Shown here: one piece after another, positions 1 through 64,000 of the stretch
How the letters are laid out: every line of letters starts with the position of its first letter
Numbering within the stretch: position 1 is the stretch's first letter
NCBI GenBank assembly: GCA_964019695.1
Contig: OZ026515.1
Span: 43,639,994-43,703,993, forward strand
Direction of reading: 5' to 3'
DNA length: 64,000 bases
From: Loripinus fragilis
Taxonomy: Eukaryota; Mollusca; Bivalvia; Lucinida; Lucinidae
The notes under the pieces: model-generated
What the model saw: only the letters and a program-made list of their open reading frames with translations
Told to the model about the DNA's origin: nothing
Databases searched by the model: none
Position numbers and translations under genes: made by a program

Positions 1-1181
1 CATATTTTTCAGTCAATGCTAAGACGAGACTCAGTATGCATGCAGTCTCACAGAGCCTTCACTGCTCTCTCACATACACAAAGTGTGTGTCTTTATGGCA
101 TCTTTTATCAGTCAATGCTCAAACAAGCCTTAGCATGCGTGCAGTCTCACCAGAGCCTTCACTGATCTCATACATGCGCAAAATGGGCGTATATACGGGC
201 TATTCTTTCAGTTAATGCTCAGACGAGCCTAAGCGTGTGTGCAGTCTTGCCAGAGCCTCTACTGCTCTCGCACATGCACAAAATGGGCGTAAATATGGAA
301 TATTTTGCCAGTGAATGCTAAGACGAGACTTAGTATGCATGCAGTCTAGCAAGAGCGTTCACTGCTCTCGCACATGCGCAAAATGGGCGTACATACGGCA
401 TATTCCTTCAGTAAATGCTCAGACGAGCCTTAGCGTGTGTGCAGTCTTTCAAGAGCCTCTACTGCTCTCGCACATGTACAAAATGGGCGTATATATTGCA
501 ATTCTTTCAGTCAATGCTCAGACGAGACTTAGTAAGTTTGCAGTCTTGCCAGAGCCTTCACTGCTCTCGAACATACACAAAATGGGTGTGTTTATGGTTT
601 CTTTTATCAGTCAATGCTCAAACAAGCCTTAGCATGCGTGCAGCCTCACCAGAGCCTTCACTGCTCTCACACATGCGCAAAATGGGCGTACATACGGCAT
701 ATTCTTTCATTTAATGCTCAGACGAGCCTTAGCGTGTGTGCAGTCTTGTCAGAGCCTTCACTGCTCTCGCACATGCACAAAATGGGCGTACATATGGCAA
801 TTTTTTTCAGTCAATGCTCAGACGAGACCTAGTATGCATGCAGTCTTGCGAGAGCCTTCACTGCTCTCGTACATACACAAAATGGGTGTGTTTTTGGCAT
901 ATTTTATCAGTCAATGTTCAGACAAACCTTAGCATGCGTGCAGTCTCGCCAGACCCTTCACTGCTCTCACACATGCACAGAAAGGGCGTACATACGGTAT
1001 ATTTCATCAGTCAATGCTCAGACGCACATGAGCATTTGTGCAGTTTCGCTAGAGCCTTCACTGCTTTCGCACATGCACAAAATGGGTGTACATGCGGCAT
1101 ATTCTTAGTCAATGCTCAGACACGCCTGAGCATGCGCACAGTCTCGTCAGAGCCTTTGCTGCTCGCACATTGACAAAATGG
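1..1181. repeat. 100-bp satellite array, copy 1
   Basis: About 12 tandem units of ~100 bp. Each has a core like GAGCCTTCACTGCTCTCGCA followed by CACATGCACAAAATGGGCGT. The segment before the core comes in three flavours (AGACGAGACTTAGTATGCAT, AAACAAGCCTTAGCATGCGT, AGACGAGCCTTAGCGTGTGT). These recur mostly in the order 1-2-3, suggesting a ~300-bp higher-order repeat. Open frames of up to 145 codons cross it only because the unit rarely contains stops. Their products are repeats of the same unit in several frames, so I do not call genes. The array runs off the left edge of the window. Confidence 0.93.
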
Positions 1182-2599
1182 TAAGGTCAAAGAATCAGGC
1201 CAAAGTCTGTGCATGTTTACAGATCGAATTTAGGCACTTATTATATATGTATAAATATAATACATGTTTAATGGTATGTTAACGTCTGAACCGTTTGTTT
1301 CGTATTTACATGTATTTCTTCTTGTAGAAACAGCTGTCACCCTGTAAGTCATTTGGGTCAAAATTTGTTAATATGTCTAACTTTTAATGGCCAAATATTA
1401 CATTTTTGACCCATGTAAAAGAATAACCTAAAAATCGTCCACCCCCAAATTTGAACCTGCGCGGCCAAATGTATTATTCACTGTGTGTAACATGCTGAGC
1501 CAGCGCACGAGATTGTGATAATTTTACTGCAGTTTTGAGCAATGAAAGGCTCAATCTAGTCTGTGCATCAATTTAGACTCGCTTGAACCTTCATTGCTCA
1601 CATCCACAAAAGGTGGGCGTAGAAGAAGGCTTACGTCAAAAATCATGGCCTCTGTCGACACTAGGTAGCTGTACATGCATATTTATGGAAAAAACTTAAG
1701 GACACATGCGATATGTATCCATATCTCATATGCTGGCTGAAAAAGTGTATTCAGGTGTACGTCTAACACGTTGTTTGGATAGTGATTGATCTTCTCACGA
1801 ATACGAGTTCAAAACCCAAGGTGTACACATCATTCATTAGGTGAGTGGGCACTTTTTCCAAGTCATTAGATTGCATGCAACATTAACATGACATTATTTT
1901 ACCGTTGGGCTCAGAATAGAAAGTCATTTTGTCTTTTTTGTGCGCATAATTAGCAGAAATGCACTCAACAAAAAGTCTAACTCTCATAGTGCTTACCTAT
2001 TACATAACCAGAGAATCATTTTCTGCATTCCATTAGCCTAAAAGCATATCCCCTCTCTCATGTATTATTAGATGAACGTCCAGCTGGCGAGAGACCCCTT
2101 GAAAAATGGACATCCAGGTGGCCAGGGTCACTTTAAAAAAAAAGGAAAAGGAAAAGGGGAAAAACAAAAAAAAACATTAAAAAAGGAAAAATAAAAAAAA
2201 GAGGCCTTTCCTTACGAATCCTCCATCGGAGAAATTCGTTTGATGACAAGACCTTGCATCAGGTCTCGTCATGTAACCGTCCAAATGAGTTTTGGACAGG
2301 CTAGGTAAACACATAAATATAAAAAGTTGTGTTTCGCTTGACTTAAATGTAAAGAAATTATTAGTTTATTTTGGTAAAAAATTATGCTGTTTTAAATAAA
2401 TCAGATCTCAGCTTAAATTTTGATGTGCTCTTCAATAGAAATATATGACCAAGTGCATTTATTTAAAATCATGATTCATTAGACACATTTCCTTGCTTTT
2501 GAGTTGAGTTTGAAAAGAACACATGAGTAATGTCCCTTAACATTTTAACAATTGGTTCCTATTTAGATGAATTCTATACCTATGGTTTAATAAGCCCAA
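1182..2599. other. No gene; diverged partial copy of the 933-bp unit
   Basis: 1427-1690 matches the start of the repeated block at 4097-4330 (shared CCTAAAAATCGTCC, GCGGCCAAATGTATTA and CCACAAAAGGTGGGCGTAG) with visible substitutions. 2130-2200 is a purine-rich A/G tract. The rest is unremarkable AT-rich DNA with no supportable coding frame. Confidence 0.6.
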
Positions 2600-2689
2600 A
2601 TAGCCAAGGGGTTAAGTGGTTAAGTTAGACAGTCTAGTGCATACAGAAGAAGACTAGATTACCCTGATGGTGCAGGTTCGAACCCTGTG
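2600..2689 (+). mobile_element. tRNA-like sequence, probable SINE head
   Basis: An A-box-like stretch (TAGCCAAGGGGTTAAGTGG) is followed ~70 nt later by a B box, GGTTCGAACCC. An A-rich tail (AAAAAGAAAAAAAGAAAA) comes next. The layout resembles a class II (Ser/Leu-type) tRNA body, but I could not form a convincing acceptor stem. A tRNA-derived retroposon is more likely than a functional tRNA gene. 2690-3021 holds nothing I recognise. Confidence 0.45.
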
Positions 2690-3021
2690 AAAAAGAAAAA
2701 AAGAAAATATAATTTTTATAGATTTTTTTTAATTCATTGCATTGGTTTCAATTTCTCTTGTTGTTGTATTTGTACTTAACATCACTATCAACAGTTTTGC
2801 CATATAGCTATGGCCAATCATCATACAACAGTGTTCTTGGGCAGTTTACTTTGAAATGGTTTAGCAAACCTTAGTGTATGCATACTATCACATTCATATT
2901 TTTGTGTACAAGACTTGATGACACTTATGAGACTACACAGATGCACATTCTCATCAAGACATTCACTGTTTGTCTTTGTGATAATTACAACTTTCATGAG
3001 CTGGATCGTTGGTTTTCTTCT

Positions 3022-4096
3022 TGGGCGTACATATGGCATATTTTTCAGTCAATGCTAAGACGAGACTCAGTATGCATGCAGTCTCACAGAGCCTTCACTG
3101 CTCTCTCACATACACAAAGTGTGTGTCTTTATGGCATCTTTTATCAGTCAATGCTCAAACAAGCCTTAGCATGCGTGCAGTCTCACCAGAGCCTTCACTG
3201 ATCTCATACATGCGCAAAATGGGCGTATATACGGGCTATTCTTTCAGTTAATGCTCAGACGAGCCTAAGCGTGTGTGCAGTCTTGCCAGAGCCTCTACTG
3301 CTCTCGCACATGCACAAAATGGGCGTAAATATGGAATATTTTGCCAGTCAATGCTAAGACGAGACTTAGTATGCATGCAGTCTAGCAAGAGCGTTCACTG
3401 CTCTCGCACATGCGCAAAATGGGCGTACATACGGCATATTCCTTCAGTAAATGCTCAGACGAGCCTTAGCGTGTGTGCAGTCTTTCAAGAGCCTCTACTG
3501 CTCTCGCACATGTACAAAATGGGCGTATATATTGCAATTCTTTCAGTCAATGCTCAGACGAGACTTAGTAAGTTTGCAGTCTTGCCAGAGCCTTCACTGC
3601 TCTCGAACATACACAAAATGGGTGTGTTTATGGTTTCTTTTATCAGTCAATGCTCAAACAAGCCTTAGCATGCGTGCAGCCTCACCAGAGCCTTCACTGC
3701 TCTCACACATGCGCAAAATGGGCGTACATACGGCATATTCTTTCATTTAATGCTCAGACGAGCCTTAGCGTGTGTGCAGTCTTGTCAGAGCCTTCACTGC
3801 TCTCGCACATGCACAAAATGGGCGTACATATGGCAATTTTTTTCAGTCAATGCTCAGACGAGACCTAGTATGCATGCAGTCTTGCGAGAGCCTTCACTGC
3901 TCTCGTACATACACAAAATGGGTGTGTTTTTGGCATATTTTATCAGTCAATGTTCAGACAAACCTTAGCATGCGTGCAGTCTCGCCAGACCCTTCACTGC
4001 TCTCACACATGCACAGAAAGGGCGTACATACGGTATATTTCATCAGTCAATGCTCAGACGCACATGAGCATTTGTGCAGTTTCGCTAGAGCCTTCA
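3022..4096. repeat. 100-bp satellite array, copy 2
   Basis: 3037-4096 repeats 1-1060 almost base for base at an offset of 3036 nt. The only difference I found is G313 versus C3349. The copy ends mid-unit and switches to sequence matching 1427 onward, so about 366 bp present in copy 1 is missing here. The junction has 2-bp (AC) microhomology. Near identity against a diverged right flank points to recent duplication or gene conversion of the array. Confidence 0.93.
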
Positions 4097-4130
4097 CCTA
4101 AAAATCGTCCACTCCCAAATTCGAACCTGT

Positions 4131-6929
4131 GCGGCCAAATGTATTAATAACTATGTGTGACATGCTGAGCCAGCGCACGAGATTGTGATAATTTTACTGC
4201 AGTTTTGAGATAATGAAATGCTCGATCTAGTCTGTGCATCAATTTAGACTCGCTTGAGCCTTCAGTGCTCACATCCACAAAAGGTGGGCGTAGAAGAAGG
4301 CTTACGTTTTTTGAAAGTGACCCTGGCCTCCGTCTACACTCCCCATAGACCTGTCCCACCGAGTACAATAATGTTGCCGGTTGCTTGCTTGTCTAATATT
4401 GGTGACCCATCATTGATTATCTGAACGAAAGTGCATAATTGTTGTATGCAAATATCTTGAAAAAGAGAGAAAAAAGAAAGTCTCAATGTGTAGGCATAAA
4501 TGTATTTATAACTTTGGCACTATGCAGTATGTAGTTACTTTAACTCTTTGCCTTTAACTCTTTATCTGCTGACAGTTGCAAGATAGTATAAAAATTAGAT
4601 AAAATTCAATGCAACTCCTGGTGTAGGTTTTATAACATTGTTCTTACCAAAACATTTTTTATCTTGGGGTCATTTTAAAAAAAAATTGATGATCACAAAA
4701 AAAATCAATAGGACTTCTAATTTTCCTGCACTTTACACTTATTAAATCTAAATTTTAAAATCAAAATTTGAGCTGCGACATGTGATTTCCAACAATGTGG
4801 TATGTGCGACTAGCAAAGGCTCAGACCAGCCTGCGCATACGCGCAGACTGATCAGAGCCATTGCTAGTCGCTTGAATATTCTATAAGTGTTAAGCTACTG
4901 AGTGAACACCATTTGGAGTTTCTAAGCTTAAAAGGAGGCTGCAGAGGCTCGTGCGAGCCTACGCACGTCAAAATGCCTTATTGTTGGAAAGCTCATGCCG
5001 TGGCTCATTCTATTAATCTAGAGAGAAAACAGGAAATAGTCTGATCACTAGATACACTGATGTTTGCGGCCAAATGTATTATTAACTATGTGTGACATGC
5101 TGAGCCAGCGCACGAGATTGTGATAATTTTACTGCAGTTTTGAGATAATGAAATGCTCGATCTAGTCTGTGCATCAATTCAGACTCGCTTGAGCCTTCAG
5201 TGCTCACATCCACAAAAGGTGGGCGTAGAAGAAGGCTTACGTTGTTTGAAAGTGACCCTGGCCTCCGTCTACACTCCCCATAGACCTGTCCCACCGACTA
5301 CAATAATAATGCCGGTTCCTTGCTTGTCTAATATTGGTGACCCATCATTGATTATCTGAACGAAAGTGCAGAATTGTTGTATGCAAATATCTTGAAAAAG
5401 AGAGAAAAAAGAAAGTCTCAATGTGTAGGCATAAATTTATTTATAACTTTGGCACTATGCAGTATGTAGTTACTTTAACTCTTTGCCTTTAACTCTTTAT
5501 CTGCTGACAGTTGCAAGATAGTATAAAAATCAGATAAAATTCAATGCAACTCCTGGTGTAGGTTTTATAACATTGTTTTTACCAAAACATTTTTTATCTT
5601 GGGGTCATTTAAAAAAAAATTGATGATCACAAAAAAATCAATAGGACTTCTAATTTTCCTGCACTTTACACTTATTAAATCTAAATTTTAAAATCAAAAT
5701 TTGAGCTAAGACATGTGATTTCCAACAATGTGGTATGTGCGACTAGCAAAGGTTCAGACCAGCCTGCGCACATGCGCAGACTGATCAGAGCCATTGCTAG
5801 TCGCTTGAATATTCTATAAGTGTTAAGCTACTGAGTGAACACCATTTGGAGTTTCTAAGCTTAAAAGGAGGCTGCAGAGGCTCGTGCGAGCCTACACACG
5901 TCAAAATGCCTTATTGTTGGAAAGCTCATGCCGTGGCTCATTCTATTAATCTAGAGAGAAAACAGGAAATAGTCTGATCACTAGATACACTGATGTTTGC
6001 GGCCAAATGTATTATTAACTATGTGTGACATGCTGAGCCAGCGCACGAGATTGTGATAATTTTACTGCAGTTTTGAGATAATGAAATGCTCGATCTAGTC
6101 TGTGCATCAATTCAGACTCGCTTGAGCCTTCAGTGCTCACATCCACAAAAAGTGGGCGTAGAAGAAGGCTTACGTTGTTTGAAAGTGACCCTGGCCTCCG
6201 TCTACACTCCCCATAGACCTGTCCCACCGACTACAATAATAATGCCGGTTCCTTGCTTGTCTAATATTGGTGACCCATCATTGATTATCTGAACGAAAGT
6301 GCAGAATTGTTGTATGCAAATATCTTGAAAAAGAGAGAAAAAAGAAAGTCTCAATGTGTAGGCATAAATTTATTTATAACTTTGGCACTATGCAGTATGT
6401 AGTTACTTTAACTCTTTGCCTTTAACTCTTTATCTGCTGACAGTTGCAAGATAGTATAAAAATCAGATAAAATTCAATGCAACTCCTGGTGTAGGTTTTA
6501 TAACATTGTTTTTACCAAAACATTTTTTATCTTGGGGTCATTTAAAAAAAAATTGATGATCACAAAAAAATCAATAGGACTTCTAATTTTCCTGCACTTT
6601 ACACTTATTAAATCTAAATTTTAAAATCAAAATTTGAGCTAAGACATGTGATTTCCAACAATGTGGTATGTGCGACTAGCAAAGGTTCAGACCAGCCTGC
6701 GCACATGCGCAGACTGATCAGAGCCATTGCTAGTCGCTTGAATATTCTATAAGTGTTAAGCTACTGAGTGAACACCATTTGGAGTTTCTAAGCTTAAAAG
6801 GAGGCTGCAGAGGCTCGTGCGAGCCTACACACGTCAAAATGCCTTATTGTTGAAAAGCTCATGCCGTGGCTCATTCTATTAATCTAGAGAGAAAACAGGA
6901 AATAGTCTGATCACTAGATACACTGATGT
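4131..6929. repeat. 933-935 bp unit in three tandem copies
   Basis: Copies run 4131-5065, 5066-5998 and 5999-6929, with near-identical sequence (2 and 3 closest). Each copy has three parts. The first is a 5' block with CCACAAAAGGTGGGCGTAG, whose motif is shared with the 100-bp satellite core. The second is an AT-rich middle. The third is an inverted-repeat MITE (4769-5007, 5702-5940, 6635-6873) bounded by GAGCT.CGACATGTGATTTCC and its imperfect inverse. The ~70-codon frames on both strands are repeats of the same DNA and not genes. Confidence 0.93.
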
Positions 6930-7302
6930 GCAAGCTAGCGTAAAACTTTAATGAGCTACAATATTTGGAATATCTTGTCTGCCCCTACAAAAACCAAGGC
7001 AGCTGAAGGCATGAAATTTTGGGTTAAGGAAGTGGATTACACTATCAATTCAATATCTATTTAGTGAAACAAAGACACTGAACAGTGGAGGGGTAACTGT
7101 GAAACTGATCTGTGTCTTTGTTTTGCATATACAAAAACAGGGTTGTACATATGAGCACAATAAAATTCCTCATTACAATAACATTTATGACTCAAATATA
7201 ACTTTTAAGCAGGTCTAGATCGCTAGCAATTAAATCAATTTTGCGTGTGAAACAAAATACAAATATCCACTACCACTATCATTAAAGAAAACTACAATAT
7301 AA
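6930..7302. other. No feature seen
   Basis: AT-rich sequence between the tandem block and the next MITE. No coding frame, tRNA-like element or clear repeat was found. Confidence 0.5.
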
Positions 7303-7546
7303 ATTGAGATGTGCAATGTGATTTCCAACAGTGTGACAGTTTGACAAGTACATACTAAGATGAGCCTGTGCAGCCTCGTTTAAGCTTTGAAACTCCAAAT
7401 TATGTTCAGCCAGTAGCCTTATAGTCATAGACTATTCATGCGACAAGAAAATGCTCTGATCAGACTGTGTGTATGCGCAGGCTGATCTGAGTCTTTGCTG
7501 GTAGCACATACCACATTGTTGGAAATTTCATGTCATGGCTCATATT
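7303..7546 (-). mobile_element. MITE, family a (GAGCC/TTTCCAACAATGTGG)
   Basis: About 240 bp in inverted orientation. It has the family's paired termini (GTGATTTCCAACA at left, TGTTGGAAATTTCATG and GGCTCA at right) and the internal TCTGATCAGACTG segment. The same family occurs at 4769, 5702, 6635, 19131, 41401, 55552 and 61791. Short, non-coding with inverted ends, so a non-autonomous DNA transposon. Confidence 0.8.
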
Positions 7547-7796
7547 TACTGTCATGGTCATTCAATGATATGTATTTGAAGGCTTTCAGGGAAGATATTT
7601 CTTTTACAGCTATTCTCAAGACCTAGCTCATCTAGGTTGTTAAGCTTTTTTTCATGAGCACGGAATATGTCCAGCTTATATATCTTAAAATACAAACATT
7701 TTCTTGTCGCTTCTGATTAAGCTCTCGAGGTTGGTGCACGTTCCAATTTTGAGAGCCTGTTTCATCTGTTTTGAAATTTTATGTCAAATATTAATG

Positions 7797-8099
7797 GGGT
7801 CTGGATGGGGGGGTCTGGTATTCACTATTCATTAAAAATTTAGCCCATTTTTCATCTCTTTAAAATTTTGGGTTATTCATTAAAATAAGACCAATTATTC
7901 ATTAAAAGTAAAAAAGGTGGCAAAGAAATCTGATTATTCACTATTCAATAATTTTTTTCTTCAATTCATTAAAAAAATAGGATTAATCATTAATTTTTAG
8001 ACCCTCATTATTCACTATTCATTATTTTTTGGATCGTTATTCACTGTTCATTATAAAAAGGGCCATTGTTCACAAATCAGTATACCCCCATCCAGACCC
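7797..8099. mobile_element. AT-rich MITE with GGGTCTGGATGGGG ends
   Basis: It starts GGGTCTGGATGGGGG and ends CCCCCATCCAGACCC, an inverted pair. The ~270 bp between is built from TATTCACTATTCATTAA-like words. A second copy lies inverted at 10396-10704. Confidence 0.8.
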
Positions 8100-8250
8100 T
8101 TATTAAGGGTAAGTATCATTTATAAATTCAAAAATCGTATAGGTTTTTTTTCTTTTCTTATGCTACTGGCATGATCAAATTATGATCATTACGCCAGGGA
8201 GTGTGATTTTGAAATTTTGAAGAAAAAAAATCTTTCGGCTGTGTTTTTAA

Positions 8251-8385
8251 CTAAATGATGAGTGCCCAAAACTCCTCAGCAGTCTGGGAATTGACCACCG
8301 AAGGAGAAAGACTATTCCACTGTGGAATAGTCCGAGGGAAAAAGAGTTCTTCAGGGCATCACTGTAAGTCCAGTATCTGCAACAG
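8251..8385 (-). pseudogene. LINE reverse-transcriptase C-terminal fragment
   Basis: Read on the - strand, this gives a C-terminal segment with FFPRTIPQWNSL followed by PSVVNSQTAEEF and a stop at 8251-8253. That motif is typical of the last part of ORF2 in Jockey/CR1-like non-LTR retrotransposons. Upstream residues YSDALKNS are in another frame, one base out of register at the T-run near 8340, so the copy is frameshifted as well as 5'-truncated. No other LINE domain is present nearby. Confidence 0.75.
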
Positions 8386-8390
8386 AGTTG

Positions 8391-9869
8391 GGGTAATTAA
8401 AATTGTAATTGTAATTAATTGAAATTTAATAACATTTTCTAAAGTAATTGCATGTAATTGTAATTAAGACATTTATTTAATTACAATAATTGAATGGAAT
8501 TAATTACATAGTCAAAAATGGGAGTAATTAACAATTACTTTCAATTACTTTTTAATTACATTCAGATCAGCTATGAAATTCAGTTACCTTTAGGAGATTA
8601 TCATAGATATTTAAAATGCTGCTAAATGGTTCTTGGTCTTTGCAATTGCATATATCATTTGGTCTGCTCAATATATGAAAAGTTGAATTCAACATGGAAT
8701 AAATGAGAATTGGAACTAGTCATGCTAGTATAGACATAAAATAGCATATACCAATTTTATCACAGACACAGACTGTCTGTTACCTCTTCTATTTTGAAAG
8801 CACACTTTTAAAGCAAATTATATATTCTATGTAAACTGGTAATTCCTTATAAAGACAATCAACCTTTAATAGTTAAGTTACCAAAAGTAATATAAAAACA
8901 AAGAAGGTGTGGAAATCTCAACAATAGTATTTACTCAGACAATAGTGTTGGTTAGTGAATATACTCCTTGAAGGCAATTTGTTAAATTTTCACACCTCGA
9001 TCAGCACAGTCATATACTAAGGTATATAAATAAAATGTGATTCAGAAAATTAAATTGGATTTCACTCCTTCGGTGAACCCGGGGCCTATCATTGTTGATA
9101 TAATGACAATTTTTTTTAGAAATAAAATAGATTTTCCAGTGGGGACCGAACTAGCAACGCCAGCATTCACACACAAGTAATATTTTAGTTCATTACTATC
9201 TGATATTCCTTTTTGTACTTTTTTTTGCCAACTTTCATGTCTCATAGGGCCACACAGATTTCTTATCAACACTTTTTGAGAACAGTTATTCTCTGGCATT
9301 TAAGCGAGTTTTACAAAATCATTTCCATGGTTTATCATCCAGAATTATAAGACTTTTGTCAGACCAATGTGTATTCCTGAACTTTGTTCTGTGGTTAACA
9401 GCTAGTTTGACAACTTCCACAATTTACAAAATTTAATGACCCTCCTCCCAAAAAATGATCATAATAATTTCTGTATTTACTCTTTGTGTTCTCATGTCAT
9501 CCGATCATGAACCACAAAAACAACAACTGATTTTGTACATTTCATTTTTTAAGTTGCATCACTTGACAATAATAGTAGAAAAATAAAATCAACCTAATAG
9601 ACATAAACATGTACTTAATTTAGAATACCACGGTTATGCACAGACTTTTTAAGGAGTTTTAACTCATTTCATATATCTCTGAAATTAAAATCTGATGAAG
9701 CTATCTAAGTGGTAGTGAAATGTAATTGTAATGTAATTAATTACATTTGACAAAGTAATTGTATGTAATTAATTTCTTTGCTCAAAAGCCATATATTGTA
9801 ATTGTAATTTAATTGAACAATTTCCAACGTAATTGTAAGTAATTAATTACTTTTCAAAGTAATTGACCC
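8391..9869. mobile_element. ~1.48 kb element with TAATTACAATTAC-rich ends
   Basis: The left end (GGGTAATTAAAATTGTAATT) and right end (AAAGTAATTGACCC) are inverted relatives. Both terminal ~150 bp are saturated with GTAATTGTAATTAATTAC words. The interior has no coding frame above 85 codons and no recognisable transposase. Most likely a non-autonomous DNA transposon; no clear target duplication was found. Confidence 0.55.
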
Positions 9870-9883
9870 AAAAATAGTAAATG

Positions 9884-10250
9884 AGTATGATCAGGAAATA
9901 CCACAATCACAAACTGCAGACAACCCCGTGGCACCGCGAGGAAGAGCCGCTCAACCATCACAAGACACCAGGAAGACAAATTAAGCAAAGCAATCAGCTC
10001 TTTCTTCCCCATCAAGATGATTGCAATACTAAAATGGACATAAAGTAGCGTACAACAAAACATAGAACAATTACACAGAAACATAGAACAATTACAGACT
10101 CCCAAGTCTGATCTACAATATTGGGCACTGTGTGATGACCTGGTAGATTTCAAACTGCGAGCAGGGGTCAGATACTTGTCTTTTTTATGTTATAAAAATA
10201 ACAAATGACCGTTTGTAAATATACTTCTTGTTTCTCAAGAGATTTCTCGT
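9884..10250. repeat. Dispersed repeat, family X
   Basis: Shares wording with 42690-42985 and 56025-56135 (CTGCAGAC, GTGGCACCGCGAGGAAGAG, AAGCAATCAGCTCTTTCTTCC). It belongs to a dispersed family of at least 250 bp. No coding capacity. The open frame on the - strand (99 codons) lies entirely in repeat. Confidence 0.55.
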
Positions 10251-10255
10251 GACGC

Positions 10256-10304
<49 letters not shown>
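10256..10304. repeat. (AGT)n microsatellite
   Basis: About 16 uninterrupted AGT/TAG repeats. Confidence 0.98.
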
Positions 10305-10305
<1 letters not shown>

Positions 10306-10395
10306 TATAAATTCTCCTAGTGAAGGGACACCTTCTCTCGAAGTGGTCTTCTTAAGTTATGTAAGTACTTCAAATGCCCATCACCCTATGTATGA

Positions 10396-10704
10396 GGGTC
10401 TAGATGGGGTATAATGATTAGTGAATAATGGCCCTTTTTATAATAAATAGTGAAAAATGAGCCGAAAAAATAATGAATAGTGAATAATGAGGGCCTAAAA
10501 ATTAATGAATAATCCAATTATTTTAATGAATTGATGAAAAAATTTAATGAATAGTGAATAATCAGATATATTTGCAACCTTTCTTACTTTTAATGAATAA
10601 TTGGTCTTATTTTAATGAATAACCCAAAATTTTAATGAGATGAATAATGGGCTAAATTTTTAATGAATAGTGAATACCTGACCCCCCCCCCCCCATCCAG
10701 ACCC
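10396..10704. mobile_element. AT-rich MITE, inverted partner of 7797-8099
   Basis: Starts GGGTCTAGATGGGG and ends CCCCATCCAGACCC. The interior is the reverse complement, with drift, of the copy at 7797-8099. A C-homopolymer of ~14 sits at the right end. Confidence 0.8.
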
Positions 10705-10939
10705 TCATGTATACTCAGTCGAAAAATGCCAAATGAATGAATGTCTCATGCTGGTGTGTGCCTCGGTACATCTACCCGTTTGCATTTCTTTCTATTTCTT
10801 TTGGGGATCAGGGAAAGTTTATTGTATCGTTCAGTGTGGAGACTGTGACAAAGCTCGAAAGAAAATACTATATTACTTCGAGGACAACCCTAAGACGTCT
10901 GGTTTGCATATTATGGTGTACCGAAAGGAGCAAAAAGAT

Positions 10940-11210
10940 GAATTATGGTATATACCATAATTAATCTATAATAATTATGGTATGTACCATAATTAATTAT
11001 GGTATATACCATAATTAATTATGTCATATACCATAATTAATTATGTCATATACCATAATTAAATATGGCATATACCATAATTCAAACTTATGACCCTCTT
11101 GGTACGCTCAGTTCTTTAAGAGTATATGGTATATGCTCTCATTAATTATGGTATGTACCATAATTAATTATGGTATATACCATAATTATTTAGCGCATAT
11201 ACCATAATTC
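10940..11210. repeat. AT-palindrome array (block A)
   Basis: Tandem ~28-bp units of AATTATGGTATATACCATAA, each a near-perfect palindrome, interrupted at ~11080-11140. The flank (CCGAAAGGAGCAAAAAGATG) is found inverted at 20853-20875 beside the partner array. Confidence 0.9.
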
Positions 11211-11266
11211 GAATTTATAGCCAATCAGATTTGGCGTTACAAATATTAGCATTTTCTACTTTACCG

Positions 11267-11672
11267 ATAAGGAAAACAAGAAAGATAACCGCTACATGAC
11301 TATTCACACTAATTCCCGGTACTTGTAAAATTCTAAGATAGACTTTGTAAACAATACTTTTGACCGAACTGTCAGAACGCGATGGTATATTGACATAATA
11401 GACTAGTGTAACAGACTTATTACGCGGGCTATATCATATAATGTATATCGAAAACTTTAAACGCCATGCGGAATTGTACGTTATTCTTAAGCACGTACTC
11501 GGTGGGCCGTTGGGTAGGGTACTGGGAGTGAGTTTGTGGGGGAGGGGCGGGGTAATATGCACTTTCAATTCTGATTTTACAAATACATTCTGGGCTACAG
11601 GAATCATAAATCATGAACTTATTAAAATAAGTTGACGGAACCGGTGTATCAAGAGATATGCTAAATGATCAT
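11267..11672. repeat. Inverted-repeat block B (left)
   Basis: Reverse complement, with gaps, of 17320-17946. Shared landmarks are AAGGAAAACAAGAAAGATAA, CACTAATTCCCGGTAC, TTGACATAATAGAC and ACCGGTGTATC. No coding frame is conserved between the two copies. 11673-11984 holds nothing I recognise. Confidence 0.8.
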
Positions 11673-11984
11673 TTCAGGGCTACCAACGACTTGACTACCA
11701 ACGATTCAATATACCTTAGTTGTTCGCATTAAGAACGTTTTTCATGTCTTAAATACTCTTTTCTATTAACACCCCCTCCCAGAAAATTTTAAACACGTAC
11801 CAGAAAATAAACTAGTCGCAGCTGGCCCATATCGGATGAGGCATTGGGGTGCTTAACTGCGGTCAGAAAATAGCTGGTACATTAACTTTAATCTATACCC
11901 ATGTCATAGAATTAGAAATACAAGATTAATAATAATAATAATTGATAATTCATGCGATTATTAAATCATACATGTAATCTACTG

Positions 11985-12258
11985 ACCCGTTTTTCAAGTC
12001 ATTATAATTAATCCATAAATACATCCATTGTAACTGATTGTAACGTCGGACCCATACTGGGTCCGACTTGTAACTGAAAGATTTTTTCGAGGAAATAAGA
12101 ACTGGTAAAAAAAATCTGCGACTCAATAAAAGCTAAACTTGTATCTACTTTTTCATGATTGTTTAATAGAGTATTTATGACAGCAATAAATATCGATACA
12201 ATATACATGAACATCCTGTCATAAAATGTCAATTTTTTAGAATTTTCACACCTTCATA
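11985..12258. repeat. Inverted-repeat block C (left)
   Basis: Reverse complement, with drift, of 19593-19850 (shared AAATAAGAACTGG, AAAGCTAAACTT and TGACATTTTATGACAGGATG read on the other strand). It carries an extra small hairpin, GTCGGACCCATACTGGGTCC, absent from the partner. Confidence 0.8.
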
Positions 12259-12317
12259 GATGCTGTGTCTATCTACCTGCGCACCCAGTTTACGGTCGGG
12301 CTTTGTACCTTAGCTTT

Positions 12318-12513
12318 CAGTGGCGGATCCTGAGGGGGTTCGCTCAAACCCCCTCAACGCCGCCCATTTTTTAAATATCCTATGAAAAATGAAATAATTT
12401 GGTCACATTTTCATGGGATATTTGACAAAATTGAGATAAAATCAGCAAGGCGAACTCCCACACTTTTATACATAAGAACCCCCTTTCCAGCCTGAGAAAT
12501 CCTGGATCCTGAA
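12318..12513. mobile_element. MITE with CAGTGGCGGATCC end
   Basis: Begins CAGTGGCGGATCCTGAGGGG. The interior word CCTATGAAAAATGAAATAAT is shared with 32585-32790. The right end (CCTGGATCCTG) is a decayed inverse. Probably hAT-like, from the CAG..CTG-type ends. Confidence 0.6.
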
Positions 12514-12544
12514 TAGAATAGATTTAGATACCAAAGTCTTCTAT

Positions 12545-12740
12545 GCTGGATGATTGGCGCATGGATGTATTCTGCGTACGTAAGCAAATATTCCAATAAT
12601 TATTTGTCTTCCAATGCTCGATTATAGAGACATGGATGTACTCTGGGTACGTACTAAGACCTTCCTCATAATACTTTTAACCGTCCAACGCTGGGTTCAT
12701 AGACACATGGATGTATTCTACGTACGTACGCAGGTATTCC
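12545..12740. repeat. ~73-bp tandem repeat, 3 units
   Basis: ATGGATGTATTCT followed by GCGTACGTA recurs at 12561, 12632 and 12707 (spacing 71 and 75). Confidence 0.75.
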
Positions 12741-12774
12741 TAATAATGATTTTGATCGAGAAATATACAAATCG

Positions 12775-13345
12775 CTATTGACTTAGGAGTTTCTGTCCAT
12801 GCATGCAAAAGACTTGAAGTCTTCCACGCCTCTATTAAGGATTTGCATATATGCGCAAATAATCCAGCGCTGGTAGACTTTGTTATCCAAAATCCTTGTT
12901 AGCAATTTCTGCGCACATACGCAAAAAAACTTCCACGTCTCTATTAAGGATTTGCGTATGTGCGAAAATAATTCAGCGTTGGAAGACTTTCTTATCCAAA
13001 ATCACTCGCACGTACGAAAAAACAACAACTGCCAAGTCTCTATTAAGGCCATGCTTTGCGTATATATGCGCAAATAATTCAGCGTTGGAAGACTCTTTTA
13101 TCCAAAATCATTATTAGAAATTTATGCGCATGCAAGCAAAAATCTTCCACGTCTCTACTTAGGATTTGCGTATACATGCGCAAATAATCCAGCGTTGGAA
13201 GACTTTGTTATCCAAAATCATTACTGGGACTTTCTGCGCCTGTACGCAAAAATCTTAAACGTCTTTACTAAGGATTTGCGTATATGCGCATAAAATCCAA
13301 CAAATGATTATTATACAGAGCTCAAATAATCCAATGGTGGATGTT
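12775..13345. repeat. ~108-bp tandem repeat, ~5 units
   Basis: Units carry GGATTTGCGTATATGCGCAA, AATCCAGCGTTGGAAGAC and TTATCCAAAATCATTA at ~108-bp spacing. The unit is rich in the palindromic word TATGCGCATA and variants. Open frames here are repeat artefacts. Confidence 0.85.
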
Positions 13346-13391
13346 TTGCGCCCTGCGCAAAAACTCCGGGTATGGAATAAGTAATATACCT

Positions 13392-15550
13392 GTAGTAGCT
13401 GTCATTGGATGTAATAACTACCACTAATAGTCCCAGTAGTTGTCACAACATGTAAGTACTACCACTAGTAGACCAAGATGCTGTCACAACATGTAAGTAC
13501 TGCCACTAGTAGTCCCAGTAGCTGTCATTGGATGTAAGCATTAACACTTATAGTCTCAGTAGCTGTCACAATATGTAAGTACTACCACTCGTAGACCAAG
13601 TAGCTGTCACAAGATGTAAATACTATCACTAGTAGTCCCTGTAGCTGTCATTAGATTTAAGAAATACCACTAGTAGTCCCAGTAGCTGTTACGAGATGTG
13701 AGCACTGCCACTTATAGTCGTTGAAGCTGTCACAACATAAAAATACTGCCACTAGTAGTTTCAGGAACTCTCACAACATGTCAGTACTACCACAAGTAGT
13801 CCCAGTAGCTGCCATTAGTTCTATCTACTACCACTAGTAGTCGCAGCAGCTGTCGTTAGATGTACTTACTACTACTAGTAGTCCTGATAGCTGTCACAAT
13901 GTAAGTACTACCATCTGCAATCCCAGTAGCTGTCACAACATGTAAGTACTTCCACCATTAGTCCCAGTAGCTGCCACAGCATGTAATTCTTACCACTAAG
14001 AGTCCCAGTAACTGTCATTATATGTAAGTACTACCAGTAGTAGTTCCAGAAGCTGTCATTAGATGTAAGAACTTACACTAGAAGTCCCAGTATCTGTCAT
14101 TAAAAGTAAGTACTACCTCAAGTGGTCCCAGTAGCTTTCACAGCCTTTAAGTACTACCACTAGTAGTCCCAGTAGCTGTCATTGGATGCAAATACTACCA
14201 CTAGTAGTCCCAGGAGCTGTCACAACAGTAGTCCCAGTAGCTGTCACTAGATGTAAGTTCTACCACTAGTAGTCCCAGTAGCTGTCACAACATGTAAGTA
14301 CTACCACTAGTAGTCCCAGTAGCTGTCACTACATGTAAGTACTACCACTAGTAGTCCCAGTAGCTGTCACAACATGTAAGTACATGTACAATGTACTACC
14401 ACTAGTAGTCCTAGTAGCAGTCATTAGATGTAAGTACTACCACCAGTAGTCCCAGTAGCTGTCATTAGATGTACGTATTACCACCAGTAGTCCCAGCAGC
14501 TGTTATTAGATGTACGTATTACAACCAGTAGTCACAGTAGCTGTCATTAAATGTACGTATTACCACCAGTAGTCCCAGTAGCTGTCATTAGATGTACGTA
14601 TTACCACCAGTAGTCCCAGTAGCTGTCATTAGATGTACATACTACCACCAGTAGTCCCAGTAGCTGTCATTAGATGTACATATTACCACCAGTAGTCCCA
14701 GTAGCTGTCATTAGATGTACGGATTACCACCAGTAGACCCAGTAGCTGTCATTAGATGTACCTATTACCACCAGTAGTCCCAGTAGCTGCCATTAGATGT
14801 ACGTATTACCACCAGTAGTCCCAGTAACTGTCATTAGATGTACGTATTACCACCAGTAGTCCCAGTAGCTGTCATTAGATGTACCTATTACCACCAGTAG
14901 TCCCAGTAGCTGCCATTAGATGTACGTATTACCACCAGTAGTCCCAGTAGCTGCCATTAGATGTACATATTACCACCAGTAGTCCCAGTAACTGTCATTA
15001 GATGTACGTATTACCACCAGTAGTCCCAGTAGCTGTCATTAGATGTACGTATTACCACCAGTAGTCCCAGTAGCTGTCATTAGATGTACGTATTACCACC
15101 AGTAGTCCCAGTAGCTGTCTTTAGATGTACGTATTACCACCAGTAGTCCCAGTAACTGTCATTAGATGTACGTATTACCACCAGTAATCCCAGTAGCTGC
15201 CATTTGATGTTCGTATTACCACCAGTAGTCACAGTAGCTGTCATTAGATGTACGTATTACCACCAGTAGTCCCAGTAACTGTCATTAGATGTACGTATTA
15301 CCACCAGTAATCCCAGTAGCTGCCATTTGATGTTCGTATTACCACCAGTAGTCACAGTAGCTGTCATTAGATGTACATATTACCACCAGTAGTCCCAGTA
15401 GCTGTCATTAGATGTACATATTACCAGCAGTAGTTCCAGTAGCTGTCATTAGATGTATGTATTACCACCAGTAGTCCCAGTAGCTGTCATTAGATGTACG
15501 TATTCCAGTTGCTGTCACACCATGTCAGTACTACAACTAAGAGTCCCAGG
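13392..15550. repeat. 41-bp satellite, ~52 units
   Basis: Consensus begins AGTAGTCCCAGTAGCTGTCA and continues TTAGATGTACGTATTACCACC (41 bp). The 5' part is heterogeneous (CACAACATGTAAGTACTACC variants). The 3' part from ~14400 is nearly homogeneous. A variant trio recurs exactly 123 bp apart (15182 and 15305), a 3-unit higher-order repeat. It is not a CRISPR array, because units abut with no unique spacers. 15551-15756 holds nothing I recognise. Confidence 0.97.
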
Positions 15551-15756
15551 AGCAACACAGTGTCTCTTTGATCTTAAGTCTAATACTATACCATTGCGCT
15601 CCTATGAATGTGTAATGCGTTTCCATTGGTATAAAGTCATCCCCACCCTACCCGTACGCGATCGATCTACCATTGTTAGGCAAAGCTGGTACTCGGAAGT
15701 GGCGGGAGGGCGAGGAAGGGCCTTACAGCTCACATAGCTTTTACATACACGCATAT

Positions 15757-16722
15757 GGCCTCATCCCCGCCACGAGAGCATAGCGTCCCATAAACGGGAC
15801 ATCAGCAAAAAGTAGTTTACAAGTTATTTGTTACCACTGCCCCATTTAAGGGGAATGGCGGGGGAAATGGAAATACTTTTTAACCATGCTCTGCATTGAG
15901 GGGACCTTCCAATAGCCATTATTCCGCTTTTTACACTAAAAAACTAGAATGTCATCGCAAATCCTTACGCTAAAGTCTTTGACCCCTCCCCCCAGCACCC
16001 CCAAGTCCCACCCCAGCAACAGAATGAAAAGTATGTTCAAAATGTGGTCACCTGCTTGGAAAGGGCTCTTGGCTCTCGTTTGTGATGTCATACTTTCCCA
16101 TTGGTATCCGGGGTCAGGTGTGGTGCTTGATTGTATCGATTCCTGATCTTTGCCCTCGCACTTACTTTTTTCTATCTCTTATTTGTGAAAACACACAAAA
16201 AGTTAGGTATAAGAAATCTTTGAAATTGGCATGGTAACCGAAATTTAATGATATTTGACCTTTTGACCTCACTCCAAGGTCACCAGTTTGACCCTAGGAT
16301 GAAAGTTTTACTTGCATTCTGTTCTGCTCGTCATCCCCGCCGATTTGATATATCACATGGCCATGTTTGAAATTTTTTTTGACCCCCTGGGCACCCCCAG
16401 CGCCCCAAAGTCCCACCGCTGGGGCATGACCCGGGCTACAGAATGAAAATCCCGTCTGATATGTTTTGTATCTTTCATTTGTGAGAACACACGCAAAGTT
16501 TGGTATAAAAATCTCTGAGATTGACTTTGTAATTGAAATTAAACGATATTTGAACTTTTGACCCTTCCCCAGGGGGCGGGGGAAATGCCGTTGCACGTCC
16601 TATTTATGTGAGTAACTCACACACCAAATTTGGTTGAATTTCGTCCAGTGGTTTAGGAGGAGGTAGCATAACGGACAGACGGCGGATATCCCCTTCGCTT
16701 TTTTAAAAAAAGCGTGGGGATA
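15757..16722 (-). mobile_element. Pearl/Helentron-like non-autonomous element
   Basis: Read on the - strand, it opens with TTATCCCCACGCTTTTTTTA folding against AAAAAAGCGAAGGGG. Then come GTCCGTTATGCTACCTCC, two diverged ~320-bp core repeats (each with a GGTCAAATATC, AATTTC, AAAGATTT, TTTGTGTGTT series) and a terminal TGGCGGGGATGAGGCC. The subterminal inversion of the C-rich start and G-rich end plus internal core repeats matches Helentron-associated elements. No replicase or helicase is coded. Confidence 0.6.
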
Positions 16723-17319
16723 ATCACTTGCGTGGGAAAGCAATGTGTTTTTGAATTGTTCATTATCGCAGCTATCCCCTCATCCCGGTAGTTGGTATAG
16801 GGAGATGTGTGGGTGCATAAAGTTCAAGTCAGAGATGTGACCTGCATAACGGCACAAGTTTTTAATAAAGATCACTGGTCAGGGCCTGCTCTGTTTGTTA
16901 TCGTAAATGCTATATTAAACGGCTTAAATAATTTGGATAATATTTAAACAACATGTGTGATGGGCACGCGGTCGTCTGCATGCGCGATCTAGAAATATTT
17001 GTCTGGGGTGGGGGAGGGGGTGGGGAGCCCGCTTCAACTGAGAAAGGTCGGTATTTTTTATATATCGTGTCTCGTGGAAAGGTCCGTACCAGTATTCCTA
17101 TGGAAACCTACAGCACTTGTGATTTTCGAGGTGGGGAGAGGGTCCGCTCATTAACTGATTTACAAGGGGGGGGGGGGGGGGGGGTTGTTCCATTACTTGT
17201 CGTGGGGTCGTATCAGTACAGTATTCCTATGGAAAGCTATAGCACTTGTAATTTTTCAGGAGGGGAGGGGTCTTCTCTCTGAATCCGCCAATGATATGTA
17301 CCCCTGTAATGATGTAGCA
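16723..17319. other. No gene; G-rich repeat remnants
   Basis: 16970-17290 has G-runs (up to ~19 G at 17166) and two diverged direct copies of GTATTCCTATGGAAA, CTATAGCACTTGTAATTTTC. These resemble the interior of the elements at 18828-19105 and 19985-20269. The 109-codon frame reads through low-complexity G-rich DNA and is not supported. Confidence 0.6.
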
Positions 17320-17946
17320 TATCTTTTCAAGATACACCGGTTCCGTCAAATTATTTTAATGATTTCATGATCGATTCCTGTTGCCCCAGAATGTATTTGT
17401 ACTGTCAGAATTGAGATTGCATGTAATCTCGCTCCTCTTCCCCACAAACTCCCCCCTCCCCCAATATCCCTCCCCAACGGCCCAAGCACGTGCTTAAGAA
17501 TTACGTACGTTGTAAGTTTCCGATATACCACATTATAATAATAATTGGCCTCTGTCTTCGGTGTTTGCAAACAACAAAGGCGCAGTGTCTTTGTTATTTG
17601 CTTATTGAGAAAAATTATATATAAACTTGCTACAACCGAACTTTCAATTTTCTAGCTAGTATCTGTAAGCAGAGGAGACTAGTTTGAGTCTCGTTTTGTC
17701 AGAAACCCCGAAGACAGGTTTTGTCGCGACGAGGCCCAAATTTAATTATTATAATATAGCCTGCCGAGAAAGTCTGCTAAACTGGTCTATTATGTCAATC
17801 TGGCAGCGTGGGGCGTAAGAGAGCACCATAAGTATTGTTTACAAATACAATTTCTCTTAGAGGCAGAAAGGCATATTTTACAGTACCGGGAATTAGTGTA
17901 AATATAGAGGTCATGTAGCAGTTATCTTTCTTGTTTTCCTTAAAGA
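17320..17946. repeat. Inverted-repeat block B (right)
   Basis: Inverted partner of 11267-11672, carrying ~180-250 bp extra at ~17540-17740. That insertion includes GAAACCCCGAAGACAGGTTT, which resembles GGAAACCCCGTAGGCAGG at 19566. Confidence 0.8.
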
Positions 17947-18345
17947 ACGCTTGATCTAAGCGCGAAGTACTGGTTAACTTGTGCTGGGAAAAAGTGTGGA
18001 AAGTGAACTGGCCGTCCCTACATTGCCATAGCTGTTGACTGGGGTGTAAAGTTTAAACAACAAAAAAAATAGTGATTTGCTTTCTTCAAAACTATGAACA
18101 CCACGGGAGTACACATGTCCGTGCACTTATTTGTTTATGTAGGCTTTGTTGTAGCGTAGAAGCTAGAGATATTCTACTCGCCAAACAATGCTCAGTCTGC
18201 TTCGATGCGTATCTGATCTGCACCTTTGCGCTCATACTAAAGGTGACAAGAAGTACACTGACCAGACGCGTATATGATCTGCTCTTTTGCTTTTTGTGTA
18301 TACTGGAGGTCAGTGGACCAGCGTCCGCATTTGCATATTTGATCT
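17947..18345. other. No feature seen
   Basis: Unassigned DNA. A 138-codon frame starting at 18072 crosses into the MITE at 18346 and shows no domain, so I do not call it. Confidence 0.4.
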
Positions 18346-18587
18346 ATGAGGCTTGTATAGGGGTTTTAGGGATACAGGATATTTGTCATTTTACTTCCAG
18401 GGATATAGGATACTATCCATTTTACTTCCAGGGATATGGGATACTTGGTTCAATATTTTCATTACTTCCAGGGATATTGAAAATTTAGGAAAAATAATTA
18501 TGGGGATATTTGCCGATTTATAAGGGATATTTGCCTGTTTACTTCAAGGGATATGGGATATTTGGTACCCCCCTATACAAGCCTCAT
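18346..18587. mobile_element. MITE with ATGAGGCTTGTATAGGGG ends
   Basis: Perfect 18-bp inverted ends (ATGAGGCTTGTATAGGGG and its inverse). The interior repeats ACTTCCAGGGATATGGGATA about five times. Confidence 0.85.
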
Positions 18588-19130
18588 CTATTAAAGATAT
18601 GCTGTCTATGTAGCGAGAAACGTTGTACATTGTATTGTTGAAATTTCAAAAAATCATAAATACGTTGTTTGACCTTTCACATTGAGAAGACAAATGCACA
18701 TCTTTTGATGAGATGGTAGGGGCCTGATGCGTATTTTAACAATAATCAAGGTTGGCCAGCTATGGATACAGATCTGTATCCCTAGCCTAGCGGGCTAGAG
18801 GTGCGGATCCATATTCCTAGCCACAAAATGCGCGGATCCAGAAAGTTTGTTCAGAGGGGTGCAACTCTGACAAACTTCTCTTTTTTAGTTGATGAGGGGA
18901 GATGGGGCACAAATACTCTAAAAGCGGGCAATCATCGGCTCCCCAGCGGAACGCCATCTAACTGATGTTTTGCTAGCGGACCGATGATGGCCCAACAATG
19001 AATACTGGCTTGGTAGTTAGCTTTGATTTTCCAGAGGATTCGGACCAAAAACCCTGAAGCTTTATGATTTTCCAGGGGGGTCCGGACCCCCTGTCCCCCT
19101 ATGGAATTAAACTTCAACTAACAAAAATAA
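18588..19130. other. No gene; GGATCC-family remnants
   Basis: 18770-18850 repeats GCGGATCCATATTCCTAGCC-like words. 18828-19105 runs from GCGCGGATCCAGAAAG to GGTCCGGACCCCCTGTCCCC and resembles 19985-20269, so it is probably a decayed copy of that element. Confidence 0.5.
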
Positions 19131-19355
19131 TTGAGCCACAACATGAAATTTCCATCAATGTGAAATATGCGACTGGAAAAGGCTCAAATCAATCGCGCAA
19201 AGACATACGCGCAGTCTGATCAGAACCTTTCTTAAATTTATTTGACTATTAAGCTACTGACAGACAAGCATTTGACTGTTCTAAGCTTGAAAGGAGACTG
19301 CACAGGCTCGCCTGAGTCTATTCATGTTAGAAAGCCAAATTGTTGGAAGTCACAA
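19131..19355 (+). mobile_element. MITE, family a
   Basis: Begins TTGAGCCACAACATGAAATT, has an internal GCGCAGTCTGATCAGA, and ends TTGTTGGAAGTCAC. The 5' TIR has drifted (TCCATCAATGTG for TCCAACAATGTG). Confidence 0.75.
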
Positions 19356-19592
19356 TTAGTTTGTAAGATAAGGTAATTCCGGCAAAAAGATATATATAAA
19401 TGCGGCAAAATCGATCAAGTGGCTGCAACATATTATCACACTCGGGTTAACCGAAAAGAACGTTTTATCCTCTTATTAAATTTACATGTCAAATAAATTT
19501 GAGGCAGGATGAAAATCACGCTAATTTAATATAAGAGTTGACGAGTTAAACAGCTGGCATGGTGGAAACCCCGTAGGCAGGTTTTCTCGCCT

Positions 19593-19850
19593 ATGAAGGT
19601 GTGAAAATTCTAAAATTTGACATTTTATGACAGGATGTTAATAAATTTATGTGTATTGTACCAGTATGACAAAATATTTATTGCTGTCAGAAATACTCAA
19701 TTAAGCAACCATCAGATAACTTTGACTAAATTCTAAATATAAGTTTAGCTTTTATTGAGCTGCAGAATTTTTCCCAGTTCTTATTTCCTCAAAACATTGT
19801 TACAATGGATATATTTATGGATATTCTTGGAAACGGGTCAGTATAGATGG
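19593..19850. repeat. Inverted-repeat block C (right)
   Basis: Inverted partner of 11985-12258. It lies outside block B here, but inside block B on the left side, so the order of B and C is not that of a simple palindrome. Confidence 0.8.
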
Positions 19851-19984
19851 AGAGTTTTATAGTTATTATTTAATAGTCGCATTTATAGAAGACTCTTACT
19901 AATTATACACTTTGAAATGTCGTAAAAGGAATAAAAGACATTAATGATATAAGAAGCGAATAGACTGTGCTAGTACATTCATTC

Positions 19985-20269
19985 ATGCGCGGATCCAGGA
20001 ATTTTCGTCAGGGGGGTGGGGGGGGGGAGTCCAGGTCAGTCTGACAACTTTTTTTTTAGTCCTCAGCTTATTTTACAGGAGTCAAATGGTCAATTTCAAA
20101 GAAACCTTTCATTTTTCAAGGTTCGAGAGGGGGTCCAACATTTTCCAGGGGGTCCAACTTTTTCCAGGGGGGGGGGGGGTCCAATTGCTTATCCCCTATT
20201 GAAACTCATATAACTTGTGATTTTCCAGGGGGGGGGGGTCCGGACCCCTGTCCCCCTCTGGATCCGCAC
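19985..20269. mobile_element. G-rich MITE with GCGGATCCAG ends
   Basis: Left GCGCGGATCCAGGAATTT and right CCCCTCTGGATCCGCAC are inverted relatives. The interior has repeated GGGGGGTCCAA and long G-runs, so assembly here may be unreliable. Confidence 0.7.
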
Positions 20270-20457
20270 TTGTTCATTTAAAGCTTGATATTTGGCCTTA
20301 TTGTTCACATACAGCGTTAGTTTGGGTTTCTTAAAACGAGGCTAAGGTTTTGGACGTGTAAGCTTGGTTGCGATGAGCCCATGAAGGAAGAAAATCGCAA
20401 AACAAGACAATTTAAGGCTGACCTTTGTAACGAGGATTTTGATTGGCTAATATATCG

Positions 20458-20852
20458 AATTATGGTATATGACATAATTAATTATGGTACATACCATAAT
20501 TAATTATGGTATATACCATAATTAATTATAGTATATGACATAATTAATTATGATATATACCATATTTATTTGATTTATTAAAGCATATGCTATAATTTGC
20601 TATTTGAGGCGCACCAAAAGGGTCATAAGTTTGAATTATGGTATATATCATAATTAATTATGGCATATACCATAATTAATTATGGTATATGACATAATTA
20701 ATTATGGTATATGACATAATTAATTATGGTATATACCATAATTAATTATGGTACATACTATAATAATTATGGTATGTACTTTAATTAATTATGTCATATA
20801 CCATAATTAATTATGTCATATACCATAATTAATTATGTCATATACCATAATT
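20458..20852. repeat. AT-palindrome array (block A, right)
   Basis: Same ATTATGGTATATACCATAAT units as 10940-11210, in inverse order. It is flanked by CATCTTTTTGCTCCTTTCGG, the reverse complement of the left flank of the other array. Confidence 0.9.
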
Positions 20853-20929
20853 CATCTTTTTGCTCCTTTCGGTACACCATACATATCGAGGTCTCAATAT
20901 ATATGAGGTTTGGTGGATCTGTTTGTTTT

Positions 20930-21065
20930 TTGTCAACATTTGGCATATCCCTAAAATAGATCCAAGTATCCCGTATCCCTTTAAATATTTACAATAGTAT
21001 CCCATATCCCTTTAATTTTTTGGCCAATATCCCTGTATCCCTAAAAACTCTTCCAGGGCCTCTTG
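20930..21065. repeat. GTATCCCATATCCCT-type element, right part
   Basis: Three GTATCCC.TATCCCTTTAA words end in ACTCTTCCAGGGCCTC. The complete family member is at 57751-57998; only the right half is present here. 21066-21453 shows nothing I recognise. Confidence 0.65.
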
Positions 21066-21453
21066 GAGAATTCTGAACGCACTATTTGTCTACGCCCATG
21101 AAAAAAAAATCGGATAAATTGTTAGACGTATGTTTACAGTAGCACCGCTAGTGCTTTTTTGCATGAAGAAGATTTTAAAAGAGGTAGTTTGTTCATTGTT
21201 ACACAATAAATGTACTGTCTCTGGATCGATTTAGCTTATAATCCATTAAGACTATCTCTTGCTGTTCCACAATCAGTGACAACCATGAAACATCGGTAAA
21301 ATCACATGAATTTATTGCCGTTCGTTTAAGTGACCGTCAGTCACTAGTAGTCGGAAAATGAAAACTGACCTACCTGATACACTTTAAACCAATTCAAAAT
21401 ATCACTCTACAGTGATTGCCACATGTGTTTCAACCTTATGGTCTAAGCTTAGG

Positions 21454-21625
21454 AAGTGTGGTAGCTCAGTGGTTAGCGCTCTTGCCTCTGGTGCTAGAGG
21501 ACACAGGTTCGATCCCGCTCGCGGCGAGGACTATGTTCCAACAGGGATGACACTAGATAAATGCACCGTCCTTCCGATCAGGATGTTAATTGGATGTCCC
21601 CTGTGCAGTGAAATTTTGGGTACTG
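21454..21625 (+). mobile_element. tRNA-derived SINE
   Basis: The head has an A box (TAGCTCAGTGGTTAG) and a B box (GGTTCGATCCC at 21506-21516) at tRNA-like spacing. A conserved-looking body, CCGTCCTTCCGATCAGGATG then TTAATTGGATGTCCC, follows. That body resembles the central region shared by many marine-invertebrate SINEs (recollection, unchecked). Confidence 0.75.
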
Positions 21626-21626
21626 G

Positions 21627-21730
21627 TCAACTCGTACCTAAGTCAACTCGTACCTTAGTCAACTCATACCCATTTTTGGTCAACTCGTACCATAGTCAAC
21701 TCGTACCTAAGTCAACTCGTACTTTAGTTT
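21627..21730. repeat. CAACTCGTACC minisatellite
   Basis: Six GTCAACTCGTACC(TT/TA)A units of ~15-19 bp. The inverted counterpart lies at 26460-26545. Confidence 0.85.
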
Positions 21731-21774
21731 ATTTATAATAGTATATGTGATAGTTTTTAGCAAAGTAAAGGAGA

Positions 21775-21784
21775 AAGATGGCGG
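21775..21784 (+). promoter_or_regulatory. AAGATGGCGG promoter/initiator motif
   Basis: AAGATGGCGG matches the YY1-type motif commonly found just downstream of transcription starts in animal genes. It lies 49 nt before the MYND gene ATG. The role is inferred from position and motif only; there is no TATA box at the expected place. Confidence 0.45.
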
Positions 21785-21816
21785 ATCGAGTGGACGTAGA
21801 TTTCGCGCCACCGTGA
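21778..21816 (+). promoter_or_regulatory. 12-codon upstream ORF
   Basis: An ATG inside the AAGATGGCGG motif opens a frame of 12 sense codons ending TGA at 21814-21816, 16 nt before the MYND gene start. If transcription begins upstream of it, ribosomes would meet this frame first, which could reduce translation of the main ORF. Confidence 0.4.
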
Positions 21817-21832
21817 TTTTTGGATATTAATA

Positions 21833-22546
21833 ATGGAAGGATTGCCCAGTGTTATACCGAAATCGATCGTGGAAGTTCTAAACAGGCTGGAGAACGATGA
21901 AGACAACCTATTCTCGTGGAAACTCACGCGGAGTCAGGACAAATTCTCATTAACTGTCAGCTGCAAACTTCCCGCCAAAACTCCCAACAAAGCAAAGGAC
22001 AACAACAAGGTAACCGGACGTACTACTGTGAAACCAGTAAAGAGACGTCGTCGGAAGAAGAACAGATCTCCCTCTGCGTTGGCTCGTTCTAGGAAGAGAC
22101 ACGCGCGGTTCCTGGAAAAGAAGTTAGCTGGAAAACCAGATTTGGCTTCACCAGAAGAGGACCAGCAGGATTCGGATAATTCTCTGTGTGTAAAGGAACT
22201 GGAAAATACCAGTCTTTCTTGTGGTAGTAACAGTGACCTGGTGTCTTCGGAAAATCCAACACCAAGTCCAATTTCTGATCCTGACCTGTTAGTGTTACAC
22301 GAACAGGCAATTCTTCGTGAATTTCTGGACACTATTGATAGTGACGATAGTGACGACGATGTGAGCAGTGTATATAGTGTTTGTTCAAACTGTAAGCATC
22401 CAGCCAAAAAAGGAGAGGACCTTAAACGTTGTTCGCGCTGTCATATAACCCGCTACTGTAGCGTTGAGTGCCAGAGGAAAGATTGGGACTTTCACCGATT
22501 TGCTTGTGCGGTTGTGGCCAAGAAGTCGGACACTGTGAAAGCTTGA
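21833..22546 (+). CDS. Intronless MYND-type zinc-finger protein
   Basis: 237 codons in one exon; the ATG has A at -3 and G at +4. The C-terminus is a complete MYND finger: C184, C187, C200, C203, C209, C213, H221, C225, with the family's CxxC...CxxC...CxxxC...HxxxC spacing and the RYCSxECQRxDW-like core. MYND fingers bind zinc and usually dock proline-rich partner peptides. The N-terminal ~45 residues (PKSIVEVLNRLENDE, SWKLTRSQDKFSLTVSC) look like a small folded domain I cannot name. A very basic stretch follows (70-97: KRRRRKKNRSPSALARSRKR), probably nuclear or nucleic-acid binding, and then an acidic run (DSDDSDDD, 169-176). Single-exon genes with this N-terminal-plus-basic-linker plan occur as multigene families in marine invertebrates (recollection). 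The single exon may mean a retrocopy origin. A 157-codon frame on the opposite strand is its antisense shadow. Confidence 0.85.
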   Translation: MEGLPSVIPKSIVEVLNRLENDEDNLFSWKLTRSQDKFSLTVSCKLPAKTPNKAKDNNKVTGRTTVKPVKRRRRKKNRSPSALARSRKRHARFLEKKLAGKPDLASPEEDQQDSDNSLCVKELENTSLSCGSNSDLVSSENPTPSPISDPDLLVLHEQAILREFLDTIDSDDSDDDVSSVYSVCSNCKHPAKKGEDLKRCSRCHITRYCSVECQRKDWDFHRFACAVVAKKSDTVKA

Positions 22547-22809
22547 TTCTCTACCACAAGGACCTGTACATATTTTTTTTTTAAAGTTTCACACGTTACT
22601 ATTTTCTACAGTAGATCTAGTTTAATTAGTTACATTTATTAACACTAACATTACTACGCCGAAAGGTGGTGCGCCTATAAACGGGCGGAACATACATACG
22701 AAAGAAAGAAAGAAAGAAAGCAATTATCTTAGTACGTTAATCATGTCAAAAGCAAAATGATAAGTTTTGTTACGACTTAGGCAAATTCTGCACCTAAATA
22801 CATGTAACC
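22547..22809. other. 3' flank with (AAAG)n
   Basis: GGGCGGAACATACATACG is followed by ~5 AAAG repeats (22700-22720), a typical tail of a degenerate interspersed repeat. I see no canonical AATAAA near the MYND gene stop. Confidence 0.6.
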
Positions 22810-23976
22810 CAGGGCTTATTTTTGGCCGATTTTATAGCCGTTATTCGGTTATATTCCCAATGCCAAAAAGTATCTTTTATTCCCAATTTTCGGAGGAAAA
22901 TTCCCAATTTCAAGTCTTATGAAATTTTGAAAACAATTCATAGATTTGTCTAGTAAAAGTTGGCTTAAAAATGTGTGTAAAGCATGTGTATTCGGGGTTC
23001 CCAGTCACGAAAATTAGCGTGGTGTGAACCGGATGAATACATTTTTCTACCGACAGTTGTTATCGGTCGTGTATAAATTTAACCTGCCGTTTAATTATCA
23101 GGGCCCAGGGGTATTATGTCCTCTAACCATCGGCATATCAGCAGTGGATTACTTCTTTGTTTCAATAGATAATTGCCCCTGTAAGTGCAACATTAAAACT
23201 TGTTCTCCCGATGCATAAAAGATAAATAGCAAACAGCTGAAAAAATAGCTAGTTTAATTTGGTACATCTGTGTGTAAGGATGGGACTCAAGTGAGATGGA
23301 AAATTAAAGAGGTAAGATTTTATTTTGACTATCTTGTATCTGTCTCTTGTCTATCAAACCTGAAGAAGCTGGTACTTTGGTGTAAATTTCTGTAGTTCAA
23401 AGTACCCCACCCCACTTCTTCAGTTTTCTATCTTATCCCTACTTTATGATGGCTGGGGAAAAGGGCTGGGGGTGAACGAAAAAGCATTATTTATAGGGGA
23501 ACCCCTGCCCATTTTTTTTTTCAGTGTGTTAGCTTAGTCACTTTCCAGCAAATTCTGTTTAGGGGAGCCCTGCTCAAATTTTAGAGTGGGTTTGCATAGT
23601 GATTTTTAAGCAGTTAATAACAAATCTAGGCGTACACTGTGCTTTAAAAATGAGTGGCTGTCAGAGTTTTTGTGACTTCATGTATCCTCTAAAAATGAAC
23701 CACCAAAATTTTACCCTAGAGGGCACCCTAAAAAAAGCATGAGTGGGAACCCTGGGATTCTGGGAATATTCAGCATTGCACAGTCTCATATAATACATCA
23801 TGCAATTCTGATTATAACTTAACAGTACAGCCAAATTCAGATAAATATGATGTATTTTATGATTTGACAATATAGCAAAGGACACTAAAAAATTCCCAAT
23901 TTGGGGTGTTTACGCGCTAAAATTCCCAATTCCAGGGGTATGGGTCATTGTCCCAAAATGGTGAAAATAAGCCCTG
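22810..23976. mobile_element. ~1.17 kb hAT-like non-autonomous element
   Basis: Starts CAGGGCTTATTTTTGGCC and ends GGTGAAAATAAGCCCTG. The direct repeat GTAACC sits at both borders. Subterminal words AATTCCCAATTT are repeated at both ends. No transposase frame. Confidence 0.7.
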
Positions 23977-24210
23977 TAACCATAGGAGGAGCATTCAATT
24001 ACAAATGGGTAAATACAATATACTGCCCAGGTAATGCTCGCTCTTACAAATTACAGTAGATGGAGAAATAGCTAGTCTCAACATTGTACGAGAAGTTAAA
24101 GCAATAAGTGTAACATTTGGTGGCAGCTTGACTGCCACGGGTCTTAATGTATTAAACCTATTATAAGCTGTATTGTAATAACAGGGATCCATGTTAGCCT
24201 CCTTTAGCGT

Positions 24211-25141
24211 AGGGGAGACCGGGGCAAAACGATCCACTTTTTTAAAATATTTTTTCCTGCTTTTATGGCTGGATATATCGTATTGCTTTTAAATGTATAA
24301 TACACTGTCAAGTATTAGCTATAACTTGAGAGAAAGAAAAACAGGCATAAATGAAATCAAGCATTCAAAATGCGTGGTCAGCTGTATCATTTTGCCCCGT
24401 GCACGGGGCAAAATGATACAGTACATGGGGCAAAATAAGACAGTAAGACTTTTCTCATCTCATATTCAAATATTCAAGACGTAGCACAGAAATAACTAAT
24501 AACACAATTAAACAATTTATAATGCTATATATCGCCACGGAAATATGATTGAACACAAACAGTTTTCTGAATTTTCTGAGTCACATTTGTTACCATTCAT
24601 GTTTTATGTTTTGCCACGGGGCAAAATGATACAGTTGACCACCCATTTTTAACATTCTGAAAAATAAAACGGTACTTTTCTGACATAGCAGTATCATTTA
24701 ATTTTCTTGTGATAGGAATAGACAGTTTCGATAAAAAATATCTTGAAAATGCTTTAAAACAGAGTCAAATTAGATTATTTCAGACTGTATCATTTTGCCC
24801 CAACCACGCTGTATCATTTTGCCCCAGTGACCTCTTGTTTACTGTTTTCGTAACAATTCAAAAATACGACACCCCACAATAGTTCTGATTATTTGGAGAC
24901 ATATTAGTACCTATATAGTTCAATTTACACGATACAATTAAAATATATATGTACCACATTCTTCACATTCATAAAATAACTGATACCTCCGAAATTTACT
25001 CATGGTGCCTCAAAAGTCAATTGTTTACATAAAAAGCTTAACTTTGCTCTGTTTTGGCTGAGCTTTTCTTATAATATAGCGGATTCCAAAATGCGCATTC
25101 AGTTTGAGTGGAAACGTCTTACATCGCATCATCGTCTCCCC
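24211..25141. mobile_element. 931-bp element with GGGGCAAAATGATACA repeats
   Basis: Short inverted ends (AGGGGAGACCGGGG left, CGTCTCCCC right) are flanked by a perfect 6-bp direct repeat, TAGCGT (24205-24210 and 25142-25147). Inside, GGGGCAAAATGATACAG occurs in both orientations at least six times. No coding frame. Confidence 0.75.
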
Positions 25142-25147
25142 TAGCGT

Positions 25148-25965
25148 TGTCTTAGTATGAAAGTGTATCTAAACGAACATCCGAAATAGGTAGTAACTAC
25201 ACAGCCACCTCTTTTGGTGTTTAATTACAGGAATAGCACATTGCAAACTTATTGCAAGTAGCACTGGTCACATTGAAAAAACATACAGTCTGGTTTTGTT
25301 GCATGCAAACAATAAAGGTACAGACCAATCTGAGCATCCAAGCAGTCTGATCAGCGCATTTGTTGTTCGCTCTCTAAAATCTATAATAGCTTAACTTCCT
25401 ATGCCCATAATTCAAATTGAAACCCAGTCTTTGTAGCTGAACATGCAGGACTTGTCCTTATAGTGTAGCTAACCCCTGAAGATACGTTTTCTCGTGACGC
25501 GGATTTTGTGTACATAAAGCCGCCTTACAGCCACGTGCTGGTGATTGGTAGGAAGTGCAGAACATTTTTTTGGTACCTAATCAATAATGAATATGTGATT
25601 GGATTAAGCTGTAATAAGAAATTAACATTGTCTGACAGTGTAAAAATTGAATAATTAAAAAAAAAAGTACAATCTGATTAAAGAAAATTCGGCAATTGCA
25701 ATGTAATTAACTTCAGGTTTATAATTGATTAACACATTTTAAAACAGTGCCAGCTCACCTCAGAGGGTTTGATTCTTTAATTAAGAAAGTCCAGGCAAGT
25801 CTCTCATCATGCAGACTCATCTGAGCATTCGCAACTTGCTACTGAAATGACTCAAAATTTGCATTTTGTTTTGTCGTCTGCTGACTTATTTTGAGATGTG
25901 TAGTTCAAAATACCTTCTAATATATTAGTGCTAGTTAAAAAACATACTGCGCGCTATCGTAGTAG
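25148..25965. other. No gene; short repeat fragments
   Basis: 25300-25375 carries GCATGCAAACAATAAAGG, AGCAGTCTGATCAGCGC and TTTGTTGTTCGC, resembling 59965-60035. The rest is AT-rich with nothing recognised. Confidence 0.45.
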
Positions 25966-26430
25966 ATCTATATGTCAGTATGTCTGAAATTTAAAGCTTT
26001 GTGTATACGAACAGCAAAGACCCTGCGGGAGCCGTCATTATACATAAAGATACAGGATATTGGAACAGGCAGATCTGAAACTGTCCTTATCATAGCCTCG
26101 CAGGTCCTAATTTTTAGGTGTTTTTTAATATTTGAACAAACTAGCCGGAATCTCGCCTTATCGCAGATTATAGCAAAACTGTTGATTTTGTCGTTTAAGC
26201 AGGAGCCCTATTCTGAACACCTCACCAGAAGAAAGGTTAGGGAATTTGCCAGATCTGGCCTGAACATCGTCCGATCGCAAATACTCATTTGTAATGATGA
26301 TGTATGATGGAAGGTCGCCCCTTAGGCATAAGAGTTGGGATCTTTGAACAGGCTGGCACGAACCTAACCTCAGCGCACAGATAGTAAATTGTGATGTTTT
26401 AGTGTTTGAAAAGGCTTGTTAGGACCTAGA
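25966..26430. repeat. Diverged ~100-bp tandem repeat
   Basis: Words like TTTGAACAGGCTGGCACGAA, CTTATCGCAGATTATAG and GATTTT(A/T)G recur 3-4 times at ~100 bp. A 111-codon frame reads through it and is not credited as a gene. Confidence 0.45.
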
Positions 26431-26459
26431 CTTACCAACCCCACGTCTACCAAGCTCTT

Positions 26460-26545
26460 CACTACCCCGTTTATTGACTCGGGTACGAGTTGACTTTGGA
26501 TAGGTACGAGTTGACCAAAAATGGGTACGAGTTGGCTTAGGTACG
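26460..26545. repeat. GGTACGAGTTGAC minisatellite
   Basis: Four GGTACGAGTTG units with an ACCAAAAATGGGTACGAG word. This is the reverse complement of the array at 21627-21730. Confidence 0.8.
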
Positions 26546-26654
26546 AGTACACTAGAAACCGAAATTCACCCCTTGTGAAGGTTAAAGAACCCTATGGTAA
26601 CACTTGTGTCATTCTAAGTCACCCTTGATGATTTTACTTCTCACACTGACAGAA

Positions 26655-26785
26655 TCCAGGTCGTTTCGGCCGTGGTTGTTTCAGCCAAATTTTGGGGTGA
26701 GTCAATTTCGGCCTATTTTTGTGGGTCGTTTAGGCCCTAAGTCGTTTCGGCCGCGGGTCGTTTTGGCCCAGGGGAGGGGGGTGCT
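26655..26785. repeat. GTCGTTTCGGCC minisatellite
   Basis: Five or six diverged GGGTCGTTTCGGCC units of ~19-22 bp. Its inverse is at 29080-29215. Confidence 0.8.
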
Positions 26786-26807
26786 CTTAATTTTTCTGCA
26801 TAGGTAG

Positions 26808-27092
26808 GCTTGGACCAAGCATCTACTGCTTACCAAATAAAAATGGCAGGAATATCAGGCATTCCCAAATAAATGTTTGAAATTTTGTGACCCCAAAAGA
26901 GATTCCCATTCTGTACCTTGCCTTAAGAAAATGCCCTAAAATTTATAGAAATGACCCCCAAATTAGTCCAATAATGTAATGATCCCCCAAAAATATCCAC
27001 AATTTCTTCATACCCCCAGAACTATTCAATTTTTTGAAACCCCCAAAAATAATGAATTTCAAAATTTTGAACCAAAAAATGGTCCAAGCCAT
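26808..27092. mobile_element. Possible MITE with GGCTTGGACCA ends
   Basis: GGCTTGGACCA at the left and TGGTCCAAGCC at the right bound ~285 bp of repeated CCCCCAAAAAT words. Confidence 0.45.
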
Positions 27093-27469
27093 ATGTATGC
27101 AGTCTGTAGAATAACCCCCTCCCCCACACAAACACCTGGGCGTTTTGGCCAGCTTGGATATATTTATAATGCGAAGTATGTTACACTATCCATGACATTA
27201 TAGGTTATTGTTATATACCTTATAAGTGTTTACTATATAAACTTGACATGTTACAATTGCTGACAGTTGTACTTTTCATCTAAATTTAATGTGTCGCAAT
27301 GCGACAAATCACTGTCCGCGGGCTTCATTACCATTAATACATGGCAGCAGAGGGCTTCAATGCCGTTTAAGCCTGCTCAAGATTATTTTCTGCAAGTTAA
27401 GATATCGTCACTAATGTTTTATGGAGAAATGAACAAACTATGTATGTTACCATACAGTGCGTTTTTTAG

Positions 27470-28264
27470 CACACTGGACAGGCGGCAATCGAATACGCTC
27501 TGAACAATCCATGAAAGTGGATCACAAATCGAGAGAAACAGTGTTTTTGATTGCCAATTGTTGCCAGTCGGGCGACAAACGGCAATTGAAAACTCTGTTT
27601 CGAACGATCTTAGATCTACGTTCGTCGATAGTGTTTAACGTTTTCAATTGCCACCTATCCCAAGTGTTTATTGAATGTACTAAATACATAGTTAAAACAA
27701 TCCGAAACAAGAACTAATAGGAATAATATACATTTTTCATGTTTCTGTTGAAAAAAATAATTTTATTTCCACACCGGATATGTGGCAATCGAAAACACTC
27801 TTTTCAATGGAGGAACGTGGATCAGAAATTGCTACAACCAGTGTTTTCGATTGCCATTTGTCGCTAGTAGGGCGACTAATGGCTATCGAAAAAACTGTTT
27901 CTAACTATTTTTGGTCTAAGTTTGTCGATAGTATTGACGTTTTCCATTGCCGCCTATCCGAAGTGTTTATTAAATATACTGAATACGTAGTCAAAATAAT
28001 CCGAAACAAGGGCTATCAGGAATAGTTTACATTTTTTATGTTTCTGTTGAAAAAATAATTTTGCTTCAACACCAGATAAGCAGCAATCGAAAGGGCTCTT
28101 TACAATGGTCGAACGCGGATCAGAAATAGCTACAATCAGTGTTTCCGATTGCCATTTGTCGCCAGTCGGGCTACTAATGGCTATTGAAAACTCTGTTTCT
28201 AACTATTTATGGTCTACGTTCGTCGATAGTACTGAGGTTTGCGATTGCCGCCTATCCGGTGTGG
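27470..28264. repeat. ~300-bp unit in three tandem copies, each holding a MITE
   Basis: Units start at 27470, 27770 and ~28068. Each opens CACACYGGATA.G.GGCAATCGAA, has central GATTGCCATTTGTCGCCAGTC, and closes GATTGCCGCCTATCC; the last closes with GGTGTG. The ~100-bp spacer (AATAATCCGAAACAAG, CATGTTTCTGTTGAAAAA) is shared, so the whole MITE-plus-flank was tandemly duplicated. Single family members lie at 58311 and 59143. Confidence 0.88.
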
Positions 28265-29070
28265 TTTCCTTGTATGCTTCATGATGTTATGGTGGACATT
28301 TCTGCATAGAATTGAATTAAATTATTTGGAACTGCTTGTGATTGAAAGGAAGGTATATAACAATGACGATATAACATTCTTTTCTGTATATTCGCGGTTC
28401 AGGCTGCAACACATAATCACACTCGGGCTTGGCAAAGGTTAATATATGGAAAAGAATGTTTTATCCTCTTAATGATAAGCTTAAGGTTATGTGAATAATC
28501 AACAATTTCTTATAAGGGCCATCTCATGTTGTTTATCGCACATGTGTGATGTATTCATTTAAACATGCATGGACAGCCATATACAGTGGGACCAGATGCC
28601 TAGATTTCGGTCCATACCAGTATGTTATTCCAAGACCCTACTGTGTGTGTGCAGGCAGCAATGGCTCTGAAAAGATTGCACGTTTGTGCAGGCTCAACTA
28701 AGCCTTTGCTGCTCGATATACACATGCAGTATGACATGTACATGTGCCATAAGGCTTGTAGACATTATATTATTTGGGCCATCCCATGTGACTTATCGCA
28801 TATGTGTTAAGTCATCCTTTAAACATGAATGAGCAGCCATCCAATGGGGCCATGACAGACCCCCTAAAGTTTGGTCTGTTTACCTACTATTATACTTAAA
28901 AGCAGCAAATGCTCTGAATAGGTTGGTATTATTTGTATGGTTTTGGGTATGTATCATCATCTTTTTTTAAACTGTGTAGGATTCTTTTGAGACTGCAGCA
29001 CTACACAGGCATAAAAGAGAACTAAGCATTATGAGCGGTCTTATTTATATTGTAAAATATTGAGGGGGGA
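28265..29070. other. No gene; direct duplicate segment
   Basis: 28515-28600 and 28770-28870 share GGGCCATCTCATGTT.TTATCGCA, ATGTGT, CATTTAAACATG and GCAGCCAT, a diverged ~260-bp direct repeat. Nothing coding is seen. Confidence 0.5.
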
Positions 29071-29079
29071 ATCGGGTAT

Positions 29080-29215
29080 ATCGGGCCGAAACGACCCACC
29101 AAAATAGGCCGAAACGACCCACCCTAAAACCAGGCCGAAACGACCCAGGCCGAAATGACGAGGCCGAAATGACACATGTCCGAAATGACCCACGGCCTAA
29201 ACAACCCGAAACCCA
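29080..29215. repeat. GGCCGAAACGACCCA minisatellite
   Basis: Seven diverged GGCCGAAA(C/T)GACCCA units, inverse of 26655-26785. Confidence 0.85.
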
Positions 29216-29571
29216 CTGACATAGGGGAAATCCTCAGAAATACCCTGAATGCTGGTTTTTCCTTTAAATGCAAAAACTCAAGAGTGAAAATTGAAAATTA
29301 TTTTAAAATATGAAAGGGTTTATGGTCCTCTTCAACCCTGTCTTAGTATAATTATGCAACTCTGTATCCTTACAAAAATAATCGTCAACCTCATTCAATC
29401 CCATTCAATCTCAATACTTCTAAGTATATACCTCAAAGGAAGTATATATAGGTACTTAGAAATCATGATCAACTGAACCTGGGTAATTTAGATATGTTTA
29501 CTTTTAACACACCATTACCGAGGTTGTACCAAGCTGCTAGGCAACTTCTAAAAACCCATTTGGACATGTTC
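29216..29571. other. No feature seen; possible LINE 3' UTR
   Basis: The part nearest 29571 lies just 3' of the LINE stop codon on the - strand and may be its 3' untranslated region. No other evidence. Confidence 0.35.
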
Positions 29572-29736
29572 TCAAAAAATTTGAAAACACTGTTTCACTG
29601 GGGATGTACATTTGTAGCATGATGCATTGAATTTTAGCTCATGTCCGTGCCAATGTTTGTTAAGCCTTGATTTGAAAGAGTTCAGTGAAGGTGCCAGTAA
29701 TGAGTTTGTTAGATAGTTCCACTCATCAACAACACC
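29572..29736 (-). pseudogene. LINE ORF2 C-terminal fragment
   Basis: The - strand frame of 54 codons contains VVDEWNYL, LAPSLNSFKSRLNKHWHG, then CYKCTSPVKQC and a stop at 29572-29574. The VxxWNxLP...SxNSFKxRLDKHW pattern is the usual end of Jockey/CR1-type ORF2. The frame is open to its 5' limit, where a MITE (29739) abuts it. That insertion or a 5' truncation removed the rest. Confidence 0.8.
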
Positions 29737-29738
29737 AT

Positions 29739-29926
29739 AGGTTTAGATAAACAAAACTTGTGAGCATAAAATTGTTAATATTTTCTTACCCATCCGTTTT
29801 AACATATGTTTTGGGTGCTCAAAAGAACCGTCTCATTGAGACGGTTCTTTTGAGTACCCACAACATATGTTTTGGTTGAGAAACAAGAAAATTATTTTTT
29901 TGGTACGCACCCTTAACTAAAGGCCT
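29739..29926 (+). mobile_element. MITE, family d (GACGGTTCTTTTGAG hairpin)
   Basis: Begins AGGTTTAGATAAACAAAA and ends ACCCTTAACTAAAGGCCT. The centre is an inverted pair, GGGTGCTCAAAAGAACCGTC / GACGGTTCTTTTGAGTACCC. Eight copies or fragments of this family occur between 29.7 and 59.8 kb, six of them inside CMTR2 introns. Confidence 0.85.
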
Positions 29927-30747
29927 GAACATGGTTTGAAAAAAACTGGATCTCACTTTAAGTCATGACCGAGGTTTGAAGATCTTCAGACTGTTACCTC
30001 TTGTCGCCAGCTCTGACATTGTGAAGAACTTGTAGTCTTTCATCCTACATACGGGAGTGTACAAAAGTACACCTGCCGATAATGCTCGTGATGGCTTCAG
30101 GCAGTATATGACGTATATATAGAGAAAGAAAAGAAAAAGGAAAGCTTACAAGTCTTCTCGGGGCCGTCACTGTGTATTTAAGTTTTAAAGTGGTTGGGGG
30201 GAGGATAGCTGCAGAACTGGGACTTTAGATTTTTTAGATCTGACTGAATCTAAAGTCGTAGTGGTTACCCTCTTTTACTTGTCCCTTACGTTTTCATTGG
30301 CGCAAACCAACTACAAGAACATATTTCCAAACAATTTCTTCCTCTAACACTACTCCATTCTGTAAGTTTATAGGTTTATCTATATTTTGCTATTTAATTT
30401 GCCACTGATGCAAACCTGGTTAGTAATAAAAGACAAAATCTCCACACAGAATGTTGATATCATTTGTTTTCAAAACATGACGTCATTTTTCTCCTCTGAG
30501 CTGAAGAGCATGCCTTTTCTGCGGTAAACTAAAGTCACATACAAATTTGTTTTGGGAATTTATGCCTTATCCTTATCCTTTCTCAATGAGCTTTTGAGCA
30601 CCAGAAACACATGTTTAAATTGATGGAAAAGAAATTTCATGCTCAAAACATTTACTTATCTGGACCTATGAAGGAATATACCAAAAGTTTGGCCTCTAGT
30701 TCCTCTAGATAGCTGTACATACATGCTTAAAGGTGGATTTTTACATT
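29927..30747. other. Upstream flank of CMTR2; no gene
   Basis: No coding frame, CpG-rich promoter or TATA box stands out. The CMTR2 ATG exon is preceded by an acceptor-like T-tract ending AAG, so a non-coding first exon and the promoter may lie in or before this stretch. I cannot place them. Confidence 0.35.
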
Positions 30748-31206
30748 CAGTAAAACCTGTCTTTAGTGGCCACTCAAAAATAGACAAAACAAAGATCTTA
30801 AAGACAAATGGTAGCTTAATAAAGGTCAAAAGTATTGCAGAATGCTCTCTTGGAGCATTCTGCAATGCTTTTGACCTGCATTAAGCAGGGATAATCCTAG
30901 GATGGGCCCGATCCATTTTGTGAGAAAACTTAATATTTTGCTAAAATAGATTTTTTTTTTGGCTGGGCACCATATACAAGCTATTAAAATCTCATGTCAA
31001 TAATGCTTTAATGTGGATATGAAGGATTCTTGGGCCAATTAAAATTTGGAAATTTGCATGTAAATGAATGGGATATGGGCCATTGGCCCATTTTAAGGGC
31101 CCATCATCATTTATGGCTGGGATTATCCCTGCATTAAGTCATAATCATTCTTGAAAACCAATTTTTTGTCTTCTTTTTTGAGTGGCTGCTTAAGGCAGGT
31201 TTTACT
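30748..31206. mobile_element. MITE, family b (CAGTAAAACCTG), with nested insertion
   Basis: Ends CAGTAAAACCTGTCTTTAGT and GGCAGGTTTTACTG are inverted. The internal hairpin is GCAGAATGCTCTCTTGGAGC and its partner. The usual size is ~190 bp (see 45044, 45635, 63672); this copy is longer because 30887-31131 was inserted into it. Confidence 0.85.
30887..31131. mobile_element. Nested MITE with AGGGATAATCC ends
   Basis: AGGGATAATCCTAGGATGGG at left and GGCTGGGATTATCCCT at right. It is flanked by CATTAAGC (30879-30886) and CATTAAGT (31132-31139), an 8-bp target duplication with one mismatch, as expected of hAT-type insertion. Confidence 0.82.
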
Positions 31207-31281
31207 GTATGTGATAAGTAAAAAAATCTGGCTTTTTCTAAAAATAACCTCTAGCTTATAATTTTTTCTGTTTTTTTTAAG

Positions 31282-31903
31282 ATGTCTTACAACAAGAGGA
31301 AGAGAACAACGTCAGATAGACAAGAATTTCAGCTTCCCATAGAAAGCAAACAGCACATCAAGAATTTGTTTGAAAAGAAATTTACCTACAAGAAACCTCC
31401 TGACAACCCATGGAAACTTCCTTATGAAAACTGTTTTTCAGATAATAAAAGAAAAACACGCTCTGGCAAAAGAAATAGTCACTCTAAGGGGCGCGCTAAG
31501 AATATCTCAGAGAACCAATCAGATCGCTCAAATCAGTCATGTGATAGTGGAATGGACGAATCAGATGCTGGCTTAAACAGTCAGGTGGTTTTAAATGAAA
31601 TATGGGCTGTCGATGAACTTTTAAAGATGAAAAATGAGCTCAATGAGTTGAAAAATAATTTAAATGATAAAGACATGATTCTCTGGCACCAACACACAAG
31701 GTCAGTGAATCTGGCGGGTAATATTGCTTCTGAAATTTACCAGAGTTTTCGTCCAGAACTCTGCACGCAGGCTTGGTGTAAATTCTACGAGATAGCATCT
31801 ACGTATTTGGGATTTCTGCGAAAGGCTTCTGTGTTTTCTGTCCATTTGTGTGAAGCACCTGGTGCCTTTGTTACAAGTCTCAATCACTTCATGCTGTCAA
31901 ATG
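31282..31903 (+). CDS. CMTR2: CMTR2 exon 1 (residues 1-207)
   Basis: Begins at the ATG and ends ..TCAAATG|GTAAGT, phase 1. Carries the N-terminal region, a Lys/Ser-rich low-complexity linker (~57-95) and the SAM-binding motif EAPGAF. Confidence 0.93.
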
Positions 31904-34900
31904 GTAAGTTTTGAAATTTCTGCTTTTAACCCTTGAAGCACCAATCACGACTGCATCAGACGACAAATTTTGTGACATCTTTCCTAATTTTTGAAAGAAA
32001 TAAGGAATGATATTTCATGAGAATCGTCTGCCAGCCTTATTTGTTATTTTTGAAAAAGCGGCAAATTTGAAATTGTCGTCTGCTGCAAATTATAGGTGGT
32101 GCTTTAATGGATAACTCTGAAGACTGGGTAATTTTGCATGCTTTTTGCTGCCTGTGGATTGTTTTTATAATTCACTTTTATTTTCTTCAAAAATATCTTA
32201 TAGGATTACTAACAGAGTGTCTGAAACAGATCCAAATCAGGCCCAACATTTTGTTTGACCTAATCTGGGTCCAGACTGTTTGTAAAGGTTATTAGTAGAC
32301 AACAAATGTCACTTCTTGTAATGAAAAGTTAACCATACAGTAATTCTATTAAATTTTGAGCACTTTGTTGAAAGCTACAGTTCCTAATTTTTGAAAGCTA
32401 GTTTTCCTAGCTTTTGACCAGGCCTTTTTGAAAACCAATTACTTGTAATAAGGTGACTTATCCTAAAGTGCCAACCACTAATCTGTAAACGACAACCCCT
32501 AATTCTATATTTCTTGATTAAAAAAGGCACTATGTTTCATGTTCATCATCTACAAATAGTCATGTTATAACTGAAAAAAACTTCCAGTGGCGGACCCAGA
32601 TGGGGTCCAGGGGGCTCACTTGAACCCCCTCTCTGCTCCCCATTTTAGATATCCTATGAAAATGAAATAATTTGGTCTCAGTGAGACCAAATTATTTCAT
32701 TTTCATGGGATATTTAAGAGAACTGAGATAAAATTAGCAAAGCAAACCCCCCAATTGTATCAGGAAAATTAAACCCTCGTGAAAATTTGCGAATTTACAC
32801 TACACTGTGAGGAACTGCTTATTTATCCAGCATTTAAAGAAAGTTCTTTTCTCTAGAATAAGCCTTTAGGGGATAAAAATTTGACAAATTTGCTTTGCTT
32901 CCATATTTTTAACCCATGCATGTCATGATGATGTGGTTTGGGTGCTCAATAGAACCTTCTCATTTAATTTTGTGGTGCTTTAGAGAACCATCTCAAGGAG
33001 GCGGTTTTTGTGCATCCAAACCACATGACAGACCAATTGATAAGAAAATAATGGCAGTTTAACACTCAGTAGTTTTTATTACCCTGACCTATACCTTTGT
33101 TTCTGCATCTGTCAGCAGGCCTTTAGTTAAGAGTGTGTACCAGCAAAATGATTTTCTTATTTCTCAACCGAAACATATGTTGTGTGTACTCAATGAGACG
33201 GTTCTTTTGAGCACCCAAAACATATGCAAAAAGTTATGGGTAAGAAAACATTTACAATTTTACGCTGAAATTTTTTGTTTAATCTTTACCTATGTTTCAG
33301 GTTATGATGGATACTGGGATTGGCGTGCCAGCACTTTGAACCCTTATTATGAAGGCAATGGATCGGGTCAGATGATCAATGATGACAGATTTATCCGCCA
33401 CACTGAACATAACTGGACCTTTGGCGCTGGTGATACGGGAGACTTGATGTGTCCATTAAATCTAGAGAAAATGAAAAGTCAAGGAGAGTTGGCAAAGATT
33501 GACTTGGTACAGTAAATGTTCTAAAATTTTGAACACTTTTCTCGTTCTGTTCTCAAATGAAATGTTGGTTTTCAGAGCTGGAACTCACAAATTGCTTGTC
33601 AGAATAGCAAACAGGGAAGACCCTGATTAGACTGCTTCTTCAGAAGCAGTCTGATCTAGGTCTGCCTTGTTTGTCTTCGCTGTTGTGATAGGCAACTGCT
33701 GTTTAAAATTTTAGAACATTTACCATATTGTATACAGGCAAAGGTCAAGATAAGCAAACTTTTTTTTAACTTATAATTTTGATTATTTTCTTATCCATCA
33801 GTTTAAACATGTGTTTAGTGTGCTCAAAAGTACCGTCTCATTGAGGCAGCTCTTTTTAGGGGTACCCACTACATATGTTTTGGCCGAAAAGTAAGAAAAA
33901 TCAATCAATTTATTTTTAATTACACCCTCTAACCTATATTTATTCACAGGGATGTCAGTAAGATTTAAAACAAAAATATGAAAGTCATGCAGAAACTAAT
34001 GAACTAGGCTTGAGGTTCTTTCAATTTATGTTATATATCTTTCTGGTAATATTCTAAATTTAACCCTTTCCTTCATTCATAGTCATGCTAGGCTCCACCC
34101 AGTATGAATAATTATATAAATAAACTTTCATGTTGGTACATAGAACAAAGAAATTACTTGTCAGGTCCACTAGTGTAGGTTTGGATGTATCATATTTCAG
34201 TAAACCAACAAAGTAGATCCTGATCAGGCAGCTCTTATAAGAGCTGCCCGATCTGGGTCTGCTCTGTTTGCAAAACGTTAAAAGGCATCTAGGAGCCACT
34301 GTGCGCGGCTGTGGTGTGGATAAACCACTTGCCTTGTAAACCAGGGGTCGCAGGTTCAATACCCGTGGGATGAGACTAAGCCGTGGCCCTGTCTCCATAT
34401 GACCTTAGCTGTTGGTGAGAACACAAACACAACAACAGTTAAAAGGCATCTCTATGAGGTAAAGGGTTAATACTTGACTATGTTTTTTGTGAATCAAAGA
34501 CCAGATAACCAACATTTAAGCTGAGAAAGATCAGAAAGTGAAAAGTGTTACCGATTTTCTTGTTTTATTTAGGTGACAGCTGATGGTAGTATAGATTGTC
34601 AAGGTGACCCAGCTGAGCAGGAAGATGTGGTGTCTCGGCTCCAGCATTGCGAGGTCCTCACTGCTCTACAGATACTCACACCAGGGGGAGACTTCATTAT
34701 TAAGATGTTTACATTGTTAGAGTGTAAGGCTATCAGCTTGATGTACCTTCTCAACTGTGCCTTTGAAGAGGTTAGTCATAGGTCAAGATAAACAAAACAT
34801 TTGAGCGTAAAATTTTGAATATTTTCTTACCTGTCATTGTTATCCCCCGCGGAAGGAGGTTATAGCAGAGTTATTGCCCTTTGATTGCCTAAATTTCAAT

Positions 34901-37900
34901 GATTAATTTCCGTCCTCAGCCATAACTAGGTTACCAGTGGATATAATTTCATGAAACAAATGCTGATATATATGACCATGGTGATGTTATGCATGTGAAG
35001 TTTTATCGCATTGTTGTCAGTTATAGCAGAGTTATTGCCCTTTGATTGCCTAAATTTCAAAGAGTTTTTTGTCCTCAGTCATAACTAGGTAACCAATAGA
35101 TAGAATATCATTAAACTTATACTATACTGAATATATGTGACCATAGTGAGGTTATGCATGTGAAGTTTTATTGGGCTATTATCAGGTATAGTGGAGTTAT
35201 TGCCCTTTGATTGTCTAAATTTCAATGATTTTTTCTGTCGTCAGCTATAACTAGGTACAATGTAACTGATGAATGAAATTTCATGAAACTTTTACTGCAT
35301 ATATATGACCATGATGTGGTTATGCACATGAAGTTTCATCATGGTATCATCAGTTATAGAGGAGTTATTGTCCTTTGATTGCATACATTTTAAGGATTTT
35401 TTCAATCCCCAACTATATCTTAGTAAGCAATGGCTCTTATACTGAGTATATGTGACCATGGTGTGGTTATACATATGAAGGTTTGTCAGGATATCCTAAG
35501 TAACAGAGGAGTTATTGCCCTTTGATTGCTTAAGTTTAAATAATTTATACCATCCTCAACCATAACTAAGTAAACAAGAAAGAAATGCTCATCATGGCAT
35601 GTTAGAAAAGCATTGGCGAAATGATCAGTCTTGGCCGCAATGCTTTCCCGTGTAACGTTATGCAAACAATTCAGGGCTCAGTTTAGGCTTTGTCAAGTTA
35701 AAAACCATGTTCAAACAGCATGTGAATCTCATGGTTTGAACATGGATTTTTGTTCATATGACAACGGCTTCAGACATCTTTGGGCAACAAATTCTATGCA
35801 AGAATATTAAATAGGTCATAGATAGGAATCAAGTAGCTCATCAAGAATAAATGCACTCTCTGACTTTTGTTGTTTCCAGGTTCATGTTTTCAAACCTTGC
35901 ACAAGTAAGGGAGGCAACTCTGAGGTATATGTGATTTGTCTGAAATATAAAGGACTGGAAGATGCTAAATATATGAAGCAGTTGTCTACCCTTTACTTTG
36001 GTAAGTGTTCTTTACTGTGGTAAGCTGCTTTATTTTGCTAAGATGTCTAAAGACTTATTAAATTCAATAGGCTGTCATAACTTTTGTAAGTCGTCTTTGC
36101 TGTGGTAAGCTACTTGATTTTGGTAGGCTGTCTAAAGACTTTAAAATTCTGTAAGCTGTCATAACTTTGGTAAACTGTATTTACAGCCCCGCTTTGAAAA
36201 AGGGGGGGGGGCTATATAGGATTTGGGTTGTCTGTCAATCCGTCCGTTCGTTTGTTCGTCCGTTCGTCATAATTTTTCGTTTCCACTCAATATCTTGAGA
36301 ACTCTTTTATAGAATTTATCCAAATTGTGTATGTGCATTGATATTGACATGATCTAGATTTGGATTGTTACACAACATTTTTGGATATTTGTACTAGAGT
36401 TATGGCCCTTGATTTACACCGAAATTTCGTTTCCGCTCAATATCTCGAGAACAAATTGACTGATTTTCACCAAATTTTATATATGCATTCATATTGACAA
36501 GATCTAGCTTGAGATTGTTACACATCTTTTTTTGCATATTTGTACCAGAGTTAAGGCCCTTCATTTAAGGCAACATTTCGTTTCCGCTCTATATCTTGAG
36601 AACAAATGGACAGAATTTCACCAAATTTTATATATGCATTCATATTGACAAGATCTACTTTGGGATTGTTACACATCATTTTTCGCACATTTGTCCCAGA
36701 GTTATGGCCCTTCATTTATGCCAAAATTTCGTTTCTATTCAATATCTTGAGAACAAATGGACAGAATTTCACCAAATTTTATATATGCAATCATATTGAC
36801 AAGATCTACGTCGGGATTGTTACACATCATTTTTCGCTCATTGATTTACTCCAAAATTTTGTTTCCGCTCAATATCTTGAGAGCAAATGGACAGATTTTG
36901 ACCAAACTTTATATAACTTTTTTGTTAGCTGGAATTTTCCGCAAATTTGTAAGAGAGTTATGGCCCTTGATTGATGTCAGAATTACGTTACCACTCAATA
37001 TCCTGAGAAACTCTGGCCTTTAACTGCATGCAAAGCACTGCAGCGGGGCTATAGTCAGATTCTCTGACAATTCTAGTTTCTTTTGTTAGTTGTCTTTACT
37101 TCATTTAATTGATCTTGTATTAACCGTTATTACTTTGCTAAACTGTATTTACTTCGGTGAGCCATGCTTACTTATGTAAGTTGCCATTAAAGTATTGGTA
37201 AGCCATCTTTACTCTTGGTATGTTGTCTTTTCTTTGGTAAACCATAATTAATTATATTTACTTTTAAAGGTGATGTTGAACCACAAGGATGTCTCTTTAG
37301 TAAATCCCAGATCCCAAGCTCCTTCCTGACCCAGCACAAAGAGTGTACCTCCTTCTTCAAAGAGCTTCAGATGGCCTCAATTCAGCGTAACCTTGACCTT
37401 TACAAGGAAATGTCAGAGGAAGAGTGTCTCACCTTGGAAGCAGAGAAACAGTTCTGTATAGAATGTTTCTTTGAGAAATACTACATTGTTCCAATGGAGA
37501 ATCGATGGAGATTGATGAAATATAAAAAGGTATGGTGCAATCCCTTTATAACTCTATGTTTGGGGTCCATAGGAATAAAGGGACAATTTACAATGGAATT
37601 ATAGGAAAATGACCATTTCATGGTCATTTTTCTATAATTCCTTTATAAAATTTCATAAAAAAAACAATTTGAGAGCCACAACATGACCGTGTTATATCCA
37701 ATTTAATCCAAAAATGTGTGGTATCAAAGTTTGTTATAAAGGGACCACTATTCTTGATAGCCCTGGTAATGCAGATTGGAAGTGTTTGTTTGTTTGTTTG
37801 TGTTGATGCTTTACATCCCAGTCAACAATTTTTCAGTCATCTCAGGACACTTTCCTGTCTTCCTGGGTTGAACTAGTACTAAGCAGATGATAAAGTGTCT

Positions 37901-40900
37901 TGCCCAAGGACATAGCACAGTGCCTCTGGTTAGTCTCAAACTCGTACTCGAGTCTAACACTGAGTCACTATGTTCTAAATTGGAAGCATTAAAACTGATT
38001 ATGAAATAAATTGCTGAAAAGAAATATGAATAAAAAGGAAAATGGCTTGTTTGAACCACTGTTAAGTTGACTTTGCGACTTGATCCGTAACTTTGCTTTT
38101 ACAATTTTCCACACTTTACAGCTCTTTAATGAGACAGTGCAGCTTATTAAATGATAAATAGCTTTAGTAAAAATAGACAAGTTCAAACCAAAAAAGGCCT
38201 AAATGTTGGGATATTCCGGAGCTTTGAGTGATCCTCGAAAGAAATAATTTTGATGACATGTCATTGTCATCCTCACACCCATATTTAAAGGTAAATTCAA
38301 GATTTACATGGGCCAGTACACAAGACAGCACTTATCACATTGGCACGCAGAAAAGAATCTCACAAGCCTGCATATACCCCCAGTCTTGACAGAGCCTTAT
38401 CGTCTCACCTACACAAAGTAGAGGAAGCGCTGGACCCAAAGTTCCAAACAATATACCTCTAACCTTGTTGAATATGTTAGCATGCAGGGCCTTTTCCAGC
38501 AATTTAGGGAAAAGGCCCCTGGCCAAAATTGGGAAAAAAAGATTGACTTAACATCAAAATTGGGAGAAATTAACGACATAGAACATTACACGAGTAGCAA
38601 AATATATCCTCAAAATCAAGTTATTTTAGATTGCATTATGCCAAGCATACCACTTAAGCACAAGTGTTTAAGTATCAATCTGATATGGGTCATCAGTGTT
38701 TCTCATAAGTAGTAGTGGTCTCTAAAAAAAGTAAAAAAAAAAATTTTTTTTTTTTTTTTTTTTTTACTGTTCTTAATTGGGAAATTCAGACATGGTATTG
38801 GGAAAAAAGGTGGCAATTTTTTATTGGGAATGGGGCCGAAATTCGGCCCCTAGAGATGGGCAGAAAAGGCCCTGGCATGGGCATTTAACCATTTCCTTCA
38901 TGAATATTCATGCTAAGCTCCACCCACTATAAAATTTCACGTTTGTACGTAGAGCGAAGAAATAACTTGTTAGGTCCAATAAGTGTAGCATCATATCTAA
39001 TCATATTTCCATAAGCAAACAGAGCAGACTCTGATCAGGCAGCTCTTACAAGAGCTGCCTGATCTAGGTCAGCTCTGTTCGCAAAAGTTTAAAAAGGTGT
39101 CTCTATGAGGTAAGGGGTTAAAGGAGGCTTGTGGTCATATGCAATAAGTACCAACATGTGTGTTCTGGCACATATAAACTTGTGATTCTGAGAGACTACC
39201 GATATATATTATTCAACAATTTTTATATATGCTATTATATAGAGAATATTCAAATTTTTTGAATGAATATGCCATATATTTCATTGAGTGAAGCGAAAAA
39301 TGCATATTTCATGAGTGGCGAAGCCACGAATGAAATATACATTTTCTCGCTTCACGAGATGAAATAAATAGCATATTCATTCCAAAAATTTGAATTTTCT
39401 TTTTATTATATATAATTTTAAGCGTAACAGATTTTTGTGCAGTAAATGACGTAATACATGTTCGCACATTGTGTCATATTAATGATGACGTTGCTTAATG
39501 TACAATGACGGCCAAAACTGAAACCATAAGAGCAGGAGTAGAAAAAGTGAAAATTTCAGCAAATCTTGACAATTTGATTACCAAAATTTTCCTTGCGATC
39601 TAACTAAGAAAATGAATACCCACACTTTGTGTTTTTGTCCACTAATAAGAAAGTTACAGGCGTTTGAAATTTTGAAGTGGGCTAAAGGAAGTCAATGGAG
39701 AAAGCAGAGGACATCCAATTTCACCCGTGAAATACAACTTATATTTTCACTGCAGTGAAAATACAGCTTTTTATATTTTCACGACTGTGAAATACAGCTC
39801 TTTAAAATATGCATTATATCTAATCAATATTTTTCTGTATTTCATTACTTTGTATATAATAAAAGCATATACTGAATACTGAGTTGATTTAAGAAATGAA
39901 TTCAATTTTTGGAATGTTCATGGAATCATGAATACTTCGGGTCTCTTGCAAAGTAAGTGAAGCCCGAATGAACAGATCAAATATTGAATTTATTGCATAT
40001 ATTTACATTTTATTATAAAACTTTTATGTCTAAAACATAAAAATTATTTTTAATTAAGAAATTAAAACAGTTTTGTATTTTAAATATAATCGTATTAACG
40101 GTTTTGTCGGTGTGTAAAAGGGAAAAGCAGAACAGCCAGCTTGAACATGGACAGCCAATGGAGCAAACAAGAAGCTTCTTTTGCACGTGCGAATTGGGTG
40201 TGGCTCATTGTAAATCTTAACACCAGTATCATTTCTGTCAAGTGAGTTCGATATTTGAGGCGTATTTCAGTGGCAAGTAAGCTTGGTAGCTGTCAATCAA
40301 ATTTGTGTAATTCATGAGGCTATGAACGGCTGCAAAAATCTAAGGATTTATTAAAGGAGAGCTTGGAAAATGTAAATATTACACTGTATGAATTTCTGAT
40401 TTCTATTATAATTCAGTCACATGGTGCAATTTTGTAAGGAACATGAGTTCATGTGTGGATGAAAAATAGTGTGGATCCTGATTAGCTGGCTTCATTAGAA
40501 GCCAGCCGATCTGGATCTACACTACACTGTTTTACAGATAAGAAACAATTTTGAAATCATTATGTCTATATGGTGAATGTGGTATAACCTGCTTCAGTGA
40601 CCACCTGTATTGAGCAAGCAACCTGTATTAAGCAAGCATATATTCAATTCCCCCAAAAGGCAGATTCATTGAAAAATACCTGTATTAAGCAAGAACCTGT
40701 CTTAAGCAAGCATATTTTGACTATCACATAGGTGCTTTCTTAATACAGGTTGGACTGTATTATATAATGCTAAATATTTTACAGAAGCCACAAGTTCAGC
40801 GTGAATCTACAAGCAAAGCTTCAAAATTCCAAAAGTTAGCAAGTAATATAAAGAAGGAAGGTCGCTTCTGTGGAAGCTTTGATGATCGTCAACACCAGTC

Positions 40901-43900
40901 CTTGTTGCCATGGAAACAGAGAGTTATGGAGTATGAAACTTACACCATTCCCGAAGATTTTCTTGTAACCTGGGCAGAGGTAAGAGCTTCCCCAAGTACT
41001 GTATATAGCATGGGTGAAAGTTTTCAGGATTATTCCTGAATTTAGGATTTTAATAGGTTCTCTGATTTATATTCAATTTATCTATAGACAATTGACCATT
41101 TCAACTTGAAATTTTTGATATTTGTAGGCATACTGCAAGTTTTAAGTTTTGAATTTAAAAAATTCAGGATTTTGGAATCCCATGCTATATATAATAGTGT
41201 TTATCTCATACCATGTGGAAAGAATTGCACTTGTCCGTGTTTCAATTAGGGAATAACTGTATTCAAAATTTTCAGTTGGGGAGGTATATCATCGGACAGT
41301 TGGAAATTTAGTTTTACGGCAACACACAGGCGTAGCCGTAAAACAGGATTTCCAAATGTATATCCGACAACATACTTCCCCAAATGAAAATTTTTAATAT
41401 GAGCCACGACATGAGTTTTCCAACATTGTGGTATGTGCGACCAGCAAAGCCTCAGATCAGGATATGCGCAGTCTGATCAGAGCCTTTGCTAGTTGCTTGA
41501 CTATTCAATGATTGTAAAACTACTGAGCAAACATCATATTGAGTTTCTAACCTTAAAATGAGGCTGCACAGACTCGCCTGAGTCTACACTTGTAAAAATG
41601 CCTCATTGTTGGAAATCACATGTCACGTCTCAATTATGGTTTATCCTCATTCTAATGTACCTCTGCAGTTTCGACTCAAACTGGAGCCTAGCAAGTTGTA
41701 TGAACCTCATGTCATCCAACAAAATGTGACGTAATTAATGATGTCAATCTATTTCTAGCATATCGCATACTATACCATCATAAATTTTTGATGTTATCCA
41801 ATCAGAAGTCGCGTTAGGCCTAAATGAAATATATGTGTGGTTCCTGTTTGCTGCCCAAAAAAAATAGGGTAGGTAGGTAGGCCCTAACATTAAATTAAGA
41901 CATAACATTAAAATCACATGACGGCTTAAAATGTGATACTGAATATACATGTAGTACAAGGGAGTCAATAAACATATTTTGATATATCATAGATAAATTA
42001 ATATTTTATGTCAGAAATATTTGTTTTGTTTGTTTTAACTGTGCATTTCTGAAACCAGTCATTTGAGTCCACTAAATTAGAAAAAGAAAGAAAACTACCT
42101 TGTACGCATGTTACCAAGGATTATGGATAGAATTGACTCACTTCATATTATGAAACATGGTGATGCCTCTATATGCAGTAGTGCTGTGTTTCTCATCACA
42201 TGATGCAGTGTTCAGAGCTGGTTTCCTTTGCTTTGTGTTCCCAGTGTCTCATGATTGTTGTGTGGCTCTTCCTCACGGTGCCAAATGTTTGTGATTGTGG
42301 TATCTCGTGTTCATACTCATTATTTTCAATCTAGAACACCCCATTGGCCCATTTGAAAGGCAATTGGCGAAATTTTGGATGTCTACCGGTCTTCTGTTCG
42401 TAGATAACTGGGTTCTGTATAGGAAAATATATTCACTTCAGGACTGTCTCATCCTGCAAGAAGAATTTAACTCACTTGCTTAGGACAGAGGGAAGCTGAT
42501 GGGCAAATGAAAATTAATGAAACCAGATACTAGGAATAAGCATCACAACCAATTTCATTTTGATTATTCCTTACACAACCTAACCTTTTGAAATGTTCAG
42601 TCAATTAAAATACATTGGTATAACCATCACTGATAACACAAAAAAGCAAGACAGTGGGTGTAAGGCCAGGAAACTAAGGAAATGCTACACTCACAGACCA
42701 TAGACCAACCCACGGCACTGCGAGGGAAGACACATAACATACTTACATGTACCGCTACAAGACAGTAAGAACACAATTAAAGTAAAGCAACCAGCTCTCT
42801 CTTCCACAGTGAAAAAAACTAGAAAGGACATGAAGTACTGCATTACAAAAACAGGGACCAAACACAAAAACCCACAAACATCGGGAGCAATGAGAAACAA
42901 TGAATCAACAACCACAGAACCATCACCTTGGAATTATACAGCGTCTGAACAAAGCCACAAGGATGGATCTTCACCCTGGATTCTGCTGTTGTCAAAACAC
43001 AACATTTGTTTAACTTTGGTTCGGCCTATAATCTTAAGTATGCAGCACTGATTTGAAACCTACATACAGATTTGATTTCAGTAATTCTTTACGTCCCATC
43101 AACAATCTTTCAGTTATATAGGGACGGGTCTTCCTGGGTTGAACCAGTACTAAGCTAGGATAAATGTGTCTTGCTCAAGGACCACAACCCAGTGGCGCCG
43201 GTGAGGCTCGAACCTGTGGCCCTTCGGTCTTGAGTTCAGCACTCTACCACTGAGCCACTGCGCTCCCAAAAAAAACCCCAACATACAATCTAAAACTTTG
43301 ATTTAATTGACAACGCTCCGAGGACGGCTGCCCGTTGGACCTGCAGATGGCGAAATGCAAGTAGTGTTTAGCAAAATGCTTGATGAGTTTGAGTGGACAT
43401 CTCTTGAGGCCTGCATTGTGGGTATTGGTCTTCTTTCCTTCTCTTCCATAGGGTTCATTGTGGTGCTGTGTCTATTGAAAAAGACACGTACTTAAACCTG
43501 CCCACAGTTCAAAAATTACCAGGTTATTACATTGGATACTAGAAATACGCCCAAGAAATATAGTTATGTCCTGAAGAATAAGTTTTTCCCCTCACTGTTC
43601 CCACTTTGAAATATTTCTCCTAATGCTAGTCACTACCCATACAACAGAGGAGATGAAGGCTCTCTCATTTCTTCTAAACACAACAAAAAGTTTGTTGTTT
43701 ATTCTCAAAACTTCAAAATTAGTACTCCTAGGCGTAATTACCAGCACTGATCGATGCCAGTAAAGAAGATATATACTGGGCCGAAATCGCGCAGTACGAA
43801 TCTTGCGCGGTACAAAAATATGATTATCAGCTTATTTGCAATCTATTTTCCGTAAAGTTACAATTTATTTTTGTGTTTTTATCGGTAATAAAAGATGAAG

Positions 43901-46900
43901 AAGGTTGGTATGTATCTAAAAGTTACTTTATTTCACATTAGTTCGATCTTTGTTGCTGTTTTGAAGACCAATTACAAATGTCATTAGTTTTCGTGACCAA
44001 TCGAGTTCCGATGAACTCGGAAAAAAACATGTAAATTTTGACTGTTTTATCACCTGTTTAAATGAAGGCCCCTTCTTTTCCTGAATGACCCCTTTTATAG
44101 ATTATATGAGCCCTATTGGCATATAGATTTAACACAGCACATGGCGGCTAAAGCTACGGAAAACGGTCATTTTTTCCATTTTTTTTTTTTTTTTTTTTAC
44201 AGAAACACCGTTTTAATGTTTAGGGTCGCAGGTTTTTAAATAGGCACGGTCGGCAACCGGAACCACACATATATTTAATTTAGGCCTTACAAAATCAAGT
44301 GCATTAGAATACATTTTACTTGTTTTTGCAACTCCTTCAAAACCTCTGGGCAGATTCATCCGAAACTTGTCTTGAACGTTCGCATATTGTACAATGATGC
44401 GATTCCCCTTCCAACTTCTGCCATTATGCTGGGCTCTTTGTCAAAATCTGACAGCTCTGTTAACCTTTAAAGCGCCACCTATAATTTGCAGCAGCTGACA
44501 GTTTCAAATTTTGCCGCTTTTTCAAAATAACAAATAAGGCATGATATCTCATGAGAATTGTCTGCTGGCAGACGATTCTCATGTAATATCATACCTTATT
44601 TTTGCTGAAAAATGGGAAAGCTGTCCAAAAATTTGTCGTCTGCTGCAGTCGTGATTGGCGCTTGAAGGGTTAAATCATAAAACAATTTTCAATTTGTCTT
44701 CCTTTGTTGTAGAATGAGAGCATTCAGGTGGATTGTCTTGGTGTGAAATATGGTGTCCCGGTTAAAAAGATTAAGAGCTCGAGGTTCTGTTGCGGCCGGT
44801 TGATACAACAGACTCAGGATATCATGCACAATGTGAAGGTAAGGCCTAAATTAAAATTTTATTTGGTTTCCCTTACCCGACCGACCCTGAAAAAAGGCCC
44901 CACTCAAAAAAAAAATTTTTAATTTTCAGTCAAGAATATTTTTTAAAAATTTCATTGCAACCCGAGAGAATTGTCCAATGTAAACAGTGTTATCTTAGCA
45001 AATTGTTTGTGTTTTTAATTTTATTGCCTATAGTAGGACTATACAGTAACCTGCCTAAAATGGCCACTCAAAGATATACACAAAGGTCGTTAAGATAAAT
45101 GGGCGCTAAATGCAGGTCAAAAGTATTACAGAATGCTCCCTGGTAGCATTCTGCAATACTTTTGACCTGCATTATGCAATGTCTTTTTTTGAGTGGCCTC
45201 TTAAGACTTTTACTGTATACAATTAAGTTAAATGGGTATCCAATGTGAGATTTTAAGTTTGAAAAAATAAGTTTCTGACCGACCGACCCATACCGGTAAA
45301 ACAGGGTCGGGTAAGGGGAAACAAAAATATTTTTAAGGTTGGCCAAAGTTGATACAGCCTAACCATATCTAAAAGATACATACGTCAAGTTAAGCAAAAT
45401 TTTTGAGTGTATTATTGTAATTATTTTCTTACCCATCAGTTTAAACATATGTTTTGGGTGCTCAAAAGAACCCTCTCATTGAGATGGTTCTTTTGAGTAC
45501 CCACAACATATATTTTAGTTGAGAAATAAGAAAAAAATATTTTTCAATTAAGTCACTCATGCCTGATTGGAAAGGGATTCATGCCTGATTGGAAAGGGGT
45601 TGGTAAAAATTTTAAATGAAAAAGAACAAAAATACAGTAAAACCTGTGTAAAGCAGCTATTCTCAAAAAGACCAAAAATTGATTTTCAAGACCAATTATC
45701 GCTTAATGCAGGTCAAAAGTATTGCAGAATGCTCCAAGGGGAGCATTCTGCAATACTTTGACCTTCATTAAGCTACCATTTGTCATTAAGATATTTGTTT
45801 TATCTATTTTTGAGTGGCCGTTTTACACAGGTTTTACTGTAAACTTAAAAGATAACACTGTGAATGAAAAAAAAACTCATGGGAATGGATTTAGAAAAAC
45901 AGATTTGGACTCAAAAAGCAGATTTGGACTCTCATGAGGCCAAAAAATGGACATATATTGTTTTTCTATGATGGGGGTATATATTTTCATCTAACTTTTG
46001 TCTGGAAAGGGGTAAATGTCCTAGGACTGTATTAGCACGTCCCTACCCATTTTGATAGTGAGTTACCCCTCCGGGGATAGGTATTTGTAAAAAAAATTGC
46101 AGTTCTCATATCTCCAAAAAATGTTTGTTAAGGTGCTTCGTGGAGATTTCTATCAAGCACCCAGAAGTTATATATCGTAAAAAAAAAAAAAGCTTGACCA
46201 AGACTAAAGCAAAAAGTCACAATTTTGACATATTAACAGATTTCATATTTAAAACCAAACAGTGTATTTACAGTGGCTTGGAGATGGAAGTGAAATCAAC
46301 AGAGACTTAGTGGATACAATAATACAGAAACTGGTATCACTTTTAACCACATCTAACATGGATCTCATAGGGCAGATTGGAGATGAACAAACTACTAAGG
46401 ACACAAAATCTCACAGCGATTCTCATGATTCAAGCCAAGCTAGTGAGATGAGTGCTGAAGATGAGAGAAAAATGGAATCTGAAAGTAAGACTGGTAGAGA
46501 ATTTAACCCTTTCCCAAATTCCCCTACATTCACGACAAATTTCGTCAATTTTGTCATCTGCTGACATGGTTTGGTAGCCTATATTGCATTTAAAATGTAC
46601 CCAGATCAGACCTAAGGTAGCAGTCTGATCAGGGTTCATTATGTTTGCTTTCATAATAAAAAAATTCTGAAGTGCATTTGAATATACTGAAAGATTTTAG
46701 AAACACAACACTAAATTCTCTTCATATCTTTCAAAAAGACAGTTAAATGTAATCTTCCTTTGCTTTGATGATGTCATCATGATTTGGCTTCTTCAGTTAA
46801 CGTTTTTTTAATAGTACTTCTAAACTCAAGGACATTACTGCTTTGAATGAATTTAGTCACTGAAACATTTCTTAAGTAACAGTGATTTTTAGTCATGGGA

Positions 46901-49900
46901 TGAAAGGGTACCAACCGATAACATCAATTAAGCAAACGAGCTGTATCACAGACCTCCCAATTAATATGAGAGTTATTCCTTGATGCCTCTCGTGTTTCTT
47001 CATTCTATTGTAAAGTCATCCGGGTATTTTTGGCTTTATGTAACCTCACGCTGAAGAGCTCCGCTGAGATACTAGGTGAAAATAATGCCAGACGCTTATT
47101 AAAAAGCTTTCAAAATCCTGAAACTTTAATCAAGAATATGTCCCTAAATATGTCCAATCATTTTATAAACACGTTCTGTATCAAAAGAAAATCATTTCTA
47201 ATCGATACTGAAAATTTCAACGCAAAATTTTGAGTTACTTTAAAGATATTGCAAGTTATAAATTCACCAAAATATGTTGGGATAACGTTGAATTACCTGT
47301 GTATTCACTGAGTGTGTAAAGCGCCTAGATGATCCAGAGCGGAATATGACGGAACACTCTTTAACATACACTCAAAATGATTGTTCTGATGATTGTTCTG
47401 CATTCTGCATTGGACAGTCTTTAACATACACTCAAAATGATTGTTCTGCATTCTGCATTGAACACTCTTTAACATACAGTCAAAATGATTGTTCTGCATT
47501 CTGCATTGAACACTCTTTAACATTCAATCAAAATGATAGTTCTGCATTGAACACTCTTTAACATACAATCAAAATGATAGTTCTGCATTGAACACTCTTT
47601 AACATACAATCAAAATGATTGTTCTGCATTCTGCATTGAACACTCTTTAACATGCAATCAAAATGATTGTTCTGCATTGAACACTCTTTAACATACAATC
47701 AAAATGATTGTTCTGCATTCTGCATTGACCACTCTTTAACATACAGTCAAAATGATTGTGCTGCATTCTGCATTGAACACTCTTTAACATACAGTCAAAA
47801 TGATTGTGCTGCATTCTGTATTGAACACTCTTTAACATACAGTCACAATGATTGTGCTGCATTCTGCATTGAACATTCTTTAACATACAGTCAAAATGAT
47901 TGTGCTGCATTCTGCATTGAACATTCTTTAATATACAATCAAAATGATTGTGCTGCATTCTGCATTGAACTCTCTTTTACATACACTCAAAATGATTGTT
48001 CTTCATTCTGTTCTCGAGACAAACATTAAAGTTGCTATCCAAGCGTTGTGTTTTTAAAGTCGGTTAGTATATATGCAGCAGATGGGGGCAAGCAGACAGC
48101 ATTTTCAGGCCAAAAATATTGGCAGAATAAGGGTCAAAATACTATAAGTTCCAATCACAACTGAAGCAGATGACTAATAAGATTTTTAATCTCTCAGTGT
48201 TTACAAGATTTTTACAAGCATTTTGTGAATGAACAGGACCCCAGATAAGAGTGCTTAACTGAAAATTATTTTCTTATTTCTTAACCAAAACATGCTGTTG
48301 TGGGTACTCAAAAGAAACGTCTCAATGAGACAGTTCTTTTGAGCACCCAAAAACACGTTTAAACTGATGGAGAAGAAAATAATCGCAATTTTATGCCGAC
48401 ATTTTTTGCTTAACTGGCCCTATGAAGAAGACCCAATTATAAGACTTAAGTCCTAAAATGCTTGTAAAATTTGCAGCAGACAGCATTTTCAAATTTGACA
48501 CTTCTGTATGAAATCCAATAACTCATCACTCATTGATATTTCATGTGATTTGTCTTCTGGAAGCCAAAGGGAAGAGAAACTTGTTATTTAACCCTGAATG
48601 CGGCAATCACAACAAAAGTCGTCTGCTTTTCTCGTCTGCTGAAATGTTTAAGAAGCTTCTATGACAAACTGTGTGGACCCAGATCAGACTGCTCCTATAG
48701 GAGCAGTCTGTTCTGGGTCCAAGCTGTTTGCTTCTATACTTAATTCGTGAGTAATGTTAGGCAATTGTTTGCAGCAGACGACTACAGCAGACAATATTTT
48801 CAGATGCATTTTTTTTCTTGGTGCTTTAAGGGTTAAAACAACAACAACACTTTCTTTAAATTTGCCCTATTGAAGCCATATGGGCTCTTCCACCTATAAA
48901 ATAACAAGGGAGATGAACTCTTATGGTTCCAATAGGGCTTAAATTTGTCTCTATTAGGTTCTGGTGACCCCAGTTGTGGTGATGTGGCTGTGATGGTAGA
49001 TACTCCCATTGAGAACTCCCCAGTGACAAAATCACCTGTGCTTAGTGGGTTAATGGATCAGGTAAGGACTCCCATTGAGAACTCCCCAGTGACAAAATCA
49101 CCTGTGCTTAGTTGGTTAATGGATCAGGTAAGGACTCCCATTGAGAACTCCCCAGTGACAAAATCACCTGTGCTTAGTGGGTTAATGGATCAGGTAAGAA
49201 CTCCCCTTGAGAACTCCCCAGTGACAAAATCACCTGTGCTTAGTGGGTTAATGGATCAGGTAAGGACTCCCCTTGAGAACTCCCCAGTGACAAAATCACC
49301 TGTGCTTTGTGGGTTAATCGATCAGGTAAGGACTCCCCTTGAGAACTCCCCAGTGACAAAACCACCTGTGCTTAGTGGGTTAATCGATCAGGTAAGGACT
49401 AGTTCTCCAGATAAGGCTTGTGTTTCAGAATTGTTCTTCGTTTCTCATCCGTTCCATATATGTTTCAAATTTTTGCCAAAAATGCCATACCAGTTCAAAG
49501 ATATTAACCCTCTGTATTTGGGAAACCCCTAAACGAGTACTTTTGCATACAGTGAAGACCCAGATGAAATGCAGCATCATGCTGCATTTCATCAGAGTCT
49601 ACACTGTTTGTAAAAGTAAAAAAGATCTTCAGACAAAAGAATAAAATATATTTTTTAAATTATAACCTGGCACCCCTAGATATATACAATGGACTATCCG
49701 AAGTGTATTGTATTAAACCAGAAGGAAAAATCCATTAGTATACAAAGGACTTACCTACTCTCAGTTTATTTTGACTGACTCTCCTATATTAACAAGTTTA
49801 TTTTGACTGACTCTCCTATATTAACAATCAAACTTTTTTTAATTAGAGATGAAAATTTTGCTTGATGGGAAACATGGTGTATGGTAAGGTTTATTTTTCA

Positions 49901-52900
49901 GTTTGTGATATGTTAATTTTAAGTGCATCTTTTTACCAATCTGCATGCATAAACATTTCAAACTATACACACTGTATAGGGATAGTTTCATATCGAGCAA
50001 AATTTACGACACTCAAAAACAGTTTTGACATTATTAAACAAATACAAACACCTAGACTAACTTTGCATCCTGAATTTAACTGTTTCTTAACTTTCCTTGG
50101 ATTGCGTTTATTTCACTTATATTAGTAAGTTTTACTCATGTGCTTAGAGATAATAGCTGATGGAGAAAAACTGTTCCAAACAACCAGAGTGGTACACCAA
50201 TTCCATACAGTGTAAGCACTCTTTAGGCTTAACAAAAGGATTACTATACAGTTATTGACTATTGAAGCATTGGACATGATGTGATGTCGACCTGAGAGTA
50301 CCAATATTGACCGAGGCGGGGCCGAGGTCAATATTGGTATTCTCAGGTCGACATCACACCATGTCCAATGCCTCAATAGTCAACAATTGTTTTATTATAT
50401 AATTTCTCTAAACAAAAAAGCACTTACAACAACAAAATCTTGGCAGTTCTGCTAATTACTATATTCAACAGCAAAGTCTGAATTACACGTATATTATGAA
50501 ACACCAAATCTTGTGAATATCGTGCTGCTGTCACTCACTGAATTGTATTTACAGCAAAACATGCAAGTTTCATACTGAAAGCACACCTGTATGAAGTCTA
50601 TTTTTAGTAACTAATATTGAATGGGAAAGACCCACAGCCCATGCGACATGTAGTTATATTGACTCGAGTGGATAGGCATTTGGGCCAATCAGGAGATGTT
50701 CATTTATAGATTATATAATAATATAAATTATTTTTGGTCAATGCAGTGCAGTCCCCTCATAACACACCTTGTTATAACAGGGATTTGGGCATAACACGTT
50801 CATGTTGTGGCACCCAAATTCTTTATCATGGAATTTAACTAAGAAATATATGAAAATGACCATAAAATGGTCATTTTCATATAATTTCTTTGTAAACTTT
50901 TCCCTTCATAACACAATTCACCCAAAACATAGTGTTATAAAGGTACTGCATTGTAGCATCATCTGGATCATGATTTTAGCTCAGCAGTTCTAGGACAGAT
51001 GATATGAGACAGTGTGTTAAAGTACAGTTGTATAACGTATGTGCTGAGAGCCTGGATGAGAAGTTTGAACTGAGAGAACACTATGACATGGCAATTGCTG
51101 TCAGAGATATTTTGCAGGTAAACTTGATCAGTGCTCAGATTCATAACTGAAATCTACATGAGAAAAAACTTGTGATGCGAAATTGAGATTTTTTCTCCTA
51201 TTTTCTGTGATGATTATCAAGAACATATATATGTTTCAATTGAAAAGAAGGAAAAATTATTTCAGAAATACTATACTCAACAAAAAAAGTTAAGGAAATT
51301 GTGTTTGAGAGGCTATGACAAAAGATCTAAAACATTAAAGGTCTTTTGAATTCCACCGTAGTATAATGTGACCATTTTTCTTTATAACAACACTTTATCT
51401 GGATCTGTAGCGCCCATAGCAGCTTAGTTAATCCATGTCAAAGTTGACTAGTCTTCACTCCATTTTTCGCAAAAATTCAATTTACAGAGCAAACATAGAT
51501 TTTCATACATTAACGTTAGCCAGGTCCCTCGGGAGATGGAAATGTTTAAAACCTAGGACAACAGATCTGGTGGTTATAGAGGGACACTTGATCCGTCAAG
51601 TGTGCATGGATAAGGTGTGGAGGTCTGTTGTCCTGCCTTTTTTGTACGAAAGTCAATGACAGTAACAGGCCTAGGATGACAATGACAGAACACACCTCTC
51701 TAGAATCAGCAGAACAATGTTGTGTGCATTGATCGGTTAGTTTGCTCAATTTTAATACGTCTATGACATTTTTGGACAGAGTGTCCAACGCATAATAATG
51801 GCATCAAGAAACCCCCTGCCTCTCAATGCAGTGTTGCTGGAGATATTGATGCTGATCTTTCAGCACCAAATCACCAGTATTCAGAGTATGCGAAAACGGT
51901 GCTAGTCCTAATTTGTCGCTGACTGGGGACACACTCGTTACTGATGAAGGCATTCTCATCTTCGAAATGTGATGTTTAAGGCTATCACGTTAATTTCGTG
52001 TGACATTCAAAGGAATTGTATTTTAGGTTTTGAAAACTTACATGTTTTTCATGTGTTTATAAGGGAATACTCTGTAGTCATTGTCGCGAAAAATGACTTT
52101 GACCCCTGGGTTACTTGACACTGTGCCACAACAAAGGTATTGGTGCAAGCAAACTATAGTAAACACTTTTCTCAACCGATGACATGTATCTAAACAAATA
52201 AATAAAAAATGAATAATTGTTTGCTTTTGTGTTCTTATGTTGCATGGTTTTCTGAGATTTCCTTAACTTTTTTGTTGAGTATATTATTATTAATCAAATG
52301 ATTTCATATTGGCTTAGTTACATGTTCTAGGTAAAGGGTCAATACAGCTGACCGGGGACCTGTAACTGGGCCAAACCAAATCACTTGATTAATGACATTT
52401 GTTATTAATTAACTGCTTAATATATAGCACTTTTATAGGCAATAGTATCTGTGTCATGCTGGTTTGACCTCTGCTTAATACAGCTGACCACTACTGTTGA
52501 GCTCAAGTCTATATTAATTTACTTTGATCAATACAGAAATCCATGCAGCGCAGACTGGATTGGTTCAGATGATAGAGCGTTAAACTGAGGATCAAAGGGT
52601 AGCTGGCTTGGGTCTCACCTCCAGCAGAGTCACAGTGTTGTGTATTGAGCATGACACTTTATCAGCTGCGTAGTACTGGTTCAACCCAGAAAGACCTGTC
52701 CCAACCTGGCTGGAAAATTGTTGAATAGGACGTAAAGAATCAAACCAAACAAACAAAAATACATGCAGTGTAGTTAATTTACCTTGAGTTGAGGAAAAAA
52801 TAAAAAATGCAAGGCTTGCTGAGCCTTTTATCACTTTAATAAAGGATTTCTAGCGATAAGGCTGACTGTTTCCCTAAATGATATGTGTATTTTATTTTTT

Positions 52901-55900
52901 TTGAAATAACACCTAGAGACGCTGAGCATATTCACCATAGACATACAGACCATTGCACTCTTGTCTGGATGTTTTAAACAAAAAAGAGTTTACTTTTCTT
53001 CTTTTTGATTACCCTGCTTTGTTTAGGATGAAAATTAATTTTGACCACATACTGTACGTGCTATTAATCTATACATGGAAAATTACTGACAATTGAAGGT
53101 AAACAATTGTTCTACCAGGCATGAAACTATCGATTATATTTATTTGTACAGTTGATGCCTAACATAATGATAAAAATTGTGCCATGTTCAATGTGGCTTA
53201 TATTTGTCAGTTGTTAGATGGTATCTTTAGCTTTTACAACCCTATCTCCCCCCAAGACCCAAGATGCCCTTTAGATATGTTGTGTATGTATGTAGCCATT
53301 TCGTAGTCCAAAGGGCTTCTTAGGTCTAAGGGGGGAAAGCACCTAAAAACGAACGGATATGACACAAAAATCAACTTTCCAATGGCAAACGTCATGTTTT
53401 CATGCATATTACGTACCCATGCTCTGAAAGAATAAATTAAACTTTTGGAATTGAAAGTCAATTCTCTCCTAAATATGCCTGCACTTTAAATTTTTGAAAA
53501 GTAGCAATGTGGTCTCTCATAATTTGATCAAAACAGTACCCCGTATGAAGACGTAAAAATGAGGGGTGTCAGCGGAAATCGCAAGTTTTTACTGCTTTAA
53601 CAATATGAAAGGCTTTGTAAAGTATTTCGATATTAAGTGAACATATTTACTTCCATAGTCCATGGATTTTATAAGCATTTCGACAATTTAAAAATTCATG
53701 TTTGTTATTGTAGCAACTACGAAAAATACACACCTTATCGATAGAACTCCTTCAATAAATCAGGAGTGTGAATGTTAGTTTCCATTCATCATATAGTTAT
53801 GAAATTAAAATTACTTTGAAATAGTTTTTTTGGTGTGAAAACGTTAAGATTTTGTCATTATGTACTCAACATTGTCAGGTTTGTACTTAAATTTATTACT
53901 GTTTGATTCTTTGTATTTCAGACCTGTGAAGAAGGTGGTCATGTGATCCTAGAAATGAGGTCATGTCTCACCAGGTTGACAACTGGTCTAGTCTATATTC
54001 TCTACAGATCATTTAAGAAGGTGCAAATATAACATATATATTCATATTTTACAACTGTTGGAAATCATTATGTTGTGAGCTGCACAACAAATGTACTCAT
54101 GGAGAAATAGACCATTCCTCCCACCCCCACAAGTCTCATCTTTTGCCTTCCTTTATAAGTTCTTAAGTAGCCTACATTGCAAACAATATAGACCTAGATC
54201 AGACTGCACCCTTATGAGCAGTCTGATCAGGGTTCATATTGTTTGCTTAGTTTGAAGTGTACTTGAATATCTGCAGCAGACATAAAAAGCAGACAGCATT
54301 TTCAGGATAAAAAATTGTTGGATAAGTTTAAAAATCATTTTCAGTTTCATTAAAAGCTTCATAACACTTTGAAAAAGATTACTCCTAAATCGGTCTTTGG
54401 TAAATAGTCAAGACCCAGATGATGCATAATGTGGTACTTTGGCAGGGTCTACACTGTTTGCTAAGACAAAAACGATCTTCATAGAAAGAAATTCAATATT
54501 ATTTGGAAATTATTACCTGCCAACCCTTGATATATACAATGGACCATCTCAAGTTTATTGTTTTAACCAGGAGGAGGATTCCATTGGTATAGAAAGGATT
54601 TAAGCACCTATCACCTGAGATAAAGATACACTATAACACCATTTTAGACCTGGTTTATGAGTCCATCAATAGTGATTGGATTATTAGTACTGGTTCAATC
54701 CAGGAAGACCTGTCCCTGTTTAACTGAAAGATTGATGATGGGACGAAAAGAATCAAATCAAACAAACAAAACAACTGCATAAGGCACCCAATTCACTTAT
54801 TAGTTGTATTTACAGTCACATCATAAACTATACTTTAAAATAGGTCCAGATAAACAATTGTTTTCAGCGTAAAAGTGTAAATATTTTCTTTATTTTTCAG
54901 TTTTAACATAAGAGATGGTTCTTTTGAGTACCCACAATATGTGTTTTTGTTGAGAAATAAGAAAATCAAGTTTTGATTACGCACTCTTAACTAGAGGCTT
55001 GCTTTAATATACCTGTTTTATCATATGACGTCACATCTGGGAGTGATCTAACGTCATGTTTTAAAATGTTGCATATATATGGTAAAATAATTATGGTCTT
55101 ATTTTTTTTGTTTTTAGGTTGGATTCTTGAGTTACCATGGTAACCTTCTGAAGCAGTATTTGGTGTGCCAACACTACAGTTTCCCTGATCTAGGTAGCTC
55201 AGATCTGAAGGGATATGTCAAGGCAGTCTGTGAAACTCTTTCTAACAGTACAATTCCGTTCAATGTCCTGGCAGTGATACCTATCAACATACTTATAGAG
55301 GGTAAGCCAACAGCATGCTGTAAATTCAGAAATTTTCGCAAGGTTTTATCTTCGCTATAAACTTCTCATCTGCAAAGTTTCTCGAAAATAAAACCCTCGC
55401 AAAATAGCAAAATCACTCTGTCGTTTATTGATGTAGGTAAATAATGCCCTATGTTGGTAAACCATATTGCAAATTTTTAACGTGGCGAAAATGTCTTTTA
55501 ACACGATTCATGAAAATAAATTTCTCATGGAAATTTCAGAATTTACAGTAATTGAGCTGGAATGTGATTTCCAACAATGTGGCATTTTGACAAGTGTAGA
55601 CTCATACGAGCCTGTGCAGCCTCCTTTTAAGTTAAGAACTTCCAAATGCTGTTCGGTCAGTAGCTTAACAGTCAGCGGCATGCAAAGGCTCTGGTCAGAC
55701 TGTGCATGTGTGCAGGCTGATCTGAGCCTTTGCTGGTCGCACATACCACATTGTTGGAAATATCAGGTTGCGGCTCAAATATATGTGAAGCGCAGTGGTT
55801 TAGTTAGTAGAGCGTTAGACTGGGGATCGAAGGTTTGTTAGTTAAAGATTCACACGAGTCACTGTGTTGTGTCCTTTAGCAAGACACTTTATCCACTGCT

Positions 55901-56724
55901 TAGTACTGATTCAACTCAGGAAGACAGGAAATTGTCCCAACATAGCTGAGAAAATTGTTGACTGGGACATAAAGTGTCAACACAAACACACAAAATATGG
56001 GCATACACATGTTAAAAAGTAAAGTGGATATGACCAGGAAATGCCACGATCATACTCTGCAGACCTACCCATGGCACCACGAGGAAGAGACACAGAACAA
56101 TTAATTTCTCTTGTTTGGACTGAATAGCCTATTTTAAGTATGCTTTGAACATCCATTAATTGTAAAAATGACATAATGCCGTCTATTGTCAACATTACAA
56201 GGCTGAACATGATAGATGCCGTCATGAAAATCAAACTGGCGACCAAACGACATCAGGCCAGTCTGTGTAGTGATTTATCAACCAATAAATCAGAATTTAA
56301 CCATTTACTATATAGGCAATCATTTTTAGAATTAACCCTTAAAGTGCAAAGAAAAAAATGCATCTAAAAATGTCGTCTGCTGAAGTCGTCTGCTGCAAAT
56401 AATTGCCTAACATTACTGATGAATTAAGTATAGAAGCAAACAGCATGGATCCAGAACAGACTGCTCCTATAGGAGAAGTCTGATCTGGGTCCACACTGTT
56501 TGCCATAGAGGCTCCTCAAACAGACGAGAAAAGCAGACAACTTTTGTTGCGATTGGCACATCAAGGGTTAAAATTAACCTTTATAATGGACAAGTCATTT
56601 TATTCCAGACACAGATTTCTGCAACTTCCTACAATCGTCCAACACGAGATTACTGGAGTCGTTTGTGACGTCTGTGATAGAAACAGAGCAAAAATTATTG
56701 TCAGAAAACACAGCATTGACTTGA
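31282..56724 (+). CDS. CMTR2: Cap-specific mRNA (nucleoside-2'-O-)methyltransferase 2, 13 coding exons
   Basis: CMTR2 uses S-adenosylmethionine to methylate the ribose 2'-OH of the second transcribed nucleotide, turning cap1 into cap2. The joined exons give 969 codons; all phases agree. The family N-terminus is seen ([17 protein letters not shown], ~30-50) and [10 protein letters not shown] (159-168). The SAM motif HLCEAPGAF is at 188-196, followed by [19 protein letters not shown] is at 277-287, FIIKMF at 317-322 and [16 protein letters not shown] at 343-359. The expected K-D-K-E tetrad maps to K167, D280, K320 and E357. The C-terminal half keeps the second, non-catalytic Rossmann-like region ([15 protein letters not shown], ~850-869; [13 protein letters not shown], ~919-932). 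The human protein is ~770 residues. The excess here is an acidic/Ser-rich insert (exon 8) and six 22-residue repeats (exon 9). The start was chosen because it fits the family N-terminus. A T-rich tract ending AAG abuts the ATG, so a 5' UTR intron is likely. Confidence 0.95.
31930..32108. mobile_element. TTAA-flanked MITE, family p (intron 1)
   Basis: TTAA (31926-31929), then CCCTTGAAGCACCAATCACG. Internal GTCGTCTGCTGCAAATTATA leads to a decayed right end, GGTGCTTTAATGG. It starts 23 nt after the exon 1 donor. TTAA plus CCCT ends are the piggyBac hallmark. Confidence 0.75.
32109..33116. mobile_element. Intron 1 repeat remnants
   Basis: 32220-32295 is a fragment of the 'GATCAG-CTGGGTCCA' hairpin family. 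32585-32790 begins CAGTGGCGGACCCAGATGGG and shares an interior with 12318-12513; a 40-bp perfect hairpin (GGTCTCAGTGAGACC centre) lies within it. 32935-33030 resembles the centre of family d. Confidence 0.55.
33117..33291 (-). mobile_element. MITE, family d, abutting the exon 2 acceptor
   Basis: Inverted copy. AGGCCTTTAGTTAAGAGTG starts it and TTTTGTTTAATCTTTACCT ends it. Only nine bases (ATGTTTCAG) separate its end from exon 2, so most of the T-rich tract before the splice acceptor belongs to the MITE. Confidence 0.8.
33301..33506 (+). CDS. CMTR2: CMTR2 exon 2 (residues 208-276)
   Basis: Acceptor TATGTTTCAG; enters in phase 1 to give [10 protein letters not shown]. Ends ..GACTTG|GTACAG, phase 0. 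The donor is weak (GTACAG) and lies at the first base of a TIR element. Reading through instead meets TAA 9 nt later. Confidence 0.9.
33508..33735. mobile_element. TIR element starting in the exon 2 donor (intron 2)
   Basis: Left TACAGTAAATGTTCTAAAAT and right ATTTTAGAACATTTACC..GTA are inverted. The centre is AGACTGCTTCTTCAGAAGCA, a hairpin. The first TA is the T of the exon 2 GT donor and its next base. Confidence 0.75.
33742..33936 (+). mobile_element. MITE, family d (intron 2)
   Basis: AGGTCAAGATAAGCAAAC to CCCTCTAACCTATA, with the central pair GTGCTCAAAAGTACCGTC / GGCAGCTCTTTTTAGGGG, diverged. Confidence 0.7.
34064..34466. mobile_element. TTAA-flanked MITE, family q, with nested SINE (intron 2)
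   Basis: TTAA at both borders (34060-34063, 34467-34470), ends CCCTTTCCTTCATTC and GAGGTAAAGGG. An internal hairpin, GGCAGCTCTTATAAGAGCTG, is present. The second family member is 38889-39117. A SINE interrupts it at 34291. Confidence 0.85.
34291..34437 (+). mobile_element. 147-bp tRNA-derived SINE with 14-bp target duplication
   Basis: The head is GTGGATAAACCACTTGCCTTG and GGTCGCAGGTTCAATACCCG (B-box-like). The body is GATGAGACTAAGCCGTGGCC, ending in AACACAAACACAACAACA. The direct repeat GTTAAAAGGCATCT flanks it exactly (34277-34290 and 34438-34451). The uninterrupted relative at 39090-39108 reads GTTTAAAAAGGTGTCTCTAT. Confidence 0.9.
34573..34770 (+). CDS. CMTR2: CMTR2 exon 3 (residues 277-342)
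   Basis: Acceptor TTTTATTTAG, donor GAAGAG|GTTAGT, phase 0 at both ends. Holds catalytic D280 (VTADGS) and K320 (FIIKMF). Confidence 0.95.
34780..34842 (+). mobile_element. MITE family d fragment (intron 3)
   Basis: AGGTCAAGATAAACAAAACA onward matches the first third of family d, then stops where the next element begins. It starts 9 nt after the exon 3 donor. Confidence 0.7.
34843..35575. mobile_element. Pearl-like element, five ~160-bp core repeats (intron 3)
   Basis: Opens TTATCCCCCGCGGAAGG. GAGTTATTGCCCTTTGATTG recurs at 34871, 35032, 35197, 35365 and 35512 (spacing 147-168). CATAACTAGGTAACCAAT and TATGTGACCATGGTG lie in each repeat. The expected G-rich 3' end is missing, so the copy is truncated. 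35576-35879 has a small hairpin (AACCATGTTCAAAC / GTTTGAACATGG) and nothing else seen. Confidence 0.7.
35880..36000 (+). CDS. CMTR2: CMTR2 exon 4 (residues 343-382)
   Basis: Acceptor TTGTTTCCAG, donor CTTTG|GTAAGT, phase 1. Holds [18 protein letters not shown] with catalytic E357. Confidence 0.95.
36001..36183 (+). repeat. Exon 4 donor-like minisatellite (intron 4, left part)
   Basis: Two diverged ~90-bp units built from CTTTACT.TGGTAAGCTG words, which copy the exon 4 boundary CTTTACTTTG|GTAAGTG. GTAAG also occurs at 36020, 36086, 36105 and 36151, besides the authentic donor at 36001. The series resumes at 37080-37265 (GTAAG at 37176 and 37198) after the inserted element. Confidence 0.75.
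36184..37076 (+). mobile_element. Helentron-derived (HINE/pearl-type) element (intron 4)
   Basis: 5' CAGCCCCGCT (36184-36193) is inverted as AGCGGGGCT near the 3' end (37042-37050). A perfect 6-bp hairpin follows (GTCAGA-TTC-TCTGAC, 37054-37068), then AATT and CTAG (37073-37076) before a T. CCGTCCGTTCG repeats come after the 5' end. Then come 4-5 core repeats of ~150 bp with CACCAAATTTTATATATGCA and GATTGTTACACATCATTTTT. Subterminal inversion, 3' hairpin and core repeats are the signature of Helentron non-autonomous elements. No Rep/helicase is coded. Confidence 0.85.
37270..37529 (+). CDS. CMTR2: CMTR2 exon 5 (residues 383-469)
   Basis: Acceptor CTTTTAAAG; the split codon gives Gly, then [19 protein letters not shown]. 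Donor AAAAAG|GTATGG, phase 0. A TIR element starts three bases into the intron. Confidence 0.92.
37533..37748. mobile_element. TIR element starting in the exon 5 donor (intron 5)
   Basis: GGTGCAATCCCTTTATAAC at left, GTTATAAAGGGACCAC at right, TA on both sides (37531-37532, 37749-37750). Core palindrome AATGACCATTTCATGGTCAT. Family mates are 50744-50955 and 56871-57580. Confidence 0.82.
37785..37975 (-). mobile_element. tRNA-derived SINE, family S (intron 5)
   Basis: Inverted copy. The tail (GTTTGTTTGTTTG) comes first, then the conserved body read backwards (CCTGGGTTGAACTAGTACTA, GATAAAGTGTCTTGC). Family mates are at 43085, 52556, 54655, 55785 and 61148. 37976-38484 holds nothing recognised. 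Confidence 0.75.
38485..38874. mobile_element. hAT-like element with CAGGGCC ends (intron 5)
   Basis: Starts CAGGGCCTTTTCCAGCAATT and ends GCAGAAAAGGCCCTG. GCATG touches both borders. A homopolymer (A)11(T)22 at ~38730 makes the assembly uncertain here. Confidence 0.72.
38889..39117. mobile_element. TTAA-flanked MITE, family q (intron 5)
   Basis: TTAA at 38885-38888 and 39118-39121, ends CCATTTCCTTCAT and GAGGTAAGGGG. Internal GGCAGCTCTTACAAGAGCTG hairpin. It lacks the SINE seen in 34064-34466. Confidence 0.85.
39185..40020. mobile_element. Long inverted-repeat element (intron 5)
   Basis: 39235-39415 is a hairpin with arms of ~80 bp (AATATTCAAATTTTTTGAAT.. against ATTCCAAAAATTTGAATTTT), centred on GTGGCGAAGCCAC. 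A second set at 39715-39800 (TTTCACCCGTGAAATACA, TTTCACTGCAGTGAAAATA) is also self-complementary. Outer limits are approximate. Confidence 0.6.
40021..40576. other. Intron 5, mostly unassigned
   Basis: 40453-40545 is a member of the short hairpin family (GATCCTGATTAGCTGGCTTC / GAAGCCAGCCGATCTGGATC). The rest shows nothing recognised. Confidence 0.5.
40577..40761. mobile_element. MITE related to family b (intron 5)
   Basis: TATAACCTGCTTCAGTGACC at left, TTAATACAGGTTGGACTGTA at right. Internal direct words ACCTGTATTAAGCAAGCA recur four times. It ends 24 nt before exon 6. Confidence 0.65.
40785..40979 (+). CDS. CMTR2: CMTR2 exon 6 (residues 470-534)
   Basis: Acceptor AATATTTTACAG, donor GCAGAG|GTAAGA, phase 0. 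Encodes a basic stretch, then [24 protein letters not shown], matching the family's SWK..W segment. Confidence 0.9.
41002..41193. mobile_element. TIR element near the exon 6 donor (intron 6)
   Basis: TATATAGCATGGG and CCCATGCTATATATA are inverted ends, with TTCAGGATT subterminal words on both sides. It begins 22 nt after the donor. Confidence 0.7.
41266..41400. mobile_element. Foldback element (intron 6)
   Basis: Arms of ~55 bp: AAAATTTTCAGTTGGGGAGG.. and ..CTTCCCCAAATGAAAATTTT, with GTTTTACGGC / GCCGTAAAAC at the inner end. Confidence 0.8.
41401..41638 (+). mobile_element. MITE, family a (intron 6)
   Basis: GAGCCACGACATGAGTTTTC and CCAACATTGTGGTATGTGCG at left; ATTGTTGGAAATCACATGTC and ACGTCTCA at right. 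Confidence 0.85.
41639..42689. other. Intron 6, no gene
   Basis: 41812-41885 (TTAGGCCTAAATGAAATATA, TGTGTGGTTCC, GGTAGGTAGGTAGGCCC) is inverted at 44215-44290 and belongs with the element at 44840. A 62-codon frame at 42295-42483 has no recognised domain. Confidence 0.5.
42690..42985. repeat. Dispersed repeat, family X (intron 6)
   Basis: ACCCACGGCACTGCGAGGGA and AAGCAACCAGCTCTCTCTTCC match 9884-10250. Confidence 0.55.
43085..43266 (-). mobile_element. tRNA-derived SINE, family S, best preserved (intron 6)
   Basis: Read on the - strand: GCGCAGTGGCTCAGTGGTAG (A box), then GGTTCGAGCC (B box). The body is GAGCAAGACACATTTATCC and GTACTGGTTCAACCCAGGAA, and the end is TTGTTGATGGGACGTAAAG. The head is clearly tRNA-like. 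Confidence 0.85.
43307..43495 (+). other. Orphan frame with a membrane segment (possible exon fragment)
   Basis: A 62-codon open frame in CMTR2 intron 6, not preceded by a good ATG. It reads ..[18 protein letters not shown], then a ~21-residue hydrophobic helix ([21 protein letters not shown]), a stop-transfer-like KKTRT and TAA. Codon use and layout look like the C-terminal exon of a single-pass membrane protein. An AG at ~43351 could be an acceptor. I do not recognise the family and see no partner exon, so it may be a transposed gene fragment. Confidence 0.3.
43496..44459. other. Intron 6, no gene
   Basis: Contains a poly-T tract at ~44178-44199 and, at 44215-44290, the inverted fragment matching 41812-41885. 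Nothing coding. Confidence 0.5.
44464..44669. mobile_element. TTAA-flanked MITE, family p (intron 6)
   Basis: TTAA at 44460-44463 and 44670-44673. Ends CCTTTAAAGCGCCACC and GATTGGCGCTTGAAGGG. Central hairpin GAGAATTGTCTGCTGGCAGA and its partner. It ends 39 nt before exon 7. Confidence 0.88.
44713..44838 (+). CDS. CMTR2: CMTR2 exon 7 (residues 535-576)
   Basis: Acceptor TTTGTTGTAG, donor GTGAAG|GTAAGG, phase 0. Contains [12 protein letters not shown], comparable to the family's SPFCNGEIL. A TIR element starts within the donor. Confidence 0.88.
44840..45345. mobile_element. TIR element starting in the exon 7 donor (intron 7)
   Basis: TAAGGCCTAAATTAAAATTT, GGTTTCCCTTACCCGACC at left; GGGTCGGGTAAGGGGAAAC, AATATTTTTAAGG at right. 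The left end overlaps the donor GTAAGG. A family b MITE is nested at 45044-45215. Confidence 0.8.
45044..45215. mobile_element. MITE, family b, nested, TA duplication
   Basis: CAGTAACCTGCCTAAAATGG to CTTTTACTG with TA on both sides (45042-45043, 45216-45217). Central ACAGAATGCTCCCTGGTAGC hairpin. TA plus CAGT ends fit Tc1/mariner-type mobilisation. Confidence 0.88.
45383..45563 (+). mobile_element. MITE, family d (intron 7)
   Basis: GTCAAGTTAAGCAAAATTTT to AATTAAGTCACTCATGCCTG, with the GTGCTCAAAAGAACC / GGTTCTTTTGAGTACCC pair. Confidence 0.78.
45635..45839. mobile_element. MITE, family b (intron 7)
   Basis: CAGTAAAACCTGTGTAAAGC to CACAGGTTTTACTG, TA at 45633-45634 and 45840-45841. Central GCAGAATGCTCCAAGGGGAGC hairpin. 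Confidence 0.9.
46274..46484 (+). CDS. CMTR2: CMTR2 exon 8 (residues 577-646)
   Basis: Acceptor GTATTTACAG, donor CTGAAA|GTAAGA, phase 1. An upstream AG at 46262 would shift the frame into a stop, which decides the acceptor. The C-terminal half is low-complexity Ser/Asp/Glu ([20 protein letters not shown]) and not conserved; the assignment rests on frame continuity. Confidence 0.8.
46485..47345. other. Intron 8 left part, no gene
   Basis: A family p/q-like start, TTAACCCTTTCCC, begins at 46502, 18 nt after the exon 8 donor, with GTCATCTGCTGACATGG. 46590-46650 is a GATCAG hairpin (CCCAGATCAGACC / GGTAGCAGTCTGATCAGGG). The rest is unassigned. Confidence 0.5.
47346..48010. repeat. 48-bp minisatellite (intron 8)
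   Basis: About 14 units of CATTGAACACTCTTTAACAT plus ACAGTCAAAATGATTGTGCT plus GCATTCTG; some are shortened by ~7-14 bp. Because 48 is a multiple of three, it keeps long frames open on both strands (120 codons +, 103 codons -). Neither is credible as a gene. Confidence 0.93.
48234..48426 (-). mobile_element. MITE, family d (intron 8)
   Basis: AAGAGTGCTTAACTGAAAAT to TTTTTTGCTTAACTGGCCCT. It appears to sit inside an older family p copy (GATGACTAATAAG before, TTTGCAGCAGACAGC after). Confidence 0.72.
48592..48832. mobile_element. TTAA-flanked MITE, family p (intron 8)
   Basis: TTAA at 48588-48591 and 48833-48836. Ends CCCTGAATGCGGCAATCAC and CTTGGTGCTTTAAGG. Central CAGACTGCTCCTATAGGAGC hairpin. 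Confidence 0.88.
48958..49391 (+). CDS. CMTR2: CMTR2 exon 9 with six 22-residue repeats (residues 647-791)
   Basis: Acceptor GTCTCTATTAG; the split codon gives SSGDPSCGD. The rest is six copies of TP(I/L)[14 protein letters not shown](M/I)DQ, joined by VR. Each copy ends CAG followed by GTAAGG or GTAAGA, so the exon could end at 49061, 49127, 49193, 49259, 49325 or 49391, all in phase 0. The longest form is given. Using the first donor would make a protein of 859 residues. Confidence 0.8.
49002..49391 (+). repeat. CMTR2: 66-bp tandem repeat carrying six competing 5' splice sites
   Basis: Unit of 66 bp, nearly identical between copies. Donor dinucleotides lie at 49062, 49128, 49194, 49260, 49326 and 49392, each in the context GATCAG|GTAAG(G/A). 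The unit spans the exon end plus the first ~20 nt of intron, so former intron bases now encode V-R-T-P-(I/L)-E. Each unit holds one TP and two SP sites. Confidence 0.95.
49392..50250. other. Intron 9, left part
   Basis: 49549-49612 is a hairpin (GACCCAGATGAAATGCAGCA / TGCTGCATTTCATCAGAGTC). 49515-49720 is homologous to 54395-54560 (shared TATATACAATGGAC, GATCTTCA). 49755-49825 is a 35-bp direct duplicate (TTTATTTTGACTGACTCTCC). Confidence 0.55.
50251..50388. mobile_element. Near-perfect foldback (intron 9)
   Basis: Arms of ~60 bp (TTGACTATTGAAGCATTGGA.., TGATGTCGACCTGAGAGTAC) face each other across ~10 nt (GGCGGGGCC). Very few mismatches, so a recent insertion or conversion-maintained. Confidence 0.85.
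50744..50955. mobile_element. TIR element (CAGTGCAGTCCC family), intron 9
   Basis: CAGTGCAGTCCCCTCATAAC to GTTATAAAGGTACTGCATTG. Core palindrome GAAAATGACCATAAAATGGTC. It ends 24 nt before exon 10. Confidence 0.82.
50980..51117 (+). CDS. CMTR2: CMTR2 exon 10 (residues 792-837)
   Basis: Acceptor ATGATTTTAG, donor TTGCAG|GTAAAC, phase 0. Starts [19 protein letters not shown] and runs to AVRDILQ. Later in-frame AGs at 50984 and 50987 do not keep phase 0, so the first AG is preferred. Confidence 0.85.
51276..52279. mobile_element. 1,004-bp Tc1/mariner-type element (intron 10)
   Basis: 24-bp inverted ends (CTCAACAAAAAAAGTTAAGG / CCTTAACTTTTTTGTTGAG) and TA duplication (51274-51275, 52280-52281). 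No frame above 80 codons and no DDE motif could be read, so it is probably a decayed or internally deleted copy. Confidence 0.88.
52556..52750 (+). mobile_element. tRNA-derived SINE, family S (intron 10)
   Basis: GGTTCAGATGATAGAGCGTT head. Body GTACTGGTTCAACCCAGAAA. Ends GGACGTAAAGAATCAAACCA plus AACAAACAAA. Confidence 0.78.
52751..53921. other. Intron 10, right part, no feature seen
   Basis: Over 1.1 kb of AT-rich DNA without a recognisable repeat or coding frame, unusual for this repeat-dense window. Confidence 0.5.
53922..54020 (+). CDS. CMTR2: CMTR2 exon 11 (residues 838-870)
   Basis: Acceptor TTGTATTTCAG, donor AAGAAG|GTGCAA, phase 0. [20 protein letters not shown], then [13 protein letters not shown], is the family's conserved C-terminal core. 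Confidence 0.92.
54021..54654. other. Intron 11 repeat remnants
   Basis: 54190-54250 is a GATCAG hairpin (AGATCAGACTGCACCC / GAGCAGTCTGATCAGGG) with CTGCAGCAGACATAAAAAGC after it, a family p relic. 54395-54620 matches 49515-49720. Confidence 0.5.
54655..54775 (+). mobile_element. SINE family S, 5'-truncated (intron 11)
   Basis: Starts within the body (GTACTGGTTCAATCCAGGAA) and ends GGGACGAAAAGAATCAAATC plus AAACAAACAAAA. Confidence 0.7.
54842..54999 (+). mobile_element. MITE, family d, internally deleted (intron 11)
   Basis: AGGTCCAGATAAACAATTG to CACTCTTAACTAGAGGCTT. The left half of the central hairpin is missing. Confidence 0.75.
55118..55301 (+). CDS. CMTR2: CMTR2 exon 12 (residues 871-931)
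   Basis: Acceptor TTGTTTTTAG, donor ATAGAGG|GTAAGC, phase 1. Ends ..[14 protein letters not shown], equivalent to the family's LQFVPMEVLL. Confidence 0.92.
55552..55779 (-). mobile_element. MITE, family a (intron 12)
   Basis: GAGCTGGAATGTGATTTCCA to CATTGTTGGAAATATCAGGT and GCGGCTCA. Confidence 0.85.
55785..55990 (+). mobile_element. tRNA-derived SINE, family S (intron 12)
   Basis: GCGCAGTGGTTTAGTTAGTA head. Body GACACTTTATCCACTGCTTA, GTACTGATTCAACTCAGGAA. Tail GTGTCAACACAAACACACAA. Confidence 0.8.
56025..56135. repeat. Dispersed repeat, family X (intron 12)
   Basis: GACCAGGAAATGCCACGATC and GCACCACGAGGAAGAGAC match 9884-9950. Confidence 0.6.
56336..56567. mobile_element. TTAA-flanked MITE, family p (intron 12)
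   Basis: TTAA at 56332-56335 and 56568-56571. Ends CCCTTAAAGTGC and GATTGGCACATCAAGGG. Central CAGACTGCTCCTATAGGAG hairpin. It ends 37 nt before exon 13. Confidence 0.9.
56609..56724 (+). CDS. CMTR2: CMTR2 exon 13 (residues 932-969 and stop)
   Basis: Acceptor CATTTTATTCCAG. The split codon restores Asp ([11 protein letters not shown]), then ends [14 protein letters not shown] and TGA at 56722-56724. The phase-1 match to exon 12 and the helical C-terminal segment support it. No canonical AATAAA follows closely; CATAAA at ~56811 is a weak candidate poly(A) signal. Confidence 0.85.
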
Positions 56725-56870
56725 CCTTCTTCTGAGGGAGTTTTTTCTAGTGGTTTTCCAATGCCAGGGGCCCTCAGGAATTTTCAGGAACCTGTGTTTC
56801 CGATGAATTGTGCCATAAAACAAACGATTTTATGTAGGAAAGTGATAATGACCATATTTCTCTTTACAAA

Positions 56871-57580
56871 CAGTGCAGTCCCTTAATAACACTATGTTTG
56901 GGGTCCATAGGAATATACCGTGTTATAAGTAATCCTGTTATAAAGGGACAATTTTACAAAAGAATTATAGAAAAATTACCATAAAATGGTCATTTTCCTA
57001 TAATTCCTTTGTAAAATTCCATTGTAGCCAATTTGGGAGCCACAACATGACCGTGTTATATCCATATTCTTTATATATACTAACATACCTCGCCTATAGA
57101 GCCAATGCTACTAAAGTGTGATATATCAAACAATAATTCACAGTTTTGAAAACACGAGGACAGTACGTGCTAGTTGACGTCATTTGTTACTGGAAAATGA
57201 CGTCATTCATGACGTTAGACGGTGTAACGTTGTTTCTACGCTTGCAAGGTGTTACAAATACATGTAAATGTATGTGACATAGTCTTAGTATTGGCGGGAG
57301 TTCTTCAGTGCAATGGCAGAAAGTTGGAAGAAGCTGAAGATTTCAAATGTGTTTTTGTCATTTATTTTGTTAGAATTGAAATAGATCAGCCACAGTGCAT
57401 AAGCATGAGTAATAATTCACTGTTTGTCAGTAAGTTGTATGAAGAAAAATCACTCACACTGCGCGCTCCTGATTTGATCTTCTTTACAACTGACGTCCAA
57501 ACAGTGAATTATTACTCAACAATTCACTGCTAGAGCTGATCTGTTTCTTAAACAAGGTGTGTTATAAAGGGACTGTATTG
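56871..57580. mobile_element. Composite TIR element, CAGTGCAGTCCC family
   Basis: CAGTGCAGTCCCTTAATAAC to GTTATAAAGGGACTGTATTG. The core palindrome (ATTACCATAAAATGGTCATT) is as in 37533-37748. The extra ~450 bp (57085-57535) looks like a second insertion; it has AATAATTCACAGT and GTGAATTATTACTC at its edges. Frames inside are not credited. Confidence 0.65.
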
Positions 57581-57750
57581 TTTTCATCACTTTCCGCTGA
57601 TTTAAGGATAATAGGATTTTTCTCTGCCAACAATGGATTTGCATGGAAGCATCAAACTTTAAACTTTCTCCCCGGTAGTGGCAACTTTTGTGATATGCTG
57701 ATAAACTTTTCAAACAGTTTAGAACCAGACTGGATGGAATGATACTAAAG

Positions 57751-57998
57751 AGGCCCTGGAAGGGGTGGGGGGGGGGGGGGTCCCAGTATCCCATATCCCT
57801 TTAATTATTTTGAAAAATATCCCATATCCCTAAAATAAATATGGCAAATATCCCCAAAATTCAGAAAGCATTGTATCCCCCATATCCCTAAAATTGATCC
57901 AAGTATCCCACATCCTTTTAAATATTTACAAAAATATCCTGTATCCCTTTAAGTTTTTGGTCAATATCCCTGTATCCCTAAAAACCCTTCCAGGGCCT
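57751..57998. mobile_element. MITE with AGGCCCTGGAAGGG ends and 8-bp duplication
   Basis: Inverted ends AGGCCCTGGAAGGGG / ACCCTTCCAGGGCCT. TACTAAAG (57743-57750) and TACTAAAA (57999-58006) flank it. The interior repeats GTATCCCATATCCCT. The 8-bp duplication suggests hAT-type transposition. Confidence 0.85.
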
Positions 57999-58006
57999 TA
58001 CTAAAA

Positions 58007-58310
58007 AAAATCTGGTGACTGGCATTTTGCAGCATTTCATCTGGGTCTTCAATGTTTGCTAAAGTATGGATTTATGAGTTCTGTATACCCAGTTAACAGG
58101 GTTTCAAACTGCTTTACCATGATCTGGGTCCAAACTGGGTGCAAAGGTTATCAGCAGATGACAACAGTAGCGACTTATAGGGAAAATGTGAAAACATTTC
58201 CTGAACTCATTTGAAGGGTAACTTTTCATGCGTTTGTTGACATCTACTGACGTTTTGCAAAATTTACTTTTTCAAAAATTTATTTCAGGAGCACTATCAG
58301 CACACTGGAT
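58007..58310. other. No gene; hairpin-family scrap
   Basis: 58085-58150 resembles part of the GATCTGGGTCCA family. Nothing else seen. Confidence 0.4.
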
Positions 58311-58739
58311 AGGGGGCAATCGAAAACATTAGTACTATCGACAAACGTAGATAAAAAATCGTTAGAAACAGAGTTTTCAATTGCCATTTGTTGTCCGATT
58401 GGCGACAAATGGCAATGGAAAACACTTGTTTCTACCGAATTTTGATCCGTGTTTGTCGATTGTTCACCCTTAAAGCACCAAGAAAAAATGCATCTGAAAG
58501 TGTCGTCTGCTGAAGTTGTATGCTGCAAATACTTGCCTAGCATTACTGACGAATTAAGTATAGAAGCAAACAGGGTGGACCCAGAACATACTGTTCCTAT
58601 AGGAGCAGTCCGATCTGGGTCTATACTGTTTGCCATAGAGGCTTCTTACACATTTCAGCAAAAGAGAAAACAGACAACTTTTCTTGCGATTGGCGCATTA
58701 AGGGTTAAGAGCCTTTTTCAATTGCGCATATCTGGTGTG
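58311..58739. mobile_element. CACACTGGATAG MITE interrupted by a family p MITE
   Basis: CACACTGGATAGGGGGCAAT at left and ATATCTGGTGTG at right, with central GCCATTTGTTGTCCGATTGG. The right arm is split by the insertion at 58467-58704. Confidence 0.88.
58467..58704. mobile_element. TTAA MITE, family p, with its empty site in the window
   Basis: Flanked by TTCA (58463-58466, a mutated TTAA) and TTAA (58705-58708). Ends CCCTTAAAGCACCAAG and GATTGGCGCATTAAGGG. The uninterrupted relative at 59296-59315 reads CGATTGTTAAGAGCTTTTTC with a single TTAA, where this copy reads CGATTG-TTCA-insert-TTAA-GAGCCTTTTTC. Confidence 0.93.
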
Positions 58740-59142
58740 ATCAAAGAGTCAAATGGTTTGGATCCAGATCAGGATTATCTTAGTGTCCGTCCTCATCTTG
58801 TTCCAAAATATTTGTAAAGATTATCTGTAAATGACAAAAGTCACTGCTAGCAAGGAAAGAGTTTACTTATAGGGTAACATGATAGAGAGAAGAAGATGGA
58901 AGACAAATATAAATTTATTCAAAATATCACATTCAGTATGAGTAAAAACCAAAAATATGCTTAAATATATGAACATGAAAAATAAATAAATAAGAATGGA
59001 TATTAGATGGAATTGAGTATAGTTTCTTTTGATTTTCTATGGCAATTAAAACAATAATAAATCACTTATGTATACCATTGGTGGCACCATTGCAAGAAAA
59101 CCTGTGTTAGAGTTTTAAACAAGGTAACACATGAAGGTATCT
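58740..59142. other. No feature seen
   Basis: AT-rich spacer without recognised repeats or coding frames. Confidence 0.45.
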
Positions 59143-59338
59143 CACACCGGTTCGGAGGCAATTGAAAACTTTAATATTATCGGCGAACGTAGATCAAAAA
59201 TTGTGAGAAACAGAGTTTTTGATTGCTATTTGTCGCCAGACTGGCGACAAATGGCAATCAAAAACACTGTTTCTAGCGATTTTTGGTCTGGTTCATCGAT
59301 TGTTAAGAGCTTTTTCGATTGCCGCCTACAAGATGTGT
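59143..59338. mobile_element. CACACTGGATAG-family MITE, uninterrupted
   Basis: CACACCGGTTCGGAGGCAAT to GATTGCCGCCTACAAGATGTGT. Central GTCGCCAGACTGGCGAC is a perfect palindrome. It holds the empty TTAA site at 59303-59306. Confidence 0.88.
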
Positions 59339-59590
59339 ATCTACTCAGCTGCAGAGACAAGCTAAATTCTTAAACATTTATGAAACATGTTTAGCTTTAA
59401 GCCCGCCCAGATGACAAAAAGAAACTTATGCCAATGTGATGGCTGCCTAGTAAGCATATATAAGTTGGCCACCATTGGTCCACCAGTGAAAAGCCATTTG
59501 TATGACTCTTTGCTGGAGGGCCAAAAGTGGCCTAGGTGGTCAGTGCCTCTGTTGTAAGAGTGCAACAAAATAAGTTTTCTTACGACATAC

Positions 59591-59779
59591 AGGACTTTAA
59601 TTAAGAGTGCATAACAGAAAAATAATTTTATTATTTCTGAACCAAAACATATGTTGTGGGTACTCAAAAGAATGGTCTCAGTGAGACGGTTCTTTTGAGC
59701 ACCCAAAACACATGTTAAATATTATCGGTAAGAAAATATTTACAAATTTACTCTGATTTTTTTTTGTTTATCTAAACCT
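59591..59779 (-). mobile_element. MITE, family d
   Basis: AGGACTTTAATTAAGAGTGC to TTTTGTTTATCTAAACCT, with GAATGGTCTCAGTGAGACGG in the centre. Complete copy. Confidence 0.85.
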
Positions 59780-61147
59780 GTCGACATAGCATATGTGCAA
59801 AGGAGGCCCAGCTATCTCAATAGTTTTATAGACTGTCTCAATTTTTTTTTATTAAACTTGTGGTTTCATTTTTAATCTCATTTGAATTGAAAGATAGCAG
59901 GCATGCTTGTCATGTATATGATTTGTTCATTATATGGGGCCTCAACAAGAGGAACCATGATCTTGTTGCATGTGAGCAACAAATGGGCAGACCAGGCTGA
60001 GCATCTGCAGTCTGATCAGTGTCTTTGGTGTTCACTCTCTAGAAAGTAGAATAACTAAGTAAGAAAGAAGGCAAAGAACAGGAATTGATACGATCAAGTA
60101 CCACACCTGACACAAGATACCATATGAGAAAGTGACAAAAACACAAGAAAACATCACATACAAGAGAACTAAGAGGTCAGCCCTTTCCCAACAGGTGATC
60201 ACACGGCTGCAAGAAAGAAATATCACAGTATGGCAAAGACAAACACAAATAACAAAAAAGATCCAGGAGAGAAACACCTCCTTGGATCGGTCAGTAAGAA
60301 AATTACTGGAGGATTTAAACTAGCTTCACCCTTAATTCTGATGTGGATCAAGACACATAGATGTTTGGTTTGCATGAAAGATCCCTAACTTATCCATGAA
60401 TCATCTCCTTTGACATAAAATCAAGATAAAAAACTGCTACAGCCAGAATTTTAGCATTCTAGCTAGTCTGAAGAAGAGCAGGCTTGTCTGAGATTTATTT
60501 TTTTTCTGATTAATTATGGAATATATTTGTTGTGTTAAATGCTAGTTACTTGACAATATCTCGACAAACAGTCCAGACCTTGATCAGACTGCAGGTTTTA
60601 CTGCTATTTTGATAAGTGTTTTGTGAATCAGAGACTTGATGAAAAAAAATTCAGCTTTCAACAGATAGCAAATTATGCTTGAAATTTTAGAGTATATACG
60701 CCTAATGATACTACATGTTTAATATATGAAGAAAAGTTTTACAAGGAAGACTGCGTAGATGAGTTTTGTAGTGTTATGACTCTTGTAAAATATTCATTTG
60801 ACTCCCAATATGGACTTGTAATGTGGATGAAAAATTGTGGATTCTGATCAGTTGGCTTCATCACAAGCCAGCTGCTCTGGACATAAACTGTTCTATTTGA
60901 GAACAGAAAGAAAAATATGTTTGAAATTCAAGAACATTTACAGAAATACAGTAAGGGTGATTTAATAATTGGTAAATACTGGTACATAAAACACTTGATA
61001 GAATGTTTGTCATACATAAGGGAACAGTTTCTATAATCTTGAATTTCAGGAAATAGGAAATTGTTATATAGGGGACCATGTGCTTTTTGTATTTCAAAAT
61101 GGGATATTTCATATGAAGATCTAGACTATTCCATTCAATTTAACTAT
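59780..61147. other. No gene; scattered repeat pieces
   Basis: 59965-60035 resembles 25300-25375. 60055-60325 is A-rich and carries a 63-codon frame that I do not credit. 60820-60905 is a hairpin (GATTCTGATCAGTTGGCTTC / CAAGCCAGCTGCTCTGGAC). Confidence 0.45.
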
Positions 61148-61330
61148 GAGAAATGCAGTGGCTCAGTGGTAGCATGCTTTACTGGAGATAGAGGGTGGCA
61201 TTTGAGCCTCTCAGGAGGCATTGTTTATCCTTGAGCAAGAACTTATTCTCTGCATAGTACTGCTTCATTACAGAAAAAGTCCCAACATGACTGAAAAATT
61301 GATGACTGAGACATAAAGCATCAGCACAAA
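61148..61330 (+). mobile_element. tRNA-derived SINE, family S
   Basis: ATGCAGTGGCTCAGTGGTAG head with A box. Body GTACTGCTTCATTACAG, end GAGACATAAAGCATCAGCAC. The B box is decayed. Confidence 0.75.
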
Positions 61331-61490
61331 TAAAATCTAGATAAAATTAAACTGGTGAGGAAAGCAAATAGATAGTCCCTGATCAGACTGTTCCTCTAGG
61401 TGTGGTCAGCTCTGGGACTTCTTTATTTGCGCATGCTTAATAAGATAATATCCTTTCTTAGTAATTTGGTTTTGACACTCAAAGAGTTAA

Positions 61491-61708
61491 CCCTTTACCC
61501 TATAATAACGCCTTTTTGGGCCTTAGAAATATCATGTATTTGAAAATATTATGGAAAATGGAGCATTTGCTCTTTTGGAGCGAATGCTCCATTTTCTGTA
61601 ATATTTTCAAAAGTATTCAAAACTTTACTTAAATTTTTCTTGTTTTTTTTTCAATGTTGTCTAAAATAGAAAATGTCATGATCTAAAAATAGCCTATGGA
61701 GTAAAGGG
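61491..61708. mobile_element. TTAA-flanked MITE, family r
   Basis: TTAA at 61487-61490 and 61709-61712. Ends CCCTTTACCCTATAATAAC and TATGGAGTAAAGGG. Central AAATGGAGCATTTGCTCTTT / GGAGCGAATGCTCCATTTTC hairpin. Its interior is unrelated to families p and q. Confidence 0.88.
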
Positions 61709-61790
61709 TTAAACATGCTTTTGCAGTTACCAAGAGGGGCTTAGTGTCTAGTTTTGGTTTTGAAACCTCATTTTTTCATCATACTTAATA

Positions 61791-62029
61791 TGAGACACAA
61801 CATGAGATTTCCAACAATGTGGTATGTGTGACCAGCCAGCCTCAGATCAGCCTGCGCATATGCACAGTCTGGTCAGAGCCTTTTCTAGTGGCTTGAATAT
61901 TCTATGAGCATTAAGCTATTGACTGAACATAATTTGGAGTTTCCAAGCTTAAAAGTAGGCTGCACAGGCCTGTCCGAGTCTACACTTGTCAAAATGCCAC
62001 ATTGTTGAAAATCACATGTCACGGCTCAT
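61791..62029 (+). mobile_element. MITE, family a
   Basis: GAGACACAACATGAGATTTC, CAACAATGTGGTATGTGTG at left; CATTGTTGAAAATCACATGT and ACGGCTCA at right. Confidence 0.87.
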
Positions 62030-62111
62030 ATGTGGTTATAGTGATAGCCTTGGTGAGACTGCTCCTCTACTCCCTTGAGGTTTCCCTGGGCCCTGACAGT
62101 CTGATAAGTAT

Positions 62112-62532
62112 CAGGGATTTTCCTTGGCCTGATTCGGGGCCGAATATTAGCCCCTTCCCAATTCAGAAATGAGCAAAAACTTCCCAAAATGGTGTATATC
62201 ATTCCCAATTTCTTAGTTCTACATTTTGTTGAAAATTTCATGAAAATCCGAACAAAAATAGCAAAGTTACAGATGTTTGAAAATTTGCATAAAAATATGA
62301 ATAAATACATGTTTTCATTCACATTTTTATGCAATTTTTCATGAGTTTTTTATGAAGGGCAATTAAAGGAACAAATATGTTACAGCTTTATACTGCTAAT
62401 ATCTGGTTTTTAATCCATTTTGGCGTTTCAGTTCTTTTAGACTGCATCAAATTTTCCCAAGTTTGATGATCCAAATGTTTTTCCCCAACTTCAACAGGCC
62501 CTGGCACCAACAGAAAGGTAGGGAAATCCCTG
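62112..62532. mobile_element. hAT-like element with CAGGGATTT ends
   Basis: CAGGGATTTTCCTTGGCC to GTAGGGAAATCCCTG. AGTAT directly flanks both ends. Interior words TTCCCAATTTC recall 22810-23976 and 38485-38874, so these may be one superfamily. Confidence 0.75.
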
Positions 62533-62596
62533 AGTATGGTATTCAATCTAAAAAGCACTTATGTTTTTATAAGTGCACACAGGCAATCCAATCATT

Positions 62597-62602
62597 TATT
62601 TT
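62597..62602 (-). promoter_or_regulatory. Poly(A) signal AATAAA
   Basis: AATAAA on the - strand, ~140 nt after the stop codon of the - strand exon that follows, in an AT-rich setting. Confidence 0.6.
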
Positions 62603-62739
62603 GCAATAAATATGGATTTGTCCTGTGGATGAAAAAAGTGTGAATCCTGATCAGCTGACTTCATCCAGACCACCTCCTTCCTCGGCGCTACCACTATTTT
62701 CCAGCAACAATTTGCTTCCGTACATTTGCCATACAAGTA

Positions 62740-63143
62740 TTAGCTTTTGTTAAGACTAAGGGACAGAAAGTCTTCCTCAATTTTACTTGCATGGACACCG
62801 TTCTGAGCTGCTATCGGTATGTCGCCGTCGTCGTTATCAAAAGTCGACACAAAGTCCCGAAGTTCCTTTTCTTTTGATTTCTTCAATCTCAACTTTTTAA
62901 TGTCTTTTAATTTGATCGGGACTCTTTTAACCGATCTGTATTTCTGTACACGTTTTACGCAGTCTTTGATTTTCTGCATGATCAAGTCCTTACACAGCAA
63001 CGTGTTGAACTCTGTTAACGCGGACAATCTGTCGAAAGCGATATTGGTGTATTTGAAGTTGAAGGTTGAGAAAGGTCTTTCGGGATCGTCGAAGATATCA
63101 AAGTTGGCAAACTCTTTTTCTTCTTTTGTCCGTCTTCTTACAC
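62740..63143 (-). CDS. Last coding exon of an unidentified gene
   Basis: On the - strand, TCTATCTTCAG (acceptor at 63144-63145) is followed by 134 codons including the stop at 62740-62742; it enters with two bases completing a codon (phase 1 intron). The protein reads VRRRTKEEKEFANFDIFDDP.., FSTFNFKYTNIAFDRLSALT, then a Lys/Arg-rich probable helical region (CVKRVQKYRSVKRVPIKLKD, KKLRLKKSKEKELRDF) and an acidic tail. There are no membrane segments and no motif I recognise. The composition suggests an intracellular, perhaps nuclear, protein. The upstream exons are outside the window. A 212-codon frame on the + strand here is its antisense shadow plus repeat. Confidence 0.7.
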
Positions 63144-63176
63144 CTGAAGATAGAGAGATGATTGTTTACCAATTAC

Positions 63177-63572
63177 AGTGTTCACACAGGCTTGAAAAGC
63201 ACTTGAATTTGGAGGGCTTGCTTGAAAAGTCCTTGATGATTATATCTGCCTTGAAAAGTGCTGGAAAATCACTCAAAGGCCTTGAAAAGTACTTGAATTC
63301 TACTATTTTCTGTAGGACAACACTGTTGATAGAGACCTTAATCAGTTTAAAACTGCAGCATATGCTGCACCAAATAAAAGCACAACAATTTTATACAAAT
63401 TTTCTAGTACTAATTTCTCCATTATCTCAGTCTAGCATTTCTGAAGTAGAATTTTAACACTTAAATCAGTATTTTTCGTAAACTTATAGTCCTTGAAAAT
63501 TGTAGCAGAGTCTTTTAGAAGTCCTTGAAATGTCCTTGAATTTTACTCAAACTTGCCTGTATGAACCCTGAA
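63177..63572. mobile_element. hAT-like MITE in the - strand gene's intron
   Basis: CAGTGTTCACACAGGC at left and GCCTGTATGAACCCTG at right. The interior repeats CTTGAAAAGT(C/G)CTTGAATTT in several variants. It ends ~30 nt from the acceptor of the - strand exon. Confidence 0.8.
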
Positions 63573-63671
63573 TTAGTCACCTCATGAGATGTTTACCACG
63601 GGGTAAGTTTCACCAGGCTTATTAAAGTGATTTTTTCTTTAATTAGAATTTCAATGTACATTTGTAATCTA

Positions 63672-63860
63672 CAGTAAAAGCTGTGTTAAACGACCACCCT
63701 CAAAAAGACCAAAAATTGGTTTTCAAGACCAATTATCGCTTAATGCAGGTCAAAAGCATTGCAGAATCTGCAATACTTTTGACCTTCATTAAGCTACCAT
63801 TTGTCATGAAGATCTTTGTTTTGTCTATTTTTGAGTGGCCTTTTTACACTGGTTTTACTG
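63672..63860. mobile_element. MITE, family b
   Basis: CAGTAAAAGCTGTGTTAAAC to CACTGGTTTTACTG, TA at 63670-63671 and 63861-63862. The central hairpin is shortened (GCAGAATCTGCAATAC). 63861-64000 holds nothing recognised. Confidence 0.9.
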
Positions 63861-64000
63861 TATTTTGAATTTAATTGTCAAAGTCATTTTGATTTAAGCG
63901 TTAAATCTTTAGTTATTGAATGCATTTTTTTTTCTTTTTCATTTTATTCCTTACATCAAATTGTAAAAATGTTAAAATGCAATAATTAAGAATTGTTATG

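What the first reader, a model, noticed from the sequence alone, without database searches (positions are those of the whole stretch)
49002..49391. CMTR2 exon 9 ends in six tandem, in-frame 5' splice sites
Seen: six 66-bp units, each ending GATCAG|GTAAGG or GTAAGA, nearly identical. All six possible exon ends are in phase 0 with exon 10. Established: equal neighbouring donors compete, and choice depends on U1 binding, distance and kinetics. Inference: one transcript could yield up to six proteins differing by multiples of 22 residues (859 to 969 aa). The repeat arose by duplicating the exon-intron junction, which turned intron bases (GTAAGG) into coding V-R. I know of no description of such an array in a cap methyltransferase.
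Basis: partly seen in the sequence, partly recalled or inferred. Interest (0 to 1): 0.88.

Follow-up and report, generated by a model that had tools for sequence, protein, structure and literature searches.

The report
Repeated splice donors ending one exon
A short DNA repeat has copied one exon-intron boundary of an mRNA-cap enzyme gene six times in a row; the cell probably uses the first copy and discards the rest, and the same genome holds similar arrays in other genes, which makes it a natural test of how splice sites are chosen.

Summary
Six 66-bp units (49002-49397) carry strong donors, CAG|GTAAGG (unit 3: GTAAGA), all phase 0 with an exon at 50980. The units differ at six positions and no two are the same.

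The reading 'up to six proteins' is not supported. Introns on both sides are long (2,473 and 1,588 nt). For equal donors in exon-defined minigenes (365-nt introns) only the upstream one was used (PMC9225289). So donor 49061 (exon 9 = 104 nt) is the best guess, with units 2-6 mostly intron.

The genome supplies kin. A pattern search lists 23 distinct arrays of three or more CAGGTAAG in the 100 rows shown of 420. In three of the ten whose preceding exon I tested, that exon matches a conserved gene: HEATR5 (15 donors, 65 bp), uricase (17, 71 bp) and DNMT1 (8, 31 bp). In all three only the first donor leaves an open frame; each of the 37 later ones adds a stop. Periods divisible by three are 6 of 17, as chance gives, so CMTR2's in-frame unit needs no special cause.

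The kind is known (human CBS 31-bp VNTR, UBC arrays). The number of arrays in one genome is the interesting part. No RNA data were available.

The parts
48958..49061 (+). exon 9 as predicted with the first donor (104 nt)
   Evidence: acceptor cttaaatttgtctctattag|GTTCTG; phase joins exon 8; first donor
48958..49391 (+). exon 9 at its longest, sixth donor (434 nt)
   Evidence: open frame through all six units
49002..49067 (+). unit 1, donor after 49061 (CAG|GTAAGG), predicted main donor
49068..49133 (+). unit 2, donor after 49127 (CAG|GTAAGG)
49134..49199 (+). unit 3, donor after 49193 (CAG|GTAAGA)
49200..49265 (+). unit 4, donor after 49259 (CAG|GTAAGG)
49266..49331 (+). unit 5, donor after 49325 (CAG|GTAAGG)
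49332..49397 (+). unit 6, donor after 49391 (CAG|GTAAGG)
49398..49400 (+). ACT shared by unit start and intron; possible microhomology of the first duplication
46274..46484 (+). exon 8, donor AAA|GTAAGA, phase 1
46485..48957 (+). intron 8 (2,473 nt), holds a separate 48-bp tandem array
49392..50979 (+). intron 9 with the sixth donor (1,588 nt; 1,918 nt with the first donor, by arithmetic)
50980..51117 (+). exon 10, phase 0
31282..55301 (+). cap methyltransferase gene (CMTR2-like), 12 exons modelled; C-terminal end not modelled
35991..36173 (+). diverged tandem array (period 19/85) across the exon 4 donor at 36000; none of the downstream GTAAG copies gives an open frame

Best explanation
A minisatellite that spans an exon-intron junction: the last 60 nt of exon 9 plus the first 6 nt of intron 9 were tandemly duplicated to six copies, so six near-equally strong donors compete for one acceptor (sequence: shown; duplication history: inferred). 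Because both flanking introns are long, the exon is recognised across itself, and the donor nearest the exon 9 acceptor, at 49061, wins most of the time. Units 2-6 are then spliced out as intron 9, which makes copy-number change in the array nearly neutral (inferred). Minor use of later donors would add 22 residues per unit to a Ser/Thr/Pro-rich stretch after the methyltransferase domain. The array is one of a recurrent class in this genome.
For: Predicted U1 pairing is -11.5 kcal/mol for five of the six donors, stronger than all 11 other modelled donors (-4.5 to -11.0); the third, at -11.0, ties with the exon 4 donor. All 11 modelled introns are 1,066-3,733 nt. Five published minigenes with two identical CAG/guaagu donors and 365-nt introns used the upstream donor exclusively (PMC9225289, parts read). 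With donor 1 exon 9 is 104 nt, among the other exons of 99-260 nt (exon 1: 622); with donor 6 it is 434 nt. Natural experiments in the same genome: the exon before the first donor is HEATR5 (Pfam E=1.3e-10), uricase (top PDB E=0.0026, 9 of 13 listed sequences uricase) and DNMT1 (top PDB E=2.5e-4, 11 of 12 listed sequences DNMT1). Exon lengths to the first donor are 104, 96 and 110 nt. Donor 1 is open in 3 of 3, and 0 of 37 later CAGGTAAG donors leave the frame open. The next exons of HEATR5 and uricase follow in phase 0, uricase ending in SKL-stop. Within this gene, the exon 4 donor also heads a decayed array; each of the seven GTAAG copies downstream of it gives a stop. Periods divisible by 3: 6 of 17 arrays including CMTR2, as for no selection on frame.
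Against: No RNA evidence for any of these loci. The human rule may not hold in this animal. In human data with near-equal donors, all architectures pooled, the upstream site was preferred in 60% of events, so not always. Frame arguments at HEATR5, uricase and DNMT1 show that donor 1 must be used enough, if the genes work, not that later donors are silent; I did not check whether other copies of these genes exist. The frame does not discriminate at CMTR2, where all six are open. UBC, a repeat with an AGGT in each unit, gives a ladder of isoforms.
Confidence: 0.6

Rival explanations
1. Stochastic ladder: all six donors are used at comparable rates, giving a family of proteins that differ by multiples of 22 residues, as the first reader proposed and as in UBC.
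For: Donors near-equal in strength; all in phase 0; UBC gives RT-PCR ladders and Sanger-confirmed 3- and 4-unit products (PMC10809524).
Against: Equal donors in exon-defined minigenes went exclusively to the upstream one. Kin arrays at three conserved genes leave only donor 1 with an open frame. UBC sites are used as 5' and 3' sites inside the repeat; unit ends here have a poor 3' site context.
Confidence: 0.18
2. Intron-proximal choice: the sixth donor is used, exon 9 is 434 nt, and the protein carries all six repeats; the five upstream donors are decoys.
For: Open frame through six units. Downstream preference was seen under strict intron definition, and in about 60% of all human alternative 5' site events when strength was not controlled.
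Against: Flanking introns are long; a 434-nt exon would be the second largest of the 12 modelled; substitutions show no coding constraint (little power); in the three identified kin arrays the last donor would add a stop.
Confidence: 0.15
3. Each 66-nt unit acts as a GT-AG mini-intron (dual-specific or exitron-like splicing), removed from a long exon.
For: Every unit is bounded GTAAGR...CAG and is a multiple of 3; [quoted passage not shown]
Against: Pyrimidine share before the unit ends is 0.38-0.50 with runs of 2-3, against 0.50-0.88 with runs of 3-9 at the 11 modelled acceptors (the ranges touch); 66 nt is very short next to the gene's modelled introns.
Confidence: 0.04
4. Assembly artefact in copy number.
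For: Tandem repeats are prone to mis-assembly (general knowledge; no call).
Against: All six units differ; 396 bp is short; a single locus was found in an assembly whose first three contigs are 138-147 Mb.
Confidence: 0.03

Closest known systems
Human CBS 31-bp VNTR across the exon 13-intron 13 junction, c.1444_1467+7(16_21)
   Same: By its name the unit is the last 24 exonic plus first 7 intronic bases, repeated 16-21 times, with single-base variants between units (PMC2630376, passages seen): the same architecture.
   Different: 31 bp is not a multiple of 3, so units cannot all be read in one frame; the human array is polymorphic, here only one assembly was seen. That it lies at exon 13-intron 13 and shows alternative splicing (Lievers 2001) is recalled, not read.
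Human CBS 844ins68, a duplicated intron 7-exon 8 junction
   Same: A boundary duplication whose spare copy is spliced out, the more distal of the two sites being strongly favoured (PMC2630376, passage).
   Different: A single 68-bp duplication at the start of an exon, not a donor array.
Human UBC tandem dual-specific splice sites (and VCX3A)
   Same: Tandem in-frame coding units, each with an AGGT that can serve as donor; number of units in mRNA can vary (PMC10809524: outline, results part 1, UBC and evolution sections, discussion).
   Different: UBC introns begin and end inside the repeat and units are whole functional proteins; here the acceptor lies outside the array and the unit ends look like poor acceptors.
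Exon-definition cross-exon proximity rule for equal 5' sites
   Same: Same situation: identical CAG|GTAAG donors in one exon with introns above 200-250 nt (PMC9225289: outline, first parts of results and discussion).
   Different: That work is on human data and minigenes with two donors; here a natural array of six.
[quoted passage not shown] AGGT model)
   Same: Tandem duplication across an exon-intron boundary creates spare splice sites (PMC4974935, abstract read).
   Different: [quoted passage not shown] here donors are duplicated and no new intron is shown.

Membership tests
Junction-spanning minisatellite (CBS type) | repeat unit holds both exon end and intron start | tested here: met
   60 exonic nt + GTAAGR per unit
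Junction-spanning minisatellite (CBS type) | copy number varies between individuals | not testable with these tools
   one assembly, one locus
UBC-type tandem dual-specific splice sites | AGGT in every unit, unit length a multiple of 3 | tested here: met
UBC-type tandem dual-specific splice sites | site has an acceptor-like context | tested here: inconclusive
   pyrimidine share 0.38-0.50 against 0.50-0.88 at modelled acceptors; the UBC 3' site named in the paper also scores low
UBC-type tandem dual-specific splice sites | use as both 5' and 3' site in RNA | not testable with these tools
   no RNA data
Exon-definition setting for equal donors | flanking introns longer than 200-250 nt and near-equal donor strength | tested here: met
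   introns 2,473 and 1,588 nt; duplex -11.5/-11.0 kcal/mol
Exon-definition setting for equal donors | upstream donor used | not testable with these tools
   no RNA for CMTR2; in three kin arrays only the first donor leaves an open frame
Cap 2'-O-methyltransferase CMTR2 | FtsJ/Rossmann methyltransferase domain | tested here: met
   PF01728 E=1e-22; PDB hits EP424R and CMTR1 among 7
Cap 2'-O-methyltransferase CMTR2 | closer to CMTR2 than to CMTR1 | tested here: inconclusive
   no CMTR2 structure among the PDB hits; protein database switched off; name rests on recall of the human sequence
Cap 2'-O-methyltransferase CMTR2 | catalytic residues intact | not tested
   not examined

The most novel reading that the evidence does not exclude
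In this genome, tandem expansion that starts at splice donors is a recurrent way in which introns grow and minisatellites arise: the first donor stays in use, later copies become intron and are neutral, so arrays of 3-26 CAGGTAAG donors accumulate, including at conserved genes (HEATR5, uricase, DNMT1, CMTR2). About one in three has an in-frame unit and can pass repeat units into the protein when first-donor choice slips, as could happen at CMTR2.
Probability: 0.45. Interest if true: 0.66.

Novelty: new member of a known kind. Interest (0 to 1): 0.5.

Why it matters
How the spliceosome picks among equal, neighbouring donors has, in the work I read, been tested in two-donor minigenes. Here one genome carries natural arrays of 6-17 near-identical donors at conserved genes, three out of frame (built-in controls) and one in frame. 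Counting junctions in ordinary long-read RNA from this species would test the cross-exon proximity rule outside mammals and show whether junction-seeded repeats are a route to longer introns or to repeat proteins.

Tried and rejected
Retrocopy test: a spliced copy in the genome would show the donor used; none found. The genome search returned 13 rows, 12 of them in the window and one weak match elsewhere.

Pfam also reported Extensin_1 over the repeats (residues 663-784, 44.9 bits); it is far below that family's cut-off of 105 and I take it for repeat composition.

Selection test between units: six variable sites, 5 nonsynonymous and 1 synonymous; neutral expectation not rejected. It has little power with six changes.

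Enrichment of repeats at donors in this gene: 2 of 12 modelled donors lie in TRF arrays, but TRF arrays cover 16% of the window, so about 1.9 are expected: no enrichment. None of the 12 exon starts lies in one.

Exon 4: a weak GTAAG at 35904, 96 nt upstream inside exon 4 and outside the array, would also keep the frame (-5.0 kcal/mol).

Kin arrays: the pattern search gave 233+187 matches against 112+61 for the same pattern read backwards. That control does not match the frequency of the motif itself, so I claim no excess. The 100 rows shown collapse to 23 distinct places by my count. I fetched 20 of the 22 others, leaving out C3:9716174 and C3:111057170, whose matched text as shown was the same as C3:9710014. 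In each region I analysed the largest cluster of CAGGTAAG; in L037 and L044 that is not the cluster that matched (of the 15 plus-strand regions checked, the other 13 agree; the five minus-strand regions were not rechecked), which leaves the count of 6 of 17 unchanged. Four of the 20 (L039, L045, L047, L052) have no modal period and are not in that count. I tested candidate exons from 10 of the 20 against Pfam at E up to 1: 1 hit, HEATR5; the uricase and DNMT1 exons gave none there. Six of these ten went to the PDB: uricase and DNMT1 hit; HEATR5 gave only a chain named THR5 at E=0.71, L046 E=1.3, L040 E=0.36, L050 nothing. Ten of the 20 were not tested for homology; some of these (for example L037, L041, L044) look to me like plain satellites. 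The DNMT1 next exon was not sought. A second genome survey with CAGGTAAGT did not complete.

Literature: searches gave 0, 1, 6, 5 and 0 papers; by title and abstract start none describes this architecture. One search found 1,437 papers with two of CMTR2, mollusc, splice; of the 12 listed none describes such an array by title and abstract start. The library is partial.

Rfam: no family in the window. Viral contigs: no relative.

Full report
WHAT IS THERE. The window holds a gene on the + strand whose modelled 12 exons run from 31282 to 55301. The joined translation has an FtsJ methyltransferase domain (PF01728, E=1e-22) and matches solved cap 2'-O-methyltransferases (EP424R, CMTR1). I agree with the name CMTR2, but from recall of the human protein; no call separates it from CMTR1. 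Searches of the genome (1.99 Gb, 685 contigs) found one copy and no spliced retrocopy. Exon 9 starts at 48958. From 49002 it is a run of six 66-bp units, each ending CAG|GTAAGG, except the third, GTAAGA. The frame is open throughout, and any of the six ends joins exon 10 at 50980 in phase 0. The octamer CAGGTAAG occurs on this strand of the window only in the array. Predicted pairing with U1 is -11.5 kcal/mol for five and -11.0 for one, against -4.5 to -11.0 for the 11 other modelled donors (U1 end from memory).

HOW IT AROSE. The units differ at six positions, all six are distinct, and neighbours differ less (mean 1.8) than non-neighbours (2.8), as expected from stepwise tandem duplication. 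Outside the array the intron continues ACTAGTT where a further unit would read ACTCCC, and the exon before unit 1 reads GGTAGATACT where a unit end reads GGTAAGGACT. The simplest history is duplication of the last 60 exon bases plus GTAAGG between short matches (ACT, GGTA); that is inference. Of the six differences five change the amino acid and one does not; neutral expectation is not rejected (P=0.53). There is no sign that units 2-6 are kept as protein, though six changes give little power.

WHICH DONOR WORKS. Two proximity rules conflict. Across a short intron the downstream donor wins. [quoted passage not shown] In this gene all 11 modelled introns are 1,066-3,733 nt, and the two beside exon 9 are 2,473 and 1,588 nt. 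With donor 1 exon 9 is 104 nt, like its neighbours; with donor 6 it is 434 nt. So the prediction is mainly donor 49061, the shortest protein, with units 2-6 removed as intron. The same human survey also shows exceptions: 60% upstream, not all, when strengths are near equal.

NATURAL EXPERIMENTS IN THE SAME GENOME. I searched the whole genome for three CAGGTAAG at 43-73 bp spacing: 420 matches, of which 100 rows were shown; these collapse to 23 distinct places by my count, CMTR2 among them. I fetched 20 of the other 22. Candidate exons ending at the first donor were tested from 10 of the 20 against Pfam and from 6 of those ten against the PDB. Three are exons of conserved genes. L035: HEATR5 (PF20210, E=1.3e-10), 15 donors, period 65. 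L036: uricase (top E=0.0026, nine of 13 listed PDB sequences are uricases), 17 donors, period 71. L038: DNMT1 (top E=2.5e-4, 11 of 12), 8 donors, period 31. Each has a usable acceptor 96-110 nt upstream of the first donor. Reading past the first donor meets a stop within eight codons, so donor 1 is open in 3 of 3 and 0 of the 37 later CAGGTAAG donors are. For HEATR5 and uricase I found the next exon in phase 0, the uricase one ending ...SKL-stop. The later donors are predicted to pair with U1 as well as the first or better. If these genes work, the first donor must be used often enough at each. That is the outcome predicted for CMTR2.

WHY CMTR2 IS IN FRAME. Of 17 arrays with a modal period (16 of the 20 fetched, plus CMTR2), six have a period divisible by three: about one in three, as chance gives. 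One of them, L040 (66 bp, 3 donors), also reads through in frame. So the in-frame unit at CMTR2 needs no special cause. It does mean that a slip to a later donor is harmless to the frame there.

A SECOND ARRAY IN THE SAME GENE. The exon 4 donor (36000) also lies at the edge of a tandem array, diverged and so probably older (periods 19 and 85), whose donor-like copies run on into intron 4. Each of the seven GTAAG sites downstream in intron 4 gives a stop at the same place (index 389); the first keeps the frame, as does a weak GTAAG 96 nt upstream that is not part of the array. The first is also the strongest there, so it does not test equal donors. Since tandem repeats cover 16% of the window, two of 12 donors inside arrays is what chance gives.

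WHAT IS KNOWN. The architecture has an exact human precedent: the CBS VNTR named c.1444_1467+7(16_21), whose unit is by that name 24 exon plus 7 intron bases (PMC2630376, passages only). Tandem arrays of AGGT sites that make a ladder of isoforms are described for human UBC, with VCX3A as a relative and 77 human introns of this type (PMC10809524). Intron gain by tandem duplication across a boundary is known in potato (PMC4974935, abstract). CMTR2 here is a new member of a known kind. What I did not find described, within the listings and 90 of a partial library, is a single genome with several conserved genes each carrying such donor arrays.

LIMITS. No RNA, no relatives and no second individual were available; the protein database was off and the wider genome survey did not complete (last try). 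Gene names HEATR5, uricase and DNMT1 rest on short exons, and I did not check for further copies of these genes. The species is not identified by any search.

Noticed in passing
35991-36173 and 37115-37251: Exon 4 donor lies at the edge of a diverged tandem array of TTTACTTTGGTAAG-like units that runs into intron 4; the seven downstream GTAAG copies all give a stop.
   Followed up: partly
L035, donors at 3029-4104: HEATR5 exon followed by 15 CAGGTAAG donors at 65-bp (some 120-bp) spacing; all later donors add a stop.
   Followed up: partly
L036, donors at 3041-4174: Uricase exon followed by 17 donors at 71-bp (once 68-bp) spacing; the terminal exon with SKL-stop lies at 6731.
   Followed up: partly
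L038 (read on the minus strand), donors at 3015-3262: DNMT1 exon followed by 8 donors at about 31-bp (once 62-bp) spacing.
   Followed up: partly
L040 (read on the minus strand), donors at 3055-3187: Second in-frame case: three donors, 66-bp period, open 22-residue repeat; gene not identified.
   Followed up: partly
L046, L047, L050, L053: Further donor arrays preceded by open stretches that look like exons with acceptors; no homolog found with the searches made (L046 and L050 also 78, 83).
   Followed up: partly
47389-48010: 48-bp tandem array (13.4 copies) in intron 8; the unit is a multiple of 3 and open frames of 120 (+) and 109 (-) residues lie in parts of it.
   Followed up: no
21833-22546: 237-residue open frame with a MYND zinc finger (PF01753, E=7.4e-11), a separate gene or exon.
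   Followed up: no
50248-50390: Inverted repeat with 70-nt arms (90% complementary) and a 3-nt loop in intron 9, between the array and exon 10.
   Followed up: no
1-1181 and 3022-4097: Two arrays of a 100-bp satellite, 11.9 and 10.8 units.
   Followed up: no
G000:C1:51789690-51789860: Weak second methyltransferase match (39% over 57 residues, E=2.6e-4), perhaps CMTR1.
   Followed up: no
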